A DNA stretch of 64,000 nucleotides, taken from positions 1 to 64,000 of the forward strand of contig NZ_LMIK01000007.1 in the NCBI RefSeq assembly GCF_001428685.1, read 5' to 3'. The notes beneath the pieces are model-generated. The model was given only the letters and a program-made list of their open reading frames with translations. It made no database searches and was not told the DNA's origin. Below are positions 1 to 64,000 of the stretch, in pieces (the stretch's first letter is position 1; every line of letters starts with the position of its first letter). The stretch comes from Lysobacter sp. Root76. GTDB taxonomy: Bacteria; Pseudomonadota; Gammaproteobacteria; Xanthomonadales; Xanthomonadaceae. A program made the translations under genes and the position numbers.

Positions 1-47
1 CATACCGGCGTCCTTCGTCCCTGCCGGATGGCGGGCCGAACCGCCTG

Positions 48-131
48 CTGTGGGAGCGGCGTGAGCCGCGATGGCAATGAAGCGACGACGTCGTTCGGTG
101 ATGGCGATCGCGGCTTACGCCGCTCCCACAG
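48..131. repeat. Inverted pair of the dispersed GGAGCGGCGTGAGCCGCGA repeat
   Basis: A plus-sense copy at 48-72 (TGTGGGAGCGGCGTGAGCCG core) faces a minus-sense copy at 106-131. A third, related minus-sense copy lies at 205-237. The arms can form a long hairpin. The same element recurs at about 14.0-14.7, 38.5, 39.2 and 54.5-54.7 kb, always between genes. ORFs running through it (28-267, 71-460, 156-599) are repeat-derived and not convincing genes. Nothing else is seen between positions 302 and 540. Confidence 0.85.
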
Positions 132-268
132 GAAGCGGCGCGGCGGGGAGCACGAGTGCGGCTCGGGCCGCCCCTCTACCCAGACAGGTACGTCGCCGCG
201 TGGAGATCGCGGTCGCGGCTTACGCCGCTCCTACCCCAAAGCGGAAGGCGCCGGGCGGGGCACTTAAC

Positions 269-301
269 AAAAATGCCGGCTTGCGCCGGCATTTTTTGTT
301 T
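269..301. terminator. Intrinsic terminator hairpin
   Basis: AAAAATGCCGGC, a short TTGC loop region, then GCCGGCATTTTTTG forms a perfect GC stem flanked by A's and T's, so it can work on either strand. The gene it ends lies left of the window. It separates that gene from the ABC exporter leader. Confidence 0.85.
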
Positions 302-563
302 CGGGACCAGGCATCGCGGTTACCGCGGAGCCGAGGAGTCCTTCGAGGCCGTGCGTCCCCTGCAAAAAGCCGCGGCCGGGCTGGCGGCCGTCGCTTCAAG
401 CCCGAAGATGTGCGGATCCCGGCGTCTTGCGGCCATGCCTGCATCCAGGCGCAGGTCTGAGTACACTCCCGCCTGCAGCCGCGCGATCGTGCGCGGCGCG
501 CCGGTCGCGGTCGCATCGACTTGTCGGCCCTCACCGATCCCGGATCGGAACAGGAGAGGTTCC

Positions 564-599
564 ATGAAGTTCACCATCGTCGGCGCGGTTCACCGCTAA
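564..599 (+). CDS. Candidate 11-residue leader peptide MKFTIVGAVHR
   Basis: ATG at 564 is preceded by a good Shine-Dalgarno (CAGGAGAG, ending about 5 nt upstream), and a stop follows 11 codons later. The next real gene, an ABC exporter, starts only at 825. Between them, 612-627 forms a tight hairpin (GGCCTG / CAGGCC). Its 3' arm (622-627) could pair instead with a second GGCCTG at 654-659. Two mutually exclusive stems behind a tiny translated ORF is the layout of translational or transcriptional attenuators. The role is inferred. The peptide has no run of one amino acid, so antibiotic-induced stalling fits better than amino-acid starvation. Confidence 0.5.
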   Translation: MKFTIVGAVHR

Positions 600-609
600 G
601 TCCGCAGCC

Positions 610-667
610 GTGGCCTGGTTTCAGGCCGCGCCAGGCAGACCGTCCGCAGACAGGGCCTGTTGTGGCC
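610..667 (+). promoter_or_regulatory. Possible attenuator: alternative stems behind the leader peptide
   Basis: Stem A pairs 612-617 (GGCCTG) with 622-627 (CAGGCC) across a 4-nt loop and can be extended to 610/629. The segment 622-627 is equally complementary to GGCCTG at 654-659 (stem B). That copy can in turn pair weakly with GGCC at 664-667. The arrangement lies 11 nt after the leader stop codon and about 160 nt before the exporter start. No T-run follows, so a translational or Rho-dependent mechanism would be more likely than a simple intrinsic terminator. Confidence 0.35.
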
Positions 668-824
668 GCTGATCGCGCGCGCTCGTCCGCCGCCCCACTC
701 CCGATTCGTTGATCCGGCGCCCCAGGCGCCCGTTCGCCCTCGCGCGTCCGCTCGTGCGCCTGTTGCTGGCGCGGAGCCGGGCGCGTGCGGAGGGAGTTTC
801 CAAGCTCAAACAAGGCGCAAAGCC

Positions 825-2663
825 ATGATGATTTTTCGTTGGTTCGAATCGTTGATCGACCCGTTCCGTCCCGCACCGGAGGTCATGCCTCCGCGCACGG
901 TGGCGGCGTTCTACTGGCACTTCATCCGCCAGGCCTGGCCGGTGTTCGCGGTCCTGACCGTGGTCGGATTCTTCGTCGCGATCGTCGAGGTGGTGATGTT
1001 CGACTACCTCGGCCGGGTCGTCGACCTGGTCAACACCACGCCCAGCGGCGAGCTGTTCGCGCGGCACGGCGGCGATCTGCTGTGGATGGCGGCGGTGATG
1101 CTGATCGCGCGGCCGTTCTTCCTCGGTCTGCACGATCTGCTGCTCAACCAGACCGTGCACCCGAGCATCACCAACCTGGTGCGTTGGCAGACTCACCGCT
1201 ACATGCTCCGGCAGAGCCTGAGCTTCTTCCAGAACGACTTCGCCGGCCGCGTGGCGAACCGGATCATGCAGACCGGCCCATCCTTGCGCGAATCCACCAC
1301 CCAGTCCTTCGACGCGCTGTGGTACGTGGTGGTGTACTCGGGCTCGGCGATCTATCTGTTCGCGCAGGCCGATGCCTGGCTGGCGGTGCCGCTGCTGGTG
1401 TGGATCGTGGTTTATATCGGACTGCTGCGCTACTTCGTGCCGCGGGTGAAGCTGCGCTCGTGGCGGGCTTCGGATGCGCGTTCCAAGCTGATGGGCCGCA
1501 TCGTCGACGGCTATACCAACATAGCCACGCTCAAGCTGTTCGCGCACTCGCGGCGCGAAGAGGAATACGTGGGCGAAGCGATGTTCGAGCAGACCGGTCG
1601 CTCGCGCGACATGACCCGCATGACCACGTTGATGGGCATGAGCATCACCGTGGTCAACGGTCTGTTGATCGTCGGTACCTGCGGTCTGGCGCTGTGGCTG
1701 TGGCACCGCGGCGCGATCACGGTCGGCGCGATCGCATTGGCGACCGGCCTGGTGATCCGCATCCACAACATGTCGGGCTGGATCATGTGGACGGTGAACG
1801 GGATCTTCGAGGACATCGGCACGGTGCAGGACGGCATCGAGACGATCTCGCGGCCGCTGACCGTGGTCGATCGCGAGGATGCGAAGGCGCTGACGGTCAG
1901 CGAGGGCGGTGTGCGTTTCGAGAGCGTGCACTTCCATTACGGCCGCGACAGCGGTTTGATCGCCGACCTGGACCTGATGGTGAAGCCAGGCGAGAAGATC
2001 GGCCTGGTCGGTCCCTCGGGTGCGGGCAAGTCGACGCTGATGAACATCCTGCTGCGGCTCTACGACCTGGAAGGCGGCCGCATCCTGATCGACGGCCAGG
2101 ACATCGCCGGCGTCACCCAGGAGAGCCTGCGTTCGCAGATCGGCGTGGTCACTCAGGACACGTCCCTGCTGCATCGTTCGATCCGCGACAACCTGCTTTA
2201 CGGTCGTCCGGACGCGAGCGAGGCGGAGATGTTCGCGGCCGCGCGCGAGGCGAGGGCGGACGAGTTCATTCCGCGCCTGGTCGACGGCGAGGGCCGGCAG
2301 GGCTACGAGGCATTGGTCGGCGAGCGTGGGGTCAAGCTTTCCGGCGGCCAGCGCCAGCGGGTGGCGATAGCGCGCGTGCTGCTGAAGAACGCGCCGATCC
2401 TGATCCTGGACGAGGCCACATCGGCCTTGGACTCGGAGGCCGAGGCGGCGATCCAGGACAGCCTGGATTCGCTCATGCAGGGCAAGACGGTGATCGCGAT
2501 CGCGCACCGCCTGTCGACGATCGCGCGCATGGACCGGCTGGTGGTGATGGATCAGGGACGGATCATCGAAACCGGCACGCACGAGGAACTGATCTCGCGC
2601 GACGGGCTGTACGCGCGGCTGTGGAAGCGACAGACCGGTGGCTTTGTCGGCGTGGATGCCTAA
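825..2663 (+). CDS. ABC exporter half-transporter (fused permease and ATPase)
   Basis: A 612-residue inner-membrane half-transporter that should dimerise and export a lipid, drug or peptide using ATP. Residues about 25-330 form the six-helix transmembrane domain. The C-terminal ATPase has Walker A GPSGAGKST (about 396-404), the LSGGQRQR signature (about 505) and Walker B LILDEATSALD (about 526), followed by AHRLST. All catalytic motifs are intact. It resembles the MdlB/MsbA-like multidrug group; the substrate cannot be told. Start at 825 is chosen because the protein then begins MMIFRWFESLIDPFRP. The open frame extends upstream to 660, but that stretch is non-conserved-looking leader sequence. 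It has no operon partner, and an attenuator-like leader precedes it. Confidence 0.9.
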   Translation: MMIFRWFESLIDPFRPAPEVMPPRTVAAFYWHFIRQAWPVFAVLTVVGFFVAIVEVVMFDYLGRVVDLVNTTPSGELFARHGGDLLWMAAVMLIARPFFLGLHDLLLNQTVHPSITNLVRWQTHRYMLRQSLSFFQNDFAGRVANRIMQTGPSLRESTTQSFDALWYVVVYSGSAIYLFAQADAWLAVPLLVWIVVYIGLLRYFVPRVKLRSWRASDARSKLMGRIVDGYTNIATLKLFAHSRREEEYVGEAMFEQTGRSRDMTRMTTLMGMSITVVNGLLIVGTCGLALWLWHRGAITVGAIALATGLVIRIHNMSGWIMWTVNGIFEDIGTVQDGIETISRPLTVVDREDAKALTVSEGGVRFESVHFHYGRDSGLIADLDLMVKPGEKIGLVGPSGAGKSTLMNILLRLYDLEGGRILIDGQDIAGVTQESLRSQIGVVTQDTSLLHRSIRDNLLYGRPDASEAEMFAAAREARADEFIPRLVDGEGRQGYEALVGERGVKLSGGQRQRVAIARVLLKNAPILILDEATSALDSEAEAAIQDSLDSLMQGKTVIAIAHRLSTIARMDRLVVMDQGRIIETGTHEELISRDGLYARLWKRQTGGFVGVDA

Positions 2664-2708
2664 CGGGGCGACGGTTATCACCCCACAGCGCAGCGGCTCT
2701 TACCTCAA

Positions 2709-2810
2709 CCCCTCTCCCGCATGCGGGAGAGGGGCTCAAGAGCGAGAGGTTCTTCGCGGCTTCTTAGCGAAGGATCCTTCGCAGTCCCTTCTCCCGCTTG
2801 CGGGAGAAGG
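2709..2810. repeat. Three palindromes: two CTCTCCCGC elements and a 16-bp perfect palindrome
   Basis: 2709-2720 and 2723-2734 form a 12-bp perfect stem (CCCCTCTCCCGC / GCGGGAGAGGGG). 2787-2810 forms a similar stem (CCTTCTCCC / GGGAGAAGG). Between them, 2767-2782 is the perfect palindrome GCGAAGGATCCTTCGC. They lie between the convergent exporter and Y-family polymerase genes and could act as bidirectional terminators. The first type belongs to a dispersed repeat family also found inside pgeF at 44.17 kb. Confidence 0.75.
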
Positions 2811-2908
2811 TGGCCGCAGGCCGGATGAGGGCCCGGGATCAGGTGTGAGATCCGAGCTCGCGCCGCTCCCTCAGCCGGCTCCTTCCGCTACAGGAAGAGG
2901 CCAATCGA

Positions 2909-4402
2909 TCAAAACAGCGAACCCGTACTACCACGCTCACCATCCCCAGGCTGCCCACGGCGCTTACGCACCCAGCCCCCAACGCCCGAGGGCTGATGGC
3001 CGGCAGCAGCAGCCGGCTTCGCGTCGCCACGTTCGCGCGCCTGCCGATGCGCCGTCTCCGCCATCACATTGAACTGGCGCAATCGCTGCAGCCAAAGCTC
3101 GTCCATGCTCGGATCGGCGACCAGCGGGCCGGTTCCGACATCGGCCTCGATGGCCTCGTCGGGGATATGGCTGAAGGGGATACGCATCGGTGCGGCGCCT
3201 TGCGCCAGCGCTTCGTGCATCGCGCCGAAGTACAGGCGGTTGTTGCCGTAACGCTGATTGACCTGGTCGAGCACGCGGGTCAGGGCCTGATTGCGCTGAC
3301 GATCGACGAACAGGGCGCCGGTTTCGGCGGCGCAGGGTTGCAGATCGATCAGGGACACCGCCACCGACAGCGGCGGATGCCGCTGCAGGTTCCAGCGGCC
3401 GTTGCCGGCGGCGCGCATCAGCGGTTCGATCGCTTCGGCCATCAGTTGCAGCAGGGTTGGGGTGTCGTCGAGCGCGGCGAAAGACAGGCCGCGGTCGTAG
3501 CGTTGTTCGCGACCGACGAAGCGCACATGCAAGCTCAGGCCGCGCGCCTGGCAACGTTCCTGGCGCAGGCGCATCGCCGCCTTGGCGAGCAGTTTGAACA
3601 TTACCGAGCGCATGCCCTCGGCGTTGCGCATCTGCGGATCGAGCACGTGCGAATGGCCGACCGAGCCGACCGCCTTGCGTTGCCGCGACGGCGGTTCGAT
3701 GCCGCGCAACTGGGCCCAGAAACGTTCGCCCTCGATCCCGCCCCAGATCGCACGCAGGTGTTCGCGTGGCGCGGCGGTGAGTTGCGCGACCGTGCTCAGG
3801 CCGGCTTCGTGCAGGCGCTGCAGCATCGATGGGCCGATGCCGCACAGATCGTGCAGTTCCAGCCCGTGCAGCGCCTGCGGCAGATCGGCCAGTTCGACCA
3901 CGGTCAGGCCGTCGACCTTTTCGATGTCGGACGCGGTCTTGGCCAGAAAGGTGTTGGGCGCGATGCCGATGGAACAGCGGATCGCCGGGCTCAGGCCGCG
4001 ATCGATCAGTGTGCGCTTGATCCGTTGCGCGATCGCCACCGCGTTGTCGCGCTGGCGTTCGCGGCCCATCAGCCGGCACGCGACTTCGTCGATCGACAGC
4101 GGTTTGCCGTCGATCGGGATGCAGTCTTCGATCGCGGCGATCAGTTTGTGGTGGAGTTCGACGTAACGGGCGGGCCGCGCCTGCACGATCATCAGATCGG
4201 GGCAGCGTTCCAGCGCTTCGCGAACCGGCGTGCCGGTCTTGACGCCGTGCAGCTTGGCTTCGCGACTGGCGGCGATGCAGCAGGTGGTCGCCGCCATCAC
4301 CGGCACCACGCCGACCGGACGGCCGCGCAGGCGCGGCTCGTCGTATTGCTCGACCGAGGCGAAGTAGGAATTGAAGTCGACGAACAGGCAGCGCAGGGTC
4401 AC
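2909..4402 (-). CDS. Y-family (translesion) DNA polymerase
   Basis: A 497-residue protein of the DinB/UmuC superfamily, which copies past damaged bases. The N-terminus CLFVDFNSYFASVEQ supplies the first metal-binding Asp (residue 9). SIDEV at about 104-106 supplies the second acidic pair. LCGIGPSMLQRL near 185 is the helix-hairpin-helix of the thumb. The last 150 residues form the little-finger region, ending in a basic Arg/Lys/Gly-rich tail. It is longer than E. coli Pol IV (about 350 residues). It stands alone, without umuD, imuA or dnaE2 beside it. Family is certain; subfamily is not, and calling it dinB would overstate the evidence. Confidence 0.85.
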   Translation of the reverse strand: MTLRCLFVDFNSYFASVEQYDEPRLRGRPVGVVPVMAATTCCIAASREAKLHGVKTGTPVREALERCPDLMIVQARPARYVELHHKLIAAIEDCIPIDGKPLSIDEVACRLMGRERQRDNAVAIAQRIKRTLIDRGLSPAIRCSIGIAPNTFLAKTASDIEKVDGLTVVELADLPQALHGLELHDLCGIGPSMLQRLHEAGLSTVAQLTAAPREHLRAIWGGIEGERFWAQLRGIEPPSRQRKAVGSVGHSHVLDPQMRNAEGMRSVMFKLLAKAAMRLRQERCQARGLSLHVRFVGREQRYDRGLSFAALDDTPTLLQLMAEAIEPLMRAAGNGRWNLQRHPPLSVAVSLIDLQPCAAETGALFVDRQRNQALTRVLDQVNQRYGNNRLYFGAMHEALAQGAAPMRIPFSHIPDEAIEADVGTGPLVADPSMDELWLQRLRQFNVMAETAHRQARERGDAKPAAAAGHQPSGVGGWVRKRRGQPGDGERGSTGSLF

Positions 4403-4469
4403 GACGGCGGGCCACGCATGGGGATCCAGTATCGCGCTGCGCGACGGGCTCCGGGAGGGCCGCCGGCCG

Positions 4470-4498
4470 ACGATCCGCCGAGTCTGCCGGCGGATCGT
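4470..4498 (-). terminator. Strong hairpin downstream of rpiA
   Basis: ACGATCCGCCG (4470-4480) pairs perfectly with CGGCGGATCGT (4488-4498) across a 7-nt loop. It lies between the rpiA stop and the polymerase start on the minus strand. No clear U-run follows, so it may be a 3'-end stabiliser or a weak terminator. Confidence 0.5.
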
Positions 4499-4532
4499 CT
4501 CGAATGCTGAGAGTTACAGCCGAATCAACGGC

Positions 4533-5180
4533 TTACATGACGATCGGAGGCTCGCCGCCGACGATCACCACGTCCGCCGCGCGGCGCGCGAACAGGCCTA
4601 CGCTGACCACGCCGGGGATCTGGTTGATCGCGGTTTCCAGCGCCACCGGATCGGTGATCGCCAAACCGTGGATGTCGAGGATCCAGTTGCCGTTGTCGGT
4701 GACCACGTTCTCGCGCCAGACCGGCTGGGCGCGGGTCATGCCGAGGATCTCGCGCGCGACCAGGCTGCGCGCCATCGGGATCACTTCGACCGGCAACGGG
4801 AACTTGCCGAGCACGTCGACGCGCTTGGCCGGGTCGACGATGCAGACGAACTTGGCGCTGGCCTCGGCGATAATCTTCTCGCGGGTGAGCGCGGCGCCGC
4901 CGCCCTTGATCAGGCGCTTGTGCGGGTCGCACTCGTCGGCGCCGTCGACGTACAGCGACAGCGGACCGGTGGCGTTGAGATCGAGCACTTCGATGCCCAG
5001 CGCCTTCAGGCGCGCGGTGCTCTGTTCGGAGCTGGACACGGCGCCCTTGATACGCTCCTTGTTGCGGCCGAGCGCGTCGATGAAGTAGGCGACCGTGGAA
5101 CCGGTGCCGACGCCGACGATCATGCCGTCCTCGATGTAGTCGATGGCTTTTTCGCCGGCCAGGCGCTTGGCTTCAGTCAT
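4533..5180 (-). CDS. rpiA: Ribose-5-phosphate isomerase A
   Basis: This 215-residue cytosolic enzyme interconverts ribose-5-phosphate and ribulose-5-phosphate in the non-oxidative pentose phosphate pathway. The diagnostic motifs are present in order: [11 protein letters not shown] near residue 24 (phosphate binding), SSSEQST, DGADECD (catalytic Asp region) and [12 protein letters not shown]. Length is normal for RpiA (about 219). It is read alone, 125 bp downstream of the EVE-domain gene, with an inverted-repeat element in the gap. Confidence 0.97.
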
Positions 5181-5183
5181 GTT

Positions 5184-5300
5184 CGGGATTCGGGAGTAGG
5201 GATTCGGGATTGGTTAAAGCGGGTAATGAAAGCGATCAGTGGATATTCGGTCGGGCCGGGACGCTGGTGCGAATCCCTATATCCCCAATCTCGAATCCCG
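5184..5300. repeat. Inverted GGGATTCGGGA-type intergenic repeat
   Basis: 5184-5212 contains repeated GGGATTCGGGA-like units. 5268-5298 contains their reverse complement (GAATCCC... CGAATCCCG), so the RNA can fold into a long imperfect hairpin with an apical region around 5213-5265. It fills the rpiA-EVE gap. Plain GGGATTCGGG repeats of this kind are common between genes in Xanthomonadaceae (recollection). Confidence 0.6.
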
Positions 5301-5305
5301 GCCTA

Positions 5306-5776
5306 TCACTCCATCGCCAGCAGCAGCTTCCACTGCGCGGCGGTCACCGGCAGCACCGACAGGCGGTTGCCGCGCCGGATCAGGGCGAAGTCCTCGCCGA
5401 GGTCGTCGGCGCGGGCCTTGATCTCGTCCAGGGTGATCACGCGCTTGAGCTTGCGATCGAAGGCCACGTCGACCAGCAGCCAGCGCGGGTCTTCGCGCGT
5501 GCTCTTGGGGTCGTGGTAGTCGGACTTGGGGTCGAACTGGGTCGGGTCCGGATACGCCGCGCTGGCGATCGTGGCCAAACCAGCGATGCCGGGCACGGCG
5601 GTGTTGGAGTGGTAGAACAGCACGCCGTCGCCGACCTTCATGCCGTCGCGCATGTAATTGCGTGCCTGATAGTTGCGCACGCCGTTCCAGGGCTCGGTGC
5701 GCACGCGCTCGAGGTCGTCGATGGAGAACGTGTCGGGTTCGGACTTCATGAGCCAGTAACGGCGGCGTGCGGTCAT
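5306..5776 (-). CDS. EVE-domain protein (PUA-like superfamily)
   Basis: A 156-residue single-domain protein. The opening YWLMKSEPDTFSIDDL and WNGVRNYQARNYMRDGMKVGD are the hallmark of the EVE family, related to PUA/YTH folds and to human thymocyte nuclear protein 1, which is thought to read modified bases in RNA or DNA. The C-terminus ends with the typical LSVLPVTAAQWKLLL. Start at 5776 gives MTARRRYWLMKSEP; an upstream in-frame ATG would add 19 non-family residues. It starts 8 bp after the ygfA stop, so the two are probably cotranscribed. Its cellular target is unknown. Confidence 0.9.
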   Translation of the reverse strand: MTARRRYWLMKSEPDTFSIDDLERVRTEPWNGVRNYQARNYMRDGMKVGDGVLFYHSNTAVPGIAGLATIASAAYPDPTQFDPKSDYHDPKSTREDPRWLLVDVAFDRKLKRVITLDEIKARADDLGEDFALIRRGNRLSVLPVTAAQWKLLLAME

Positions 5777-5784
5777 GGGGGAAT

Positions 5785-6378
5785 TCACGCGATCAGGGAA
5801 TGACGGGTGTCGTAGACGGCGGCGTCGCTGCACACGGCGTCGAGGGCGACGTCCCAGTCGGCGCGGGCGAGCGCGTCGACGCGCTGAACCTCGAACGCGG
5901 CGCCGACCAGCCAGGGCGGCGCGGGCTCGCGCTGACGGAACGCGAAGCTGCGATCGTACCAGCCGCCGCCCATGCCCAGACGGTGGCCGCGCGGGTCGAA
6001 GCCGACCAGCGGAGTCACCGCCATGCTCAGGTCGCGCGGGTCGAGCAGCGACGTCGGGGCGACGTCGGGTTCGGGGATGCCGTAGCGGTTGCTCGCCAGC
6101 GGGTCGCCCGGGCGCCAGGGCGCGAAGCGCAGCGCGCCGTCGTCGCCGAGCACGGGCAGGCAGTAGACGCAGTCGGGCGGCAACCGCAGCTGCCAGACGT
6201 GCAGGCCGATTTCGCCATCCAGGGCCCAGTAGCCGGCGACGTAGCCCGATTGCGGCGCGAACGGCAGCGCCAGCAGGTGTCCGGCCAGGCGTTCGGCGCC
6301 GGCGATGCGTTCGGCCGCGCCCAAGGCGCGGCGGCGTTCGCGCAGGTCGCGGCGCAGCGCCGCACGGTCAGCCGTCAT
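5785..6378 (-). CDS. ygfA: 5-formyltetrahydrofolate cyclo-ligase
   Basis: This 197-residue enzyme uses ATP to turn 5-formyl-THF into 5,10-methenyl-THF, returning it to the folate pool. It begins with the Arg-rich RRDLRERRRAL helix typical of the family. The GHRLGMGGGWYDRSF signature near residues 130-143 binds nucleotide and phosphate. Downstream of 6S RNA is its conserved gammaproteobacterial position (ssrS-ygfA in E. coli), which supports both calls. Confidence 0.95.
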   Translation of the reverse strand: MTADRAALRRDLRERRRALGAAERIAGAERLAGHLLALPFAPQSGYVAGYWALDGEIGLHVWQLRLPPDCVYCLPVLGDDGALRFAPWRPGDPLASNRYGIPEPDVAPTSLLDPRDLSMAVTPLVGFDPRGHRLGMGGGWYDRSFAFRQREPAPPWLVGAAFEVQRVDALARADWDVALDAVCSDAAVYDTRHSLIA

Positions 6379-6463
6379 GCGGCAGGGCTTCCATCAGGGG
6401 GCACGCGACCCATCGACACACGACCCCATTGGTAACAGACCCAAGGGGCGTGCCAAGAAGGAG

Positions 6464-6483
6464 CGGGCGCCGTAAGGCGCCCG
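6464..6483 (-). terminator. Hairpin between 6S RNA and ygfA
   Basis: CGGGCGCC (6464-6471), GTAA loop, GGCGCCCG (6476-6483): a perfect 8-bp stem. On the minus strand CTCCTTCTT follows. It would end 6S RNA or regulate read-through into ygfA. Confidence 0.6.
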
Positions 6484-6494
6484 TCCGGGAATAA

Positions 6495-6683
6495 GTAGTC
6501 CTCCGCCAATGGCGATGCATGCCAAACGACCTTGAACCCGGGGTTCAAGTGGGGACGCTTGGCTGCCTTCGGGCTTCCCGCTGCGAGGCGGACTTGCACT
6601 CCGGGCTTCCGCTGCGCCCCCGTGGTCGTATTTAAGGGACAAGGCGAATGTTTGTGCACGCCGTCGCGCACAGCAGAGGACGT
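6495..6683 (-). ncRNA. ssrS: 6S RNA
   Basis: The segment lies between zapA and ygfA, the standard gammaproteobacterial 6S locus. On the minus strand it carries the conserved TTGAACCCCGGGTTCAA block (6532-6548 on the plus strand) near its 3' side. Near the 5' side is a CTTGTCCCTTAAATACGACC stretch resembling the 5' bubble flank. The ends pair: GTCCTC (plus 6676-6681 read on minus) with GAGGAC (plus 6498-6503 read on minus). A TATACT -10 box at plus 6690-6695 puts the start near 6683. At about 189 nt the size matches 6S RNA, which mimics an open promoter and sequesters sigma-70 RNA polymerase. Ends are approximate. Confidence 0.85.
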
Positions 6684-6689
6684 GGGCGA

Positions 6690-6695
6690 AGTATA
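6690..6695 (-). promoter_or_regulatory. -10 box (TATACT) of 6S RNA
   Basis: Read on the minus strand this is TATACT, one mismatch from consensus. It lies 7 nt before the predicted 5' end of 6S RNA at 6683, which is also where the closing stem begins. Confidence 0.55.
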
Positions 6696-6807
6696 GCGCG
6701 GGAGTACCGGTGCGCATGTCCGCTCGTCGGCAACGCTGCGTAGCGGTTCATCGATACCGTGAATTGCGTCCGCGAATCGCGCCGCCGTCGGCATGCGCGG
6801 CGCGGAT

Positions 6808-7110
6808 TCAGCGCGGCGCGGCGTCGAACAGGCCGTCGAGCTTGCGATGCAGGTCGCCCAGGGTGCGCGCCAGTTCGCGGTCGCGGGTTTCGTTCTCGCC
6901 GCGCAGCTGTTGCAGTTCGTGGGCGAGGTTGAGCGCGGCGAGTACGGCGACGCGGTCGAGCGCGGCCATGCGGTTGCCGCCGCGGATCTCGCGCATCTTG
7001 CTGTCCAGCAGCTTGGCGGCCAGCAACAGGCTGTCGCGTTCGGACGGCTCGCAGCCGACCGTGTACTCGCGGTCGAGCAGGCGGATGCTGACGGGTTCGC
7101 TGGCGCTCAT
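6808..7110 (-). CDS. zapA: Cell division protein ZapA
   Basis: This 100-residue cytosolic protein bundles FtsZ filaments at the division ring. The N-terminal VSIRLLDREYTVGCEPSERDSL and AAKLLDSKMREIR match ZapA. The second half (AALNLAHELQQLRGENE onward) is the coiled coil. Start at 7110 gives MSASEPVSIRLLD; the much longer open frame running through it to 8874 is a shadow of the neighbouring sensor gene. It begins 11 bp after the stop of the small coiled-coil gene, in the usual zapB-like / zapA / 6S / ygfA order. Confidence 0.95.
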   Translation of the reverse strand: MSASEPVSIRLLDREYTVGCEPSERDSLLLAAKLLDSKMREIRGGNRMAALDRVAVLAALNLAHELQQLRGENETRDRELARTLGDLHRKLDGLFDAAPR

Positions 7111-7121
7111 CGGGCGGGTGC

Positions 7122-7343
7122 TCAGGTGTGCTGCTCGAGCGACTTCAGCCGCGCGATCATCGCTTCGACGCGGGTGCGCGCCTGCTCGTTCTTGGCCAAC
7201 AGGGCCGAGCGTTCGCCGGCCAGCTGTTCCTGCTGCTGGCGCAGGCTGCGGTTCTCGTCGTGCAGACGGCGCGCGCGCTCGGCCAGCTCGTCGACGCGGT
7301 CGGCGAGCGATTGCATTTGGGCGAGCAGTTCGGCGCGGTCCAT
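7122..7343 (-). CDS. ZapB-like coiled-coil cell division protein (TIGR02449-type)
   Basis: A 73-residue protein that is almost entirely coiled coil: MDRAELLAQMQSLADRVDEL with heptad leucines through ARLKSLEQ. Small coiled-coil proteins upstream of zapA in gammaproteobacteria are annotated as TIGR02449 and presumed to act in division with ZapA. Start at 7343 is chosen because the extra 12 upstream residues do not look conserved. Confidence 0.8.
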   Translation of the reverse strand: MDRAELLAQMQSLADRVDELAERARRLHDENRSLRQQQEQLAGERSALLAKNEQARTRVEAMIARLKSLEQHT

Positions 7344-7439
7344 GCGGGCACGATAGGCAGGGAGCCGGGAGCCGGTCAAGCGGCCGTGGCCGGGAGCGCG
7401 CCGTCGCGTGCGCGGATGCGCCGGAGCGGGGCGGCGGTC

Positions 7440-10400
7440 TCAGTCCGGATCGGCGGGGGGGAGGGGCGTGGCGGGCGTGCGCGCGAGGATGAACGCCAGG
7501 CATTGCTCGGGTTCCAGCGGCCGCGCCAGCCAGTAGCCCTGGATCTCGTCGCAGCCGTGCGCGCGCAGGAATTCCATCTGCGCCTCCGACTCCACGCCCT
7601 CGGCGACCACGTTCAGGCCCAGCGAATGGGCCATGTTGATGACGGTGCTGGTGATCGCCTCGTCGTCCGGGTCCCGGCCCAGATCGCCGACGAACTCCTT
7701 GTCGATCTTGAGCGTGTTGATCGGCAGCCGCTTGAGGTAGGCCAGCGAGGAATAGCCGGTGCCGAAGTCGTCGACCGCCAGGCCGACGCCGAGATCGCGG
7801 ATCGCCTGCAGTGTGGCCGCGGTCTGCACCGCGTTGGCCATGATCACGCTTTCGGTGAGTTCCAGTTCCAGGCGCCAGGCCGGGATGCCGCTGTCGTCGA
7901 GCGCGCGCGCGACCACTCGCGGCAGGTCGCTGCGCAGCAGTTGCAGCGCCGAGACGTTGACCGACATCGACAGCTGGTCCAGGCCTTGCCCGCGCCAGCG
8001 CGCCAGCACCCGGCAGGCTTCGTTCATCGCCCACTCGCCGATTTCCAGGATCAGGCCGCTTTCCTCGGCCAGCGGAATGAATTGCGCCGGCGAGATGTCG
8101 CCGTACTCGGCGCTGCGCCAGCGCAGCAGGGCCTCGACGCCGGTGATGCGCTGCTCGGGCAGCGACATGCGCGGTTGGAACACCAGGCGCAGCTCGCCGC
8201 GGTCCAGGACCTTGCGCAAGGCCGCGGAGATGGTCGCGCGGCGGCGGATCTCCACGTCCATGTCCTCGGTGTAGCGCATGTAGGTGCGGCGGCCGGCGGC
8301 CTTGGCCTGGTACATCGCGGTGTCGGCGTGCTTGAGCAGGTCGGTCGGCACCTGGGCGTGGTCGGGGTAGAGGCTGATGCCGATCGAGGGCGAGATCGAA
8401 ACGTCGTGGCGTTCGTCGAAATCCAGCGGGGTCTCGAACGCGCGCAGCAGGCGGCGCGCGATCGCTTCGGCATCCTCCGGCGTGTCGATGTTCTCCAGCA
8501 CCACGGTGAACTCGTCGCCGCCCAGGCGGGCGACGGTGTGCTCGGCTCCGACGGTTTCCTGCAGGCGCGCGGCGGCAGCGCGCAGGATGCGGTCGCCGGC
8601 GGCGTGGCCGAGCGAGTCGTTGATGTCCTTGAAGCGGTCCAGGTCCAGGAACAGCACCGCGATGCGGTGGCCCTGGCGGCGCGCCCGCACGATCGCCCGC
8701 GACAGCCGCTCCGAGAGCAGGGTACGGTTGGGCAGGCTGGTGAGGGTGTCGTAGTTGGCGAGGTAGCGCAGTTCCTGCTCGGCGCGCTTCTGGTCGGTGA
8801 TGTCGCCGAGCACGGCGACGTAGTGGCTGCGCTGGCCGCCGGCGTCGAGCACGGCGCTGCTCTGCAGCCAGCACAGGAACTCGGCGCCGTCCTTGCGCGA
8901 CTGCCAGATCTCGCCCGACCAGCGCCCGCTGCGCTCCAGTTCGGCGCGCATCTCCCGGTAGAACTCGGGGTCGTGCTGGCGGCTGTCGAGCAGGCTGGCC
9001 GAACGCCCGATCACCTCGGCGTCGCCGTAGCCGGTCATGTGGGTGAAGGCGGGGTTGATCGAGATGAAGTTGAAGTCGCGGTCGATCACCGCGACCGCCT
9101 CGGCCATGCTGCGCAGCACTTCGCTAGAAATGCGGCGGTCGCGCTCGGCGCTGCGGCTGGCGGTGATGTCGCGGGCGGTGCCGGCCACGCGCAGGGCGCG
9201 GCCCTTGGCGTCGCGTTCGACCACGCGGCCGCGCGCGCGCACCCAGCTCCAGCCGCCGCCGGGATTGCGGATGCGGTGTTCGGACAGGAACAGCGCCGCG
9301 TCGCCGCGCAGGTGCTGTTTGAGCAGGTCGAACACGCGCTGCTGGTCGTCGGCGTGGATCTCGTGGTCGTCGACCACGTGGGTCTGGACGCCGATGTCGG
9401 GGGTCTGCGCGTGCTGTTCGTCGACGCGCATGCGGTGCATCTCGCGGCGCGCTAGGTCGTAGTCCCAGAACTGTTCGCCCGAGGCCCACAGCGCCAGCTT
9501 CAGGCGCTCCTCGCGCTCGCGGATCTGCTGGAAGTAGCCGCGTTCGCGCTGGCGGGCGCGGTGCCAGCGCCAGCCCGCGCTGGCGAGCAGGGCGACCAGC
9601 GCCAGCGCCGCGGCCAGGATCACCATCGGGTGCCGCCACAGCGGCGGGGCGACGTGGATCGGGATCACCAGCTCGCGCGAGGTCCAGACCCCGTCGCGGT
9701 TGGTGGCTTGGGCGCGGAAGGTGTAGCGGCCGGCGGGCAGGCGGGTGTAGGTGATGTCCCGGCGCATGCCGTTTTCGATCCAGCCGCGATCGAAGCCGTC
9801 CATCCGGTAGCGGTAACGGATGCTGGAATCCGGGGCGAAGTCGAGGGCGCCGACGCGCAGGCGCAGGATCCCGGCCGCGGCCGGCACGTCCAGCTGCGCC
9901 GGCTGCCACAGCGCGCCGCTGTCGACCGTGGCCTCGGCGCCGATCCAGGCCCCGAGCAGGCGCACCGGCGGGGTGTAGCGCGAGTCGTACATGCGGGTCG
10001 GCGAGAACAGGTTCAGGCCGCGCACGCCGCCGAATACGAAGCGGCCGTCGCGCAGACGGGTGAGCGCGCCGCCGTTGAATTCCAGGTCCTGCAGGCCGTC
10101 GGCCAGGCCGTAGCGGCGCACCCAGCCGGGCATCACGTCGAAGCGCAGGATGCCGGCGTCGGTGCCCAGCCACAGCCGTCCGTTCGGCGCTTCGGCGACG
10201 GTGAACACCACCGGCACCGGGCGGTCGTTCAGGGCCGCGCCCAGCGGGTGGGCGAAGCGGATCTCGCCGCCGTGTTCGATCGTGCGGCTGAGCCCGGAGT
10301 GGCCGCCGATCCAGACCGTGCCGTCGGCGGACTCGTGCAGCGCGCGTATCAGATTGCCGGGCAGGCTGTCGGGGTTGTCGGCGCGATGGCGGTAATGGCG

Positions 10401-11984
10401 CATGCGCCCGCTGGCCGGTTCCAGCAGGTCCAGGCCGTCGCCGGTGCCGAACCAGATGCGGCCGCGGCGGTCTTCCAGCAAGGCATGCACCACCGGGTGG
10501 CTGAGCCCGCTGGGATCGCCCTCGCGGTAGCCGTAATGGGCGATCGCGCCGCTGGCCGGGTCGTAGCGCAGCGCGCCTTTGCCGCTGCAGCCGAGCCAGA
10601 GCGTGCCGTCGCGGGCGACGATCATGCTGCGCAGGGGCGCCGCGCTGTACGGGCCCAGGTCGATGCGTTCGAGCTTGCGCGTGGCCGGATCGAGCCGGTG
10701 CAGGCCCTGGCCGGTCGCGACCCAGAGCCGGCCGCGATCGGCGCGGGCGAAAGCCATCACCCGCACGCCGACGCCGAGCTGCGCGGTGTAGTCGTCGAAG
10801 CGGTCCTGGGCCAGGTCGTAGCGCAGCAGGCGCGCGTTGTCGGTGCCCAGCCACAGCCCGCCGAAGTCGTCCTCGATCAGGGCGCGCATGCTGTCGTCGG
10901 CGGCGGCGTTGCGCGGGCGGCCGCTGTCGAGGTCGAGCACGTAACTGAAACGGGTGCCGCGCGGGTCGGCCAGGGCGACGCCGCGGAAGGTGCCGCCGAC
11001 CCAGAGCAAACCGCCGTGGTCGATCATCAGGCTGGCGATGGTGTCTTCCGGCAGTCCGGCGTCGATACCGTCGTCTTCGCGCACCGGCTCGACCCGGCCG
11101 GTGTCGGGGTCGTAGCGGCGCAGACCGTCGCCGAACATCGACAGCCACAGGCGGTGGTCGGGCGCTTCGACTATCGCGCGCACGTCGGTGGACGGCGTCG
11201 GCGGGCCCGCTTCGGGGGGCAGGGCGCGGATCAGGCTGCGGCCGTTGCTGTGCAGGCGGTACAGGCCATCGTTGCGGCCGATCCAGACTTGACCGCGGTG
11301 GTCGCGCAGCAGGCTGGCGACCGGCTGCGGGTCGATCAATTCGACCCGGTCGTCCATGCCGATCCGATACAGACCGGTGCCGTTGCCGTACCAGACGTTG
11401 CCGTCCGTATCCGACACCAGCTTCTGCCAGGGACGGTCGCGCACGGTGTCGGGCAGCTTCAGCAGGGTCTGCCGGCGGCCGCTGGCCGGGTCCAGCCGTT
11501 CCAGGCCGGCGAGGCTGCCGATCCAGACCCGACCGGCTCGGTACAGCAGGGTCATCACCTGGCGCGAGGCCTGGCTGCCGGCCGGGGCCGGGTAACGCCG
11601 GATACGGCCGGTGCCCAGGTCCAGCCGCGCCACGTATTCGGAATAGGTGCCGATCCAGAGCGCACGGTCGCTCTCCAGGGTCAGCGCGGTGACATAGCTG
11701 TCGGGCAGGCTGGCGGGATCGCGCGGGTCGTGGCGATACGGCACGAAGCGCTGGCCGTCGTAGCGGTGCAGGCCGCCCTGGGTGCCCACCCAGACGAAGC
11801 CCTGGGTGTCCTGGGCCAGCGCGGTGACCGAATTCTGGGCCAGGCCGATATCGCTGCCCAGGCGGGTGAAGTAGTAGTCCCGGGTCGCGGCCGCCGCCGG
11901 CAGCACCGTGCCCGCCAGCGCCAGCAATGCGCTGAGCAGACCGGCGAGACGGATAACGGCTGGGCAGGGTAGACGCACGGACAC
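7440..11984 (-). CDS. Membrane sensor with propeller, PAS, GGDEF and EAL domains
   Basis: A 1514-residue inner-membrane c-di-GMP enzyme. Residues 1-33 are a signal peptide. About 40-690 holds a double set of two-component-propeller repeats (recurring VWVGTQGGLHRYD / LWLGT motifs). About 700-775 is a Y_Y_Y domain. A transmembrane helix at about 781-805 (MVILAAALALVALLASAGW) leads to two PAS domains (about 830-1080). GGDEF (RLGGDEF, about 1153) and EAL (VEALLRW, about 1283; DDFGTGYSSL and AEGVE later) follow. Both catalytic motifs are intact, so it could make and degrade c-di-GMP. The periplasmic propeller probably senses a carbohydrate or other external ligand. It is monocistronic. Confidence 0.93.
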   Translation of the reverse strand: MSVRLPCPAVIRLAGLLSALLALAGTVLPAAAATRDYYFTRLGSDIGLAQNSVTALAQDTQGFVWVGTQGGLHRYDGQRFVPYRHDPRDPASLPDSYVTALTLESDRALWIGTYSEYVARLDLGTGRIRRYPAPAGSQASRQVMTLLYRAGRVWIGSLAGLERLDPASGRRQTLLKLPDTVRDRPWQKLVSDTDGNVWYGNGTGLYRIGMDDRVELIDPQPVASLLRDHRGQVWIGRNDGLYRLHSNGRSLIRALPPEAGPPTPSTDVRAIVEAPDHRLWLSMFGDGLRRYDPDTGRVEPVREDDGIDAGLPEDTIASLMIDHGGLLWVGGTFRGVALADPRGTRFSYVLDLDSGRPRNAAADDSMRALIEDDFGGLWLGTDNARLLRYDLAQDRFDDYTAQLGVGVRVMAFARADRGRLWVATGQGLHRLDPATRKLERIDLGPYSAAPLRSMIVARDGTLWLGCSGKGALRYDPASGAIAHYGYREGDPSGLSHPVVHALLEDRRGRIWFGTGDGLDLLEPASGRMRHYRHRADNPDSLPGNLIRALHESADGTVWIGGHSGLSRTIEHGGEIRFAHPLGAALNDRPVPVVFTVAEAPNGRLWLGTDAGILRFDVMPGWVRRYGLADGLQDLEFNGGALTRLRDGRFVFGGVRGLNLFSPTRMYDSRYTPPVRLLGAWIGAEATVDSGALWQPAQLDVPAAAGILRLRVGALDFAPDSSIRYRYRMDGFDRGWIENGMRRDITYTRLPAGRYTFRAQATNRDGVWTSRELVIPIHVAPPLWRHPMVILAAALALVALLASAGWRWHRARQRERGYFQQIREREERLKLALWASGEQFWDYDLARREMHRMRVDEQHAQTPDIGVQTHVVDDHEIHADDQQRVFDLLKQHLRGDAALFLSEHRIRNPGGGWSWVRARGRVVERDAKGRALRVAGTARDITASRSAERDRRISSEVLRSMAEAVAVIDRDFNFISINPAFTHMTGYGDAEVIGRSASLLDSRQHDPEFYREMRAELERSGRWSGEIWQSRKDGAEFLCWLQSSAVLDAGGQRSHYVAVLGDITDQKRAEQELRYLANYDTLTSLPNRTLLSERLSRAIVRARRQGHRIAVLFLDLDRFKDINDSLGHAAGDRILRAAAARLQETVGAEHTVARLGGDEFTVVLENIDTPEDAEAIARRLLRAFETPLDFDERHDVSISPSIGISLYPDHAQVPTDLLKHADTAMYQAKAAGRRTYMRYTEDMDVEIRRRATISAALRKVLDRGELRLVFQPRMSLPEQRITGVEALLRWRSAEYGDISPAQFIPLAEESGLILEIGEWAMNEACRVLARWRGQGLDQLSMSVNVSALQLLRSDLPRVVARALDDSGIPAWRLELELTESVIMANAVQTAATLQAIRDLGVGLAVDDFGTGYSSLAYLKRLPINTLKIDKEFVGDLGRDPDDEAITSTVINMAHSLGLNVVAEGVESEAQMEFLRAHGCDEIQGYWLARPLEPEQCLAFILARTPATPLPPADPD

Positions 11985-12089
11985 CGGGTCGCAGGGCGTG
12001 GCAGCACGCAGTGTAGGCAGGCGTAGTCCGTCGCAACAAGCCGCGGCGCGGCGTTGCTAAACTGGTGCAACTCCCCCACAGCCATACCC

Positions 12090-12638
12090 GTGCCCGCCAT
12101 CGAACTGCCCGACCTCTCCGCCGTCGACGCCCAGAGCCGCCAGCTGGCGCTCGCAGCCTCGGCTTCCGAACTCCACGGCGCGCTGTGCGGCTGGCTCGCC
12201 GGCGGCGGCGCTTCGCTGCGCGAATGGCCGGCCAAAGTGTTGGCCGACGACACCGTCGCCGCCCCGGAAACCGGCAGCGCGCTCGACCAGCTGCGCCTGG
12301 CCAGCGCCGCGCAGCTGTCCGATCGCAGTTTCGACTTCACCCTGCTGCTGCCGGACGCCGACGCCTCGCTGTCCGAGCGCAGCGGCGCGTTGTTCGACTG
12401 GTGCCGCGGCTTCCTCGGCGGGTTCGGCCTGGCCGGCGTGTCGGCGAATGCCTTGTCGGTGGAAGGCCGCGAGGCCTTGGGCGATCTGGCCAAGCTCGCC
12501 GTCGCCCAACCGCAGGACGACGGCGACGAAGAGGACGAGGAAGCGCTGGTCGAGATCGAAGAGTTCGTGCGTGTCGCCGCGCTGCTGTTGCACGGCGACT
12601 GCGTGCTGGCCGCGCAGCATCGGCAGCGCCTGAACTGA
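12090..12638 (+). CDS. ygfB: YgfB/UPF0149 family protein
   Basis: A 182-residue cytosolic protein of the UPF0149 (YgfB/YecA) family. ASELHGALCGWLAGGG near the N-terminus and the tail VRVAALLLHGD are typical. An acidic stretch (DDGDEEDEE) precedes the last helix. A GTG start at 12090 (MPAIELPDLSAVD) fits the family better than ATG 12054, which would add 12 residues. It sits 16 bp before pepP, the conserved ygfB-pepP pairing. In Pseudomonas, YgfB affects antibiotic-resistance gene expression; that role is not shown here. Confidence 0.85.
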   Translation: MPAIELPDLSAVDAQSRQLALAASASELHGALCGWLAGGGASLREWPAKVLADDTVAAPETGSALDQLRLASAAQLSDRSFDFTLLLPDADASLSERSGALFDWCRGFLGGFGLAGVSANALSVEGREALGDLAKLAVAQPQDDGDEEDEEALVEIEEFVRVAALLLHGDCVLAAQHRQRLN

Positions 12639-12654
12639 GCCCGCCGCCGCGACC

Positions 12655-13989
12655 ATGAGCAACGCATCCGGTATCGCCAGCCACATCCCCGCCAAGGCCT
12701 ACGCGCGCCGCCGCAAGCAGCTCATGCACATGGCCGGCGACGACGCCATCCTGGTGCTGCCGGCGGCGAACGAGGTGATCCGCAGCCGCGACACCCACTA
12801 CCCGTACCGGCAGGATTCCGACCTGTGGTACCTCACCGGTTTTCCCGAGCCCGAAGCGGTGCTGGTGCTGGTGCCCGGCCGCAAGCACGGCGAAACCCTG
12901 CTGTTCTGCCGCGAGCGCGATCTCGAACGCGAAGGCTGGGACGGCCCGCGCTTCGGCCCCGAGGGCGCAGTCGAGGCCTTCGGTCTCGACGACGCCTATC
13001 CGATCGCCGACCTCGACGACATCCTGCCGGGCCTGCTCGAAGGCCGCTCGCGCGTCTACTACCACTTCGGCCGCGATCAGGAATTCGATCTCAAGCTGAT
13101 CGGCTGGCTCAATCGCGTGCGCGCGATGGTGCGCCAGGGCGCGCAGCCGCCGCACGAGTTCCTCGAGCTCGGCCATCTGCTCGACGAGATGCGCCTGTTC
13201 AAGGACCGCGACGAACTCAAGCTGATGCAGCGCGCCGCGGACATCAGCGTGCAGGCGCACGAGGTCGCGATGCGCGCAGCGCGTCCGGGCGTGCGCGAGT
13301 ACGAACTGCAGGCCGAGCTGGAACGCGTGTTCCGCATGCACGACGCCGAACCGGCCTACGGCAGCATCGTCGGCGCCGGCACCAACGGCTGCGTACTGCA
13401 TTACCGAGCGAACAACGGCCAGGCGCGCGACGGCGATCTGATCCTCATCGACGCCGGCGCCGAGTTTCGAGGCTACGCCGCCGACATCACCCGCACCTTC
13501 CCGGTCAACGGCCGCTTCAGCGCGCCGCAGCGCGCGCTGCACGATCTGGTCGGCGCGGCCCAGGCCGCCGCATTGGCGCAGGCGCGCCCCGGCGTGGCCT
13601 ACGAGGCGGGTCACAACGCCGCGGTGGAAACCCTGACCGAAGGCCTGCTCAAGCTCGGCCTGCTCAAGGGCAAGCTGGAGAAGAACATCGCCGACGGCAG
13701 CTACCGCCGTTTCTATCGCCACAAGACCGGGCATTGGCTGGGCCTGGACGTGCACGATGTCGGCGAATACCGAATCGAGGGCGAGTCGCGCCTGCTCGAA
13801 CCGGGCATGGTGTTCACGATCGAGCCGGGTCTGTACGTATCGCCCGACGACGCCACCGTGGATCCGAAGTGGCGGGGGATCGGAATACGCACCGAGGACG
13901 ATGTGCTGGTCACCAAGGACGGCTACCAGGTGTTGACCGACAAGCTGGCGCGCAGCGCTGACGAGATCGAAGCCTTGATGGCGAAGTAA
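12655..13989 (+). CDS. pepP: Xaa-Pro aminopeptidase
   Basis: This 444-residue cytosolic metalloprotease removes N-terminal residues ahead of proline. The N-terminal creatinase-like domain spans about 1-170. The pita-bread catalytic domain carries the dinuclear metal ligands: IDAGAEFRGYAADITRTF (two Asp), GHWLGLDVHD (His), FTIEPGLY (Glu) and GIRTEDD (Glu). Length matches PepP (about 440). It is cotranscribed with ygfB, with a gap of 16 bp. Confidence 0.96.
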   Translation: MSNASGIASHIPAKAYARRRKQLMHMAGDDAILVLPAANEVIRSRDTHYPYRQDSDLWYLTGFPEPEAVLVLVPGRKHGETLLFCRERDLEREGWDGPRFGPEGAVEAFGLDDAYPIADLDDILPGLLEGRSRVYYHFGRDQEFDLKLIGWLNRVRAMVRQGAQPPHEFLELGHLLDEMRLFKDRDELKLMQRAADISVQAHEVAMRAARPGVREYELQAELERVFRMHDAEPAYGSIVGAGTNGCVLHYRANNGQARDGDLILIDAGAEFRGYAADITRTFPVNGRFSAPQRALHDLVGAAQAAALAQARPGVAYEAGHNAAVETLTEGLLKLGLLKGKLEKNIADGSYRRFYRHKTGHWLGLDVHDVGEYRIEGESRLLEPGMVFTIEPGLYVSPDDATVDPKWRGIGIRTEDDVLVTKDGYQVLTDKLARSADEIEALMAK

Positions 13990-14021
13990 GGCGGTATGTT
14001 CCGCTCTGTTGGCGTTGTCGC

Positions 14022-14720
14022 CTTGGGGTAGGAGCGGCGTGAGCCGCGACCGCGACCTTCGTCTTCCGGCGGACGTTCCGCTACGGCTTCGCCTTCTGCC
14101 TTCTGTGGGAGCGGCGTAAGCCGCGATCGCGAACTCCGAGGTTCGGCGAAGGTTTCGATTCTCAAGTCAACGGCTTCCGCCCGCTGCGCGTGCGGGTCAC
14201 TTTCTCTTGCCACTCGCTTTGGGGTAGGAGCGGCGTGAGCCGCGACCGCGACCTTCGGCTGTTGCGTGAATTTCGATGCGGATCGGCTTCCTGCTTTCTG
14301 CTTTCTGTGGGAGCGGCATAAGCCGCGATCGCGAATTCCGGCTGCTTTGCTGGTTTCGTTCTTAAGCAACAGCTTCCGCCCGCTGCGCGTGCAGGTCACT
14401 TTCTCTTGCCGCTCGCCTTGGGGTAGGAGCGGCGTGAGCCGCGACCGCGACCTTCGGCTACCGCGCTGGTTTCGATTCGGATCGGCTTCGCTTTCTGCTT
14501 TCTGTGGGAGCGGCGTGAGCCACGATCGCGAACTCCGGGTTTCTGCGATGGCTTCGGTTCTTTAGAGCAACAGCTTCCGCCCGCTGCACATGCGGGTCAC
14601 TTACCCACCCGCCTTGGGGTAGGAGCGGCGTAAGCCGCGATCGCGAACTCCGAGGTTCGACGAAGGTTTCGATTCTCAAGTCAACGGCTTCCGCCCGCTG
14701 CGCATGCGGGTCACTTTCTC
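14022..14720 (+). repeat. Nested tandem array of ~197-bp higher-order repeats
   Basis: Four GGGGTAGGAGCGGCG blocks start at 14025, 14221, 14420 and 14616, with spacings of 196, 199 and 196 bp. Each unit also holds a second GTGGGAGCGGC(G)TAAGCC element about 80 bp later and a CTTCCGCCCGCTGCGCGTGC stretch ending in CACTTTCTCTTGCC. Three full units and a partial fourth are present. The elements diverge slightly from copy to copy. No gene is supported here; the ORFs in this stretch are repeat-derived. Confidence 0.85.
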
Positions 14721-14740
14721 TTGCTAGCCCAAGAGAAAGT
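14713..14740. repeat. 11-bp inverted repeat ending the array
   Basis: ACTTTCTCTTG (14713-14723) pairs with CAAGAGAAAGT (14730-14740). The left arm is the end of the 197-bp unit. The right arm and following AACCAAAGAGAAGGGC look like the other end of the same mobile repeat class. Confidence 0.6.
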
Positions 14741-15056
14741 AACCAAAGAGAAGGGCTTGCCTAGACAACCCTCCCGTGCGAGATCGGAGGTGGCGCGGGG
14801 ATTTTTCGAAGGAACATCCTGTTCCTCGAAAAACGGCGCGCGTCCTGCGCGCCGCCCTTCGGGTCTGAGGGTTGGGCGAGTGCGGGGCGTTGGATTTCAA
14901 TGCAACGGCAACGGCAACGGCAACCGAAGCTGCGGTTGTAACAGCCATGGCAACCGCAACTGCTTTGGTTTTTTGCCGTCATCTCCGCGAAGGCAGGATC
15001 CAGTGGCTTCAGCGCCCAATCACGCTTAGGTGCATACGTCCCAGCGCTCGCTTGCC
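14741..15056. other. Gene-free stretch with hairpin and hexamer repeat
   Basis: 14804-14838 forms a long hairpin (TTTTTCGAAGGAACA / TGTTCCTCGAAAAA). 14898-14925 contains four GGCAAC/CAACGG hexamers. An open frame (14721-15029) runs through, but its composition is set by the repeats; it has no convincing start context and is not called. This region follows the 197-bp array and precedes the phosphatase stop. Confidence 0.5.
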
Positions 15057-15377
15057 TCACAAATGCCGCGGCACCCTAGCCTCCAGCAGCTCCACCAGCG
15101 CCGGTTCCATGTAGTCGTACTCGTCCGGTATATCCAGGCATACCACGCGCTTGCCCTTGAGCTGCACACGAAACCGCTGTTGCAGCTTGATGCGCTGCGC
15201 CTTCTCCATCACGAAGATCAGCTCCGCCCATTCGACCAGGTCGGCACCCAGCGGCTGCTCCGCGTCGTGCTTGAGCCCGGCCGAGGCGACCTCGAGGTCG
15301 GCCCGGCCGCCGAACAAATGCTCGGCGGTCGGGCTGCGCAGCCGGTTCTGGCCGCAGACGAACAAGATCCGCTTCAT
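15057..15377 (-). CDS. Low-molecular-weight protein tyrosine phosphatase-like protein
   Basis: A 106-residue protein starting MKRILFVCGQNRLRSPTAE. The C-x5-R phosphate loop (CGQNRLR, residues 8-14) is followed by Ser, as in LMW phosphatases. DIPDEYDYMEP near residues 80-90 would supply the general acid Asp. It is shorter than classical LMW-PTPs (about 150), like the compact stand-alone family seen in many proteobacteria. It begins 13 bp after pepQ, so the two are probably cotranscribed. Substrate unknown. Confidence 0.85.
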   Translation of the reverse strand: MKRILFVCGQNRLRSPTAEHLFGGRADLEVASAGLKHDAEQPLGADLVEWAELIFVMEKAQRIKLQQRFRVQLKGKRVVCLDIPDEYDYMEPALVELLEARVPRHL

Positions 15378-15390
15378 CGCATCGCGCGGT

Positions 15391-16716
15391 TCAGGCCGCT
15401 TCCGCGAAACCGTCGCGGGTCAGGTTGATCGGCGCGCCGTCGGTGCAGACCACGTCGTCCTCGATGCGGATGCCGCCGTAGGGGCGGAATTGCTCGATCC
15501 GGTTCCAGTCCACCGCATCGGCGTGAGGGCCCTGCTTGAGGCCATCGAGCAGCAGGTCGATGAAGTAGACGCCCGGTTCGATCGTCACCGCCATGCCGAC
15601 GCCCAGTTCGCGGGTCAGGCGCAGGTAGGGCTGGCCCTCTGGCTTGGCGATGGTGCCGCCGCGGTCGGAGGCGGCGAAGCCGGCGACGTCGTGGACCTGC
15701 AGGCCGATGCCGTGGCCGATGCCGTGCGGGAAGAACACGTTGCTGACGCCGGTTTCCAGCGCCGACTCTGGCGAGAGCTTGATCACGCCGAAGTCCTTGA
15801 GGATGCCGGACAAGGCCAGATGGGCGTCGAGGTGGATGCGCTTGTAGTCGGTGCCGGCGCGGACCTGGTCGCACATCTTAAGCTGGGCCGCGTCGACTGC
15901 GTCGATCAGGGCCTGGAACTCGCTGCCGGCGTCGGCGGCGTAACTGCGGGTGATGTCGCAGGCATAGCCGTGGTGGCTGGCGCCGGCGTCGATCAGGAAG
16001 CTGCGCAGCTGCGCCGGTGCCTCGCGCTCGAGCTCGGTGTAGTGCAGCACGGCGCCGTTCTGGTTCAGGGCGACGATGTTGTTGTACGGCAGGTCGGCGC
16101 CTTCCTGGCGCGCGGCAGCGCAGTAGGCCAGGTGGATGTCGAACTCGCTGCCGCCGTTGCGGAACGCGGCCTCGGCGGCGCGGTGCGCGCGCACGCCGCG
16201 GCGGGTGGCGGCCCGCATCATCTGGACTTCGTACGGGGTCTTGTAGGCGCGGTGGAATTCGAGATAGTCGATCGCCGGCTGCGGGTTGTTGGGCACGTAG
16301 GCGCCCAGCGCGCTCTGCGGCTCGCCGAGGATCGCGCAGCGCGCAGGGTCGGACGGCAGATGGGCGAGGGCTTCCTCGGGCTTGCGGATCACCACGATGT
16401 CGAAGTGATCGACCCAGTAGCCGCTGGGCGCCTGCGGCACCACATGCCAGTAGTCGAACGGTTGCAGGTAGATGAGCTTGGGCTTGCGTCCCGGCGTCGC
16501 GACCAGCCAGCTGCCCGGGTTGCGGGTCAGCGGCAGCCAGGCCTTGAACTGCGGGTTCACGGCGTAGGGATAGTCGCGATCGTCGAAGAACTGGTAATGC
16601 GAGGTCCCGCTGGGCACGACCAGGTGATCGAGACCGGCGCGCTCCAGTGCCTCGTGAACGCGACCTTCAAGCTCGGCCAGGTGGGCGGGGTACAGGCTCG
16701 CTGGATCGTGGGACAT
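15391..16716 (-). CDS. pepQ: Xaa-Pro dipeptidase
   Basis: A 441-residue cytosolic M24 metallopeptidase that splits dipeptides ending in proline. It also belongs to the prolidase group that can hydrolyse organophosphate-like esters. Metal ligands are visible: FLIDAGASHHGYACDITRSY (two Asp), FFPHGIGHGIGLQVHD (His), TIEPGVYF (Glu) and GIRIEDD (Glu). The start at 16716 (MSHDPASLYPAHLAELEGRV) is the normal PepQ N-terminus; the frame stays open upstream without family similarity. A decayed copy of this 5' end lies at 26.9-27.1 kb. Confidence 0.96.
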   Translation of the reverse strand: MSHDPASLYPAHLAELEGRVHEALERAGLDHLVVPSGTSHYQFFDDRDYPYAVNPQFKAWLPLTRNPGSWLVATPGRKPKLIYLQPFDYWHVVPQAPSGYWVDHFDIVVIRKPEEALAHLPSDPARCAILGEPQSALGAYVPNNPQPAIDYLEFHRAYKTPYEVQMMRAATRRGVRAHRAAEAAFRNGGSEFDIHLAYCAAARQEGADLPYNNIVALNQNGAVLHYTELEREAPAQLRSFLIDAGASHHGYACDITRSYAADAGSEFQALIDAVDAAQLKMCDQVRAGTDYKRIHLDAHLALSGILKDFGVIKLSPESALETGVSNVFFPHGIGHGIGLQVHDVAGFAASDRGGTIAKPEGQPYLRLTRELGVGMAVTIEPGVYFIDLLLDGLKQGPHADAVDWNRIEQFRPYGGIRIEDDVVCTDGAPINLTRDGFAEAA

Positions 16717-16780
16717 CAGGGAAGTTCTCTGGGGGAGTTCGGGGATTTTGACGGATTCCGTCCGTTCCCGCAGGCCGGCT
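16617..16780 (-). repeat. pepQ 5' end: left copy of a 160-bp direct repeat flanking the 17-27 kb module
   Basis: This stretch covers the first 33 codons of pepQ and about 65 bp upstream. It aligns by eye along its whole length with 26939-27102 in the same orientation. The two copies share blocks such as GCCTCGTGAACGC, AGGTGGGCGGGGTA, TCGCTGGATCG and GACGGATTC. The distance between copies is about 10.3 kb. Confidence 0.75.
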
Positions 16781-16967
16781 GCGTAGCCAGAGGCCGGACA
16801 AATGTTGCGCCGCCGCATCTCGCCTCGTTCGTGAAAACCGCGATTTCGCCGGGGAAAATGCCGGATCGCGATGCCGTAGCGGCGGCCACGCACCCGCACA
16901 AACGAGCCCCGGCGCGACGGAGTATGCTGCCGGCCTGCGCATACCAACGCGTATGGGGAGGGACTCG

Positions 16968-17537
16968 ATGGCAGACCCGGCGCCGTCAGCGCGCGAACCG
17001 GCATCGCTCGCCGACTATGGCGAGGATTGCGCCAGCCAATGGGAGAACATCTCCCTGCAGTACCGCGCGCCGTTGCGCGGATTCTTCTCCAAGCGAGTCA
17101 AGGATCCGGCCGAAGTCGAAGACCTGACCCAGGAGGTGTTCCTGCACCTGGTTCGGCGCGCGCGCGGCGGGCCGATCGAGCATGTAAAACAGTACGTTTT
17201 CCAGATCGCCGCCAACGCCCTGCGCGACTGGGGCCGCCGTCGCCAGGTCCGCGACCAGGACGCGCACGAGTCCTTCGACGAGGAAATTCACCAGCCCGCT
17301 ACGGAAATCTCGCCGGAGCGCGTCTTACTGGGAGAGGAGGCGGTGAAACTGGCTGTCGCCGTCCTGCGTGCGCTGCCGCAGCGTACGCGCGACGTGTTCG
17401 TGCTGCGCACAATGGAGAAGCGGAAATATATGGACATTGCCAACATGTTGGGCATTTCGGTGCGGGCCGCCGAAAAGCATATGGCCAAAGCGCTGGCGCA
17501 ACTGGGCCGCGCGATGGACTCGGAGACGCCGGAATGA
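16968..17537 (+). CDS. ECF sigma factor (FecI-like)
   Basis: A 189-residue sigma-70 family factor with region 2 (LRGFFSKRVKDPAEVEDLTQEVFLHLVR, about 35-62) and region 4 (LPQRTRDVFVLRTMEKRKYMDIANMLGISVRAAEKHMAKAL). It lacks region 3, as ECF factors do. Start 16968 (MADPAPSAREP) has GGGGAGGG 5 nt upstream; ATG 16953 is also in frame. A FecR-type anti-sigma gene and an STN-domain TonB receptor follow, so it should direct transcription in response to an extracellular substrate. It is divergent from pepQ. Confidence 0.92.
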   Translation: MADPAPSAREPASLADYGEDCASQWENISLQYRAPLRGFFSKRVKDPAEVEDLTQEVFLHLVRRARGGPIEHVKQYVFQIAANALRDWGRRRQVRDQDAHESFDEEIHQPATEISPERVLLGEEAVKLAVAVLRALPQRTRDVFVLRTMEKRKYMDIANMLGISVRAAEKHMAKALAQLGRAMDSETPE

Positions 17538-17616
17538 GCCGGGGCATGCAAGCCGGATGCGATCCGGTCGCCTGCGTCCGTGCGGTCGGGCCGGACGTGT
17601 CGAGGGAGGGCGTCGG

Positions 17617-18696
17617 ATGAACGGGAAAACCACGCCCATCGCGAGCGGACCGGGTCCCTTGCCGGACGATATCGACGAAGCGGCGGCGCGCTGGAGCGAA
17701 GTCCTGCTCGATGCCGACCCCGACGCCGACGCGTCCCTGCGCGCAGCCTTCGAATCCTGGCGCGCTGGCTCGCAGGCGCACGCCACTGCATTCCGGCGGG
17801 TGGAGGCCGCGCACGCTTTGGCGCGCGCGGTCGCCGATGCGCCGGAGATGCTGGAGCTGCGGCGCGAGACCCTGGCGCGCGCCGCGAACGCCAGGCCTTC
17901 GTGCGCGCCGCGCATCTACGCTTACTCGATAGCCGCCTCGCTGGTGGCCGTCGCCGCGATCGGTCTGCTGATCCTGCGGCCCGATGCGCCGGGCCGGATG
18001 GTCCGGGACATGCAGGACGCGATCGCCGGCAACGTCCACGAAACCGGCATCGGCCAGCGTTCGGAGGTGAAACTCGACGACGGTTCGGTGGTCACCCTGA
18101 ACACCGATAGCCGGGTCTCGGTGCATTACGAAGGCAGGATGCGCGCGGTGACGCTGGAGCGCGGGCAGGCCCTGTTCAAGGTGGCGAAGGACCGCTCGCG
18201 GCCGTTCGTCGTCACCGCGGACGGCCGCCAGGTGACCGCGCTGGGCACCGAGTTCGAGGTCCACATGTCCGAACGCCTGTTCGAGGTGACCCTGCTCGAA
18301 GGCCGCGTGACCGTGACCCGCGAACGCACGCAGCCGACCGCGATCGCCGTCGCGCCGACCGCGGAACTGCAGCCGGGCCAGCAGTTCGTCGCGCTGGCGG
18401 CGGCCGTGCCGCAGGTGCGCGCGGCCGACGTAAGGCGGGAAGTGAGCTGGCGGCACGGCCAGGTCGTGTTCGAGAACGAGAGCCTCGCCGACGCCGTCGC
18501 CGAGATCAACCGCTACTCGCGCAACCAGATCGTGCTCGGCGATACGCGTCTGGCGGCGCTGAAGATCAGCGGTGCGTTCAATACCGGCGACACCGACACC
18601 TTCGTCGACGCGGTGACCGCCTACTTCCCGATCGAACGCGCGGTAAGCCAGAGCGACGCGATCGTGCTGAAGCCGCGCGCGCCCGAGCGCGGCTGA
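17617..18696 (+). CDS. FecR-type anti-sigma factor / signal transducer
   Basis: A 359-residue single-pass inner-membrane protein. The cytosolic N-terminus (about 1-95, DUF4880-like: EAAARWSEVLLDAD, ESWRAGSQAHATAFRRVE) would hold the sigma factor. A transmembrane helix lies near 104-122 (YSIAASLVAVAAIGLLIL). The periplasmic FecR domain follows (VKLDDGSVVTLNTDSRVSVHY, ERGQALFKVAKDRSRPFVV, ALGTEFEV). The C-terminal 80 residues (FENESLADAVAEINRYSRN) resemble the STN-interacting end. It starts 79 bp after the sigma gene behind a GAGGGAGGG Shine-Dalgarno. Confidence 0.93.
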   Translation: MNGKTTPIASGPGPLPDDIDEAAARWSEVLLDADPDADASLRAAFESWRAGSQAHATAFRRVEAAHALARAVADAPEMLELRRETLARAANARPSCAPRIYAYSIAASLVAVAAIGLLILRPDAPGRMVRDMQDAIAGNVHETGIGQRSEVKLDDGSVVTLNTDSRVSVHYEGRMRAVTLERGQALFKVAKDRSRPFVVTADGRQVTALGTEFEVHMSERLFEVTLLEGRVTVTRERTQPTAIAVAPTAELQPGQQFVALAAAVPQVRAADVRREVSWRHGQVVFENESLADAVAEINRYSRNQIVLGDTRLAALKISGAFNTGDTDTFVDAVTAYFPIERAVSQSDAIVLKPRAPERG

Positions 18697-19024
18697 CGGC
18701 TCTTGCCTCCGATCCTCCCGTACGTGGCGCAGCAATGCGCCGCGTCGGGTTGCGTCGTGCCCGGCGGCCTCGCGTTCGATTGGTGTCGCGGCGCTCGCCG
18801 GCGCAGGCGCGGCCGGTACCGATCCCGCGCCGATGCGATCGCGGGCGAGGCGATGCCGCGGAACGCAGCTGCGATTTTGTTGCGCTGCAAAACAATTCCG
18901 AGGCGATCGGCGGGTTTCACCGCCCGCATCGCGATTGCGTCGGGACGGGTTCGGGTTTTCCGAATCGCTGCGTCCTTACAAACACGAGGCCACGCGAAGA
19001 GGGCCCGCCACCGGAGGGGAACCG
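18697..19024 (+). promoter_or_regulatory. 328-bp leader of the TonB receptor
   Basis: No gene is seen. It holds an imperfect dyad at 18874-18896 (ATTTTG ... CAAAACAAT), a small GC hairpin at 18911-18926 (GGCGG / CCGCC) and, just before the receptor start, GGAGGGGA. A promoter used by the adjacent ECF factor is expected in this stretch, but I cannot identify -35/-10 elements with confidence. Confidence 0.3.
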
Positions 19025-22000
19025 ATGCGAGTGCAAGACCAGAAGCGACTGTCGAGGCGCGTGCTCAAACCCTGTGTGCTGCTGCTGGCGTTGCTGCCGT
19101 ATCTGACCGCCTATGCCCGCGGCGATGCGATCACCGCCAGGTTCGATATCCCGCAGCAGCGGCTCGATGCCGCCTTGTCGGAATACGCGCGCCAGAGCGG
19201 CCAACAGTTGCTGTATTCGCCCGAACTCGCGGTCGGCAAGACCGGACGCGCGGTGCGCGGCGAGAAGCCGACCTTACAGGCGCTGGACGAACTGCTCGCA
19301 GGTACCGGTCTCAAATACTCGACCAGCGCATCCGGCGCGATCCTCATCAACGGCAGCGCGGGCGGACATTCGGCGTCGGAGGACGCCAAGCCTCCTGCCG
19401 ACGCGGTGCCACCGGGAAACGCAGAGGGGACCGCTGACACGCAGCCGGCGGCGGACTCCCAGGCAGAACCGCAAACGGCGCCCGATCCCACCGCTACGGC
19501 CAAGGCCCAGGCGGCGACCAATCTCGACACCATCGTGGTCACCGCGCAGAAGCGCGTCGAGCGCATTCAGGATGTGCCGATCGCGATCAGCGCGTTCAGC
19601 GGCGACGATCTGGGCGACCGCAAGATCGAAACCGGCGGCGATCTGGTGACGGCGACGCCGAACGTCACGTTCAGCAAAACCAACTTCGCCAGCTACAACT
19701 TTCAGATCCGAGGCATCGGCACGCAGGCCTTGTCGGTGACCACCGATCCGGCCGTGGCGATCAGCTTCAACAGCACGCCGATGATCCGGAACCGTCTGTT
19801 CGAACAAGAATACTTCGACGTGGACCGGGTCGAGGTGCTGCGCGGGCCGCAAGGCACCTTGTACGGCCGCAACGCCACCGCCGGCGTGGTCAACATGATC
19901 CCGAAGCTGGCCGACCCCAGCGCCTACGAAAGCTGGTTCAAGGTCGAAGCCGGCAATTTCGACAGCAAGCGGTTCAGCGGCATGGTCAACCTGCCGATCA
20001 ACGAGGCGCTGGCGTTCCGCATGGCCGGCGCCTGGACCGACCGCAGCGGCTACATCGAGAACACCGCCACCGGCAGGGATGTCGACGATCGCAGCCTGTG
20101 GTCGACGCGCGCCTCGGTGGTGTTCAAACCCAGCGACGCGACCAACCTGAGCCTGGTCTGGGAGCATTTCGACGAAGACGACAGGCGTGCGCGCACCGGC
20201 AAGCAGCTGTGCCATACCGACCCCGGCGCTACCGACGTCGACGGCATTCCGCCGAACAGCTTCGATCGCAACTTCATGAGCCAGGGCTGCGCGGACGGTT
20301 CGCTCTACGATCGCGGCGCCTTCGGCCTGCCCAACGGCGGCAGCCTGCCGTGGGTGCTGGCGAGCGGCACCTTTCCCGGCACACTGGCCTCGGCGCTCGA
20401 TCCCGACGGCAACTTCGTCGGCCCGATCTACCTCATTCCGCCGGGCGTGAACCCCTACGAGGGCCGCACCCAGTCGACCGACCTGCGCCAGATCGAGACC
20501 ACCTACGATCCCAGGTTCCAGGCCAAGAACGATGTCGTCCAGTTCAACTTCGACACCGAAATCAACGAGAAACTGAAGTTCGTCTCGCAGACGCTGTACA
20601 CGCGCGACAAGTACTACTCGACCCAGGACTACAACCGCTTCCAGTCCAATGCGGTGTTCACCGACACCGATCCGCTGGTGCAGATCACGCCCAACGGCGA
20701 TCTGGCGCCGGCCTATCCGCTGGCGCCGAAGGGCGTGCTTTGCGACCCGCAGCTGGGATGTTCGGATCGCATGCTGGGCGTCGACCTGGTCGATTCCTAC
20801 AGCAAGCAGTGGTCGCAGGAGTTCCGCCTGCAGTCGATGTCCGAAGGCCCGTTCAACTTCAGCATCGGCGCCAACTACCTGTACTACTCGGTCGACGAAA
20901 GCTACTACGTCTTCAACAACGTCTTCACCGCGATCGCGCGGAACTTCAACAACACCGCCGGCGTCGGCCTGGGTTCCGGCAATACCCCGGTCGACTGCCC
21001 GCAGGGCAACGGCGGCGCGACCGTCAATGGCTTGTCCGGCTACCCCTGCGTCTACATCGACCCGAACTCGCTCGACAGCATCGACGGCCAGGGGCACAAC
21101 TATTTCCGCAGCCGCAACGTCGCCAAGACCAAATCCGCCGCGTTGTTCGGCGAGGCCTACTGGCAGCTGTCCGATACGGTCAAGCTGACCGCCGGTCTGC
21201 GCCTGACCCGCGACACCAAGATCACCACGCCGTATCCGAGCCAGACCCTGCTGTCGTCCACCAAATCCGGCCCGCCGTACTACTCCTTCGTCGGCGCCGG
21301 CTTCGTCAACAGCGGCTACCCGGCGCTGCCCGATGTCCGTCAGACCTGGAACGAGCCGACCGGACGCCTGGTGCTGGACTGGAAACCCGACCTGCCGTTC
21401 ACCGACAGCACCCTGGTGTACCTGTCGGGCTCGCGCGGCTACAAGGCCGGCGGCACCAACTCGCCGGCCATCGGCGCCGATCCCGATTTCCTCAGCTTCA
21501 CCCAGCGCGATCTCGGATTCGATGCGGAGTTCGTCAACGCGTTCGAGCTCGGCATGAAGAACGTAATGGCCGACGGCAAGCTCAATCTGAACGCCACCGT
21601 GTTCTACAACGACTACCGTGGCTATCAGGTTTCGCAGATCCAGGACCGCGCCACCTTCAACGAGAACTTCGACGCCAAGACCTGGGGCGCGGAAATCGAA
21701 CTGGCGTGGCGGCCGACGCCGTCGTTCCAGCTCAGCGGCAACGTCGGGTTCCTGCGCACGCGCCTGGACGACAACCAGTACTCGATCGACGTGATGAATC
21801 GCACCCAGGGCAATCCCGACTGGGTCGTGTTGCGGCCGTGGGTGCAACAAGCCTCGAACTGCATCGCGCCGCGCGACAAGGTGGCGCAGGTCATGGCCCT
21901 GATCTACGCCGGCGGCGACGTCACCTCCAATGCAGGCATCATCCTCAACAGCTTCTGTTCGCTCAATTATCCGGTCGCGGTGGGCGGATTCACGCCGGGC

Positions 22001-22444
22001 GGCTCCTGGGGCGATGCGTTCGGGTTCTTCTACGACCCGCGTACCGACGCGCCGAACGGCGGCCAGGGCTTTGCGGCCAACGTCGGCGGCAACGAGCTGC
22101 CGAATGCGCCGCACATCACCGCCAGCCTCAGCCCGCAGTACACGTTCTTCACCGCGCACGGCGATTTCACCGTGCGTGCCGACTTGTACTACCAGGGCGC
22201 GAGCTGGGCGCGCATCTACCAGGACGAGATCGACCGCCTGCACGACTGGGGCAACGTCAACCTGTCGCTGACCTGGCAGAAGCCCGAAGCCGATCTGACC
22301 GTACAGCTCTACGTCAAGAATCTGCTCGACGGCAAGGCGATCACCGGCACCTTCCTCAACAGCGACGACAGCGGCCTGACCGCGAACGTGTTCACGCAGG
22401 ACCCTCGCATCATCGGCATCTCGCTGCGCAAGGGCTTCTTCTGA
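19025..22444 (+). CDS. TonB-dependent outer-membrane receptor with STN signalling domain
   Basis: A 1139-residue outer-membrane protein, large for the family. A signal peptide (about 1-33) precedes a secretin/TonB N-terminal (STN) domain (about 37-110: FDIPQQRLDAALSEYARQSG, LDELLAGTGLKYS), which signals to FecR. A Pro/Ala-rich linker follows (about 120-160). The plug contains LDTIVVTAQKR and VEVLRGPQGTLYGRNATAGVVNM. The barrel runs to a C-terminal Phe-Phe. LDTIVVTAQKRVERIQDVPIA is typical of Sphingomonas/Xanthomonad receptors for diverse, often hydrophobic or carbohydrate substrates, not only iron. With the upstream sigma/anti-sigma pair it forms a complete cell-surface signalling unit. Substrate unknown. 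Confidence 0.94.
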   Translation: MRVQDQKRLSRRVLKPCVLLLALLPYLTAYARGDAITARFDIPQQRLDAALSEYARQSGQQLLYSPELAVGKTGRAVRGEKPTLQALDELLAGTGLKYSTSASGAILINGSAGGHSASEDAKPPADAVPPGNAEGTADTQPAADSQAEPQTAPDPTATAKAQAATNLDTIVVTAQKRVERIQDVPIAISAFSGDDLGDRKIETGGDLVTATPNVTFSKTNFASYNFQIRGIGTQALSVTTDPAVAISFNSTPMIRNRLFEQEYFDVDRVEVLRGPQGTLYGRNATAGVVNMIPKLADPSAYESWFKVEAGNFDSKRFSGMVNLPINEALAFRMAGAWTDRSGYIENTATGRDVDDRSLWSTRASVVFKPSDATNLSLVWEHFDEDDRRARTGKQLCHTDPGATDVDGIPPNSFDRNFMSQGCADGSLYDRGAFGLPNGGSLPWVLASGTFPGTLASALDPDGNFVGPIYLIPPGVNPYEGRTQSTDLRQIETTYDPRFQAKNDVVQFNFDTEINEKLKFVSQTLYTRDKYYSTQDYNRFQSNAVFTDTDPLVQITPNGDLAPAYPLAPKGVLCDPQLGCSDRMLGVDLVDSYSKQWSQEFRLQSMSEGPFNFSIGANYLYYSVDESYYVFNNVFTAIARNFNNTAGVGLGSGNTPVDCPQGNGGATVNGLSGYPCVYIDPNSLDSIDGQGHNYFRSRNVAKTKSAALFGEAYWQLSDTVKLTAGLRLTRDTKITTPYPSQTLLSSTKSGPPYYSFVGAGFVNSGYPALPDVRQTWNEPTGRLVLDWKPDLPFTDSTLVYLSGSRGYKAGGTNSPAIGADPDFLSFTQRDLGFDAEFVNAFELGMKNVMADGKLNLNATVFYNDYRGYQVSQIQDRATFNENFDAKTWGAEIELAWRPTPSFQLSGNVGFLRTRLDDNQYSIDVMNRTQGNPDWVVLRPWVQQASNCIAPRDKVAQVMALIYAGGDVTSNAGIILNSFCSLNYPVAVGGFTPGGSWGDAFGFFYDPRTDAPNGGQGFAANVGGNELPNAPHITASLSPQYTFFTAHGDFTVRADLYYQGASWARIYQDEIDRLHDWGNVNLSLTWQKPEADLTVQLYVKNLLDGKAITGTFLNSDDSGLTANVFTQDPRIIGISLRKGFF

Positions 22445-22464
22445 AGCCCGACCTTCCTCCCATC

Positions 22465-22495
22465 CCTGCCGGCGTCGCTAGCGCAAACCGGCAGG
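22465..22495 (+). terminator. Hairpin after the TonB receptor
   Basis: CCTGCCGG (22465-22472) pairs with CCGGCAGG (22488-22495). It lies 21 bp after the receptor stop. There is no T-run, so it may attenuate rather than terminate before the next gene, which begins 98 bp later. Confidence 0.4.
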
Positions 22496-22593
22496 AAGTG
22501 TCGCCACGGCATCCGATCCATCGTGGCAAACCCGCCTGACGCATCGAGCGTCCGGCGATTCCGGTCGTACTCGTACAAGGAGAGTTGAATACC

Positions 22594-23130
22594 ATGAAGC
22601 TTAAGTCAGCCATACTCGCTGCCTGTGTTGCGGCAGGCGCGTTCTGCTCATCTTCCGCTTTCGCCGGTTGGGAAATCTATGACGCCGGGACCGCGACCTG
22701 GGGCGACGGAACCGTCGTCCTCTCGGGCCCGACCTCGGCTACCGTCAACGGCATCCCGGCGCCGTGCACCGCCAACTTCACGCTCACGGTAACGGGCGGC
22801 GTGGCCGTGGTCTCGGCCGCCACCTTCACCGGCAGCTCGACCTGCAACAACATCACCTCCAGCGCCGCGACCCCGCCGCACTGGTCGGTGTCGGGCACCG
22901 CTTCCGGTACTTCGGTGTCCACGACGGTCGGCGGAATCAGCATCACGATCCTGGGCAAGACCTGCACCGGCAGCGTCGCGGGCACGCTGACGAACGCGCA
23001 TCCCTACGGCGGCGGCAGCAACGGATTCTCGTTCCCCGTCACCAGCCTGCCCGTCACCGGCGGCGGCACCTGCACGGTCAAGTCGAATCCCTCGCTGACC
23101 GCCAGCAAGCCCATCCAGCTGACGCCTTGA
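22594..23130 (+). CDS. Secreted protein resembling PraB (alkane-oxidation activator family)
   Basis: A 178-residue exported protein. Residues 1-25 are a signal peptide (MKLKSAILAACVAAGAFCSS, ending AFA). The mature part is rich in Thr, Ser, Gly and Ala with regularly spaced cysteines (CTANFTLT, STCNNITS, KTCTGSV, GTCTVKS) and looks all-beta. The pattern recalls PraA/PraB proteins of Pseudomonas and Xanthomonads, secreted helpers in alkane use or surface hydrophobicity; this is from memory and needs a search. Start 22594 is chosen over TTG 22585, which abuts the Shine-Dalgarno AGGAGAG. It lies downstream of the signalling receptor. Confidence 0.7.
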   Translation: MKLKSAILAACVAAGAFCSSSAFAGWEIYDAGTATWGDGTVVLSGPTSATVNGIPAPCTANFTLTVTGGVAVVSAATFTGSSTCNNITSSAATPPHWSVSGTASGTSVSTTVGGISITILGKTCTGSVAGTLTNAHPYGGGSNGFSFPVTSLPVTGGGTCTVKSNPSLTASKPIQLTP

Positions 23131-23378
23131 GTGCGGACATCCGTGCGATCGGACCCTAGGCATCGATCGTAAGCACGGCCACGACGCCGACGGCACCCGC
23201 GTTTTGGTACGGGCCATCCCCGCCGCTACGAGCACGGACCGCTCAAAGCATGGATCGCTTTAAGCGGCGCGGGATGGGCCCACCGCCGTCGGCATGGACG
23301 GCGCCGCGACCCGACCCCGGTTCGCGGCGCATCGGGCCATCGTCGAAACGGCTCTCCCATTCCATCCAGGAGTTAAAC
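23131..23378 (+). other. 248-bp gap between the two secreted-protein genes
   Basis: No gene is supported. The frame of the next gene is open through much of it but lacks a plausible start. The last 12 bp carry CCAGGAG before ATG 23379. A separate promoter is likely but not identifiable by eye. Confidence 0.3.
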
Positions 23379-24293
23379 ATGTTCAAGACGACGCTTTCCG
23401 TGGCTTTTGCCACGGCCTTAGCCGGAATCGCCGTCACGTCCGCCGCATCCGCGGCCGTACCCACCGGTCCCTACGCGATCTTCAAGTACTGCCCGTACAA
23501 CAATCCGCAAGTCGGCGCCTGCGTGGTCAACACCACCACTTCCGGCACGCTCGCGATGGGCGCCACCACCTTGCCGATCACCCAACCGATCGTGTTGCAG
23601 GGCGGTGTGATCGACACCGGCCCCTCGCCGCTCTACGACGCGGTGGGCGCGGCGACGCTGTCGGCTCCGGCGGCGAAAGTGCCCGGCGGCCTGCTCGGCA
23701 TCACCAACCCCTTGCCGGAGTGGCCGCTCCCGCTTTGGGTCGCGTTCTGGAACATCGTCGGCACGGTCAACGACGTGACCGCGACCATGGAGCCGGTCGA
23801 CACCATCCAGACCAACTTCGGCAATGCACTGTTTCCTCCGGACGACGGTAGCGACCCCACCGCGGCGACGCTGAAGGTGCGCGTGCGCCTGCAGAACCCG
23901 TTCCTGGGCAACAGCTGCTATATCGGCTCGGCGCAGAACCCGATCACGATCAAGCTGCAAACCGGCACCACCCAGCCGCCGCTGCCGAATCTGCCGATTT
24001 CGGGCAACCCGGGCAGCTACGACTTCGAGACGACCGATCCGGACAACGGCTACAGCGTGCTCCACATCAGCGACAACACCCTGGTCGACAACTCGTTCGC
24101 GGTGCCGGCGGCGAAGGGCTGCGGCAACATCGCCTTGGGCTTGCCGATCATCACCCAGCTGCTCGATACGCTGGTCTCGGGCGCGGTGAACCTGAAGGTG
24201 GGCCTGCCCTCGGCCTCAGGCAAGAACACCGCCATCATGAGCGGCAAGTCCGCCATCGCCGGTACGCCGTCGGTGCTGTCCAGCGTTCAATAA
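23379..24293 (+). CDS. Secreted protein of unknown function, actinobacterial-like
   Basis: A 304-residue exported protein with a signal peptide (MFKTTLSVAFATALAGIAV, cleavage after about residue 26). The mature N-terminus FKYCPYNNPQVGACVVNTTT, then GTLAMGATTLPITQPIVLQGG, recalls secreted proteins of Streptomyces, Nocardia and Rhodococcus with a 'CP.NNP...C' opening; this is recollection, not a search. Cysteines are few (CPYNN, GACV, NSCYIG, KGCGN) and could form two disulfides. No transmembrane segment after the signal. It sits behind the PraB-like gene in the receptor module and ends at a strong hairpin. The function is not known to me. Confidence 0.75.
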   Translation: MFKTTLSVAFATALAGIAVTSAASAAVPTGPYAIFKYCPYNNPQVGACVVNTTTSGTLAMGATTLPITQPIVLQGGVIDTGPSPLYDAVGAATLSAPAAKVPGGLLGITNPLPEWPLPLWVAFWNIVGTVNDVTATMEPVDTIQTNFGNALFPPDDGSDPTAATLKVRVRLQNPFLGNSCYIGSAQNPITIKLQTGTTQPPLPNLPISGNPGSYDFETTDPDNGYSVLHISDNTLVDNSFAVPAAKGCGNIALGLPIITQLLDTLVSGAVNLKVGLPSASGKNTAIMSGKSAIAGTPSVLSSVQ

Positions 24294-24326
24294 GTGACGG
24301 GCGATTCGCGCGATGCAACACCCTAC

Positions 24327-24354
24327 GCAAGGCGGTTCGCGAGAACCGCCTTGC
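24327..24354 (+). terminator. 12-bp perfect stem-loop after the secreted-protein gene
   Basis: GCAAGGCGGTTC (24327-24338), GCGA loop, GAACCGCCTTGC (24343-24354). It falls between the 24293 stop and the 24369 start and marks a likely transcript boundary. A weak T content follows. Confidence 0.6.
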
Positions 24355-24368
24355 GATACTATCGAGGC

Positions 24369-25340
24369 ATGAATCGAGGGGTTCTGTGGATGGCGCTGGT
24401 TGCGACGGCCGTAGCCGTCGGCGCGTATTGCTTTGAACGCTTTGGGGACGGTCAGGCCGCGGCGGAGACCAATTCGGTACGGGCCGGGACGCAAGCCGAG
24501 ACGCCTGCGGTGGCCGGTGGAAACCCCGGTTCCGCAACGACGCTTCAAGTCTCGGTATCGCCCGGTTCGGCTGCCGCACCGTTGAAGGACGCATTCGCGC
24601 AGTTGCAGGCGCAAGCCGAGGCCGGCGATGCCGTCGCTGCGACCCGCCTGTATCGAAATGTCGGGTTTTGCAGCCGCTTGCCAGCACTGGATTGGATGTT
24701 GACGCGCACCGCCGACGAGCTGCTCGCGCAAAAGACCGAAAAGATGGATGCGCAGCAGCTACGCGACTACAAGATCCAGCTCGATGCGATCGAAGAGCGC
24801 AAGCCGGTCATGAAGCGCTTCCACGATCTGTGCGACGGAGCCAGCGCCGAAATGCTCGCCAGCCTGGTGCCCAGCCTCAAGCGTGCCGCCGAACTCGGCG
24901 ACGTCGATGCGCGCGCCTGTTATCTCAAGCAGGGGCCGAATGTCGATCCGCGCAGTTTCGCGACGCGGCCCGAGCTGCTCGACGGTTATCGTCGCAGCGT
25001 CCATGCCCTGATCGATTCCGGTATGCAGGCAGGAGATTGGAAAGTGGTCGACATCGTCCGCCATGCGTCCCGAGTCGGCTCCGACAGCCTGCTTTCCGGC
25101 CTGCTGGGTTCGGACCCTACGCTGCACTACCGCTATCTCAAGCTATACCGCCTCGGCATGGGGCCGCGCGATGGCGCCCGACTGGATCAGCAGCTCGACT
25201 CCGCGGCCGCCTCGTTGTCTCCTGCGCAGCGCATAGACGCCGATGTCTGGGCGCAGACCACCTTGCAGAAGAGTTTCAGCGGTTACTCTGCGCAGGAAAC
25301 GCCCGAGGGCTGGGATCCTTGCGGGTTCTCCTACGAATGA
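24369..25340 (+). CDS. Membrane-anchored protein of unknown function, tandem paralogue 1
   Basis: A 323-residue protein. One N-terminal hydrophobic helix (LWMALVATAVAVGAYCF, about 6-22) anchors or exports a hydrophilic, largely helical body. LQAQAEAGDAVAATRLYRNV and AAELGDVDARACYL are Sel1/TPR-like helical hairpins. Conserved Cys residues occur in FCSRL, LCDGAS, ARACYL and DPCGF. I do not recognise a named family. The next gene is a clear paralogue overlapping by 4 bp (ATGA), so the two are coupled. Start 24369 (MNRGVLWM) fits the anchor; the frame is open upstream through the terminator. Confidence 0.75.
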   Translation: MNRGVLWMALVATAVAVGAYCFERFGDGQAAAETNSVRAGTQAETPAVAGGNPGSATTLQVSVSPGSAAAPLKDAFAQLQAQAEAGDAVAATRLYRNVGFCSRLPALDWMLTRTADELLAQKTEKMDAQQLRDYKIQLDAIEERKPVMKRFHDLCDGASAEMLASLVPSLKRAAELGDVDARACYLKQGPNVDPRSFATRPELLDGYRRSVHALIDSGMQAGDWKVVDIVRHASRVGSDSLLSGLLGSDPTLHYRYLKLYRLGMGPRDGARLDQQLDSAAASLSPAQRIDADVWAQTTLQKSFSGYSAQETPEGWDPCGFSYE

Positions 25341-26371
25341 AACCTCTCTTCGGCGATACGCAGGCGACTCCATCCAGGTCTTGGGGCATGAGCAAATATC
25401 GCTTCCTACTGTGGGCTTGCCTGGTGCTGGCAGCCTTGTTCGGCGCCTATCTGCTCGGCCGCAAGGAAGGATCGAGCGGGCATCCGACGGCGCTGCCGGC
25501 GACCACCGCGGCGGATCCCGCCGGCCAGGCTCCCGGCAGCGAGCTGCCGATCGTCGCCAAGGCGAGTCTCGACTTCGACCGGGGCGCGTCGATGCCGCCG
25601 CTGGGCACGCCGCTGAAGACGGTGTATGCGCAATTGCAGGCGCAGGCGAACGCGGGCGACGCCCGGGCGGCAGCGCGATTGTTACGCGACCTCAACCGTT
25701 GCAGCCGTTTGCGCGCCACCGAATGGTCGACGATGCGCAATGCCGGCGACCTCACCGAGCACAAGACGGAGAATTTGAACGCGGCGCAGTTGCGGACCTA
25801 TCAGGTCCTGCTCGAATCCGCCGAGATCCGTCAGCGCGAAGTGGAAGAAGGGCGGACCTTGTGCGCGGATGTCGGCGACGAGATTCTCGATACCTTGAAC
25901 GCGAACATGGCCCAGGCCGCCCGGCTCGGCGACGCCGACGCGCGCGCCTGCTATCTCAGCCGCGGGCCGCTGTACGACCAGCGCAGCCTGCTCAAGCAAC
26001 CGGCTGCGCTCGGCGCGTACCGCCGCGAGGCGACGGCGTTGATCGAGAGCGGCCTGGCCGCCGGGGACTGGCGGGTCGTCGATCTGCTGCAGAGCGCCTA
26101 CGAGCCGGGCTCGCAGAGCCTGCTGGCGGGCGTGGTGGGCACCGACGTGGACCGGCACTATCGTTATCTCAAGCTTTATCGTCTCGGCGCGGAAAACTTC
26201 CGGGCGGCCCAGATCGACCGGCAGCTCGCGCTCGCCGCGGCGAACCTGAGTCCGGCGCAGCGCGCCGAAGCCGACGAGTGGGCGCAAACGACACTGCGCG
26301 AGAACTTCAACGGCGCCTCGACCGCCGGCACACCGCAGGGCTGGGATGCCTGCGCGCCTTTCGGGGGTTGA
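25337..26371 (+). CDS. Membrane-anchored protein of unknown function, tandem paralogue 2
   Basis: A 344-residue paralogue of the preceding gene, sharing AQLQAQA.AGDA.AA.RL, a run of CSRL, GDVDARACYL-like segments, LI.SG..AGDW.VVD and the identical HYRYLKLYRLG. A single N-terminal transmembrane segment (FLLWACLVLAALFGAYLLG) follows MSKYR. ATG 25337 overlaps the previous stop; ATG 25388 (MSKYRFLLW) gives a normal anchor and may be the true start. Function unknown. The pair arose by tandem duplication and has diverged to roughly 40% identity by eye. Confidence 0.75.
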   Translation: MKPLFGDTQATPSRSWGMSKYRFLLWACLVLAALFGAYLLGRKEGSSGHPTALPATTAADPAGQAPGSELPIVAKASLDFDRGASMPPLGTPLKTVYAQLQAQANAGDARAAARLLRDLNRCSRLRATEWSTMRNAGDLTEHKTENLNAAQLRTYQVLLESAEIRQREVEEGRTLCADVGDEILDTLNANMAQAARLGDADARACYLSRGPLYDQRSLLKQPAALGAYRREATALIESGLAAGDWRVVDLLQSAYEPGSQSLLAGVVGTDVDRHYRYLKLYRLGAENFRAAQIDRQLALAAANLSPAQRAEADEWAQTTLRENFNGASTAGTPQGWDACAPFGG

Positions 26372-26860
26372 GCCAGATCGGCACGCGTGGGCTGAGAACG
26401 GGGGATCGTGTGACGCGCGTCGCACGGGTCGGTGCGGACCCAGCTTGAGGCAGCGACGCCGGCGTACCTAGCGGCAGCCAGCCAAGCTGGCCCGGAGCCC
26501 TTTGGCCGAGCCGGTCGTAGGGCGGCTCAAATCGCTCAGGGAAACCGAGCGGACGTCACCGACAGCGGCTTGCCGCTTCTATCGCTATAAAGACCGGTAT
26601 CAGCATCGGCTGAGTCTGGAGAGACAGACCGCCAGCGAGCGCCGGATCCCGACCGAGTCGCGCCGGCACGGTCGCGCCTGCGCGGATCGCGGCGAGTGGC
26701 CGCTCGCATCCTCTGGATTCCGTAGGGAACTTGTAGACGCGTCGTCACTCAAGGCAGGCGATCGCCGGCTACGGCCAGAAGCGCAGGTGGGCGGCCGCAT
26801 GCTCCGCGATTCGCCGAAGACCGCGCAGCGCGGTTGAGGCGGCTTTGGACAGGGAGGGTC
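26372..26860. other. Gene-free stretch left of the pepQ remnant
   Basis: Short frames here (26502-26837 plus, 26536-26748 minus, 26600-26800 minus) have no recognisable protein content, no good ribosome-binding sites and no neighbours in phase. No transposase, tRNA or clear terminal inverted repeat is seen. It could be decayed sequence at the right edge of the inserted module. Confidence 0.35.
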
Positions 26861-26884
26861 TTGCGCGGATTGCGGATCGCCACG

Positions 26885-27036
26885 ACGGCGTAGACTGATC
26901 CCGACGCTCGAGCCCTAGGTAGCGCGGGCCCGCCGGCCGTGACCAGGCGTTCGAGACCGGCATGCCTCGGGCCTCGTGAACGCAATGTTGAAGCTGGGCG
27001 AGGTGGGCGGGGTAGGATCGCTGGATCGCGGGACAT
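26885..27036 (-). pseudogene. Remnant of a second pepQ 5' end
   Basis: Read on the minus strand from 27036, it gives MMSRDPAILP then, after a 2-base deletion, a frame still recognisable as PAHLAQLQHCVHEAR. This compares with MSHDPASLYPAHLAEL...VHEAL in intact pepQ. DNA similarity continues to about 26885 (roughly codon 50) and then fades. It has at least one frameshift and no catalytic domain, so it cannot encode a peptidase. Confidence 0.75.
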
Positions 27037-27102
27037 CATGGAGGGTCTCTTGGGGACGTCCAGGGATTTCGACGGATTCTCTTCGTCCTCGCAGGGCGGC
27101 TC
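26939..27102 (-). repeat. Right copy of the pepQ 5'-region direct repeat
   Basis: It aligns with 16617-16780 in the same orientation, covering pepQ codons 1-33 and about 65 bp of its upstream region. Small indels and scattered substitutions leave roughly three quarters of bases identical by eye. The GGDEF/EAL gene that follows starts inside it, at 27038. Confidence 0.75.
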
Positions 27103-29779
27103 GGTCGACGGCGGGCGCGGCTTCGCCGGTTCCGGCAATCCGCCGACCGACGTTTCCGACCGGATCGCGCCGCTGGGCGTGCCGGCATGGGCCTTGAGCC
27201 TGCTCGCGCTGGCTTTCGGGGTCGCCCTGACCCTGTGGCTGGGCGGCGCGCAGGAGCGGCGCGTGGTCGACGATCGCACCGCCGCGCTCGAGAGCAGCGC
27301 GGAGCGCGGCTATCACTCGGTGGTCGATCGCCTGCAGGCCTGCGAACTGCTGCTGCGCTCGGTCCAGACCCTGTTCCTGACCTCGGACGAAGTCACGCCC
27401 GCCGAATTCGCCAACCTCTACGCCAACGTGCGGCCGCGCGAGCGCTTTCCCAGCCTGCAGGCGATGGCCTATTCGCGCCGCGCGCCGCGAGTGGACGGCG
27501 ATCACTACATCACCGACCTGGTCGCGCCGCTGGCCGGCAACGAGCGCGTGGTCGGGCTGGACGTGAACCTGCAGCCGACCAATCTGGTCGGCGTGCTGAG
27601 TTCGCGCGACAGCGACCGCGCGGTGCTGTCGGCGCCGTTCCGGCTCGCTCAGCAGCGCGGCCCCGATTCGCGTCGCGACGGCGTGACCATGCGTCTGCCG
27701 GTATTCACCGCCGGCCCGCCGCCGGCCACGCAGGAGGAGCGTCGCGCGCGCATGCGCGGCTCGATCGCGATCTCGTTCCACGCCGGGCAACTGATCGAGG
27801 GCGGCCTGGGCGAGGAGGCGCGTCGCCAGCTGCAGGTCGAAGTCAGCGACGTCACCGACGGTACCGCGCCGGACAAGGCGATTTCGCTGTTCGCGACCGG
27901 CCCGGCCCCGACCGCGGCCACGGGATATAGGTTCGAACGCGACATCGACTACGGGGGGCGTCGCTGGCGGGTGCGCATGCGCGCGCTGAATTCGGTCAAG
28001 AACGGCGTGAGCGGGCACAACTGGGTGCTGCTGCCCGGCTTGCTGGCGAGCGTGCTGCTGGCGGCGCTGGTGTGGTCGGTCGCGCGCACGCGCCGGCTGG
28101 CGCTGGAGCTGGGCTCGCGCATGAGCCGCCGCTACCGCGAGAGCGAAGAGCGCTTCCGTGTCCTCAACGAACTGCTGCCGGCGCTGGTGCTGCTGGCGCG
28201 CCGCGACGACGGCAGCATCACCTACGCCAACCAGGCCTCGCGCGCGCGCCTGGGCGAGGCCATATACGAAGTGCCGCTGCCGGAGCTGTTCGAGGACGAA
28301 CTGCTGCGCGACAAGCTGCGCGCGGCCGACCTGGTCGACTGCGCCAACGCCGAGGCCATGCTGCGCAGCGTCAACGGCGACCGCTTCTGGGCCAACGTGT
28401 CGATCACCGGCGTGGTGCTGGAGGGCCGTTCCAAGCTGCTGATGGTCGCTTCCGATATTTCCGAGCAGCGCCAGCTCACCGAATTGCTGACGTATCAGGC
28501 CAGTCACGACACCTTGACCGAGCTCTACAACCGGCGCGAGTTCGAGCGCAGGATCGAGCGCGTGCTGGCCGCCGTCGCCGCGGGCGGCCCGCCGTGCGCG
28601 CTGCTGTATATCGACCTGGACCAGTTCAAGCTGATCAACGATACCTCCGGCCACGTCGCGGGCGATCAGCTACTGAGCCAGCTGGCGACGATGATGAGCG
28701 TGCACTTGCGCGGCGGCGACGTGCTCGCGCGCCTGGGCGGCGACGAATTCGGCGTGCTCGCCACCGAAGTCCACGACCTCGCCGGGGCGATGCTGGTGGC
28801 CGAACGCCTGCGCGAGCACATCGACGGCTACGTGTTCGTATGGGAGCAGCGCACCTACACCGTCACCGCGAGCATCGGCGGGGTGATGCTGGACCGCGCC
28901 AACGTGACCCTCAAGGATCTACTGTCGCAGGCCGATACCGCTTGCTACATGGCCAAGGAGGGCGGCCGCAATCGCGTGCATTTCTATTCCGAGCACGACG
29001 ACAACGCCGCGCGCCGGCGCAGCGAGATGGAATGGGCCAATCGCCTGCGCTGGGCGATCGACGAGGGCCGGCTGCTGCTCAAGTACCAGGAGGTCTGGCC
29101 GCTGTCGGCGGACGCCGAGCCCGGGCTGCACCTGGAGCTGCTGCTGCGCTTCCGCGACGAGGAGGGCCGGCTGGTGGTGCCCGGCGCCTTCATTCCCGCG
29201 GCCGAACGCTACGGCCTGATGCCGATGATCGACCGCTGGGTGATCGAGACCGCATTGGCCAACTTCGACCGCCTGCATCCGTCCGGCCAACAGCTGCGCA
29301 CGGCGACCATCAACCTCTCCGGCGCCAGCATCGAGGACGAGACCCTGGCCGACCTGATCCTGGAGCTGCTCAAGCGCCACGCCGTCGAGCCGCAGCGGGT
29401 CTGCTTCGAGATCACCGAGACCGTGGCGGTACGCAACCTGGCCCAGGTCGCGCGCTTCATCGAGCGTCTGCGCGCGGTCGGCTGCCGGTTCGCGCTGGAC
29501 GATTTCGGCGCCGGCATGTCCTCGTTCGGCTACCTCAAGAATCTGCCGGTGGACATCATCAAGATCGACGGCGCCTTCATCCGCGATCTGCTCACCGATC
29601 CGATGAGCCATGCCATCGTCAAGGCGGTGACCGACATCGGCCACCAGCGCGGACTCAAGGTGATCGCCGAGTGGGTGACCAGCGACGAGATCCTGATGGA
29701 GTTGGGGGCGATGGGCGTCGACTACGCCCAGGGCTACGCCTTGCACCAGCCCGAGCCGGTGCCGTTCCATCGGCGTTGA
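27038..29779 (+). CDS. CHASE-PAS-GGDEF-EAL membrane c-di-GMP enzyme
   Basis: A 913-residue inner-membrane protein. One transmembrane helix near residues 47-69 (WALSLLALAFGVALTLWLG), a periplasmic CHASE sensor (LQACELLLRSVQTLFLTSDEV through about 320), a second helix (LLPGLLASVLLAALVWSV), a PAS domain, then GGDEF (ARLGGDEFGVL) and EAL. EAL reads LELLLRF with its Glu. DDFGAGMSSFGYLKNLPVD and KIDGAF are present, but the usual AEGVET is AEWVTS, losing one Glu. Synthesis is likely; hydrolysis is uncertain. The first 22 residues come from the antisense of the pepQ leader remnant. TTG 27050 behind GGAGGG is an alternative start. Confidence 0.88.
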   Translation: MEGLLGTSRDFDGFSSSSQGGSVDGGRGFAGSGNPPTDVSDRIAPLGVPAWALSLLALAFGVALTLWLGGAQERRVVDDRTAALESSAERGYHSVVDRLQACELLLRSVQTLFLTSDEVTPAEFANLYANVRPRERFPSLQAMAYSRRAPRVDGDHYITDLVAPLAGNERVVGLDVNLQPTNLVGVLSSRDSDRAVLSAPFRLAQQRGPDSRRDGVTMRLPVFTAGPPPATQEERRARMRGSIAISFHAGQLIEGGLGEEARRQLQVEVSDVTDGTAPDKAISLFATGPAPTAATGYRFERDIDYGGRRWRVRMRALNSVKNGVSGHNWVLLPGLLASVLLAALVWSVARTRRLALELGSRMSRRYRESEERFRVLNELLPALVLLARRDDGSITYANQASRARLGEAIYEVPLPELFEDELLRDKLRAADLVDCANAEAMLRSVNGDRFWANVSITGVVLEGRSKLLMVASDISEQRQLTELLTYQASHDTLTELYNRREFERRIERVLAAVAAGGPPCALLYIDLDQFKLINDTSGHVAGDQLLSQLATMMSVHLRGGDVLARLGGDEFGVLATEVHDLAGAMLVAERLREHIDGYVFVWEQRTYTVTASIGGVMLDRANVTLKDLLSQADTACYMAKEGGRNRVHFYSEHDDNAARRRSEMEWANRLRWAIDEGRLLLKYQEVWPLSADAEPGLHLELLLRFRDEEGRLVVPGAFIPAAERYGLMPMIDRWVIETALANFDRLHPSGQQLRTATINLSGASIEDETLADLILELLKRHAVEPQRVCFEITETVAVRNLAQVARFIERLRAVGCRFALDDFGAGMSSFGYLKNLPVDIIKIDGAFIRDLLTDPMSHAIVKAVTDIGHQRGLKVIAEWVTSDEILMELGAMGVDYAQGYALHQPEPVPFHRR

Positions 29780-29891
29780 TCGATGGCGATGGCGCGCTTA
29801 TTACCGCGCCCTACGTAGGATGCGGCGAGGGGAAACGAATCGCGTCGTCGCGCGATACCGAACGACGTCGTCCGTTGAGCCCGTTCGCGCC

Positions 29892-30242
29892 TTACTCGTA
29901 AGTGCCGCCGGGCGAATCCAGCCACTGCCGCAACTGCAGCATCTCGCTTTCGAGCATGGTGATGAAGCGCAGACCGGTCCAGGTCTGGCCCGGCATGCTG
30001 GCGCGGTCCTGCCACAGCAGGTGCGCGCCGACTTCGATCGGCGAGGTGTGGTGCGGCGCGTCGCGCAGGCTGAAGCGCAACTGGTACAGCGCGTCTTCGA
30101 CCAGCGGCGCGCTGGCGATCAGCAGCATGCCGGTTTCCGACAGGTTGCTGAGCTGACCGATCACGGTGTCGGTCATGGTGTCGACGACCTGGACCGGATC
30201 GCTGACCCGGCGCCGGCGGACGCGGCGGAATTCCTCGTTCAT
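29892..30242 (-). CDS. PilZ-domain c-di-GMP receptor
   Basis: A 116-residue cytosolic protein. The N-terminal Arg cluster RRVRRRRV and the NLSETG motif (D/NxSxxG) are the two c-di-GMP-contacting elements of PilZ domains; WTGLRFI is a typical third strand. It overlaps the upstream DUF1631 gene by 4 bp (ATGA), so translation is coupled. It is convergent with a GGDEF/EAL gene, putting a maker/breaker and a reader of c-di-GMP side by side. Confidence 0.92.
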   Translation of the reverse strand: MNEEFRRVRRRRVSDPVQVVDTMTDTVIGQLSNLSETGMLLIASAPLVEDALYQLRFSLRDAPHHTSPIEVGAHLLWQDRASMPGQTWTGLRFITMLESEMLQLRQWLDSPGGTYE

Positions 30243-32503
30243 GCCTCGGCCTCCTCCGCCTTCTGTCCGCCGCTGACGAAACCACGCAGCACGCTGAGCG
30301 CCGCGTTCCAGGCCCGATCGACCAGCCGGCCCTTCTCGGCGGTGACCACGCGCGTCTGGCCGTGCGCCATCATCCGCGCCAGGCTGTCCAGCGACTGCTC
30401 GCCGACGCGCTGGCCGCGCTGATTCACGAACAGGGCGTTGTCGGTGACGGTGCTGAACCAGGACAGGCGTCTGCGCATTACATCGCCTTGCTGATTGATC
30501 ACGAACTCGAACCAGGTGCCGAAGGGCAGGGTGCGGATGTGTTCCCAGCAGATCTGTTCCTGCTCGCTGCGCGCCGGAAGCTCGCGCTTGGCCGTGCCGC
30601 TGTCCTCGCCCAGGCGCGCGCGCGCCTTGAGCCTCATCGCCAGTTCCGTGCGCGAGGCGACGTCGTCGTTGGCCGCGGCGGCGCCGACGGTGAGCTGGCG
30701 CGAGATCGCATTGGCCTCGTCGGCGTGATAGCCGACCAAGGTCAGGGCATGTTCGATGTCGCCGTCCAGGCCGCCGGGCGCCTGTTCGCTGGCGCCGGCC
30801 ACGTTGGCCGCGACGATCTGACGGGTCGCCTCGACCTGGCGCCGCCATTCGTCAGATTCCTCACCGTGCCGCAGCAGGGTCAGGGTCAGCACGTCGGACC
30901 AGGCTTGGGTCAGCAGTGCCTGCACGAACTTGGGCAGGGCTTGGCCGTGGACCGCCGCGGCGATGGCGTCGCTGGCCTGCTGCTTGGCCATCTCGAGCTT
31001 TTCCTTGCCGCGGGCGGCCTCGACATGGCGGCGTTCGGCGACTTCGGCCTTGCGCGCCATCGAGCGCAGATGGTCTTGCAGGCTCTGGTTGGCGGCCTCG
31101 AACACCGCCGCGTCGCCGTCGTAGTGCTCGACCACGTGATCGACCGCGCGCCGCAATTGGTCGTTGAGCTGCGGGTCGGCTTCCTCTTTCGGGATCCAGC
31201 TCGCGCCGGCCTCGGCGACCGCGTTCAATAATTGCCGCGCCGGATGCTGGCTGCGCACGAAGAAGGCGCGGTCCTGCAGCGCCAGGCGCAGCAGCGGCAC
31301 CTGCAGGCGGCCGAGCATGCCGGAGGTGGCGGCGTCGCCGCGCAGTTCGCGTTCGATCTCGCCGTAGAACAGGTCCAACAGCTCGAAGGCGTCGCTGTCT
31401 TCGCGCGACAGGGTCGCCGCCTCGCCGCGTTGCTGGCGGGCCTGGGCGAGCAGGGTCTGGCGCAGATCGGCGACGCTGCGCTGCGCGGGCGCCGCGTGCG
31501 CGGGCGTGGCCTGGAGCGCGCGCAGGGAGTCGATGAGCTCGTCGGTGGCCAGCGGCGGGCGCGCGGCCGGCTGCGCGCCCGGGCGCAGCTTGCCGAGCAG
31601 CTCGCGGCGGCCGGACAGCAACTGTTGCAGCGAGGCGTAGTCGCTGCCCTCGTCGCCGCCGGCGGCGATCGCCGCGGCGTCGGTCTGGCCGGTCCAGGCG
31701 GTGTAGGGACGCGCGCCGCGCGGCCCGCGGGCGCCGTCCTCGCGCGCGCTGCGCGGGTCTTCGCTGCGCTCGACGTTCTGCGCGGTCGGGCGCGCCCGGA
31801 TCGGCACGAACGACAGGCTGGGCAGCACGTTCTCGCGCGCCAGCAGGGCATTCATGGTCTCGACCAGCTGGGCGTAGCCGGTCATCACGTGCAGGTCGTA
31901 GATGCGGTAGAGGTCCAGCTTGGCCTCCTGGCCGATCTGCAGCACCGAGCAGGCTTCGGCCATGATCCGGCCGAGGCTGTGCGGGCCCAGCGGCAGGCGC
32001 TCGGCGTCGAAGGCCGGGGCGCCGGCGAGTACGCCGAAGCGCTGGCCCAGCAACAGCAGGGGCAGGCCGGCGCGCGCCTCCTGGCGCGCTGCGATCGCGC
32101 GCAGCGCCGCGTGCTCGTCCATCTCCTGGTCTTCGACCAGGCGCAGGTCGCGGAAGGTCGGCAGGGCCTGCTGCTCCTCGGCCGCCGTCACCGGTTCGCG
32201 GACCTTGGTCAGGGCGGTCTCCAGCCCGACCAGGTAGCGCGGGATCAGGTCGACCCGGTTCAGGCGCACCAGGCGCAGGGTTTCCAGATGAACCGACTGC
32301 AGGCTGGCGTTGCGGGCCTGGTCGGCCTGGCGGAACAGCTGCTGCTCGTAGTCGGCCAGCATGTGGTCGAGCGCGCGCGCCATCTCGTCGGAGACCAGGG
32401 CGTACAGATGCTCGAGCACCCGCCGCACGCGCTTGGGCATCGCCGCGGACGCCAGCGTGGGCCGCGGGAACGATTTGCCTAGCGGTTCGAATGTCGCGGA
32501 CAT
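30239..32503 (-). CDS. DUF1631 family protein
   Basis: A 754-residue cytosolic protein of the large DUF1631 family of gamma- and betaproteobacteria (sometimes mislabelled thymidine phosphorylase). Mostly helical: LYALVSDEMARALDHMLADYEQQLFRQAD near the start, LQIGQEAKLDLYRIYDLHVM, a low-complexity Pro/Ala-rich middle, and a C-terminal region WEHIRTLPFGTWFEFVINQQGDVMRRRLSW, which resembles a PilZ-like beta strand set. No catalytic motif is evident. It is translationally coupled to a PilZ protein, suggesting a shared role in c-di-GMP output; in Pseudomonas and Xanthomonas such pairs are linked to surface behaviour (recollection). Confidence 0.88.
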   Translation of the reverse strand: MSATFEPLGKSFPRPTLASAAMPKRVRRVLEHLYALVSDEMARALDHMLADYEQQLFRQADQARNASLQSVHLETLRLVRLNRVDLIPRYLVGLETALTKVREPVTAAEEQQALPTFRDLRLVEDQEMDEHAALRAIAARQEARAGLPLLLLGQRFGVLAGAPAFDAERLPLGPHSLGRIMAEACSVLQIGQEAKLDLYRIYDLHVMTGYAQLVETMNALLARENVLPSLSFVPIRARPTAQNVERSEDPRSAREDGARGPRGARPYTAWTGQTDAAAIAAGGDEGSDYASLQQLLSGRRELLGKLRPGAQPAARPPLATDELIDSLRALQATPAHAAPAQRSVADLRQTLLAQARQQRGEAATLSREDSDAFELLDLFYGEIERELRGDAATSGMLGRLQVPLLRLALQDRAFFVRSQHPARQLLNAVAEAGASWIPKEEADPQLNDQLRRAVDHVVEHYDGDAAVFEAANQSLQDHLRSMARKAEVAERRHVEAARGKEKLEMAKQQASDAIAAAVHGQALPKFVQALLTQAWSDVLTLTLLRHGEESDEWRRQVEATRQIVAANVAGASEQAPGGLDGDIEHALTLVGYHADEANAISRQLTVGAAAANDDVASRTELAMRLKARARLGEDSGTAKRELPARSEQEQICWEHIRTLPFGTWFEFVINQQGDVMRRRLSWFSTVTDNALFVNQRGQRVGEQSLDSLARMMAHGQTRVVTAEKGRLVDRAWNAALSVLRGFVSGGQKAEEAEA

Positions 32504-32696
32504 GCAGGACTCACCGGTACCGGATCGGGCGATCTAATCACGCCCCCTTGAGACCCGCCAGCCCTGTCGCTGCCAAGCGGCCGGAATGGAGCGACCACCG
32601 ATTCAAACGCGGGCAGGGGCGGAGCGCGGCCAGCGCGGGTTGGCGCCCGCTCGGCCGCCGATGTTGCGGGACAGCACGACGACTGCGACGCAAAGC

Positions 32697-33896
32697 CTAG
32701 TCGTCGAGGAACAGCGACACCACGTCGTTGGTGTAGCGCCGGCCCAGTTCGGTCGGGCGCACGCGTTCGCTTTCGCGCCCCTGGCCGTCCCGCTCCTCAC
32801 CGTCTCGCTCCCCACCGTCCTGCTCCAGCCAGCCCCGCGCCAGCGCGGTCTGCAGCGGCGCGGCGATCGCGCTCCGGGCCAGGCCGGTGCGGGCCTCGAA
32901 ATCCGACAGGGCGAAGCCGTCGACCAGGCGCAGGGCGTTGAGCATGAACTCGAACGGCCGCCGCTCCGGCGCGATGCGGTCGTCGCCGCCGATCGCCTCG
33001 GCGCTGCCGGCGCGGGCCAGGTACTGGGTCGGGTGCTTGATCTTCCAGCGCCGCAGCACGGCCTGTTCGGCGCCCAGGGTGATCTTGCCGTGGGCGCCGG
33101 CGCCGATGCCCAGGTAGTCGCCGTAGCGCCAGTAATTGACGTTATGGGCGCAGCGGCGGTCCGGGCGCGCGTAGGCGCTGACTTCGTACTGAGCATAGCC
33201 GTGCGCGGCCAGCAGAGCCTGGCAGTGCTCCTGCATGTCCCAGGCGCCGTCGTCGTCGGGGATGCCCTGCGGCGGGCGCGCGGCGAACACGGTGTTGGGT
33301 TCCAGGGTCAGCTGGTAGTGCGAGACGTGGGTCGGATCCAGTGCGAAAGCGCGTTCCAGATCGCGCTCGGCCATCGCCAGGCTCTGCTCCGGCAGGGCGT
33401 ACATCAGATCGAGATTGAGGTTGTCGTAGCCGGCGTCCTGGGCCAGCTTGACCGCCGCCTCGGCCTCGCCGCTGTCGTGGATCCGGCCCAGGCGCCGCAG
33501 GCAGCCGTCGTCGAAGCTCTGGATGCCGAAGCTCAGGCGGTTCACACCGGCGGCGCGGTAGAGCTCGAAGCGGCCGTGCTCGGCGGTGCCGGGATTGGTT
33601 TCCAGGGTGATCTCGCAGCCCGGAGCGAAGCGCAGACGAGCGCTGGCGGCCTGCAGGAAGCGGTCGATGGCCTCCGGCGGGAACAGGCTGGGCGTGCCGC
33701 CGCCGAAGAATACGGTCTGCACGGTGCGGCCCCAGACCAGCGGCAGATCGTAGTCGAGATCGGCGAGCAGGGCGTCGACGTAGTCGGCGAACGGCAGCGG
33801 ACCGCGGCCCTCGTGCGAGTTGAAATCGCAGTACGGGCATTTGCGCACGCACCAGGGCAAGTGCACGTATAGCGACAGGGGCGGCAAGGACAACAT
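32697..33896 (-). CDS. hemW: HemW radical-SAM haem chaperone
   Basis: A 399-residue radical SAM protein. CVRKCPYC at residues 16-23 is the CxxxCxxC [4Fe-4S] motif. GGGTPSLF, LETNPGT and NRLSFGIQSFDD follow as in HemN-like proteins. The N-terminus lacks the extension of true coproporphyrinogen dehydrogenase HemN, so HemW (haem insertion chaperone) is the better call. A Glu/Arg/Gly-rich insert (about 363-380) before the last helix is unusual and repetitive. Start 33896 (MLSLPPLSLYVHLPWC) is standard. It lies 5 bp after the lipoprotein stop, last in the rph-to-hemW run. Confidence 0.92.
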   Translation of the reverse strand: MLSLPPLSLYVHLPWCVRKCPYCDFNSHEGRGPLPFADYVDALLADLDYDLPLVWGRTVQTVFFGGGTPSLFPPEAIDRFLQAASARLRFAPGCEITLETNPGTAEHGRFELYRAAGVNRLSFGIQSFDDGCLRRLGRIHDSGEAEAAVKLAQDAGYDNLNLDLMYALPEQSLAMAERDLERAFALDPTHVSHYQLTLEPNTVFAARPPQGIPDDDGAWDMQEHCQALLAAHGYAQYEVSAYARPDRRCAHNVNYWRYGDYLGIGAGAHGKITLGAEQAVLRRWKIKHPTQYLARAGSAEAIGGDDRIAPERRPFEFMLNALRLVDGFALSDFEARTGLARSAIAAPLQTALARGWLEQDGGERDGEERDGQGRESERVRPTELGRRYTNDVVSLFLDD

Positions 33897-33901
33897 GCGC
33901 T

Positions 33902-34444
33902 CTACCTGGCCGCCTGCGGCTGGCGCGCGCTCAGGTCGATGCGGTAGTCGACGATGCGGATGCCGTAGTCGCGGCGCATCGACAGCGGTTCGAGCATCGC
34001 CGCGTCGTCGGCCTCGCCGGCGTCGCGGCCGACCACCAGATAGGCCGGCTGGTCCTGGCCGTGGTTGACCAGCAGCTCGCAATCGCCCGGGTCGAACGCG
34101 ACCTGGCGGCCGTTGCGCGCCGTGCCCAGCGGTACCCGCAGCCCCGGACCGCGCGCCAGCGAGGCACTCCAGCGGTTGCTGTTCTCGCACTCGCCCTGGT
34201 ATTCGCGGCCGAGGTAGACGCAGACCAGGCTGTTCTCGGCCACGCCGCGGCGGCCGTCCTGTTCGTACTCGATCCGGAACGGGAAGCTGTAGCGGCGGTG
34301 CGCCGGCTTGGCGTCGCCGAGTTCGCGGATCTCGTTGCGGCTGCAGGTCAGCGGCGACAGGGCGTCGAAGGAACTGCAGCCGGCGAGGGCCAGCGCGCCG
34401 GCCAGAGCCAGGCTAGCGGTGCGGAGCGGGAAGGTATGCGGCAT
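33902..34444 (-). CDS. Predicted outer-membrane lipoprotein, unknown function
   Basis: A 180-residue lipoprotein. The signal peptide ends at a good lipobox (LALAGC, acylated Cys23) followed by Ser-Ser, which favours outer-membrane sorting. The mature part is beta-rich (YSFPFRIEYEQDGRRGVAEN, SLVCVYLGREYQGEC) with three further Cys. No named family recognised. It sits 5 bp upstream of hemW, probably cotranscribed. Confidence 0.8.
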   Translation of the reverse strand: MPHTFPLRTASLALAGALALAGCSSFDALSPLTCSRNEIRELGDAKPAHRRYSFPFRIEYEQDGRRGVAENSLVCVYLGREYQGECENSNRWSASLARGPGLRVPLGTARNGRQVAFDPGDCELLVNHGQDQPAYLVVGRDAGEADDAAMLEPLSMRRDYGIRIVDYRIDLSARQPQAAR

Positions 34445-34568
34445 GCGGACGGATTCGATTCGTGGGGCGGGCGCGCCGGCCCTGGGGGGAGGACGATCGC
34501 GGTGGCGACAAGGATACGCGGGCGGGTGGCGCCGGCCGGTGACGCACGCCGCGCTCCGGCTTTGACGG

Positions 34569-34865
34569 TCACACCACGCGGTAGCGGCCGATCCGGCGTT
34601 CCGACAGCGTCAGTGCGTCGCCGCGCGCGTCGATTTCGGCGTAGCGCGGCTCGTCGGCGGCGAGGAAGGCGTCGTAGTCGGCCTGCGAGGCCCGGCGATC
34701 GATGCTCAGATATTCGCCGCTGGACTCGTCGCGCAGCAGTTCGGTGCCCAGATAGCCAGGATGGGCGCCGAACAGCGCGACCCAGTCGCCCTGGGCGCCG
34801 TACAGCGCCTCGAACGCCGGTTCCGAGCCGGGACGCACCCGATACTGCCAAAGCACCGCGAACAT
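34569..34865 (-). CDS. Small dimeric alpha/beta-barrel (ABM-like) protein
   Basis: A 98-residue protein. MFAVLWQYRVRPGSEPAFEALYGAQGDW and PGYLGTELLRDES look like the antibiotic-biosynthesis-monooxygenase ferredoxin-like fold, which dimerises and often acts on quinones or haem. No catalytic residue can be assigned. It follows rdgB by 4 bp and belongs to the rph-VOC-rdgB-ABM-lipoprotein-hemW run. Confidence 0.75.
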   Translation of the reverse strand: MFAVLWQYRVRPGSEPAFEALYGAQGDWVALFGAHPGYLGTELLRDESSGEYLSIDRRASQADYDAFLAADEPRYAEIDARGDALTLSERRIGRYRVV

Positions 34866-34869
34866 GGGC

Positions 34870-35466
34870 TCAGCGTATCGCGTCCAGCAGTTTCTGGCGC
34901 AGCGCGGCCAGGGCGCGGCCGCGGTGGCTGAGGCGGTTCTTGAGCTCGGTGTCCATCTCCGCCGCGGTCAGGCCGTAGTCGGGGTCCAGGAACACCGGGT
35001 TGTAGCCGAAGCCGCCGGTGCCGCGGCGCTGGTCGATGATGATGCCCGGCCACACGCCCTCGGCGATGATCGGCTGCGGGTCGCCGGGGTGGCGCAGCAG
35101 CACGATCACGGCGTAGAAATGCGCCGCGCGCCGGCCTTCGGGCACGTCCTTCATCGCCAGCAGCAGTTTGTCGATATTGGCCTGGGCGTCGCCGTGCACG
35201 CCCGAATAGCGCGCCGAATACAGGCCCGGCGCGCCGCCCAGGGCGTCGACGCAGATGCCCGAATCGTCGGCCAGTGCCGGCAGCCCGGTGATCGCGCAGG
35301 CGTGGCGGGCCTTGAGCAGGGCGTTCTCGACGAAGGTGCTGGCGGTCTCCTCGGCGTCCTCCACGCCCAGGTCGCTCTGCGCGACCAGCTCGATGCCGGT
35401 GTCGGCCAGCAATTCGCGCAGTTCGATCAGCTTTCCGGCATTGCTGCTGGCCAACACCAGTTTCAT
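34870..35466 (-). CDS. rdgB: XTP/dITP diphosphatase
   Basis: A 198-residue cytosolic house-cleaning pyrophosphatase that hydrolyses dITP, XTP and similar nucleotides before they enter DNA. Diagnostic segments: [13 protein letters not shown] at the N-terminus, [28 protein letters not shown] and [20 protein letters not shown], ending [10 protein letters not shown]. Normal length. Its ATG overlaps the VOC stop (ATGA). Linkage of rph-rdgB-hemW is conserved in gammaproteobacteria. Confidence 0.96.
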
Positions 35467-35870
35467 CGCTTCAGCTCCAGCAGGTCCCAGCGGTTGCCGT
35501 ACAGGTCTTCGAACACGGCCACGGTGCCGTAGGCCTCGTGGCGCGGCGCTTCCATGAAACGCACGCCCTGCGCGCTCATCGTGGCGTGGTCGCGGGCGAA
35601 ATCGTCGGTATGCAGGAAGTAGCCGACCCGGCCGCCGGTCTGGTCGCCGACGCGCGCGGCCTGGGCCGCGTCGCCGGGTTGCGCCAGCAGCAGCGCGGTT
35701 TCGTTGCCGGGCGAGGGCGATAGCCGCACCCAGCGCTTGCCGCCGCCCAGGTCGGTGTCCTCGAGCAGGACGAAGCCGAGCGCGCCGGTGTAGTAGGCGA
35801 TCGCCTCGTCGTAGTCGCGCACCAGCAGGGTGAAGGCGCCCAGGCTGCGCGGCGGCGAGGCGTCGCTCAC
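35463..35870 (-). CDS. VOC (glyoxalase/bleomycin-resistance) family protein
   Basis: A 135-residue vicinal-oxygen-chelate protein: [31 protein letters not shown], then [10 protein letters not shown] and [16 protein letters not shown], two beta-alpha-beta-beta-beta modules. Function within the superfamily is unknown. It starts with GTG at 35870, overlapping the rph stop (GTGA), and its stop overlaps the rdgB start, so it is coupled on both sides. The long frame extending upstream to 37220 is only a shadow of rph. Confidence 0.85.
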
Positions 35871-36625
35871 GAGGCCAGGGCCTGGCGCTGGTGCTGGATC
35901 AGTTCGGCGATGCCGGCTTCGGCCAGGGCCAGCAGACCGTCGAGTTCCTCGCGCCGGAACGCATGACCCTCGGCGGTGCCCTGCAGCTCGATGAAGCCGC
36001 CGCCGTCGTTCATGACCACGTTCATGTCGGTGTCGCAGTCGCTGTCCTCGGCGTAATCCAGGTCCAGCACCGGCACGCCGCGGTAGACGCCGACCGAGAC
36101 CGCCGCGACCGCGCCGAAGATCGGATCCTTGTTGATCTCGCGCCGCGCCTGCAGCCAGCGCACCGCGTCGACCAGGGCCACGTAGGCGCCGGTGATCGCG
36201 GCGGTGCGGGTGCCGCCGTCGGCCTGCAGCACGTCGCAGTCCAGGGTGATGGTGCGTTCGCCCAGCGCCTTGCGGTCGATGCAGGCGCGCAGGGCGCGGC
36301 CGATCAGGCGCTGGATCTCGAGCGTGCGCCCGCCCTGCTTGCCGCGCGCGGCCTCGCGGTCGCTGCGGGTGTGGGTGGCGCGCGGCAGCATGCCGTACTC
36401 GGCGGTGACCCAGCCTTCGCCCTTGCCGCGCAGGAAGGGCGGCACCTTGTTCTCGATGCTGGCGGTGCACAGCACCCGGGTCTGGCCGAAGCTGACCAGC
36501 ACCGAGCCCTCGGCGTGGGCGGTGTAAGCGCGTTCGATGCGGACTTCGCGCATCTGCCCGGGCGTGCGCCCGCTGGGACGCGCGACGGCGTCGGTGGGGG
36601 CGGCGGAAGTGCCGGTCATGACCAT
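35867..36625 (-). CDS. rph: Ribonuclease PH
   Basis: A 252-residue phosphorolytic 3'-5' exoribonuclease that trims tRNA 3' ends. [53 protein letters not shown] and [18 protein letters not shown] are characteristic. [20 protein letters not shown] contains the phosphate site. The C-terminus is intact, unlike the frameshifted K-12 gene. Two ATGs lie 6 bp apart (36625, 36619). It is divergent from yicC, the standard arrangement. Confidence 0.97.
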
Positions 36626-36687
36626 GAGTTACCGTTTTGGTGGCCGGCGAGTTTACCATTCGCTCCCTGTAGGCCTTGGACCACCGC

Positions 36688-37563
36688 ATGATCCGCAGCA
36701 TGACCGCCTTCGCCAGCGGCGAACGCGTCACCGAATGGGGCACGCTCGGCTGCGAGCTGCGCTCGGTCAACCACCGTTTCCTCGAACTGGGCCTGCGCCT
36801 GCCCGACGAGCTGCGCGCGCTGGAACCGGCGCTGCGCGAGCGCATCGCCGCGCGCGTGAGCCGCGGCAAGCTCGACTTCGTGCTGCGCCTGCGCGCGCCC
36901 GAAGGCGCCGCCGCCCTGCAGCTCAACCCGACCCGCCTGCGCGAGCTGGGCGAGCTGGCGATCGACCTGCAGGCGCGTTTCCCGGGCCTGCGCACCGAAC
37001 TCACCGACCTGCTGCAGTTCCCCGGCGTGCTGCAGACCCCGGCCACCGACCCGGCGGCGCTGCAGATCGCGGCGCTGGAACTGCTGGACGGCGTGCTGGA
37101 CGAATTCCTGGCCGCGCGCGAGCGCGAGGGCGCCAAGCTGGCGGCGGTGATCGCCGAGCGCGTCGACGCCATCGCCGCGATCGCCGGCGACGTGCGCGGC
37201 ATGATGCCGGGCATCCGCACCGGTCAGCGCACCAAGCTGGAAACGCGTCTGGCCGATCTGGCCCAGTCCAGCGGCGTCGGCGGTTTCGATCAGGGCCGCG
37301 TCGAGCAGGAACTGGTGCTGTGGCTGCAGAAGCTGGACGTGGAGGAAGAGCTCGACCGGCTCGACTCCCATGTCGCCGAGGCCCGCCGCGTGCTGAAACT
37401 GCGCGAAGCGGTCGGCCGCCGGCTCGACTTCCTACTGCAGGAATTCAACCGCGAGGCCAACACCCTGGGCTCCAAGTCGGTCGACGCGCGCAGTTCGGCG
37501 GCGGCGGTGGAGCTGAAGGTGCTGATCGATCAGGTCCGCGAGCAGATCCAGAACATCGAGTAG
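36688..37563 (+). CDS. yicC: YicC family endoribonuclease
   Basis: A 291-residue protein of the YicC/YloC family, shown in E. coli to be an endoribonuclease acting on small RNAs. The canonical N-terminus MIRSMTAFASGE sets the start at 36688. SVNHRFLELGLRLPDELRALEP and VGRRLDFLLQEFNREANTLGSKS near the C-terminus are family signatures. It is divergent from rph; a 275-bp gap with a minisatellite separates it from gmk. Confidence 0.95.
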   Translation: MIRSMTAFASGERVTEWGTLGCELRSVNHRFLELGLRLPDELRALEPALRERIAARVSRGKLDFVLRLRAPEGAAALQLNPTRLRELGELAIDLQARFPGLRTELTDLLQFPGVLQTPATDPAALQIAALELLDGVLDEFLAAREREGAKLAAVIAERVDAIAAIAGDVRGMMPGIRTGQRTKLETRLADLAQSSGVGGFDQGRVEQELVLWLQKLDVEEELDRLDSHVAEARRVLKLREAVGRRLDFLLQEFNREANTLGSKSVDARSSAAAVELKVLIDQVREQIQNIE

Positions 37564-37596
37564 CTGCGGAGAAGCAGCATCTGGTAAGGGCGGCAA

Positions 37597-37725
37597 CCAG
37601 TAGAGGCAGCAACTAAGCAACTAGTAGAGCAGCAACTAGTAGAACAGCAACTAGTAGAGCAGCAACTAGTAGAGCAGCAACTAGTAGAGCAGCAACTAGT
37701 GGAGCAGCAACTAGTAGAAGCAGTG
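37597..37725. repeat. 15-bp minisatellite between yicC and gmk
   Basis: Tandem units of CTAGTAGAGCAGCAA begin at 37621, 37636, 37651, 37666, 37681, 37696 and 37711, with one to two base changes. Degenerate units extend to both sides. Each unit overlaps an ACTAGT hexamer. The array is far more AT-rich than its surroundings. On the minus strand it reads as a Cys/Ser/Thr repeat in an open frame, not believed to be a gene. Confidence 0.9.
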
Positions 37726-37838
37726 GTCGGTAAAAGCAGTAACCAGTTTATGCAGTAGCGAGTAGGGGTGCTTTGCCGCTCCGCACTAGTTCCCAATTCC
37801 TATTCACTCGTTACTAGCCCCCAGCTACAGGCGAATTC

Positions 37839-38459
37839 ATGCGCGGAACCCTCTATATCGTCGCTGCCCCGTCCGGTGCCGGAAAATCCAGCATCGTCAA
37901 CGCGGTGCTGGCCCGCGACCCGAACATCAGCCTGTCGATCTCGTTCACCTCGCGCCAGCCGCGTCCGGGCGAACGCCATGCCGAGCACTACCACTTCGTC
38001 AGCGCCGAGGAATTCGAAGGCATGGTCGAGGCCGGCGACTTCTTCGAGCACGCGCGCGTGCACGGCGACTGGAAGGGCACCGCGCGCCAGTCGGTCGAGC
38101 CGCAACTGTCGGGCGGCCGCGACGTGCTGCTGGAGATCGATTGGCAGGGCGCGCGCCAGGTCCGCAACAAGGTGCCCGGCGCGGTCAGCGTGTTCATCCT
38201 GCCGCCGTCGCGGCAGGCGCTGGAGTCGCGCATGCGCACCCGCGGCCAGGACAGCGAAGAGGTGATCCAGCAGCGGCTCGCGGCCGCGCGCGAGGAAATG
38301 TCGCACTACGGCGAATTCGACTATGTGATCGTCAACGAGCACTTCGACACCGCGGTCGACGAGATGTGCGCGATCTTCGTCGCCAGCCGGTTGCGGCGCG
38401 AACCGCAGGTGGCGCGCCATTCGCGCCTGATCACCGCCCTGCTGGCCGACGAGGGCTGA
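37839..38459 (+). CDS. gmk: Guanylate kinase
   Basis: A 206-residue enzyme converting GMP to GDP with ATP. The P-loop AAPSGAGKSS lies at residues 9-18. SISFTSRQPRPGERHAEHYHF forms the GMP-binding region, and EIDWQGARQVR and FILPPSRQAL follow. Normal length. Its position before rpoZ-spoT is the classic stringent-response neighbourhood, apt because (p)ppGpp inhibits guanylate kinase in many bacteria. Confidence 0.97.
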   Translation: MRGTLYIVAAPSGAGKSSIVNAVLARDPNISLSISFTSRQPRPGERHAEHYHFVSAEEFEGMVEAGDFFEHARVHGDWKGTARQSVEPQLSGGRDVLLEIDWQGARQVRNKVPGAVSVFILPPSRQALESRMRTRGQDSEEVIQQRLAAAREEMSHYGEFDYVIVNEHFDTAVDEMCAIFVASRLRREPQVARHSRLITALLADEG

Positions 38460-38494
38460 GCGGGGCGCGACCCGGCCCAGCCCAGCTTTCCGCC

Positions 38495-38597
38495 TTGGGG
38501 TAGGAGCGGCGTAAGCCGCGACCCGACTGCCCCGCAAACCCAGCCTAGCGACGCCGTAGCCTACTGCCGCGGTTGCGGCTTACGCCGCTCCTACCCC
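38495..38597. repeat. Inverted pair of the GGAGCGGCGTAAGCCGCGA repeat
   Basis: The plus-sense arm (TTGGGGTAGGAGCGGCGTAA..) at 38495-38521 faces its reverse complement at 38570-38597 (GCGGCTTACGCCGCTCCTAC). It lies between gmk and rpoZ and can fold into a large hairpin that might limit read-through. Confidence 0.8.
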
Positions 38598-38738
38598 CGG
38601 GTTGCGCTGCTTTTGGGCAGTTAACTGCTTGATTCTTAACCCCGAAAGCCGCCTATTCTTGCTCTGGGGCGCCGGCGCCGCTAAACTTCCCGGTCCCCAT
38701 CCGCTGTAAAGACGGCCGCACCGGCCGCCAGGAGCCCC

Positions 38739-39038
38739 ATGGCCCGCATCACCGTCGAAGATTGCCTGGAAGTGGTCGATAACCGCTTCGAACTCGTCAT
38801 GCTGGCCGCCAAGCGCGCCCGTCAGCTGGCCAACGGCGTCGAGCCGCAGCTGGACAACAGCGAAGCCAACGACAAGCCGACCGTGTTGGCGCTGCGCGAA
38901 ATCGCCGCGCGCCAGATCAACCCCGAATACATCGACGCGGTCGAGAAGTCCGAGCGCGAGCGCAAGGAGCGCGAGGCGCTGGAATGGGCCGCCGCCGAAG
39001 TGGTCGCCGACGACGACCTGTCCAAGGGCGACGACTGA
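38739..39038 (+). CDS. rpoZ: RNA polymerase omega subunit
   Basis: A 99-residue subunit that helps assemble beta' and contributes to the ppGpp site of RNA polymerase. [20 protein letters not shown] and [11 protein letters not shown] are near-invariant, and [12 protein letters not shown] follows. The acidic tail is typical. Upstream of spoT as usual, but a strong terminator follows it here. Confidence 0.97.
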
Positions 39039-39075
39039 TCCGGCTGCGGCCTCCGGGCCGCGCCCGCGACACCCA

Positions 39076-39103
39076 ACGGCTCCGCCTCGGCGGGGCCGTT
39101 TTC
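39076..39103 (+). terminator. Intrinsic terminator of rpoZ
   Basis: ACGGCTCCGCC (39076-39086), TC loop, GGCGGGGCCGT (39089-39099), with one G-U pair, followed by TTTTCG. It suggests that spoT, starting at 39392, has its own promoter. Confidence 0.8.
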
Positions 39104-39151
39104 GTATGCGGGGCGCGGACGATGCCGCGTGTCGTGGCGCGGGACGGAGCT

Positions 39152-39228
39152 TTCTGTGGGAGCGGCGTGAGCCGCGATTGAACCCCGATCCGGGATCGCG
39201 CGATCGCGGCTCACGCCGCTCCCACAGA
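39152..39228. repeat. Large inverted repeat in the rpoZ-spoT gap
   Basis: TCTGTGGGAGCGGCGTGAGC.. (39152-39177) faces its exact reverse complement (39203-39228), giving about 25 bp of perfect stem with a 25-nt loop. It belongs to the same dispersed family as at 48-131. The rest of the 39039-39391 gap holds no gene. Confidence 0.85.
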
Positions 39229-39391
39229 CCGTCGGGCGGCCCGGCGGCCGGCACGAACCGTGCCCGCCGCCGTTAACTCGAGCCGCCCGCGCATACGGAT
39301 TCCGGTAATCGCCACCATATTCATGTTTCCGATGCCGGAAACGTCCGCGGCCGCGTTGCAAGCCGCGCCGCCGCCCGCGTAGATTGCTCTT

Positions 39392-41575
39392 ATGACCCCC
39401 GCCGAGCCCGCGCTGCAGTCCTATCCGGTCCCCGCCCACGAAGACGCGGACCTGCCGGACTACGTGCGCGAGTTCGAACGGTCCGCGCACTACCTGCCCG
39501 AAGCGCAGCGGCAACTGCTGCGCCGCGCCTGGGCGATCGGCGCCGCCGCGCACGCGGGCCAGACCCGCAAATCCGGCGAGCCCTACATCACCCATCCGGT
39601 CGCGGTGGCCAAGGTGCTGGCCGACCAGGGCCTGGACGTCGAGACCCTGATCGCGGCGATCCTGCACGACACCATCGAAGACACCCCGCTGACCCGAGAG
39701 GGGCTGGCGACCGAATTCGGCGAAACCGTGGCCGAGCTGGTCGACGGCGTCACCAAGCTGGACAAGCTGCACTTCCGCGACCGCCAGGAAGCGGCCGCCG
39801 AGAGCTTCCGCAAGATGCTGCTGGCGATGGCGCGCGACCTGCGCGTGATCCTGATCAAGCTCGCCGACCGCCTGCACAACATGCGCACCCTGGGCGCGCA
39901 GAGCGCCGAGGCGCGCGAGCGCATCGCCCTGGAAACACTGGAGATCTACGCCCCGATCGCGCAGCGCCTGGGCATGAATCTGATCAAGGCCGAGCTGCAG
40001 GACCTGGGCTTCCGCGCCCTGCATCCCTGGCGCCATGCGGTGATCGAGAAGCGCATCCGCACCCAGCCGGTGGTGCGGCGCGAGTCGTTGGTGCAGATCG
40101 AAGCGCATCTGGCCCAGCGCCTGGCGAAAGAGAAGCTGCAGCACCGCCTGATCAGCCGGGTGAAGTCGCCGTGGAGCATCTACACCAAGATGCACCACGA
40201 GCACAAAAGCTTCACCCAGGTCATGGACGTGTTCGGCTTCCGGGTCGTGGTCAAGAGCGTGCCTGATTGCTACCACGCGCTGGGCGTGGTGCATTCGGCG
40301 TACAAGCCGCTGGACGCGCGCTTCCGCGATTTCATCGCCATCCCCAAGGCCAACGGCTATCAGTCGCTGCACACGGTGCTGTTCGGCCCCTACGGCTCGC
40401 CGGTGGAAGTGCAGATCCGCACCGAGGAGATGGACCTGATCGCCGAGCGCGGCATCGCCGCGCACTGGTCCTACAAGCACGGCGGGGAAGGCCCGAACAG
40501 CGCCCAGAGCCGCGCCCACAGCTGGATCGCCAGCCTGGTCGAGTCGCAGCGTTCGACCGGCTCGTCGCTGGAGTTCCTCGAAAACGTCAAGGTCGACCTG
40601 TTCCCGGACGAGGTCTACCTGTTCACGCCCAAGGGCGACATCCTCTCGTTGCCGCGCAATTCCACCGCCCTGGACTTCGCCTACGCCGTGCATACCGATG
40701 TCGGCAACCGCGCGGTGGCCGCGCGCGTCGACAGCAAGCTGGTGCCGCTGCGGACCAAGCTCGCCAGCGGCCAGCGCGTGGAGATCATCACCGCCAAGTC
40801 CTCGACGCCGAAGCCGCAATGGCTGGAGTTCGTGGTCTCGGGCAAGGCCCGCACCTCGATCCGCCAGCAGCTCAAGCAGCTCGAACACGAGGACGCGGTC
40901 CAGCTCGGCCACCGCATGCTCGATCGCGCCCTGGAAGCGTTGGAGACCTCGCTGGACCGCGTGCCGGCGCTGCGCCTGGAAGCGTATCTGAGCGAAAGCC
41001 GCTACCCGCGTCTGGAAGCGCTGCTGGCCGATATCGCGCTGGGCAACCGCATGCCCAACCAGGTCGCGCTGGCGCTCGCGCGCGAGACCCCGGGCAAGCC
41101 GCGCGGGCGCGCGATCGACCGCCCGCGCCTGACCGAAGACAAGATCCTGATCACCGGCGCCGAGCGCGGCGTGATCAGCTTCGCCAATTGCTGTCTGCCG
41201 CTGCCTGGCGACGAGATCATGGGCTACCACACCGCCGGCAAGGGCATCGTGGTGCACCGGCTGGACTGCCCCAACGTCGCCGAATACCGCAAGTCGCCGG
41301 ACCGCTGGGTACCGATCGGCTGGGACCGCCAGGTCAGCGGCGATTTCGGCGCGGCGCTTCGGATCGAGGTCGACAACCGCCCCGGCGCGCTGGCGCAGGT
41401 GGCCGCGGCGATCGCCGAGGCCGAGTCCAACATCGACCGCGTCGAGTACCTGGAGCGCGATTCCAACATCGCGATCATGCGGTTCTCGATCGAGGTCGCC
41501 GACCGCCGCCACCTGGCCGACGTGATGCGGCGCGTGCGCCGGCTCAACGTGGTGTTGGGCGTGCAGCGGATGTAA
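39392..41575 (+). CDS. spoT: Bifunctional (p)ppGpp synthase/hydrolase
   Basis: A 727-residue stringent-response enzyme. The HD hydrolase domain has AILHDTIEDT near residue 89 and KLADRLHNMRTL. The synthetase domain has VKSPWSIYTKM, VFGFRVVV and FRDFIAIPKANGYQSLHT (all about 245-335). TGS follows (LFTPKGDILSLPRNSTALDFAY, near 410), then a helical region and a C-terminal ACT domain (about 650-727). HD and ED residues are intact, so both activities are expected. Confidence 0.96.
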   Translation: MTPAEPALQSYPVPAHEDADLPDYVREFERSAHYLPEAQRQLLRRAWAIGAAAHAGQTRKSGEPYITHPVAVAKVLADQGLDVETLIAAILHDTIEDTPLTREGLATEFGETVAELVDGVTKLDKLHFRDRQEAAAESFRKMLLAMARDLRVILIKLADRLHNMRTLGAQSAEARERIALETLEIYAPIAQRLGMNLIKAELQDLGFRALHPWRHAVIEKRIRTQPVVRRESLVQIEAHLAQRLAKEKLQHRLISRVKSPWSIYTKMHHEHKSFTQVMDVFGFRVVVKSVPDCYHALGVVHSAYKPLDARFRDFIAIPKANGYQSLHTVLFGPYGSPVEVQIRTEEMDLIAERGIAAHWSYKHGGEGPNSAQSRAHSWIASLVESQRSTGSSLEFLENVKVDLFPDEVYLFTPKGDILSLPRNSTALDFAYAVHTDVGNRAVAARVDSKLVPLRTKLASGQRVEIITAKSSTPKPQWLEFVVSGKARTSIRQQLKQLEHEDAVQLGHRMLDRALEALETSLDRVPALRLEAYLSESRYPRLEALLADIALGNRMPNQVALALARETPGKPRGRAIDRPRLTEDKILITGAERGVISFANCCLPLPGDEIMGYHTAGKGIVVHRLDCPNVAEYRKSPDRWVPIGWDRQVSGDFGAALRIEVDNRPGALAQVAAAIAEAESNIDRVEYLERDSNIAIMRFSIEVADRRHLADVMRRVRRLNVVLGVQRM

Positions 41576-41590
41576 GTGGCGCCGGCGTCC

Positions 41591-41805
41591 GCGATGCGGT
41601 TCGCCTGTGGCTCACCGCATCCTACCCAGGCCGATCTGCGCATTCGTAGGATGCGGTGATAACCGCATCGGCTCCGTGTCGGTGGGCATGCAGCACATCT
41701 AGGCGATGCTAGCCGCCGCGATGCGGTTCGCCTCTGGCTCGCCGCATCCTACCCAGGCCGATCTGCGCGAGTCGCGGGATGGGCGATAGCCGCATCGGCT
41801 CCGTG
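41591..41805 (+). repeat. Two 88-bp direct repeats downstream of spoT
   Basis: 41591-41678 and 41718-41805 both begin GCGATGCGGTTCGCCT and end CGCATCGGCTCCGTG, with about 12 differences. Each contains internal complementary pieces (GCCGCATCCTAC / GTAGGATGCGG in copy 1), so each can fold. The whole 41576-41904 gap holds these and the bamD terminator, and no gene. Confidence 0.85.
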
Positions 41806-41853
41806 ACGACGCATTCGCGCCCCCGGGTCTCCCGCAATCCGAACCCCGCAAAC

Positions 41854-41881
41854 GCAGACGCCGCCCGAAGGCGGCGTCTGC
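41854..41881 (-). terminator. Terminator hairpin downstream of bamD
   Basis: GCAGACGCCGC (41854-41864), 6-nt loop, GCGGCGTCTGC (41871-41881): a perfect 11-bp stem 23 bp past the bamD stop on the minus strand. Confidence 0.7.
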
Positions 41882-41904
41882 AACATCGCGAGGTAAGCCG
41901 AGGC

Positions 41905-42789
41905 TTACTTGGCGTTGCGGTCCTGGTTGTCCAGGGCCGACTTCTCGCCCGCGAACGGGTTGAGTTTGCGCCAGTTGCTCGGATAGTCCGGCCAGTCGCC
42001 CTGCAGATAAGGGTGATTGGGGTCGTTCTGCTGCAGCACGCGCTTGGCGTCGGCGGCCAGGGTCTCGTTGCCCAGGCCGGTGTAGGCCACCGCCAGGGTC
42101 GCGACCGCGTCGTTCTGGTACTTGCTCTGCGGGTAGGTTTCGAGCAGGAACTTGGCGCGCTCGGCCGCGGCCACATAGGCGGTGCGGCGCAGGTAGTACA
42201 GGGCGACGTCGAGCTCGTGGCGCGAGAACGTGTCGCGCAGCGCCATCATGCGCAGGCGCGCGTCGGCGGCGTAGCGGCTGTTGGGGTAGCGGTCGGCGAC
42301 GATGGCGAAGTCGTTGTAGGCCTGCATCGGCGTGGCCAGGTCCCGGCGGCTGGCGTCCAGGCGCCACACGCGCTGCAGGAACACCGTGTCGCGGCTGGAG
42401 TTCACCAGGCCACGCAGGTAGTACATGTAGGAGGCGTAGCGGTGGGTCGGGTAGGTACGGATGAAGCGGTCGATGCTGCTGATCGCGTCGTCGTGCTTGC
42501 CGGACTTGAACTGGGCGTAGGCGGTCTCGACCAGGGCCTGCTCGGTGTACGGGCCGTAGGGGTACTGCGCGACCAGGCGCTTGAACGTGGCCTCCGCAGC
42601 GGCCCAGTTGCCGTTGGTCATCGAGGTATGGGCCTTGGTGTACAGCGCTTCGACCGGCTGGCCCTCGTCCGCATCCTTGTCCTTGAACATCTTGCCCAGC
42701 CGGCCGCAGCCAGACCCAGCGAGGACCACGATCAGCAACAGGGACAGCAGTCGGACGAGGCGGAGTGAAGGGGCGAAACGAAGGGTCAT
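41905..42789 (-). CDS. bamD: Outer-membrane assembly lipoprotein BamD
   Basis: A 294-residue essential lipoprotein of the BAM complex that inserts beta-barrel proteins. Signal peptide with lipobox ending at Cys28 (LAGSGC). The mature part is TPR repeats: [65 protein letters not shown]. Start 42789 ([12 protein letters not shown]) is preferred over an upstream in-frame ATG adding 9 residues. Divergent from rluD, as in E. coli. Confidence 0.95.
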
Positions 42790-42869
42790 GGCAAGGTTCG
42801 CGGGCGCCGGAGGCACGAAGAGCCGATAATAGCAGTCCCTGCGCCTTGCCCCTGAATCCTGCCCATCCG

Positions 42870-43844
<975 letters not shown>

Positions 43845-43847
43845 GCC

Positions 43848-44702
43848 ATGCGCGACGGCGACGCCTGGCTGCCTGCCGACTGGCCCGCGCCGGCCAACGT
43901 GCGCGGCTTCACCACGCTGCGCACGGGGCCGGGCGTATCGGCGCCGCCGTTCGACCGTTTCAATCTGGGCTTGCGCGCCGGCGACGAGGCCGAGGCGGTG
44001 CTGCGCAATCGCGCGGCCCTGATCGAACACGCGGCCCTGCCGTCGCCGCCGCGCTGGCTGCGGCAGGTGCACGGGGTGGCTGTCGTGCGTTTCGACGGCG
44101 CCGCTCAGCTGCATGCGGATCTCGCAAACGCGGCAGCGAGCGAGGTCGCACGAACCGCCACGCAAACGCCGCCTCTCCCGCTCGCGGGAGAGGGCTGGGG
44201 CGAGGGCACCCCGGAGCCCGAAGCCGACGCTTCGGTGACCTCCACCCCCGGCACCGTGCTCGCCATCCTCACCGCCGACTGCCTGCCGGTGCTGTTCGCA
44301 GCCGACGACGGCAGCGAAGTCGGCGCCGCCCATGCCGGCTGGCGCGGCCTGGCCGCGGGCGTGCTCGAAGCGACGGCGGCAGCCATGCGCACGCCGCCGC
44401 AGCGCCTGATCGCCTGGCTGGGGCCGGCCGCCGGCCCGCAGCATTACGAAGTCGGCGCCGAGGTCTATGACGCTTTCGTCACCCAGGACCGCGCCGCCGC
44501 CCACGCCTTCGTCGCGACTCGCCCGCAGCATTGGCGCGTCGATCTGTACGCGCTCGCGCGCCGCCGCCTGGCCGCGGCGGGCCTCGTGCCCGCGAACCTG
44601 CACGGCGGCGGCTTTTGCACGATCTCCGATCCGCAGCGTTTCTATTCCCACCGTCGCGACCAGCGCGGCGGCCGCATGGCCACCCTCATCTGGAGCGAGT
44701 AA
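43848..44702 (+). CDS. pgeF: Purine nucleoside phosphorylase / YfiH-type polyphenol oxidase, with repeat-derived insert
   Basis: A 284-residue cytosolic enzyme of the YfiH/PgeF (DUF152) family, a zinc phosphorylase/deaminase of purine nucleosides also credited with peptidoglycan quality control. QVHGVAVVRFDGA, ILTADCLPVLF and GAAHAGWRGLAAGVLEATA supply the His/Cys/His zinc site. Between QVHG and the ADC motif lies an extra stretch of about 35 residues including PPLPLAGEGWGEGTPEP, translated from a dispersed palindromic repeat (44172-44193). The frame is unbroken. Start 43848 is 3 bp after rluD. Confidence 0.93.
   Translation: MRDGDAWLPADWPAPANVRGFTTLRTGPGVSAPPFDRFNLGLRAGDEAEAVLRNRAALIEHAALPSPPRWLRQVHGVAVVRFDGAAQLHADLANAAASEVARTATQTPPLPLAGEGWGEGTPEPEADASVTSTPGTVLAILTADCLPVLFAADDGSEVGAAHAGWRGLAAGVLEATAAAMRTPPQRLIAWLGPAAGPQHYEVGAEVYDAFVTQDRAAAHAFVATRPQHWRVDLYALARRRLAAAGLVPANLHGGGFCTISDPQRFYSHRRDQRGGRMATLIWSE
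44172..44193 (+). repeat. Palindromic CCTCTCCCGC repeat inside pgeF
   Basis: CCTCTCCCGC, TC, GCGGGAGAGG: a perfect 10-bp stem identical in core to the intergenic element at 2709-2734. The following GCTGGGGCGAGGG is the usual tail of this repeat. Here it is read as protein (LPLAGEGWGEG). Confidence 0.85.
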
Positions 44703-45499
44703 TGCGCAAACCGTTTCGCCGTATCGCCGTCCTGCTGCTGTCGCTGGCGCTGGCCCCGCAGGCGTTCGCTGCGGAGGACTGCCAGTCGCGCATGTATTCG
44801 CTGCTCACCGCCGCCTATCCCGGCGCCCAGGGCGAAACCGGCGACAACGGCGAGATGCTGCGCCTGCCCGGCGCCGAGCCGCGCTGGATCAACCTGGGCG
44901 AGGTCGCCTGCAAGGTCTGGCCGGCATCGCCGGACAAAACCCTGATCGCGGTGATGCTGCAGCACCAGAACACCTTCGACGACGAAGGCAGCGCCGATCT
45001 GGAACTGCTGGTCGCCGACTCGATGCACGAGCGCATCGCCCAGCGATATCGCGAGAACGATGCCCTGCAGTCCGATGCGATCCGGATCACCGGGCTCGCC
45101 CTGGACACGGCGCGCTACCGTCTCAACGAGAGCACCACGGCCTTCGGTGTGCGGGTGAACTCCGCCAATGGCTCGCGCGCCAATCCCTACAGCAGTACCC
45201 GGCTGAGCCTGTACGTGCTCGACGGCGTTACGATCCGGCCGGTGTTGCGCGATATCGAGATGGATGCCGACAACGGCGAGTGGGACACCCGCTGCGACGG
45301 CGAATTCCATAGCAGCCGCAGCACGCTCGCGGTCGACGGCAAACGCGACCACGGTTACGCCGGACTGATCCTGCGCACCGTCGACAAGAGCACGCGCCAG
45401 TCGCTGAAGGGCGATGAATGCGCGGAGAGCGTCGCCGAGTCGGAGACGCGCAGCGAGCGCCTGAGCTACGACGGTCGCGAGTACTCGAAGCCGGACTGA
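44702..45499 (+). CDS. Periplasmic protein of unknown function
   Basis: A 265-residue exported protein. Signal peptide 1-23 (MRKPFRRIAVLLLSLALAPQ, ending AFA). The mature part starts AEDCQSRMYSLLTAAYPGA and is rich in beta segments and acidic residues; Cys pairs occur near the start (DCQ), at VACKVW, TRCDGE and DECAES. No family recognised. The ATG overlaps the pgeF stop (TAATG), so it is translationally coupled. Confidence 0.8.
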   Translation: MRKPFRRIAVLLLSLALAPQAFAAEDCQSRMYSLLTAAYPGAQGETGDNGEMLRLPGAEPRWINLGEVACKVWPASPDKTLIAVMLQHQNTFDDEGSADLELLVADSMHERIAQRYRENDALQSDAIRITGLALDTARYRLNESTTAFGVRVNSANGSRANPYSSTRLSLYVLDGVTIRPVLRDIEMDADNGEWDTRCDGEFHSSRSTLAVDGKRDHGYAGLILRTVDKSTRQSLKGDECAESVAESETRSERLSYDGREYSKPD

Positions 45500-45512
45500 G
45501 CTGCGTCTGCCC

Positions 45513-46088
45513 ATGAGCGCTTGTCCCGCCGATACCTCGCATCCTGCCGTCGCCGCGACGGCGGCCGCGCCCGGCCTGTATCGGCAGGTGCTGGGCCCGC
45601 GCTACGACCTGCTGTCCGCGCGCCTGCGCGCCCTGCACGGTCGCCAGGGGCTGCGCGCCTATCGCGGCGAGGTGGTGGCCGAGCGCGGCCGCTCCTGGCT
45701 GTCGCGCCTGTGCGCCTGGGCGGCACGGTTGCCGCCGGCGTATGCGGGCGCGATCGAAGTGGAGATCGCCGGCGACGCCGCATCCGAACGCTGGACGCGT
45801 CGCTTCGCCGGCCACGCCATGCCTTCGCGGCTGTGGGCGCAGGACGGCCTGCTGTGCGAACGCCTGGGGCGGGTGCATTTCGGTTTCGCTCTCGATGTCG
45901 AAGACGGTGCGCTGGCCTGGCGCGTGGAGCGCGTACGCGCGCTGGGTCTGGCGCTGCCCGCGCGCTGGTTCTCGGGCGTGCGCGCGACCGAGTCCGAGCA
46001 GGACGGCCGCTACCGTTTCGACGTGCGTGCGGCCCTGCCATTGGCGGGCTTGCTGGTGCATTACCGGGGTTGGCTCGATGTCGATTGA
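45513..46088 (+). CDS. DUF4166-type protein
   Basis: A 191-residue cytosolic protein. LYRQVLGPRYDLLSARLRALHG near the start and WTRRFAGHAMPSRLWAQDGLLCERLG recall DUF4166, usually fused to NAD-binding reductases or stand-alone beside a DCC-type thiol protein. Function unknown. It overlaps the next gene by 11 bp. Confidence 0.75.
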   Translation: MSACPADTSHPAVAATAAAPGLYRQVLGPRYDLLSARLRALHGRQGLRAYRGEVVAERGRSWLSRLCAWAARLPPAYAGAIEVEIAGDAASERWTRRFAGHAMPSRLWAQDGLLCERLGRVHFGFALDVEDGALAWRVERVRALGLALPARWFSGVRATESEQDGRYRFDVRAALPLAGLLVHYRGWLDVD

Positions 46089-46590
46089 TACGGCCAACGG
46101 CGAGCGTGCCGCGAGCGGCGCCGGCCAGGTCGGCACCGCCGCGAACGGCTCGGCTCGGCGCGAAGCGGCAGAGCCGCGTGCGGCGACCGGCGAAAGCGGT
46201 CCGGTGATCGTCTTCGACGGCGTCTGCGTGTTGTGCAACGGCTGGATCGGTTTCCTGCTGCGTCACGACCGCGCGCGCCGCTACCGCTATGCGGCGATGC
46301 AGGGCGCGCACGGTCGCGGTTTGCTGGCGGCGCACGGGCTGGATCCGGACGATCCGGTGTCGTTCCTGTTAGTCGAGGACGGCCGCGCCTGGACCGACAC
46401 CGATGCGATCGCGCGGGTGCTGGCCGGCCTGGGCGGGATCTGGCGCGCGGGCGCGTCGATCCGTTGGCTGCCGCGCGCCTTGCGCGATCCGCTGTATCGC
46501 CTGATCGCGCGCAACCGCTACCGCTGGTTCGGGCGTTACGAGCATTGCCTGCTGCCGACGGCGGAGCAGCGCACGCGGTTTCTCGACTAG
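46078..46590 (+). CDS. DCC-family thiol-disulfide oxidoreductase (DUF393)
   Basis: A 170-residue protein with the defining DGVCVLCNGW motif (DxxCxxC) near residue 47 and ARRYRYAAMQG, VSFLLVEDGRAWTDTDAI after it. The DCC family is thioredoxin-like. The N-terminal 40 residues are Ala/Gly-rich and low-complexity. Start ATG 46078 overlaps the DUF4166 stop, so both are likely made together. Confidence 0.85.
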   Translation: MSIDTANGERAASGAGQVGTAANGSARREAAEPRAATGESGPVIVFDGVCVLCNGWIGFLLRHDRARRYRYAAMQGAHGRGLLAAHGLDPDDPVSFLLVEDGRAWTDTDAIARVLAGLGGIWRAGASIRWLPRALRDPLYRLIARNRYRWFGRYEHCLLPTAEQRTRFLD

Positions 46591-46773
46591 TGCGCCGATA
46601 GGGGGCGGGCGGGTCTGCGTTAGCGAAGCCTCGGTGCTTCGGCGGCGGGGCGAGTGGGCGTCGCCGTTGCGGCGGTCTTTATCCGCAGCCGGCATCGGCA
46701 CTCCTGATAGCAGGATGTCCTTGCAGCTCCGTCCTTCTGCCTGCTGATCGAGCCCGGGTTCCAGCGACGGGTT

Positions 46774-46789
46774 GAGGCCCTAGGGCCTC
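46774..46789. repeat. 16-bp perfect palindrome
   Basis: GAGGCCCTAGGGCCTC is perfectly self-complementary, alone in the 288-bp gap before the TetR gene. The rest of the gap holds only the operator near its right end. Confidence 0.5.
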
Positions 46790-46841
46790 GGATGGCAATT
46801 CGGCGTTCCCGCTCCGTAAGCCTACGTCCTGTTCATCGTTC

Positions 46842-46856
46842 TAGACGACCGGTCTA
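46842..46856. promoter_or_regulatory. TetR operator, copy 1
   Basis: TAGACGACCGGTCTA: TAGAC and GTCTA arms around GACCG. It lies 22 bp upstream of the TetR start, overlapping its presumed promoter, so the regulator should repress itself. An identical 15-mer lies before the oxidoreductase. Confidence 0.8.
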
Positions 46857-46878
46857 ATTGAGTTTAGAGTCCGTAGCC

Positions 46879-47481
46879 ATGAATACCGCCACCGCCCCCA
46901 CCGACGTCCGCCAGCACATCCTCGACGTGGCCCACCCACTGTTGCTGCGCAAGGGTTTCAGCGCGGTCGGCCTGGCCGAAATCCTGGCCGCGGCGCAGGT
47001 GCCGAAGGGCTCGTTCTATCACTACTTCGGTTCCAAGGAGGCCTTCGGCGAGGCCGTGCTGGAAGCCTATTTCAGCGACTACCTGGCGCGTATGGATACC
47101 CTGCTGGCGCAGCCGGGGCCTGCCGCGCGTCGCCTGATCGGCTACTTCCACGATTGGCTGGACTCGCAGACCGGCGATGAGGCCCAGAGCCGCTGCCTCG
47201 TGGTCAAGCTGGGCGCGGAGGTCTGCGACCTGTCCGAGAGCATGCGCGCAGCACTGGGGCGCGGGACCCGCGGCATCGTCGAACGCCTGGCGCGCTGCAT
47301 CGAAGAGGGCGGGCAGGACGGTTCGCTGTCGGCCCCGCCGGACGCGAACGCGGCCGCGCTCACGCTCTACCAGAGCTGGCTCGGCGCCAGCCTGCTGGCC
47401 AAGATCACCCGCGACCGCGCGCCCTTGGACACGGCCATGGTGGGCACGCGGCAGTTGCTGGGTCTGGCGCTCTACATCTGA
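46879..47481 (+). CDS. TetR-family transcriptional repressor
   Basis: A 200-residue regulator. The N-terminal helix-turn-helix reads VRQHILDVAHPLLLRKGFSA, VGLAEILAAAQVPKGSFYHYFGSKEAF (about 11-55). The C-terminal ligand domain (YFSDYLARMDTLL to the end) matches the AcuR/NemR-like group that senses electrophiles, often next to a reductase. Start 46879 (MNTATAPTDV). Two identical operator palindromes flank the gene; the second controls the next gene. Confidence 0.92.
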   Translation: MNTATAPTDVRQHILDVAHPLLLRKGFSAVGLAEILAAAQVPKGSFYHYFGSKEAFGEAVLEAYFSDYLARMDTLLAQPGPAARRLIGYFHDWLDSQTGDEAQSRCLVVKLGAEVCDLSESMRAALGRGTRGIVERLARCIEEGGQDGSLSAPPDANAAALTLYQSWLGASLLAKITRDRAPLDTAMVGTRQLLGLALYI

Positions 47482-47526
47482 GGCGGCGCGGCGCAGGCCC
47501 TCCCGCCTTTCTCTTTGCTCTATCTA

Positions 47527-47541
47527 TAGACGACCGGTCTA
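47527..47541. promoter_or_regulatory. TetR operator, copy 2
   Basis: The same 15-mer, TAGACGACCGGTCTA, lies in the 145-bp gap between tetR and the oxidoreductase gene, 85 bp before the latter's start. Exact duplication shows the two genes are co-regulated by the upstream TetR. Confidence 0.8.
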
Positions 47542-47626
47542 TTTGATTCGTGTCTTTACCCCGTCCACGCCACCGGCGCCTATGAGTGCCGGCGGCCCCG
47601 AAGCTTCCACCCCACAGGATTGCCCC

Positions 47627-48661
47627 ATGCCGCAGACCGACACCCTCAATCGCCGCATCCTCCTGGCAGCGCGCCCGCGCGGCGTGCCGACGCCGCAAGA
47701 CTTCAGGATTCACGAGGACGCCGTGCCGACGCCGGACGAAGGACAGGTGCTGCTGCGCACGCTGTTCCTGTCGCTCGATCCCTACATGCGCAACCTGATG
47801 GACGAAGCCGGCACCAGCTACGCGCCGGGCGTGCGCCTGGGCGAGCCGATGGTCGGCGGCACGGTCAGCCGCGTCGTCGCCTCCAGACATCCGCAATACC
47901 GAGTCGGCGACTTGGTGCTGGGCAGCGCGGGCTGGCAGGACTACGCGCTGTCGGACGGGAGCGATCTGCTCGCGCTGGGCGACATGGCCCAGCCCTCGCT
48001 GGCGTTGGGCGGTCTGGGCATGCCCGCGTTCACCGCCTATGTCGGCCTGCTCGATATCGGTCAGCCCAAGCCGGGCGAGACCGTGGTCGTGGCCGCGGCG
48101 ACCGGCGCGGTCGGCGCGGTGGTCGGGCAGATCGCCAAGCTCAAGGGCGCGCGCGTGGTCGGCATTGCCGGCGGCGCCGACAAATGCCGCTACGCGGTCG
48201 AGGAACTCGGCTTCGACGTCTGCCTGGACCGCCGCGACCCGCGGTTGGCCGAACGCCTCGCTGCCGCCTGCGCGGACGGCATCGACGTCTATTTCGAGAA
48301 CGTCGGCGGCGAGGTGTTCGACGCGGTGCTGCCCTTGCTCAACCACAACGCGCGGGTGCCGGTGTGCGGCGTGATCGCGCACTACAACGAAGAAGTCCCG
48401 CCGCAGGGCCCGGACCGGCTGCCGCTGGTGATGACGACGCTGCTGCAAAAGCGCATCCGCATGCAGGGCTTCATCATCCTCGATCACTACGCCGATCGCT
48501 TCGCAGCCTTCCGTCGCGACATGGGCGAATGGGTCGAGAGCGGCCGGGTGAAGCTGCGCGAGGATCGGGTCGAAGGGCTGGAGAGCGCCCCGACGGCGTT
48601 CATCGGACTGCTCGAAGGGAGCAACTTCGGCAAGCTCGTGGTGCGCGTCGGCGCGGACTGA
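47627..48661 (+). CDS. NADP-dependent double-bond reductase (CurA-like MDR oxidoreductase)
   Basis: A 344-residue zinc-independent medium-chain reductase of the leukotriene B4 12-hydroxydehydrogenase / curcumin reductase type, reducing C=C bonds of enones. LSLDPYMRNLM, GLGMPAFTAYVGLLDIG, VVAAATGAVGAVVGQIAKL (NADPH fold) and VDVYFENVGGEVFDAVL-like motifs are in order. Start 47627 (MPQTDTLNRR) has ACAGGA 7 nt upstream; in-frame ATG 47582 is possible. Its promoter carries the TetR operator, consistent with electrophile-induced detoxification. Confidence 0.92.
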   Translation: MPQTDTLNRRILLAARPRGVPTPQDFRIHEDAVPTPDEGQVLLRTLFLSLDPYMRNLMDEAGTSYAPGVRLGEPMVGGTVSRVVASRHPQYRVGDLVLGSAGWQDYALSDGSDLLALGDMAQPSLALGGLGMPAFTAYVGLLDIGQPKPGETVVVAAATGAVGAVVGQIAKLKGARVVGIAGGADKCRYAVEELGFDVCLDRRDPRLAERLAAACADGIDVYFENVGGEVFDAVLPLLNHNARVPVCGVIAHYNEEVPPQGPDRLPLVMTTLLQKRIRMQGFIILDHYADRFAAFRRDMGEWVESGRVKLREDRVEGLESAPTAFIGLLEGSNFGKLVVRVGAD

Positions 48662-48822
48662 GAGCGAAACCCGGCGATACGTCCGGCCGCCCCGCGCAGC
48701 CGGACGTATCGCTCGATAATCGCCCGGCCGGTTCGCCCCCGTGGCGAAACGGCCGCGACCCCACGTGTCGCCCCAAGTTCGTGGCACTCTGCGCCGGTCC
48801 TGCCGCCGAACGAGGAACGACG

Positions 48823-49272
48823 ATGCTGCGCCGAGCCCTGCTGCTGTCGCTGTGCATCGCCCTGAGCGCCTGTGCGACCACAACGCCAGCACCCCGCGTC
48901 GACGCCGCCATGCACGGCGATGCCGCGCGCCCCGCCGATGCGGCGGGCTGGATCCGCAGCGAGCTCTACTTCAGCGTCGGCACCGAGGGCCAGCCGCAGA
49001 CCCAGGTCGACGAGGCGCAATGGCTCGCCTTTCTCGACCGCGAAGTCACGCCGCGCTTTCCCGACGGCCTGACGGTGTTCGACGGCTACGGCCAGTGGCT
49101 GTTCCGCGGCGCCGCCGGCCCCGAGCGCCAGCGCGCGAAGGTGCTGGTGGTGCTGCACGAGGACACGCCCGCGCGCAGCGCCGACATCGAGGCGATCCGC
49201 GTGGCCTGGAAACGCGCCAGCGGCCACCAGTCGGTGCTGTGGTCGCGACAGCGGGCGGACGTTTCGTTCTAG
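48823..49272 (+). CDS. DUF3574 lipoprotein
   Basis: A 149-residue predicted lipoprotein. Signal peptide with lipobox ending in Cys17 (LSAC). The mature part contains IRSELYFSVGTEG, WLAFLDREVTPRFPDGLTVFDG and GQWLF, matching DUF3574. Function unknown. It starts behind GAGGAACGACG and stands 161 bp after the reductase. Confidence 0.88.
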   Translation: MLRRALLLSLCIALSACATTTPAPRVDAAMHGDAARPADAAGWIRSELYFSVGTEGQPQTQVDEAQWLAFLDREVTPRFPDGLTVFDGYGQWLFRGAAGPERQRAKVLVVLHEDTPARSADIEAIRVAWKRASGHQSVLWSRQRADVSF

Positions 49273-49346
49273 CGCCGACGCTGTTCGCGCGGCCCGTCCA
49301 GCCTGCACAATCCCAGGTCGCCCACCGCAGCACCCAGGACACGCCG

Positions 49347-50945
49347 ATGACCGCCACCTCCTCACGCCGCTGGTTCGTCGCCGGCGACCTCAACGGCTTC
49401 TTCGGCCTGGTGGTGGACAATTTGTCCATCCTGGGCTTCATCGCTGCGGCGCTGATCGGCATCTTCGGTTTCCCGGCCGAGATCGTGTACACGCGCATGT
49501 TCCCCGGCACCGCCTTCGGCGTGCTGGTCGGCAACCTGATCTACACGGTGATGGCGCGGCGCCTGGCCGCCAGGACCGGTCGCGACGACGTGACCGCGAT
49601 GCCGCTGGGCCTGGACGCGCCGACCAGCATCGGCATGGCCTTGCTGGTGCTGGGCCCGGCCTTCGTCGCCTACAAGCAGTCCGGTCTGGACGAGCAGGCC
49701 GCGGCGATCGCGACTTGGCAGCTGGGCATGGCCTCGCTGATCGTGATGGGCCTGCTCAAGTTCGTGCTGTCCTTCGCCGGCGACGCGGTCACCCGCCTGA
49801 TCCCGCGCGCCGGCCTGCTGGGTTCGATCGCCGGCGTGGCGCTGGTGCTGATGGGCTTCCTGCCGCTGGTCGAAACCCTGCGCTCGCCGATGGTCGGCTT
49901 CGTCACTCTCGGCCTGCTGCTGTACGTGCTGATCGCCAAGGGCCGCCTGCCGGTCAAGCTGCCCGGCGTGTTCGTCGCCTTCGTGTTCGGCACCGTCCTT
50001 TACTACGGCCTGGGGGCGCTCGGCCTGGGCGCGCCCGGCTTCCATTGGCCCGAAGCCGTGCCGCTGCAGATCGTGTTGCCGTGGCCGACCCTGGGCTTCC
50101 TCGACGGTCTTCCGGCGACCGTGCCCTACCTGCCGCTGCTGCTGCCGTTCGGCCTGCTGATGGTGGTCGGCGGCATCAACGTCAGCGAGAGCGCGCGCGC
50201 CGCGGGCGACGACTACCGCACCCGCGACATCCTGCTCGCCGAAGCGTTCTCGACCCTGGTCGCGGGCTTCTGCGGCGGCGTCGCCCAGACCACGCCCTAC
50301 ATCGGCCAGCCCGCGTACAAGCACATGGGTGCGCGCAGCGGCTATACCCTGCTGACCGGCTTGTTCGTCGGCCTGGGCGGCATGCTCGGCATCGTCTCCG
50401 GGCTGGTGCAATGGCTGCCGCTGGCGGTACTGGCGCCGATCATCGTCTACGTCGCGCTCGACATCACCACCCAGGCGTTCCAGGCCACGCCGAGCAAGCA
50501 CGCCACCGCGATGGTGTTCGGCTTCCTGCCGTCGGTGGCCTACATGCTCGCGATCAAGACCGGCAACCCGGGCTGGATCGCGCCCGAGCACCACGCCCAG
50601 CTGATGAGCGCGCTCGACGGCCACGGCCTGCCGGAACTGGCGGTGATCGTGACCCTGGGCAACGGTTTCATCATGACTTCGATGATCTGGACCTCCGCGG
50701 TCGCGGCCATGGTCGACGGGCGGCTGCTGCGCGCTTCGGCGTTCCTGCTCGCAGGCGCGGCGTTGTCGCTGTTCGGCATCATCCACTCGGTCGACCCGCG
50801 CGGCGGCATCTATCTGCCCTGGGCGCTGGAGGGTTTGCCGCGCATCATCGCCTGGCAGTTCATCGGCGCCTATCTCGCCCTGGCGGCGCTGATGGCATTG
50901 CTGTCCCTGCAGCGCCAGCCGCGTCCGGACGCCGCGGCGGCTTGA
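49347..50945 (+). CDS. NCS2-like permease (purine/uracil permease superfamily)
   Basis: A 532-residue inner-membrane protein with about 12-13 transmembrane helices. FVAGDLNGFFGLVVDNLSILG opens it. TRMFPGTAFGVLVGNLIYTVMARRLA, DDVTAMPLGLDAPTSIGMALL and CGGVAQTTPYIGQPAYKHMG resemble distant xanthine/uracil permease relatives of the AzgA/SulP type fold. Substrate unknown. Standing alone between a lipoprotein gene and gloA, it gives no pathway clue. Confidence 0.85.
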   Translation: MTATSSRRWFVAGDLNGFFGLVVDNLSILGFIAAALIGIFGFPAEIVYTRMFPGTAFGVLVGNLIYTVMARRLAARTGRDDVTAMPLGLDAPTSIGMALLVLGPAFVAYKQSGLDEQAAAIATWQLGMASLIVMGLLKFVLSFAGDAVTRLIPRAGLLGSIAGVALVLMGFLPLVETLRSPMVGFVTLGLLLYVLIAKGRLPVKLPGVFVAFVFGTVLYYGLGALGLGAPGFHWPEAVPLQIVLPWPTLGFLDGLPATVPYLPLLLPFGLLMVVGGINVSESARAAGDDYRTRDILLAEAFSTLVAGFCGGVAQTTPYIGQPAYKHMGARSGYTLLTGLFVGLGGMLGIVSGLVQWLPLAVLAPIIVYVALDITTQAFQATPSKHATAMVFGFLPSVAYMLAIKTGNPGWIAPEHHAQLMSALDGHGLPELAVIVTLGNGFIMTSMIWTSAVAAMVDGRLLRASAFLLAGAALSLFGIIHSVDPRGGIYLPWALEGLPRIIAWQFIGAYLALAALMALLSLQRQPRPDAAAA

Positions 50946-50999
50946 GGCGGACGCCGCGCGTCCTCATATCGTACGTTCCCCTTCGAATCCGGCCCCGCC

Positions 51000-51530
51000 A
51001 TGTCCCTGCAGACGCAACTCGACGCCGTGCCCGGCGTGACCGCGCGGCCCGAAGTCGCCACCCGCGACTTCGTGTTCAACCACACCATGCTGCGGATCAA
51101 GGATCCGGCCAGGTCGCTGGACTTCTACACCCGCGTGCTCGGCTTCACCCTGGTGCGCAAGCGCGATTTCGCCGAGGCCAGGTTCAGTCTGTATTTCCTG
51201 GTGCTGGTGCCGGAACCGGCGCAGATCCCGGCCGAGGAACCCGCGCGCGGCGAATGGCTGCTGAGCCAGCGCGGCGTGCTCGAACTCACCCACAACCACG
51301 GCACCGAAGACGATGCCGGCTTCGCCTATCACCACGGCAACAGCGAACCGCGCGGCTTCGGCCACATCTGCGTGTCGGTGCCCGATGTCGAGGCCGCCTG
51401 CGCGCGTTTCGAGCAGCTCGGCGTCGAGTTCCAGAAGCGCCTGAGCGACGGCCGCATGAAGGACATCGCCTTCATCAAGGACCCGGACGGCTACTGGGTC
51501 GAAATCCTGCAGCCGACCAGCCGGGTTTGA
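51000..51530 (+). CDS. gloA: Glyoxalase I (lactoylglutathione lyase)
   Basis: A 176-residue zinc enzyme converting the methylglyoxal-glutathione adduct to S-lactoylglutathione. Zinc ligands visible: His in FNHTMLRIKDP, Glu in LELTHNHGTED, His in FGHICVSVPDV and Glu in YWVEILQP. The long form (with LSQRGVLELTHNHGTE) is of the eukaryote/Pseudomonas GloA type. Normal length. Monocistronic, ending at a hairpin. Confidence 0.96.
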   Translation: MSLQTQLDAVPGVTARPEVATRDFVFNHTMLRIKDPARSLDFYTRVLGFTLVRKRDFAEARFSLYFLVLVPEPAQIPAEEPARGEWLLSQRGVLELTHNHGTEDDAGFAYHHGNSEPRGFGHICVSVPDVEAACARFEQLGVEFQKRLSDGRMKDIAFIKDPDGYWVEILQPTSRV

Positions 51531-51573
51531 TGCTTCGCGAGCCTGGAATCCGTACTTCTCTTTGAATGGGGGC

Positions 51574-51596
51574 CGGAGGGGGGCTATTGCCCTCCG
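51574..51596 (+). terminator. Hairpin after gloA
   Basis: CGGAGGG (51574-51580) pairs with CCCTCCG (51590-51596) around GGGCTATTG. It lies 43 bp past gloA. No T-run follows. Confidence 0.45.
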
Positions 51597-51759
51597 CCCT
51601 GGGAAAATCCCCGTTCCCCCGGCCTCGCACGACGCCGGGCGCCCGCCCTCTTTTTGCAAAGGGGTCCGCGGTTCGCGCTCGCGGATTGCGGCGACCGCTA
51701 CCCGCGCAGGCCGGCCTTCCGCAGGCTGAAGACCGGCCGGTCCCTGCGTCTCGGCCAGT

Positions 51760-51786
51760 CTTGAATCATCCGCCAAAGCCCGCATT
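51760..51786 (+). promoter_or_regulatory. Candidate sigma-32 heat-shock promoter of clpB
   Basis: CTTGAAT at 51760-51766 matches the sigma-32 -35 (CTTGAAA). After a 12-nt spacer CCCGCATT at 51779-51786 approximates the -10 (CCCCATNT). It lies 67 bp before the clpB start. The rest of the 51531-51852 gap holds no gene. Confidence 0.65.
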
Positions 51787-51852
51787 AACAGGACATTCGC
51801 GGCTTACGCGCGACACTCGCGCCGGGCCGCCACACCTTTCGGAGAACCCTCC

Positions 51853-54438
51853 ATGCGGATGGACAAGCTCACCTCGCGTTTCCAGCAGGCGCTGGCGGAC
51901 GCGCAATCGCTGGCGGTCGGTCGCGACCACAGCGTGATCGAACCCGCGCACCTGCTCAGCGCGCTGCTGGATCAGAGCGGCGGCAGCACTCGGCCCTTGC
52001 TGGCGCAGGCCGGCGTCAACGTGCCGCTGTTGCGCGAGCGCCTCGGCGAAACCCTGGAAAAACTGCCCAAGGTCAGCGGCCAGGCCGGCAACGTCTCGCT
52101 CGGCAACGATCTGGCGCGCCTGCTCAATGTCACCGACAAGCTGGCCCAGCAGCGCGGCGACGCTTTCATCGCCAGCGAACTGTTCCTGCTGGCCGCGCTC
52201 GAAGACGGCGGCGACGTGGGCCGCGCGCTCAAGGCCGCGGGCGCGAGCAAGGCCAAGCTGGAACCGGCGATCGACAAACTGCGCGGAGGCGAGAGCGTGC
52301 AATCCGAGAACGCGGAAGAACAGCGCCAGGCGCTGGAGAAGTACTGCATCGACCTCACCGCGCGCGCCGAATCGGGCAAGCTCGATCCGGTGGTCGGCCG
52401 CGACGAGGAAATCCGCCGCACCATTCAGGTGCTGCAGCGCCGGACCAAGAACAACCCGGTGCTGATCGGCGAACCCGGCGTCGGCAAGACCGCGATCGTC
52501 GAAGGCCTGGCCCAGCGCATCATCAACAACGAAGTGCCCGAAGGCCTGCGCGGCAAGCGCGTGCTGTCGCTGGACATGGGCGCCCTGATCGCCGGCGCGA
52601 AATTCCGCGGCGAGTTCGAGGAGCGCCTGAAGGCCGTGCTCAGCGACCTGTCCAAGAACGAAGGCCAGGTGATCCTGTTCATCGACGAACTGCACACCAT
52701 GGTCGGCGCCGGCAAGGCCGAAGGTTCGATGGACGCGGGCAACATGCTCAAGCCGGCGCTCGCCCGCGGCGAGCTGCACTGCATCGGCGCGACCACGCTG
52801 GACGAGTACCGCAAGTACGTCGAGAAGGACGCCGCATTGGAACGCCGCTTCCAGAAGGTGTTCGTGGGCGAGCCTTCGGTCGAAGACACCATCGCGATCC
52901 TGCGCGGCCTCAAGGAGCGCTACGCGGTCCACCACGGCGTCGAGATCACCGACCCGGCGATCGTCGCCGCCGCGACCCTGTCGCACCGCTACATCGCCGA
53001 CCGCCAGCTGCCCGACAAGGCCATCGACCTGATGGACGAGGCCGCTTCGCGCATCCGCATGGAGATCGACTCCAAGCCTGAAGAGCTCGACCGCAAGGAA
53101 CGCCGCCTGATCCAGCTCAAGATCCAGCGCGAGGCGCTGAAGAAGGAGAAGGACGCCGAGTCCAAGCAGCGCCTGGCCGATCTGGAAGCCGAGATCGCGA
53201 CCCTGGAGCGCGACTTCAACGATCTGGAAGAAATCTGGAAGGCCGAGAAGGCGACTTTGCAGGGCGCGACCAAGATCAAGGAGCAGATCGAGCAGGCCAA
53301 GCTCGAACTGGAAGCCGCGCAGCGCACCCAGGACTACGCGCGCATGAGCGAGATCCAGTACGGCGCGTTGCCGGAGCTGGAGAAGCAGCTCAAGGCTGCG
53401 CAGGAAGCCGAGACCCAGGGCTTCAGGCTGCTGCAGGACAAGGTCACCGCCGAGGAGATCGCCGAGGTGGTCGCGCGCTGGACCGGCATCCCGGTGTCGA
53501 AGATGCTCGAAGGCGAGCGCGAGAAGCTGCTCAAGATGGAGCAGGCGCTGCACCAGCGCGTGGTCGGCCAGGACGAGGCGATCCGCGTGGTCTCCGATGC
53601 CGTGCGCCGTTCACGCGCGGGCCTGTCCGATCCCGACCGCCCAAGTGGTTCGTTCCTGTTCCTGGGTCCGACCGGCGTCGGCAAGACCGAGCTGTGCAAG
53701 GCCCTGGCCGAGTTCCTGTTCGATTCCAGCGATGCCATGGTCCGCATCGACATGAGCGAGTTCATGGAGAAGCACGCGGTCAGCCGTCTGGTCGGCGCGC
53801 CTCCGGGCTACGTCGGCTACGAAGAAGGCGGTTACCTGACCGAGGCCGTGCGTCGCCGTCCCTACAGCGTGATCCTGCTCGATGAGGTCGAGAAGGCGCA
53901 CCCGGACGTGTTCAACATCCTGCTGCAGGTGCTCGACGACGGCCGTCTCACCGACGGCCAGGGCCGCACCGTGGATTTCCGTAACACCGTGATCGTGATG
54001 ACCAGCAACCTGGGCTCGCAGATGATCCAGGAGCTGGCCTCGGACGACAGCGCCGAGAGCTACACCCAGATGAAGGCCGCGGTGATGGGCGTGGTCCAGG
54101 CGCACTTCCGGCCGGAGTTCATCAACCGTCTCGACGACATCGTCGTGTTCCACCCGCTCGACAAGGTCCAGATCCGCGAGATCGCCAAGATCCAGATGCA
54201 CGGCCTGGAGAAGCGCCTGGGCGAGCGCGGCCTCAAGCTGTCGCTGTCGGATGCGGCCTTGGCCCTGATCGGCAACGTCGGTTTCGACCCGGTCTACGGC
54301 GCGCGTCCGCTCAAGCGTGCGGTCCAGCAACAACTGGAGAACCCGCTCGCGCAGAAGATCCTGAGCGGCGAGTTCGTCAGCGGCGACACCATCCAGGTCG
54401 AAGCCGAGGCAGGGCACCTGGTGTTCCGCAAAGCCTGA
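51853..54438 (+). CDS. clpB: ClpB disaggregase
   Basis: An 861-residue AAA+ chaperone that, with DnaK, resolubilises aggregated proteins as a hexamer. Clp N-terminal repeat domain (about 1-145), first ATPase with Walker A GEPGVGKT near 205, the long coiled-coil M domain (about 410-530), second ATPase with GPTGVGKT near 605, and the C-terminal D2 small domain. Full length for ClpB. Start [14 protein letters not shown] behind GGAGAACCCTCC. Confidence 0.97.
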
Positions 54439-54460
54439 TTTGGAAACGGCGTGTTGAGGT

Positions 54461-54682
54461 AATCGCGGCTCACGCCGCTCCCACAGAAGGCGGCGGCGTC
54501 CGGATGCGATGCGGGCGACGCCGCACACTTGGATTACGAAGCGGCCCGCGCGATGCGGGCCGTTTCGTTTGCGGAAAATACATGAGTGTTGGGGAAATCG
54601 CGGCTCACGCCGCTCCCACAGAAAACGGCGTCCGAATGCGGGGGCGTCGTCGGTACTGTGGGAGCGGCGTGAGCCGCGATTG
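54461..54682. repeat. Three copies of the dispersed palindromic repeat
   Basis: Minus-sense copies at 54461-54488 and 54597-54622 and a plus-sense copy at 54656-54682 of the GGAGCGGCGTGAGCCGCGA family fill the gap between convergent clpB and the amidohydrolase gene. The last two form an inverted pair. No gene is seen here. Confidence 0.85.
54541..54570 (+). terminator. clpB terminator
   Basis: CGGCCCGC (54542-54549), GCGAT, GCGGGCCG (54555-54562), then TTTCGTTT. It sits between two copies of the dispersed repeat, 103 bp past clpB. Confidence 0.8.
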
Positions 54683-54719
54683 AACTCCAATCGCGACGTA
54701 CCGCCCAGCGATCGCAGTC

Positions 54720-56753
54720 TCAGTTCGCGACCGCCGCCGCCTTGCGCGGCACGATCCCCAGCGCCTGCTCGATCTCGGCCGGGTCGTAGCGCTTGCCGCC
54801 CTTGAACACCAGGTCGACCTTGCGGATGTCGCTCATGTCGCGCAGCGGATCGCCGTCGATCAGCACCAGGTCGGCGAGCTTGCCCGGCGCGATCACGCCG
54901 CGGTCCTTGTCCACGCCCAGCACCTGTGCCGGGGTCAGTGTCGCCAGGCGCAGCACTTCGGCATTGGCGATGCCGGCGCGCGAATACACCTCCAGTTCCG
55001 CGTGCAGCATGTAACCGGCCAGCGCGTCGGTGCCGGGCAGGATGGTCACGCCGGCGTCGTGCACGGTCTTGAGCAGGCGCAGCATGGTCGGAAACGCCTG
55101 CCTGTAGGCCTCTTCCTTGCCGTGCGGCGGCTTCAGCGCGCCCCAGCTCAGGCCGCGCTGGGCCTGCGGCGGGAAACGTTCGGCGACGCCGCGCAAGCCC
55201 GGCGGGGTCTTGCTGTCGGGATCGCCGGCGTACAGATCCTCGGCCAGGGCCATGGTCGGGTCGAGCACGGTGTGGTGGCGCTTGAGGAAGTCGACGAACT
55301 CGCGCACCTCGGCCTTCTCCGGCGGGAACTCGTGGGCGTGCTCGCCGACCTCGGTCAGGCGCGCCTTGGTGCGGGTGTCCTGCACGCGCGGGTACATGAA
55401 GTTGAGTTCGACGAACAGGAAGTGCTGCAGTTCGTCGGCGCCGGCCTCGATGAACTGGCGCGCCGACATGAAGGCCGGCACGTGCCCGCTCACGCGCAGG
55501 CCGCGCGCGTGGGCGCGGTCGGCGATGATCGGGAACAGTTCCGGCTTCAGCGACGAATAGGTCTTGATCTGCATGTAGCCGCGGTCGGCGTAGAAGTCCA
55601 CGGCCTTGAGCGCTTCCTCCGGCGTGTCGACCAGCATCTTGGTCGGGCCGGCATAGGGACCGGGGCCGTCGATGAAGCCGGCCATCATCACGCGCGGGCC
55701 GATCTCGGTGCCGGCCTCGAAGCGCTTCACGCGTTCGGGGAAGGTGTCGAAGTTGTTGGCGACGTCGCGCGCGCTGGTGACGCCGGCGGCGATGTCGAGC
55801 GCGCCGTCCTGGATCGACGCGTAATGCTTGTGCACGTCCCACAGGCCCGGCATCAGGAAGCGGCCGTTCGCGTCGATCACCTCGGCGCCGGCCGGCGCCT
55901 TGAGCTGGGCGTCGGGGGCGACGCGTACGACGCGCTCACCCTCGATCAGCACGCTGGTGCCCGCCGTCGCGCTCAGGTCGCGCGGGTCGTACAGGCGGGC
56001 ATTGCGGATCAGCAGCGGTCCCTTGGGCGCATGGGTGAGCCGCTGCGCGAACTCGGCGCCCCAGCTCGCATCGGCGCGCTCCTGCAGTTCCAGCAATTTG
56101 GGCAGCGCGTCCTGCAACTCGGTGTCGATGACCACGAACCAGCCCGACGCGTAGATCGCGGCGGCGGTCGAGCCGTCGCTGCGCAGCCACAGCGAGCCTG
56201 GGGTGAAATCCAGGCCGACGATGCGCTGCAGGCTCAGTTTGACCGGACCGTTCTTGCCGACCACCTCGTGCTCGCCCAGGGTTTCGAGGCGCGCCTCGCC
56301 CGCGGGCAGGATCGCGAGCTTGCGATCGGGCGCCTGCAGCAGGGCGCGCGCGAGGGCGCCGCTGACTTCCGGCGGGGCCTGCAGCGGCAGGAAGAACGCG
56401 GGCGCGGCCAGGGTCTTTTCGCCTTGTTCGCTAGGGTTCTTCCAGCTCGCGCGGCCGCCGCTAACCTGGTAGCGCTCTTCGAAGGGGTTGAGCAGGTAGT
56501 CGTTGCCGCTGCCCGAGTAGTCGGCCAGGGTGCCGTCGGGATTGAGGCGCCAGTGCGTCTTGCTGCGGTCGCCGCGACCGCGGTCGCTGAAGTGGTATTC
56601 CACCTGGATCGAGCCGTCGGTGGCGGTCTCGACGACCTGCTTGCCGGCGACGTTGCCCTGCATCAGCACCACTTGTTCGCGGCGTGCGGCGAGGGCGTCG
56701 CCGATGGCGGTGGACAGTACCAGCGACAGCAGCAGCGGACCGGCGAAGCGCAT
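54720..56753 (-). CDS. Exported amidohydrolase
   Basis: A 677-residue secreted or periplasmic metal-dependent hydrolase. Signal peptide 1-22 (MRFAGPLLLSLVLSTAIGDA). A long N-terminal domain of unknown function precedes the amidohydrolase (TIM-barrel) domain from about 260: LIEGERVVRVAPDAQL, RFLMPGLWDVHKHY (HxH metal site), VSGHVPAFM and ILPGTDALAGYML (catalytic Asp). It ends with ADLVLIDGDPLRD. Start 56753 has AAGGAGG 5 nt upstream. Substrate unknown; such enzymes often cleave cyclic amides or prolyl dipeptides. Confidence 0.9.
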   Translation of the reverse strand: MRFAGPLLLSLVLSTAIGDALAARREQVVLMQGNVAGKQVVETATDGSIQVEYHFSDRGRGDRSKTHWRLNPDGTLADYSGSGNDYLLNPFEERYQVSGGRASWKNPSEQGEKTLAAPAFFLPLQAPPEVSGALARALLQAPDRKLAILPAGEARLETLGEHEVVGKNGPVKLSLQRIVGLDFTPGSLWLRSDGSTAAAIYASGWFVVIDTELQDALPKLLELQERADASWGAEFAQRLTHAPKGPLLIRNARLYDPRDLSATAGTSVLIEGERVVRVAPDAQLKAPAGAEVIDANGRFLMPGLWDVHKHYASIQDGALDIAAGVTSARDVANNFDTFPERVKRFEAGTEIGPRVMMAGFIDGPGPYAGPTKMLVDTPEEALKAVDFYADRGYMQIKTYSSLKPELFPIIADRAHARGLRVSGHVPAFMSARQFIEAGADELQHFLFVELNFMYPRVQDTRTKARLTEVGEHAHEFPPEKAEVREFVDFLKRHHTVLDPTMALAEDLYAGDPDSKTPPGLRGVAERFPPQAQRGLSWGALKPPHGKEEAYRQAFPTMLRLLKTVHDAGVTILPGTDALAGYMLHAELEVYSRAGIANAEVLRLATLTPAQVLGVDKDRGVIAPGKLADLVLIDGDPLRDMSDIRKVDLVFKGGKRYDPAEIEQALGIVPRKAAAVAN

Positions 56754-56956
56754 GGCGCCCTCCTTGGGCATGGCCGCCGCGGGGCGCGGCGTCGGTCTTC
56801 CTTATAACGAATCCACGCCGCGGCGCATGTGCCGCGCGCGACGGAGATCGAGGCCCGGGGCCGGCGGCGATGCGTCGCGTCGGCGGTGCGCCAAAAGCGA
56901 CGGCCCGGAAGTCCGGGCCGTCGGCGAGCGCATGCGGCCGCGATCCGCGGCTCAGA

Positions 56957-59341
56957 TCACCACTTGTAGCCGACCTTCAGGTAGGCGAAGGCGCCGTTGA
57001 AGCCGAACGGCGAGGCGGTGTTGTAGGGCAGGTAGTTGCGCGTGCCCAGCACCAGCTTGGACTCGTCGGGGTACTCGTCGAGCACGTTGTCGCCGCCGAT
57101 GGTGAAGTCCCAGCTGTCCAGGTGGTAGGTCGCGGCCAGGTCCAGCGTCCACTTCGCGCCGAAGGTCTGGTCCAGCAACGGATTGGTGGCGTGCAGTTCG
57201 GTGAATTCGCCGTAGCGGGTGGCGGTGGCGTTGAAGCTCCAGTTGCCGGTGTCCCAATCGCCGGCCAGGAAGAACTTGTCCTTGGGCGCGCCCTTGGTGA
57301 TGCGGCCGATCTCGGTGCGGCCGATGCGTACCGCGGCCGGATCGATCGCGGCCAGGCGCGCCGGGTTGGGCGCGATCTTCTCGATCTCGGTCTTGGAGTA
57401 GTTGTAGCCCAGGGTCAGGTTGAACTTGCCCGATGCCAGATCCCAGGCCTGGGTCGCGACGATGTCCACGCCCTGGGTCTTGGTGTCGACCGCGTTGGTG
57501 AAGTAGCGGCCGCCGCCGATGCCCGGATAGCCATTGGCCTGCAGGTAGTTGCGCACCGCGGTGCTGGTCAGGTTTTCCGACAGCAGGATGCGGTCGTCGA
57601 CCTTGATGTGGTACGCATCGATGGTGATGTACAGGCCGTCGCTGGGCTGCAGCACCAGGCCCAGGCTGTAGTTGGTGGACTCTTCGGCCTTCAGCGACTC
57701 CGAACCCAGCGCGACCGCGGCGGGGTTGTCGACGCGGAAGGTGCCGATCTCGTACGGGACGCCGCTGATGAAGTTGGTCGCGATCGACTGGAAGAACTGC
57801 TGCTGCAGGGACGGCGCGCGGAAGCCGGTCGAGGCGGTGGCGCGCAGGGCGACCTTGTCGGTGAAGGCGTAGCGCGCCGACAGCTTGCCCGAGGTGGTGT
57901 CGCCGAAGTCGCTGTAGCTCTCGAAGCGCGCGGCGATGCCGGCGGAGAACTTGTCGGTCAGGTCGGCCTCGACGTCGGCGTACAGCGAATAGCTGTGGCG
58001 GTCGAAATCGCCGGCGTCGCTGGCGCGGAAGCCGGAGAACACCTGCGCGCCCGGGATGATCTGGCCGTTCGAGGCCGGCACGCCGCCGTTGGCGTAGGAC
58101 AGCGGCTCGCCGGCGAGCTGGGAGAATTCCTCGCCGCGCCATTCCGCGCCCCAGGCGAAGGTCACCGGGTACTGCCAGCCGAAGTCCACCGGGCGGGCGA
58201 AGTCCAGGTTCAGCACGTGCTGGGTGACTTCGAGCGCGCCGGCGTAGAACTCCGTCGGCGAAGTCGGGCCGAGGCTGCGGTTGAGGGTGTGCTCGATGTC
58301 GAAGCTGAGCTCGTTATGGCCGTAGTTGTAGCTGAAGTCGATCTGGGTGCCGCCGGCGGTTTCGCCGCGCAAGCCGACCACCGCGGCGCGGTCCTTGCTG
58401 ACGTTGTGGATCTGCGGCAGGAAGCCGTTGGGGTAGATCGAGGGGATGTTGCGCGGGTCGCCGGCGAAGCGGAAATAGCCGTTGGAGAGCACGTCGCGCT
58501 TGCTGTAGCTGCCGAAGGAATAGAAGGTCAGATAGTCGGTGGGGCTGTACTCGCCGTTGTACGAGACCGCGCCGCTGTCGATGTCGGGATCGCCGTAGCG
58601 CTGTTCGACCACGCCCTGGAACGGGCGCGCGCGGTTGGTCTGGTCCTGATGGCCGCCCTGCGCGGCCAGGTGCAGCTTGCCGTTCTCGCCGAGCTTGAAG
58701 CCGGCGTCGCCGGACAGCTGGTACTGCTCGCCGTCGCCGGCGCTGTACTGGCCGTAGCGCGCGGCGATGCTGCCGCCGTGGTCGCTGCCCTTGAGCACCA
58801 CGTTGACCACGCCGGCGATCGCGTCGGAGCCGTACTGCGCCGAGGCGCCGTCGCGCAGCACTTCCACGCGCTCGATCGAGGCGATCGGGATCGCGTTGAG
58901 GTCGACCGGCGAGGAGCCGCGGCCCTGGCTGCCGTTGAGGTTGATCAGCGCGGTGGTGTGACGGCGCTTGCCGTTGACCAGCACCAGCACCTGGTCCGGC
59001 GCCAGGCCGCGCAGCTGCGCGGGGCGCACGGCGTCGGTGCCGTCGGTGATCGCCGGGCGCGGGAAATTCAGCGAGGGCAGGGCGCGCGCCAGCGCGGTCG
59101 CGAGTTCGACCGTGCCGGTGGCCTCCAGCGCCTCGGGGGTGATGATGTCGATCGGCGCGCTGGATTCGGCGACGGTGCGATCGCTGACCCGGGTGCCGGT
59201 GACGATCACCTGGTCCAGGGTGTGGGCCTCGGAGGCGGGTTCGCCCGGAGCGGGTGCTTGCTGGGCGTAGCCAGGAGCGGCGAGGGCGGCGAGCAGGGCG
59301 AGTGCGAGCGGACGACGGACGGCGCGGAAAGCAACGGACAT
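56957..59341 (-). CDS. TonB-dependent outer-membrane receptor
   Basis: A 794-residue receptor. Signal peptide about 1-26, a TonB-box-like HTLDQVIVTGTRVSDR (about 40-55), a plug with AQLRGLAPDQVLVLVNGKRRH and IERVEVLRDGASAQYGSDAIAG, and a barrel with FRAPSLQQQFFQS ending in KVGYKW. The GKRRHTTALINLNGSQGRGS stretch is typical of a Xanthomonad/Sphingomonad subgroup of unknown substrate. No STN domain. A 203-bp gap separates it from the amidohydrolase, transcribed the same way; they may cooperate in importing and cleaving one substrate (inference). Confidence 0.93.
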   Translation of the reverse strand: MSVAFRAVRRPLALALLAALAAPGYAQQAPAPGEPASEAHTLDQVIVTGTRVSDRTVAESSAPIDIITPEALEATGTVELATALARALPSLNFPRPAITDGTDAVRPAQLRGLAPDQVLVLVNGKRRHTTALINLNGSQGRGSSPVDLNAIPIASIERVEVLRDGASAQYGSDAIAGVVNVVLKGSDHGGSIAARYGQYSAGDGEQYQLSGDAGFKLGENGKLHLAAQGGHQDQTNRARPFQGVVEQRYGDPDIDSGAVSYNGEYSPTDYLTFYSFGSYSKRDVLSNGYFRFAGDPRNIPSIYPNGFLPQIHNVSKDRAAVVGLRGETAGGTQIDFSYNYGHNELSFDIEHTLNRSLGPTSPTEFYAGALEVTQHVLNLDFARPVDFGWQYPVTFAWGAEWRGEEFSQLAGEPLSYANGGVPASNGQIIPGAQVFSGFRASDAGDFDRHSYSLYADVEADLTDKFSAGIAARFESYSDFGDTTSGKLSARYAFTDKVALRATASTGFRAPSLQQQFFQSIATNFISGVPYEIGTFRVDNPAAVALGSESLKAEESTNYSLGLVLQPSDGLYITIDAYHIKVDDRILLSENLTSTAVRNYLQANGYPGIGGGRYFTNAVDTKTQGVDIVATQAWDLASGKFNLTLGYNYSKTEIEKIAPNPARLAAIDPAAVRIGRTEIGRITKGAPKDKFFLAGDWDTGNWSFNATATRYGEFTELHATNPLLDQTFGAKWTLDLAATYHLDSWDFTIGGDNVLDEYPDESKLVLGTRNYLPYNTASPFGFNGAFAYLKVGYKW

Positions 59342-59658
59342 GGTGCGCGGCTCCTTGCGGCGGAGGGATTGGTAGCGATGTCATTTTGGTTTAACACGGT
59401 TCTAACAACCCGGTCAAACCGATATCCGCATGAAGCGATAGCCAATTGGTATAGGGTTCGGGCGGTTTGTGACGGCGGTTGCCAAATCGAAGGTCGGGGC
59501 CGCGTCGGCGTCCGGATCGGGCGCTGGTTCGGATCCGGATCGGCCCGCAAACGAGTGGGGCGCAGCGGTGCCTGCAGCCTGGAACTCCGCGGTCGCCCCC
59601 TGCTCATGCCGTTTCGTCATGCCGGCCGGCCGCGGCCGGGCTGTTAACATGCGCGGGC
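59342..59658. other. Divergent intergenic region before the cobalamin riboswitch
   Basis: No gene is supported. It must hold the minus-strand promoter of the TonB receptor and the plus-strand promoter of the B12 operon. It is locally AT-rich around 59375-59460 (TTTTGGTTTAACACGG, CCAATTGGTATAGGG). A 14-bp palindrome, CCGGCCGCGGCCGG, lies at 59626-59639. Confidence 0.4.
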
Positions 59659-59870
59659 TTGAGGTGATTGCCGGCCCCGCCGGCGATTGAAACGGGAATC
59701 CGGTGCGCCAGTCCTTCCAACGAAGCGACGGCTATTCCGGAGCTGCCCCCGCAACGGTAAGCAAGACGAACGATCCGCAACGAAGCCACTGTGCGCATGC
59801 ATGGGAAGGCGCGGATCGGAGGGCTGGAGGCCCTCGCTTGCGAGCCCGGAGACCGGCCTGAGGCTGACCC
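59659..59870 (+). promoter_or_regulatory. Cobalamin (adenosylcobalamin) riboswitch
   Basis: The conserved pieces are in order: AACGGGAATCCGGTG (59691-59705), GGAGCTGCCCCCGCAACGGT (59739-59758), the B12 box GCCACTGTGCGCATGC.. followed by GGGAAGGCG (59785-59811) and the closing GAGCCCGGAGACCGGCC (59842-59858). The element ends about 130 nt before btuB, so it should shut off the btuB-to-cobO operon when cobalamin is plentiful. Confidence 0.95.
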
Positions 59871-59991
59871 GACACGCGGTGGGCGCTGTCATGGGGCCGC
59901 CTTGCGTCCGCGCTTCGTCGCCTCGTCGTTCCCTCCTGCGTGTCTCCGATCCATCGATTCCGCGCGGGTAGGCGCGGACCAGGAGCATGCT

Positions 59992-61845
59992 TTGAATTTC
60001 CGTCATTCCGTCCTTCGCCGCACTGCGCTGGCGACGGCGCTGCTGTCCGCCGTCGCCCCGGCCGTGGCCGCCGATGCCGCCACCGACCTCGACCAGGTCG
60101 TCGTCACCGCCACCCGCACCGCGCAGACCCAGGACGCGACCCTGGCCTCGGTCACCGTGATCGACCGCGAGGACATCGAACGCCTGCAACCGGCCGACCT
60201 GCCGGACCTGCTGCGCGGCACGCCCGGCCTGTCGATAGCCAACAACGGCGGTCCCGGCAAGTCGACCTCGCTGTTCCTGCGCGGCACCGAATCCGACCAC
60301 GTGCTGGTCCTGATCGACGGCATCAAGATCGGCTCGGCGACCAGCGGCGGCGCCTCGCTGCAGGACATTCCGGTCGAACAGATCGAGCGCATCGAGATCG
60401 TGCGCGGCCCGTTCTCCAGCCTGTACGGCTCCGAAGCGCTGGGTGGCGTGATCCAGATCTTCACCCGGCGTCCACAGGGCGCGTTCGCGCCGCACGCCAG
60501 CGCCTCGATCGGCAGCTGGCGGACGCGCCGCGGCAGCCTGGGCGTGGGCGGCAAAGGCGAGAACGGCTGGTATTCGATCAACGCCGCCAGCGAAGACACC
60601 GACGGCATCAACGCCTGCCGCGGCAAGCCCTCGCCGGGCGGCGCCGGCTGCTTCACCAACTCGCCCGATCGCGACGGCTACCGCAACCTGTCGCTGACCG
60701 CCCAAGGCGGTTACCGCTTCAACGAGGCCTGGGACGCCGAAGCGCGCCTGTTCCGCGCCGAGGGCCGCAACGAGTACGACGGCAGCAGCAACAACCAATC
60801 CGACACCGTGCAGCAGATCGCCGGCGCGCGCCTGCGCTACGCGCCGTCCGAGCGCGCGACGCTGGGCCTGAGCCTGGGCCGCAGCGCCGACCTCAGCGAC
60901 AACTACAGGAACGGCGTCTACTCCAGCACCTTCAACACCCGCCGCAAGCTCGGTTCGCTGCAGGGCGACTTCGGCCTCGGCGGCGGCCTGCTCAGCCTGG
61001 GCTACGACTGGCAGCAGGACGAAGTCGAAAGCAGCACCGTCTACGCCCACGACCGCCGCATCAACCGCGGCCTGTTCGGCCAGTACCAGTACGGCTTCGG
61101 CGTGCATTCGCTGCAGGCCAGCCTGCGTCGCGACGACGACAGCCAGTTCGGCGGCCAGACCACCGGCAGCGCGCTGTGGGGCTGGAACTTCAGCGAACAG
61201 CTGCGCCTGACCGCGAGCTACGGCACCGCGTTCAAGGCGCCGACCTTCAACGAGCTGTACTTCCCCGGCTTCGGCAACGCCGATCTCAAGCCCGAGGAAT
61301 CGCGCAGCTTCGAGCTCGGCCTGCGCGGTGAGCATGCCTGGGGCGGCTGGTCGCTCAACGGCTACGAGACCCGGGTCGACGACCTGATCGCGTTCGACGC
61401 TTCGATCGGCTTGCCGGGCAACATCGATCGCGCCCGCATCCGCGGCGTCGAGGCCAGCGTCGACACCACGCTCGCCGGTTGGGACCTGCGCGCCAGCGCG
61501 ACCTGGCTGGATCCGCGCAACGACAGCCGGAGCAGCAGTCGCGACAAGATCCTGCCGCGGCGGGCGCGCGAAAGCGCCCGTTTCGATGCCGACCGCCGCT
61601 ACGGCCGCTTCAGTTTCGGCGGCAGCGTCTATGTCGCCGGCAGCCGTTACGACGACTTGGCCAATACCCGCCGCCTGGACAGCTACGCCACCACCGACCT
61701 GCGCATGGGCTTCCGCTTCGACGAGTCCTGGAGCCTGCAGTTGGCGGCCAACAATGCGTTCAACCAGCGCTACGAAACCGCGTCCTACTACAACCAGCCG
61801 GGCCGCAACTACCTGCTGACCCTGCGCTACCGCCCGGCGAACTGA
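59992..61845 (+). CDS. btuB: Vitamin B12 outer-membrane receptor BtuB
   Basis: A 617-residue TonB-dependent receptor for cobalamin. Signal peptide about 1-27, TonB-box-like TDLDQVVVTATRTAQT, plug with LLRGTPGLSIANNGG and FLRGTESDHVLVLIDGIKIG, IEIVRGPFSSLYGSEALGGVI, and a barrel ending LLTLRYRPAN. GIKIGSATSG is typical of BtuB. A TTG start at 59992 (MNFRHSVLRRTAL) follows AGGAG at 59980; no ATG in frame lies nearby, only one far upstream inside the riboswitch. The riboswitch upstream confirms identity. Confidence 0.95.
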   Translation: MNFRHSVLRRTALATALLSAVAPAVAADAATDLDQVVVTATRTAQTQDATLASVTVIDREDIERLQPADLPDLLRGTPGLSIANNGGPGKSTSLFLRGTESDHVLVLIDGIKIGSATSGGASLQDIPVEQIERIEIVRGPFSSLYGSEALGGVIQIFTRRPQGAFAPHASASIGSWRTRRGSLGVGGKGENGWYSINAASEDTDGINACRGKPSPGGAGCFTNSPDRDGYRNLSLTAQGGYRFNEAWDAEARLFRAEGRNEYDGSSNNQSDTVQQIAGARLRYAPSERATLGLSLGRSADLSDNYRNGVYSSTFNTRRKLGSLQGDFGLGGGLLSLGYDWQQDEVESSTVYAHDRRINRGLFGQYQYGFGVHSLQASLRRDDDSQFGGQTTGSALWGWNFSEQLRLTASYGTAFKAPTFNELYFPGFGNADLKPEESRSFELGLRGEHAWGGWSLNGYETRVDDLIAFDASIGLPGNIDRARIRGVEASVDTTLAGWDLRASATWLDPRNDSRSSSRDKILPRRARESARFDADRRYGRFSFGGSVYVAGSRYDDLANTRRLDSYATTDLRMGFRFDESWSLQLAANNAFNQRYETASYYNQPGRNYLLTLRYRPAN

Positions 61846-61874
61846 TCGCCACGTCCACGCCACCGAGGCTGCCG

Positions 61875-62465
61875 ATGAACGTTCCTGCCCGACCCGTCTA
61901 CTACAGTCTGTTCACCGCGCTCGCCGCATCGATGGTCGCGACCCGCTTCCATCATTTCGGCGACGCCTTGCATCTGCCCGATGCGTCGATGGCGGTGTTC
62001 TTCCTCGGCGGCCTGTGGTTGCGCCGGCACCTGGGCTTCGCCGCCTTCCTGGTCCTGGCCGTGGCGATCGACTGGATCGCGATCCAGGCCCAGGGCAAGA
62101 GCTTCTTCGAGCACTACTGCGTGACCCCGGCCTACGCCTGCCTGCTGCTGGCGTACGCGGCGCTGTGGTACGGCGGCCGCTGGTACGCCGAACGACTGCG
62201 GGCCACGCCGCGCGCGCTGTCGGGCGCGTTCGGCGTCGGCCTGGCCGCGGCCTCGCTGTCGTTTCTGATCTCCAACGGCGCCTTCTACTGGCTCGGCGGT
62301 CGCTACGAAGACCCCAATGTGGGCCAGTACCTGTCGCGGTTGTGGCAATGGGGTCCGCTGTTCGTGCGCACCACCCTGAGCTACATCGCCGTAGGCCTGG
62401 TCGCCTACGCATTGATCGCGCGCGCCGCCGGCGCGCGCACCTCGCCGCGCGTCGCCGAAGTCTGA
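61875..62465 (+). CDS. Small integral membrane protein in the B12 operon (paralogue 1)
   Basis: A 196-residue protein with about five to six transmembrane helices (LFTALAASMVATRF, MAVFFLGGLWLRRHLGFAAFLVLAVAI, YACLLLAYAALWY, FGVGLAAASLSFLIS, TLSYIAVGLVAYALI). Conserved-looking FFLGGLWLRR and NGAFYWLGGRYEDPN. Size and topology resemble ECF-type substrate-binding S components, and its place between btuB and cobO under a B12 riboswitch suggests cobalamin, precursor or cobalt uptake. No named family is certain to me. Confidence 0.75.
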   Translation: MNVPARPVYYSLFTALAASMVATRFHHFGDALHLPDASMAVFFLGGLWLRRHLGFAAFLVLAVAIDWIAIQAQGKSFFEHYCVTPAYACLLLAYAALWYGGRWYAERLRATPRALSGAFGVGLAAASLSFLISNGAFYWLGGRYEDPNVGQYLSRLWQWGPLFVRTTLSYIAVGLVAYALIARAAGARTSPRVAEV

Positions 62466-62481
62466 TCGAGGGAGCCTGCCG

Positions 62482-63087
62482 ATGACCGCCAGCACCACCC
62501 ATTCCCTGCCGCTGGTTTCGCCGCGCGCCCAGATCGTCGTCGGCGTCGCGCTCGCGGCGCTGATGATCGCCACCCGCGGCCAGCATTTCGCCAGCATCGA
62601 CCGGCTGCCGAGCGCATCCTGGGCGGTCTTCTTTATCGCCGGCGCGATGCTGCGGCCGATGTGGATGCTGCCGCTGCTATTCGTGCTGGCCTCGCTGCTG
62701 GACATCGTCAGCCTGGCTTCGGGCACGATCGGCGACTGGTGCCTGTCGCCCGCGTACTGGGCTTTGGCGCCGGCGTACGCGACGCTGTGGTTGGCCGGCA
62801 ATTTCTACGCCCGCATCCATCTCGATCGCTGGTCGACGCTGCCACGGCTGGCGCTGGTGCTGGCGCTGGCCGCGTTCGTGGCTTATGCGTGCTCCGGCGG
62901 CGGCTTCTATTTCTTCTCCGGCCGCTATCCGGAACCGACCCTGGCCGGATTCGCCGGGCGCATCGCTCGGTACTATCCACGTAGTCTCGGCACTCTGGCC
63001 GGCTACGTCGGCGCCGCGTTCGCCCTGTGGGCGGGCCTGCGCGCACTGGGCGCGGTCCGCGCCACCCAACACGGAGCCCGCGCATGA
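62482..63087 (+). CDS. Small integral membrane protein in the B12 operon (paralogue 2)
   Basis: A 201-residue paralogue of the preceding gene: same spacing of helices and shared MIATRGQHF / MVATRFHHF, SASWAVFFIAGAMLR / DASMAVFFLGGLWLR, SPAYWALAPAYATLW / TPAYACLLLAYAALW and GGFYFFSGRYPEP / GAFYWLGGRYEDP. The glycine-aromatic-GGRY/SGRY-P motif before the last helices is the clearest shared signature. It overlaps cobO by 4 bp (ATGA), so it is coupled to corrinoid metabolism. Transport role inferred. Confidence 0.75.
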   Translation: MTASTTHSLPLVSPRAQIVVGVALAALMIATRGQHFASIDRLPSASWAVFFIAGAMLRPMWMLPLLFVLASLLDIVSLASGTIGDWCLSPAYWALAPAYATLWLAGNFYARIHLDRWSTLPRLALVLALAAFVAYACSGGGFYFFSGRYPEPTLAGFAGRIARYYPRSLGTLAGYVGAAFALWAGLRALGAVRATQHGARA

Positions 63088-63701
63088 ACGATCCGACTCT
63101 CAGCCAGGAAGACCGCCATCGCGAGCGCATGCAGCGCAAGAAAGAGCTGGTCGACCGCAAGATCGCCCGCGCCACCATCGAGCGCGGCGTGCTGGTGGTC
63201 AACACCGGCAACGGCAAGGGCAAAAGCTCGTCCGGCTTCGGCATGCTCGCGCGCTCGCTGGGCCATGGCTTCCGCTGCGGCGTGGTGCAGTTCATCAAAG
63301 GCAGTTTCTCGACCGGCGAGGAAGCTTTCTTCCGCCGTTTCGAAGGCGAGCAACTCGGCTACCACGTGATGGGCGAGGGTTTCACCTGGGAAACCCAGGA
63401 CAAGGCCCGCGACATCGCCGCCGCGCAGGCGGCCTGGGCCAAGGCCGCGGCGATGCTGGCCGACGAGCGCTACGACTTCGTGCTGTTGGACGAACTCAAC
63501 ATCGCCCTAGCGCACCGCTACGTCGAACTCGACGCGGTGCTGGCGGCGGTCGCCGCGCGTCCGCCGCTGCAGCACGTGGTCATCACCGGCCGCGGTGCGC
63601 CCGACCGCCTGATCGACGCCGCTGATACCGTGACCGAGATGCGCGTGGTCAAACATGCGTTCCAGGCCGGCATCAAGGCCCAGAAAGGCGTCGAGCTGTA
63701 A
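63084..63701 (+). CDS. cobO: Cob(I)yrinic acid a,c-diamide adenosyltransferase
   Basis: A 205-residue cytosolic enzyme (CobA/CobO/BtuR family) that adds the 5'-deoxyadenosyl group from ATP to cobalt. P-loop NTGNGKGKSSSGFGM near residues 40-54, VVQFIKG, FTWETQD and DFVLLDELNIAL are the hallmarks. It begins at ATG 63084 inside the previous stop. Cotranscribed behind the riboswitch. Confidence 0.97.
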   Translation: MNDPTLSQEDRHRERMQRKKELVDRKIARATIERGVLVVNTGNGKGKSSSGFGMLARSLGHGFRCGVVQFIKGSFSTGEEAFFRRFEGEQLGYHVMGEGFTWETQDKARDIAAAQAAWAKAAAMLADERYDFVLLDELNIALAHRYVELDAVLAAVAARPPLQHVVITGRGAPDRLIDAADTVTEMRVVKHAFQAGIKAQKGVEL

Positions 63702-63705
63702 GCGC

Positions 63706-64000
63706 ATGAGCGCCAGCCATTCCAGCGACGATCTGCGTCACTGCCCGGCGCTGCTGGTGTCCGCGCCGGCATCGGGCCAGGGCAAGACCAGCGTTACCGC
63801 CGCGCTCGCGCGCTGGCATACGCGCCAGGGTCGGCGCGTGCGCGTGTTCAAGACAGGACCGGACTTCCTCGATCCCATGGTGCACGAACGCGCCAGCGGC
63901 GCGCCGGCCTACCAGCTCGACCTGTGGATGTGCGGCGAGGACGACGTGCGCGCGCGCCTGTACCAGGCCGCGGGCGAGGCCGACCTGATCCTGGTCGAGG
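63706..64000 (+). CDS. cobB: Cobyrinic acid a,c-diamide synthase (partial, cut by window end)
   Basis: Only the first 98 codons are present. LLVSAPASGQGKTSVTAALA (P-loop) and VRVFKTGPDFLDPMVHERASG match the N-terminal ATPase domain of CobB/CbiA, which amidates cobyrinic acid using glutamine. ATG 63706 lies 4 bp after the cobO stop. Whether the glutaminase domain is intact cannot be seen. Confidence 0.93.
   Translation, partial: MSASHSSDDLRHCPALLVSAPASGQGKTSVTAALARWHTRQGRRVRVFKTGPDFLDPMVHERASGAPAYQLDLWMCGEDDVRARLYQAAGEADLILVE

Follow-up and report, generated by a model that had tools for sequence, protein, structure and literature searches.

Cell-surface signalling of the FecI-FecR-FecA kind combines an ECF sigma factor, a FecR anti-sigma factor and an STN-plug-barrel receptor, encoded in the order I-R-A, and in pyoverdine-FpvA allele pairs receptor specificity covaries with the secreted partner, which is a peptide siderophore. 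The Serratia has operon, listed in an excerpt of PMC9249621 as hasI, hasS, hasR, hasA, hasD, hasE and hasB, likewise places sigma factor, anti-sigma factor, receptor and secreted partner in succession. PraA and PraB of Pseudomonas, known as alkane oxidation activators, are presented as alkane-solubilising in the excerpt of PMC4542665, where praA/praB of P. fluorescens SS101 are located with alkB and ompP1.

The locus analysed here lies in a window (the whole stretch of DNA examined) of 64,000 nucleotides from Lysobacter sp. Root76. Beside the housekeeping gene pepQ it carries the three FecI-FecR-FecA components in the same order, with a promoter-like motif, predicted from conservation, likewise standing before the receptor gene, and it matches the has operon in the succession from sigma factor to secreted partner. 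The gene content proposed by a sequence-only reading (ECF sigma factor, FecR, STN-TonB receptor, two secreted proteins and two anchored paralogues) was as stated, and sequence comparison indicates that the module is a conserved operon of seven genes. We lean, if only slightly, towards a joint account in which a surface-signalling operon was inserted at the pepQ/GGDEF junction, is read by its own sigma factor from one promoter, consists of separately exchanged specificity and signalling halves, and probably serves a hydrophobic ligand. The features are as follows.

15391..16716, minus strand: pepQ (Xaa-Pro dipeptidase), intact, left neighbour; PepQ_N and Peptidase_M24 domains, NCBIfam PRK13607.1 at 621 bits (cut-off 339)
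16312..16780: left junction copy, made up of the 5' portion of pepQ and a GGDEF 5'-end stub (about 16717-16780)
16968..17537, plus strand: ECF sigma factor; Sigma70_r2 and Sigma70_r4_2, over cut-off; 94-97% identity to its counterparts in the four clade relatives
17617..18696, plus strand: FecR-type anti-sigma factor; FecR (PF04773, 9.9e-21) and DUF4880 domains
18877..18892, plus strand: conserved block TTGTTGCGCTGCAAAA (TG-N-TGC-N3-GCAAAA), present before the receptor gene in all 14 aligned loci
18948..18974, plus strand: predicted ECF promoter GGTTCGGGTTT-N12-CGTC, from conservation before the receptor
19025..22444, plus strand: TonB-dependent receptor; STN at residues 61-108, plug at 181-288, barrel after
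19913..25593, plus strand: exchanged cassette (receptor barrel, sec1, sec2, anc1, anc2 anchor/linker), from trees, dS and change points
22594..23130, plus strand: sec1, secreted protein whose relatives match PraA/PraB
23379..24293, plus strand: sec2, secreted orphan-family protein
24369..25340, plus strand: anc1, membrane-anchored helical protein, first paralogue
25388..26365, plus strand: anc2, second paralogue; an all-helical domain joined by a disordered linker to an N-terminal membrane helix (AlphaFold2 mean pLDDT 83)
26801..27101: right junction copy, pepQ/GGDEF, decayed
27038..29779, plus strand: CHASE-PAS-GGDEF-EAL gene, pepQ's ancestral divergent neighbour (domain search; adjacency in five loci of other genera)

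Searching the window's genome with positions 16300-16900 returned the query region itself and a single further match, at 26922-27101 (79% identity, E 1.8e-36), which runs in the same orientation. Local alignment of the two copies scored 172, against a best of 42 among 75 control chunks taken from the window, so that the directly repeated pepQ 5' ends proposed earlier are real, and their start-to-start distance of 10,320-10,323 bp agrees with the proposed spacing of 10.3 kb. The earlier description of the repeat, as about 160 bp of the pepQ 5' end and its upstream region, stands for the pepQ part and needs correction in extent and content: the well-preserved core measures about 180-190 bp, an eroded extension with internal gaps continues to about pepQ codon 125-135, and positions 16717-16780 (about 65 bp), formerly read as upstream sequence, match, in the right copy, the beginning of the divergent GGDEF coding sequence (about 27038-27101), which makes the pepQ/GGDEF junction the repeated unit. 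Within the eroded extension, 16312-16343 and 26801-26832 agree at 84%, in a comparison made with two scrambled controls per pair. That no integrase or transposase remains holds, by Pfam families, for the seven module ORFs and for two additional ORFs close to the right end (26502-26837, plus strand; 26749-27279, minus strand). We set aside the reading of the module as a mobile element, as the scanned proteins include no integrase, transposase or relaxase and no long inverted repeats were found at the module ends.

Among 20 fetched pepQ loci, five (G035, G193, G048, G069 and G012, all from other genera) show pepQ and the CHASE-GGDEF-EAL gene as immediate, divergently oriented neighbours without a module between them, as expected if the module was inserted beside pepQ with duplication; an arrangement with module and fragment in every relative was not seen. 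All five sampled genomes of the Lysobacter clade (the window, G015, G062, G203 and G204) carry both the module and the decaying right copy, and the insertion is therefore old and inherited (the locus tables of clade and relatives list tblastn hits of at least 25% query coverage). The seven-gene operon thus appears to have entered the junction in the ancestor of the five sampled genomes. Such an insertion would have duplicated about 0.4-0.5 kb of the junction, with the right-hand pepQ piece decaying later, and the duplication may stem from a circle integrating by one crossover or from another event. Alternatively, the right-hand piece could be left over from a resident pepQ replaced by an incoming one, with no insertion that duplicated the junction. 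An intact pepQ at one end, a remnant at the other and 21% difference between the copies would suit such a displacement, but the stub of the GGDEF 5' end is present in the left copy too, and the clade's pepQ groups with that of the genus (by identities and in a tree using pepQ as one of three genes), leaving displacement very improbable.

The operon is found elsewhere in the chromosome in other Lysobacter, Luteimonas and Pseudoxanthomonas, with its gene order kept. The repeat, put forward earlier as the boundary defining the module, is not supported as its definition: the arrangement was inherited within the clade, and recurrence at other chromosomal sites in the same order defines the module better. 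No original chromosomal site in Lysobacter could be named, as the flanks differ among groups of Lysobacter genomes, a difference that may reflect turnover of flanking genes instead of movement of the module. With sec2 as sole query, plasmid matches were distant (six records, Rhodococcus, 27-29%) and viral contigs gave a single short fragment at 39%; the neighbours of sec2 relatives shared no common function in Actinobacteria or at two Rhodococcus plasmid loci.

The predicted sigma-factor promoter, GGTTCGGGTTT-N12-CGTC, occurs once in the window's genome and is identical across 14 aligned loci except for one letter in one locus. Of 19 searched genomes with a near-identical ECF sigma factor, 18 have the exact motif at the receptor and the nineteenth has it with one mismatch; the reversed pattern was absent from 26 genomes, and other genomes carry six more exact matches at places distant from any module. 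A complete module together with the motif is also present in L. enzymogenes ATCC 29487 (locus L068). With one predicted promoter per genome, the regulon becomes directly testable. The TTGTTGCGCTGCAAAA block further upstream is putatively operator-like; with two mismatches allowed, 0.56 chance matches would be expected in the window alone. Between receptor and sec1 we observed an RNA hairpin of five pairs with almost no covariation, and nothing in 14000-30000 reached an Rfam gathering score.

The history of the module differs between its parts. The five clade members form one clade for FecR and anc2 (100/100), a grouping that the data reject for sec2 (p 1.6e-4) and for anc1 (p 7e-5). Between the window and G015, dS is 0.28 for pepQ, 0.28 for the ECF gene, 0.48 for FecR, 0.35 for the N-terminal part of the receptor and 0.31 for the GGDEF gene, and 0.73 for the barrel, 0.80 for sec1, 0.60 for sec2 and 1.20 for anc1. 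Change points fall at 19913 (range 19896-19918), at the plug/barrel border, and at 25593; the right joint is soft, since it sits in the fast-changing anc2 linker and dS for the whole of anc2 is raised (0.74). Together these data show replacement of barrel, sec1, sec2 and anc1 as a single tract in the window's lineage. A single Lysobacter clade is likewise rejected for sec2 and anc1, which speaks against the module having simply been inherited within the genus, and is not rejected for anc2 (p 0.072) or for FecR (p 0.14, in a tree from which L058's divergent FecR was left out). The receptor tree (FastTree only) has weak deep branches and places the window beside L058 at 0.157.

A comparable pattern is seen between Luteimonas aquatica and three clade relatives, where receptor residues 1-175 are 61% identical, the barrel 90% and sec2 89-90%. 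In P. yeongjuensis, by contrast, sigma factor, FecR and STN diverge as a block with a joint before the plug: ECF and FecR stand at about 31% and STN at 25-26% (68 and 77% in two ordinary inter-genus pairs), against 92-94% for the plug. These comparisons show exchange joints on both sides of a near-invariant plug, whose protein identity averages 94-100% among Lysobacter modules, and the receptor and secreted proteins seem to have been swapped as a set from species to species, in the manner of an interchangeable cartridge. The parts exchanged together would work together, the cassette providing ligand specificity and the remaining half signalling. Two or three exchange events were seen, and a replaced tract takes in every gene between its ends, so that co-exchange by itself is no proof of contact. 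Recombination might simply start in the highly conserved plug, with sec1, sec2 and anc1 hitchhiking as neighbours of the barrel; the high plug identity, the contiguity of the exchanged genes and the short plug-region pieces repeated at many places in the searched genomes (query 10489-10567) all suit such a neutral mosaic. We nevertheless hold it to be doubtful, if far from negligible, as two comparisons share a left joint between STN and barrel and end near the anc1/anc2 border, and the reciprocal exchange stops at the plug's opposite border, STN going with FecR.

Phages or bacteriocins acting through the receptor could also drive diversification, the secreted proteins being decoys or shields. 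The whole replacement of the barrel is compatible with this, as is the sequence-divergence comparison (sec1 of the multi-copy loci L056 and L057 left out), in which, among five close pairs of other modules with barrels at 96-99%, three have sec1 at 66-80% identity (omega 0.45-0.58). Sec1 is, however, 99% and 92% identical in the remaining two pairs, and sec1 and sec2 hold their position in modules of several genera, a better fit to a core function, which renders this explanation improbable.

For the putative specificity half, a clue to the ligand comes from sec1. Nine of 17 sec1 relatives match PraB (best 4.2e-13) and seven match PraA (best 4.2e-10) in NCBIfam, and the wider sec1 family is likely related to these proteins; given the alkane solubilisation ascribed to PraA/PraB, the matches hint at a hydrophobic ligand. 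The window's own sec1 matches no NCBIfam model at E<=5, PraA and PraB included, and the PraB profile found matches in four of 200 genomes of the order, all below the curated cut-off. Most curated FecIR systems deal with iron carriers, which counts against the hydrophobic reading, and the receptor itself (STN at 28.6 bits, cut-off 28.4, with Plug and barrel also matched in Pfam) has as its best NCBIfam matches TonB-siderophore (148 bits) and TonB-hemin (72 bits), both below cut-off. The operon could accordingly be an ordinary uptake system importing a ferric chelate or heme with hemophore-like secreted proteins, as its FecI/FecR/STN layout, these receptor matches and the shared order of the has operon with its secreted hemophore (excerpt of PMC9249621) would suggest. 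We regard this as unlikely, while granting it appreciable weight, for the module contains no hemophore or siderophore-synthesis family (Pfam, NCBIfam), several sec1 relatives match PraA/PraB, and module relatives carry TetR_C_30 regulators.

The operon, with a layout resembling that of has, likely serves to sense and capture a probably hydrophobic ligand. Sec1 and sec2 would capture or solubilise the external ligand and pass it to the receptor barrel. Sec2 has no Pfam, NCBIfam or PDB match, and its predicted structure reaches pLDDT 48. Anc1 and anc2 would serve as anchored helical scaffolds on the periplasmic side; neither has a match in Pfam up to E 10, Sel1 repeats included, and the best Foldseek matches, LpnE (E 0.07) and AlgK (0.11), lie above E 0.001. 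By homology to FecA/HasR, the ligand signal would travel via STN to FecR, which would release the ECF sigma factor to read its sole predicted promoter and switch on receptor, sec1, sec2, anc1 and anc2; the receptors of two modules that lack ECF and FecR lack the STN domain as well. A bolder version, which we advance only tentatively, is a lock-and-key arrangement in which the two secreted carriers deliver a scarce hydrophobic nutrient solely to the co-inherited barrel allele, the invariant plug being a built-in recombination joint for separate swaps of specificity and signalling. The scavenged nutrient would then stay private to the producer's lineage.

Secreted or periplasmic partners of TonB receptors are usually unknown, and the natural exchanges seen here suggest a partner map that groups sigma factor with FecR and STN, and barrel with sec1, sec2 and anc1, the cuts falling at the STN/plug and plug/barrel borders. 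If the hydrophobic reading is true, PraA/PraB-like solubilisers would be tied to a dedicated receptor and sensor, and the sec2 and anc1/anc2 families, which have no Pfam or NCBIfam models, would gain a setting. The suggestion that the system is undescribed is right for the unusual extra genes and the block-exchange pattern, of which, together with the operon, we found no description in the literature searched; FecI/FecR/STN-receptor signalling at the cell surface is itself of a known kind.

Compared with FecI-FecR-FecA, the module adds four proteins after the receptor, two of them secreted and two anchored, that are absent from Pfam and NCBIfam, and has block-exchange joints on both sides of the plug. 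Unlike the has operon, it has no HasA-like family, sec1 and sec2 matching no Pfam or NCBIfam hemophore family, and its seven genes include no secretion genes of the hasD/hasE type and no TonB paralogue; instead it has two secreted proteins of other families together with anc1 and anc2. In contrast to the PraA/PraB setting, it has no alkane hydroxylase, and the window's sec1 matches neither NF041562 nor NF041561. Whereas the partner in pyoverdine-FpvA pairs is a peptide siderophore, the partners of this receptor would be secreted proteins.

We searched the window's own genome (4.36 Mb) with the query 16300-16900 and recovered two places, the query itself and 26922-27101 (79%, E 1.8e-36), with a local alignment score of 172 versus a maximum of 42 among 75 control chunks, bearing out the sequence-only reading of a 10.3-kb module (16617-27102) bracketed by direct copies of the pepQ 5' end. 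Beyond this core the right copy is shredded, yet recognisable up to about pepQ codon 125-135. Both copies are present in all five clade genomes (the window and its Lysobacter genus-mates G015, G062, G203 and G204, hereafter the four relatives) and the decay of the right copy differs genome by genome, indicating that the duplication event predates the split of the five.

Among 20 pepQ loci fetched from relatives (hits covering under 25% of a query were dropped), the module lies between pepQ and the CHASE-GGDEF-EAL gene (GGDEF) in two (G015 and G062), and G203 and G204, fetched later and outside the 20, carry it at the same pepQ site. Five of the 20, all from other genera (G035, G193, G048, G069 and G012), lack the module, and there pepQ sits directly next to a divergently oriented GGDEF; in three of these a few bp separate the two starts, and in the remaining two the GGDEF N-terminus aligns incompletely. 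In the other 13 loci, six from the genus and seven from other genera, pepQ has neither the module nor GGDEF as a neighbour. The absence of GGDEF next to pepQ in 13 of 20 relatives (L010-L018, L023-L026) suggests that this gene is often lost or moved.

The stretch just outside the pepQ start (16717-16800) matches the outgroup junctions of G035 (43/45 letters), G069 (34/40) and G012 (46/57) with scores of 38-49 versus shuffled maxima of 23-25, and is barely above these maxima for G193 (27 versus 23) and G048 (25 versus 24). The right stretch (27038-27120) clearly matches the junctions of G035, G193 and G048 (43-45 versus 24-28) and gave no match to those of G069 or G012, while neither stretch was above chance in the six genus members without GGDEF. 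These matches to outgroup junctions show that the repeat is the old pepQ-GGDEF junction, its left copy comprising pepQ with a GGDEF stub and its right copy a pepQ stub with GGDEF. Integration, through one crossover, of a circle that bore both junction and module would produce such a two-copy arrangement, and an insertion flanked by a tandem duplication would be indistinguishable from it. Insertion beside pepQ, as proposed from the sequence alone, gains support from the module-free adjacent loci in other genera, and is in itself an ordinary event; the sequence-only interpretation as a whole is supported in part, the module being a conserved operon found at other loci and not a private island.

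Indeed, the order ECF, FecR, TonB receptor, sec1, sec2, anc1, anc2 recurs at different loci in Luteimonas, in Pseudoxanthomonas and in eight more Lysobacter, and the eight Lysobacter modules have three kinds of flanks. Some anc match (E<=0.001) occurs in 74 of 247 family genomes, two strong anc copies (over 200 bits) in only 17 and a single strong copy in one (G114). Within the genus, sec2 occurs in 15 of 20 genomes. The anc copies fall into two old groups according to position, so the pair predates Lysobacter, Luteimonas and Pseudoxanthomonas. L. panaciterrae and these eight Lysobacter have a related extra gene upstream of the module; both copies scanned (L048:13674-14480, L057:13397-14230) encode a TetR_N + TetR_C_30 regulator, possibly an older component of the module system, and no such regulator stands beside the module in the window. 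Rudaea, Dokdonella and Dyella have reduced versions of the module (4 loci) that gave no ECF or FecR hit; a TetR_C_30 gene lies near each, and the two receptors scanned (L081, L082) showed no STN domain. Genes like sec2 without the remaining module genes occur in Actinobacteria, frequently in tandem, and pairs are seen in most Actinomadura loci. A piece like L048:15902-15950 (49 bp, 84%) has many irregularly spaced recurrences near contig ends in the window's genome (C1, C8, C11). Variations at other loci are:

L084:1081-6170, a tandem run of five genes resembling sec2, from a Solirubrobacteraceae genome
L049:12019-15350, Lysobacter sp. ISL-50, where about 3.3 kb of additional DNA separates the receptor gene from the FecR gene
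L056:2655-8085, three sec1 copies in the Luteimonas aquatica module
L057:2710-7537, two sec1 copies in the L. panaciterrae module

Features between genes in and near the module of the window are:

14007-14724, imperfect direct repeats arrayed in the gap that separates pepQ from the second M24 peptidase gene (5 copies of a 79-bp unit around GGGAGCGGCGTAAGCCGCGA, together with repeats of 106 and 123 bp at 90-97%)
18877-18892, operator-like block TG-N-TGC-N3-GCAAAA upstream of GGTTCGGGTTT-N12-CGTC, kept in 14/14 aligned loci
about 22501-22530, small conserved hairpin CACGG...CCGTG in the receptor-sec1 intergenic stretch, with 5 pairs and little covariation

The motif GGTTCGGGTTT-N12-CGTC precedes the receptor gene in 14 aligned loci and is invariant except for one letter in one of them (L061). 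A search of 26 genomes returned 24 matches in 20 genomes and none for the reversed pattern; 18 of the 24 lie at a module's receptor gene, including that of G070 (module split between contigs), and 6 lie elsewhere, all in genomes other than the window's, which has one site. The exact motif is present in 18 of the 19 searched genomes having a near-identical module ECF (G032 has one mismatch), and none was found at the module of P. yeongjuensis, which has a different ECF, with two mismatches allowed. This distribution across genomes points to a dedicated sigma factor with a single predicted target promoter.

Scanning window versus G015 identity in 300-bp steps, we observed high values on the left (pepQ 91-94%, ECF 90-94%, FecR 75-89%, receptor start through plug 84-91%), a drop across the barrel (65-76%), around sec1 (54-64%), sec2 (70-73%) and anc1 (55-63%), and a recovery to 81-82% across most of anc2. 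Change points computed against sites common to the four relatives fall at 19913 (19896-19918), about nine codons past the Pfam end of the plug, and at 25593 (25573-25636), at the end of the anc2 anchor/linker part, the latter being soft because this linker changes fast. Elevated dS in the low-identity tract argues for replacement, not selection alone; dS is also raised for anc2 taken whole (0.74). In FecR and anc2 trees the five clade genomes form one clade (100/100); for sec2 and anc1 a single clade of five was rejected and the four relatives group with Luteimonas aquatica. The tree of three flank genes (second M24 peptidase, pepQ and GGDEF) places G062 outermost and the window inside (96/99), and a grouping of the four relatives excluding the window was rejected (p 0.022). 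These trees are most simply read as a single replacement in the lineage of the window plus one older transfer between the clade and a Luteimonas.

Compared with three of the four relatives, L. aquatica shows 61% identity in receptor residues 1-175, 90% in the barrel, 89-90% in sec2, 65-71% in anc1 and 53-61% in anc2, locating the joint between STN and barrel, its exact position being hidden since residues 176-325 are missing from the comparison. P. yeongjuensis is the reverse case: its ECF and FecR are about 31% identical to the window's and its STN 25-26% (versus 68 and 77% in two ordinary inter-genus pairs), with STN and FecR domains recognised by Pfam, and it shows ordinary values in the plug (92-94%) and the barrel (64-68%). 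What stays constant is the plug, with mean identities of 94-100% among Lysobacter. The fastest gene is often sec1: of five close pairs of other modules, all with barrels 96-99% identical, three have sec1 at 66, 80 and 72% and two at 99 and 92%. Of all these findings, exchange at the borders of the plug most deserves specialist attention.

Such are the observed gene content, order, domains and mosaic of the module; by homology, it would signal as FecIR does, through STN. Since sec1 and sec2 are exchanged together with the barrel, they probably act with it outside the cell. Relatives of sec1 match the PraB (9/17) and PraA (7/17) models, suggesting a hydrophobic ligand, although the window's own sec1 matched neither; PMC4542665 describes PraA and PraB as proteins that activate alkane oxidation and have alkane-solubilising effects. 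Iron or heme as the ligand is a serious rival to a hydrophobic one. The anc2 product is predicted (pLDDT 83) to be an all-helical protein whose N-terminus holds a membrane helix, and its likeness to Sel1-repeat proteins is weak. The operon is FecIR cell-surface signalling in a new variant form; the has operon of Serratia shares its gene order and includes one secreted partner protein (PMC9249621).
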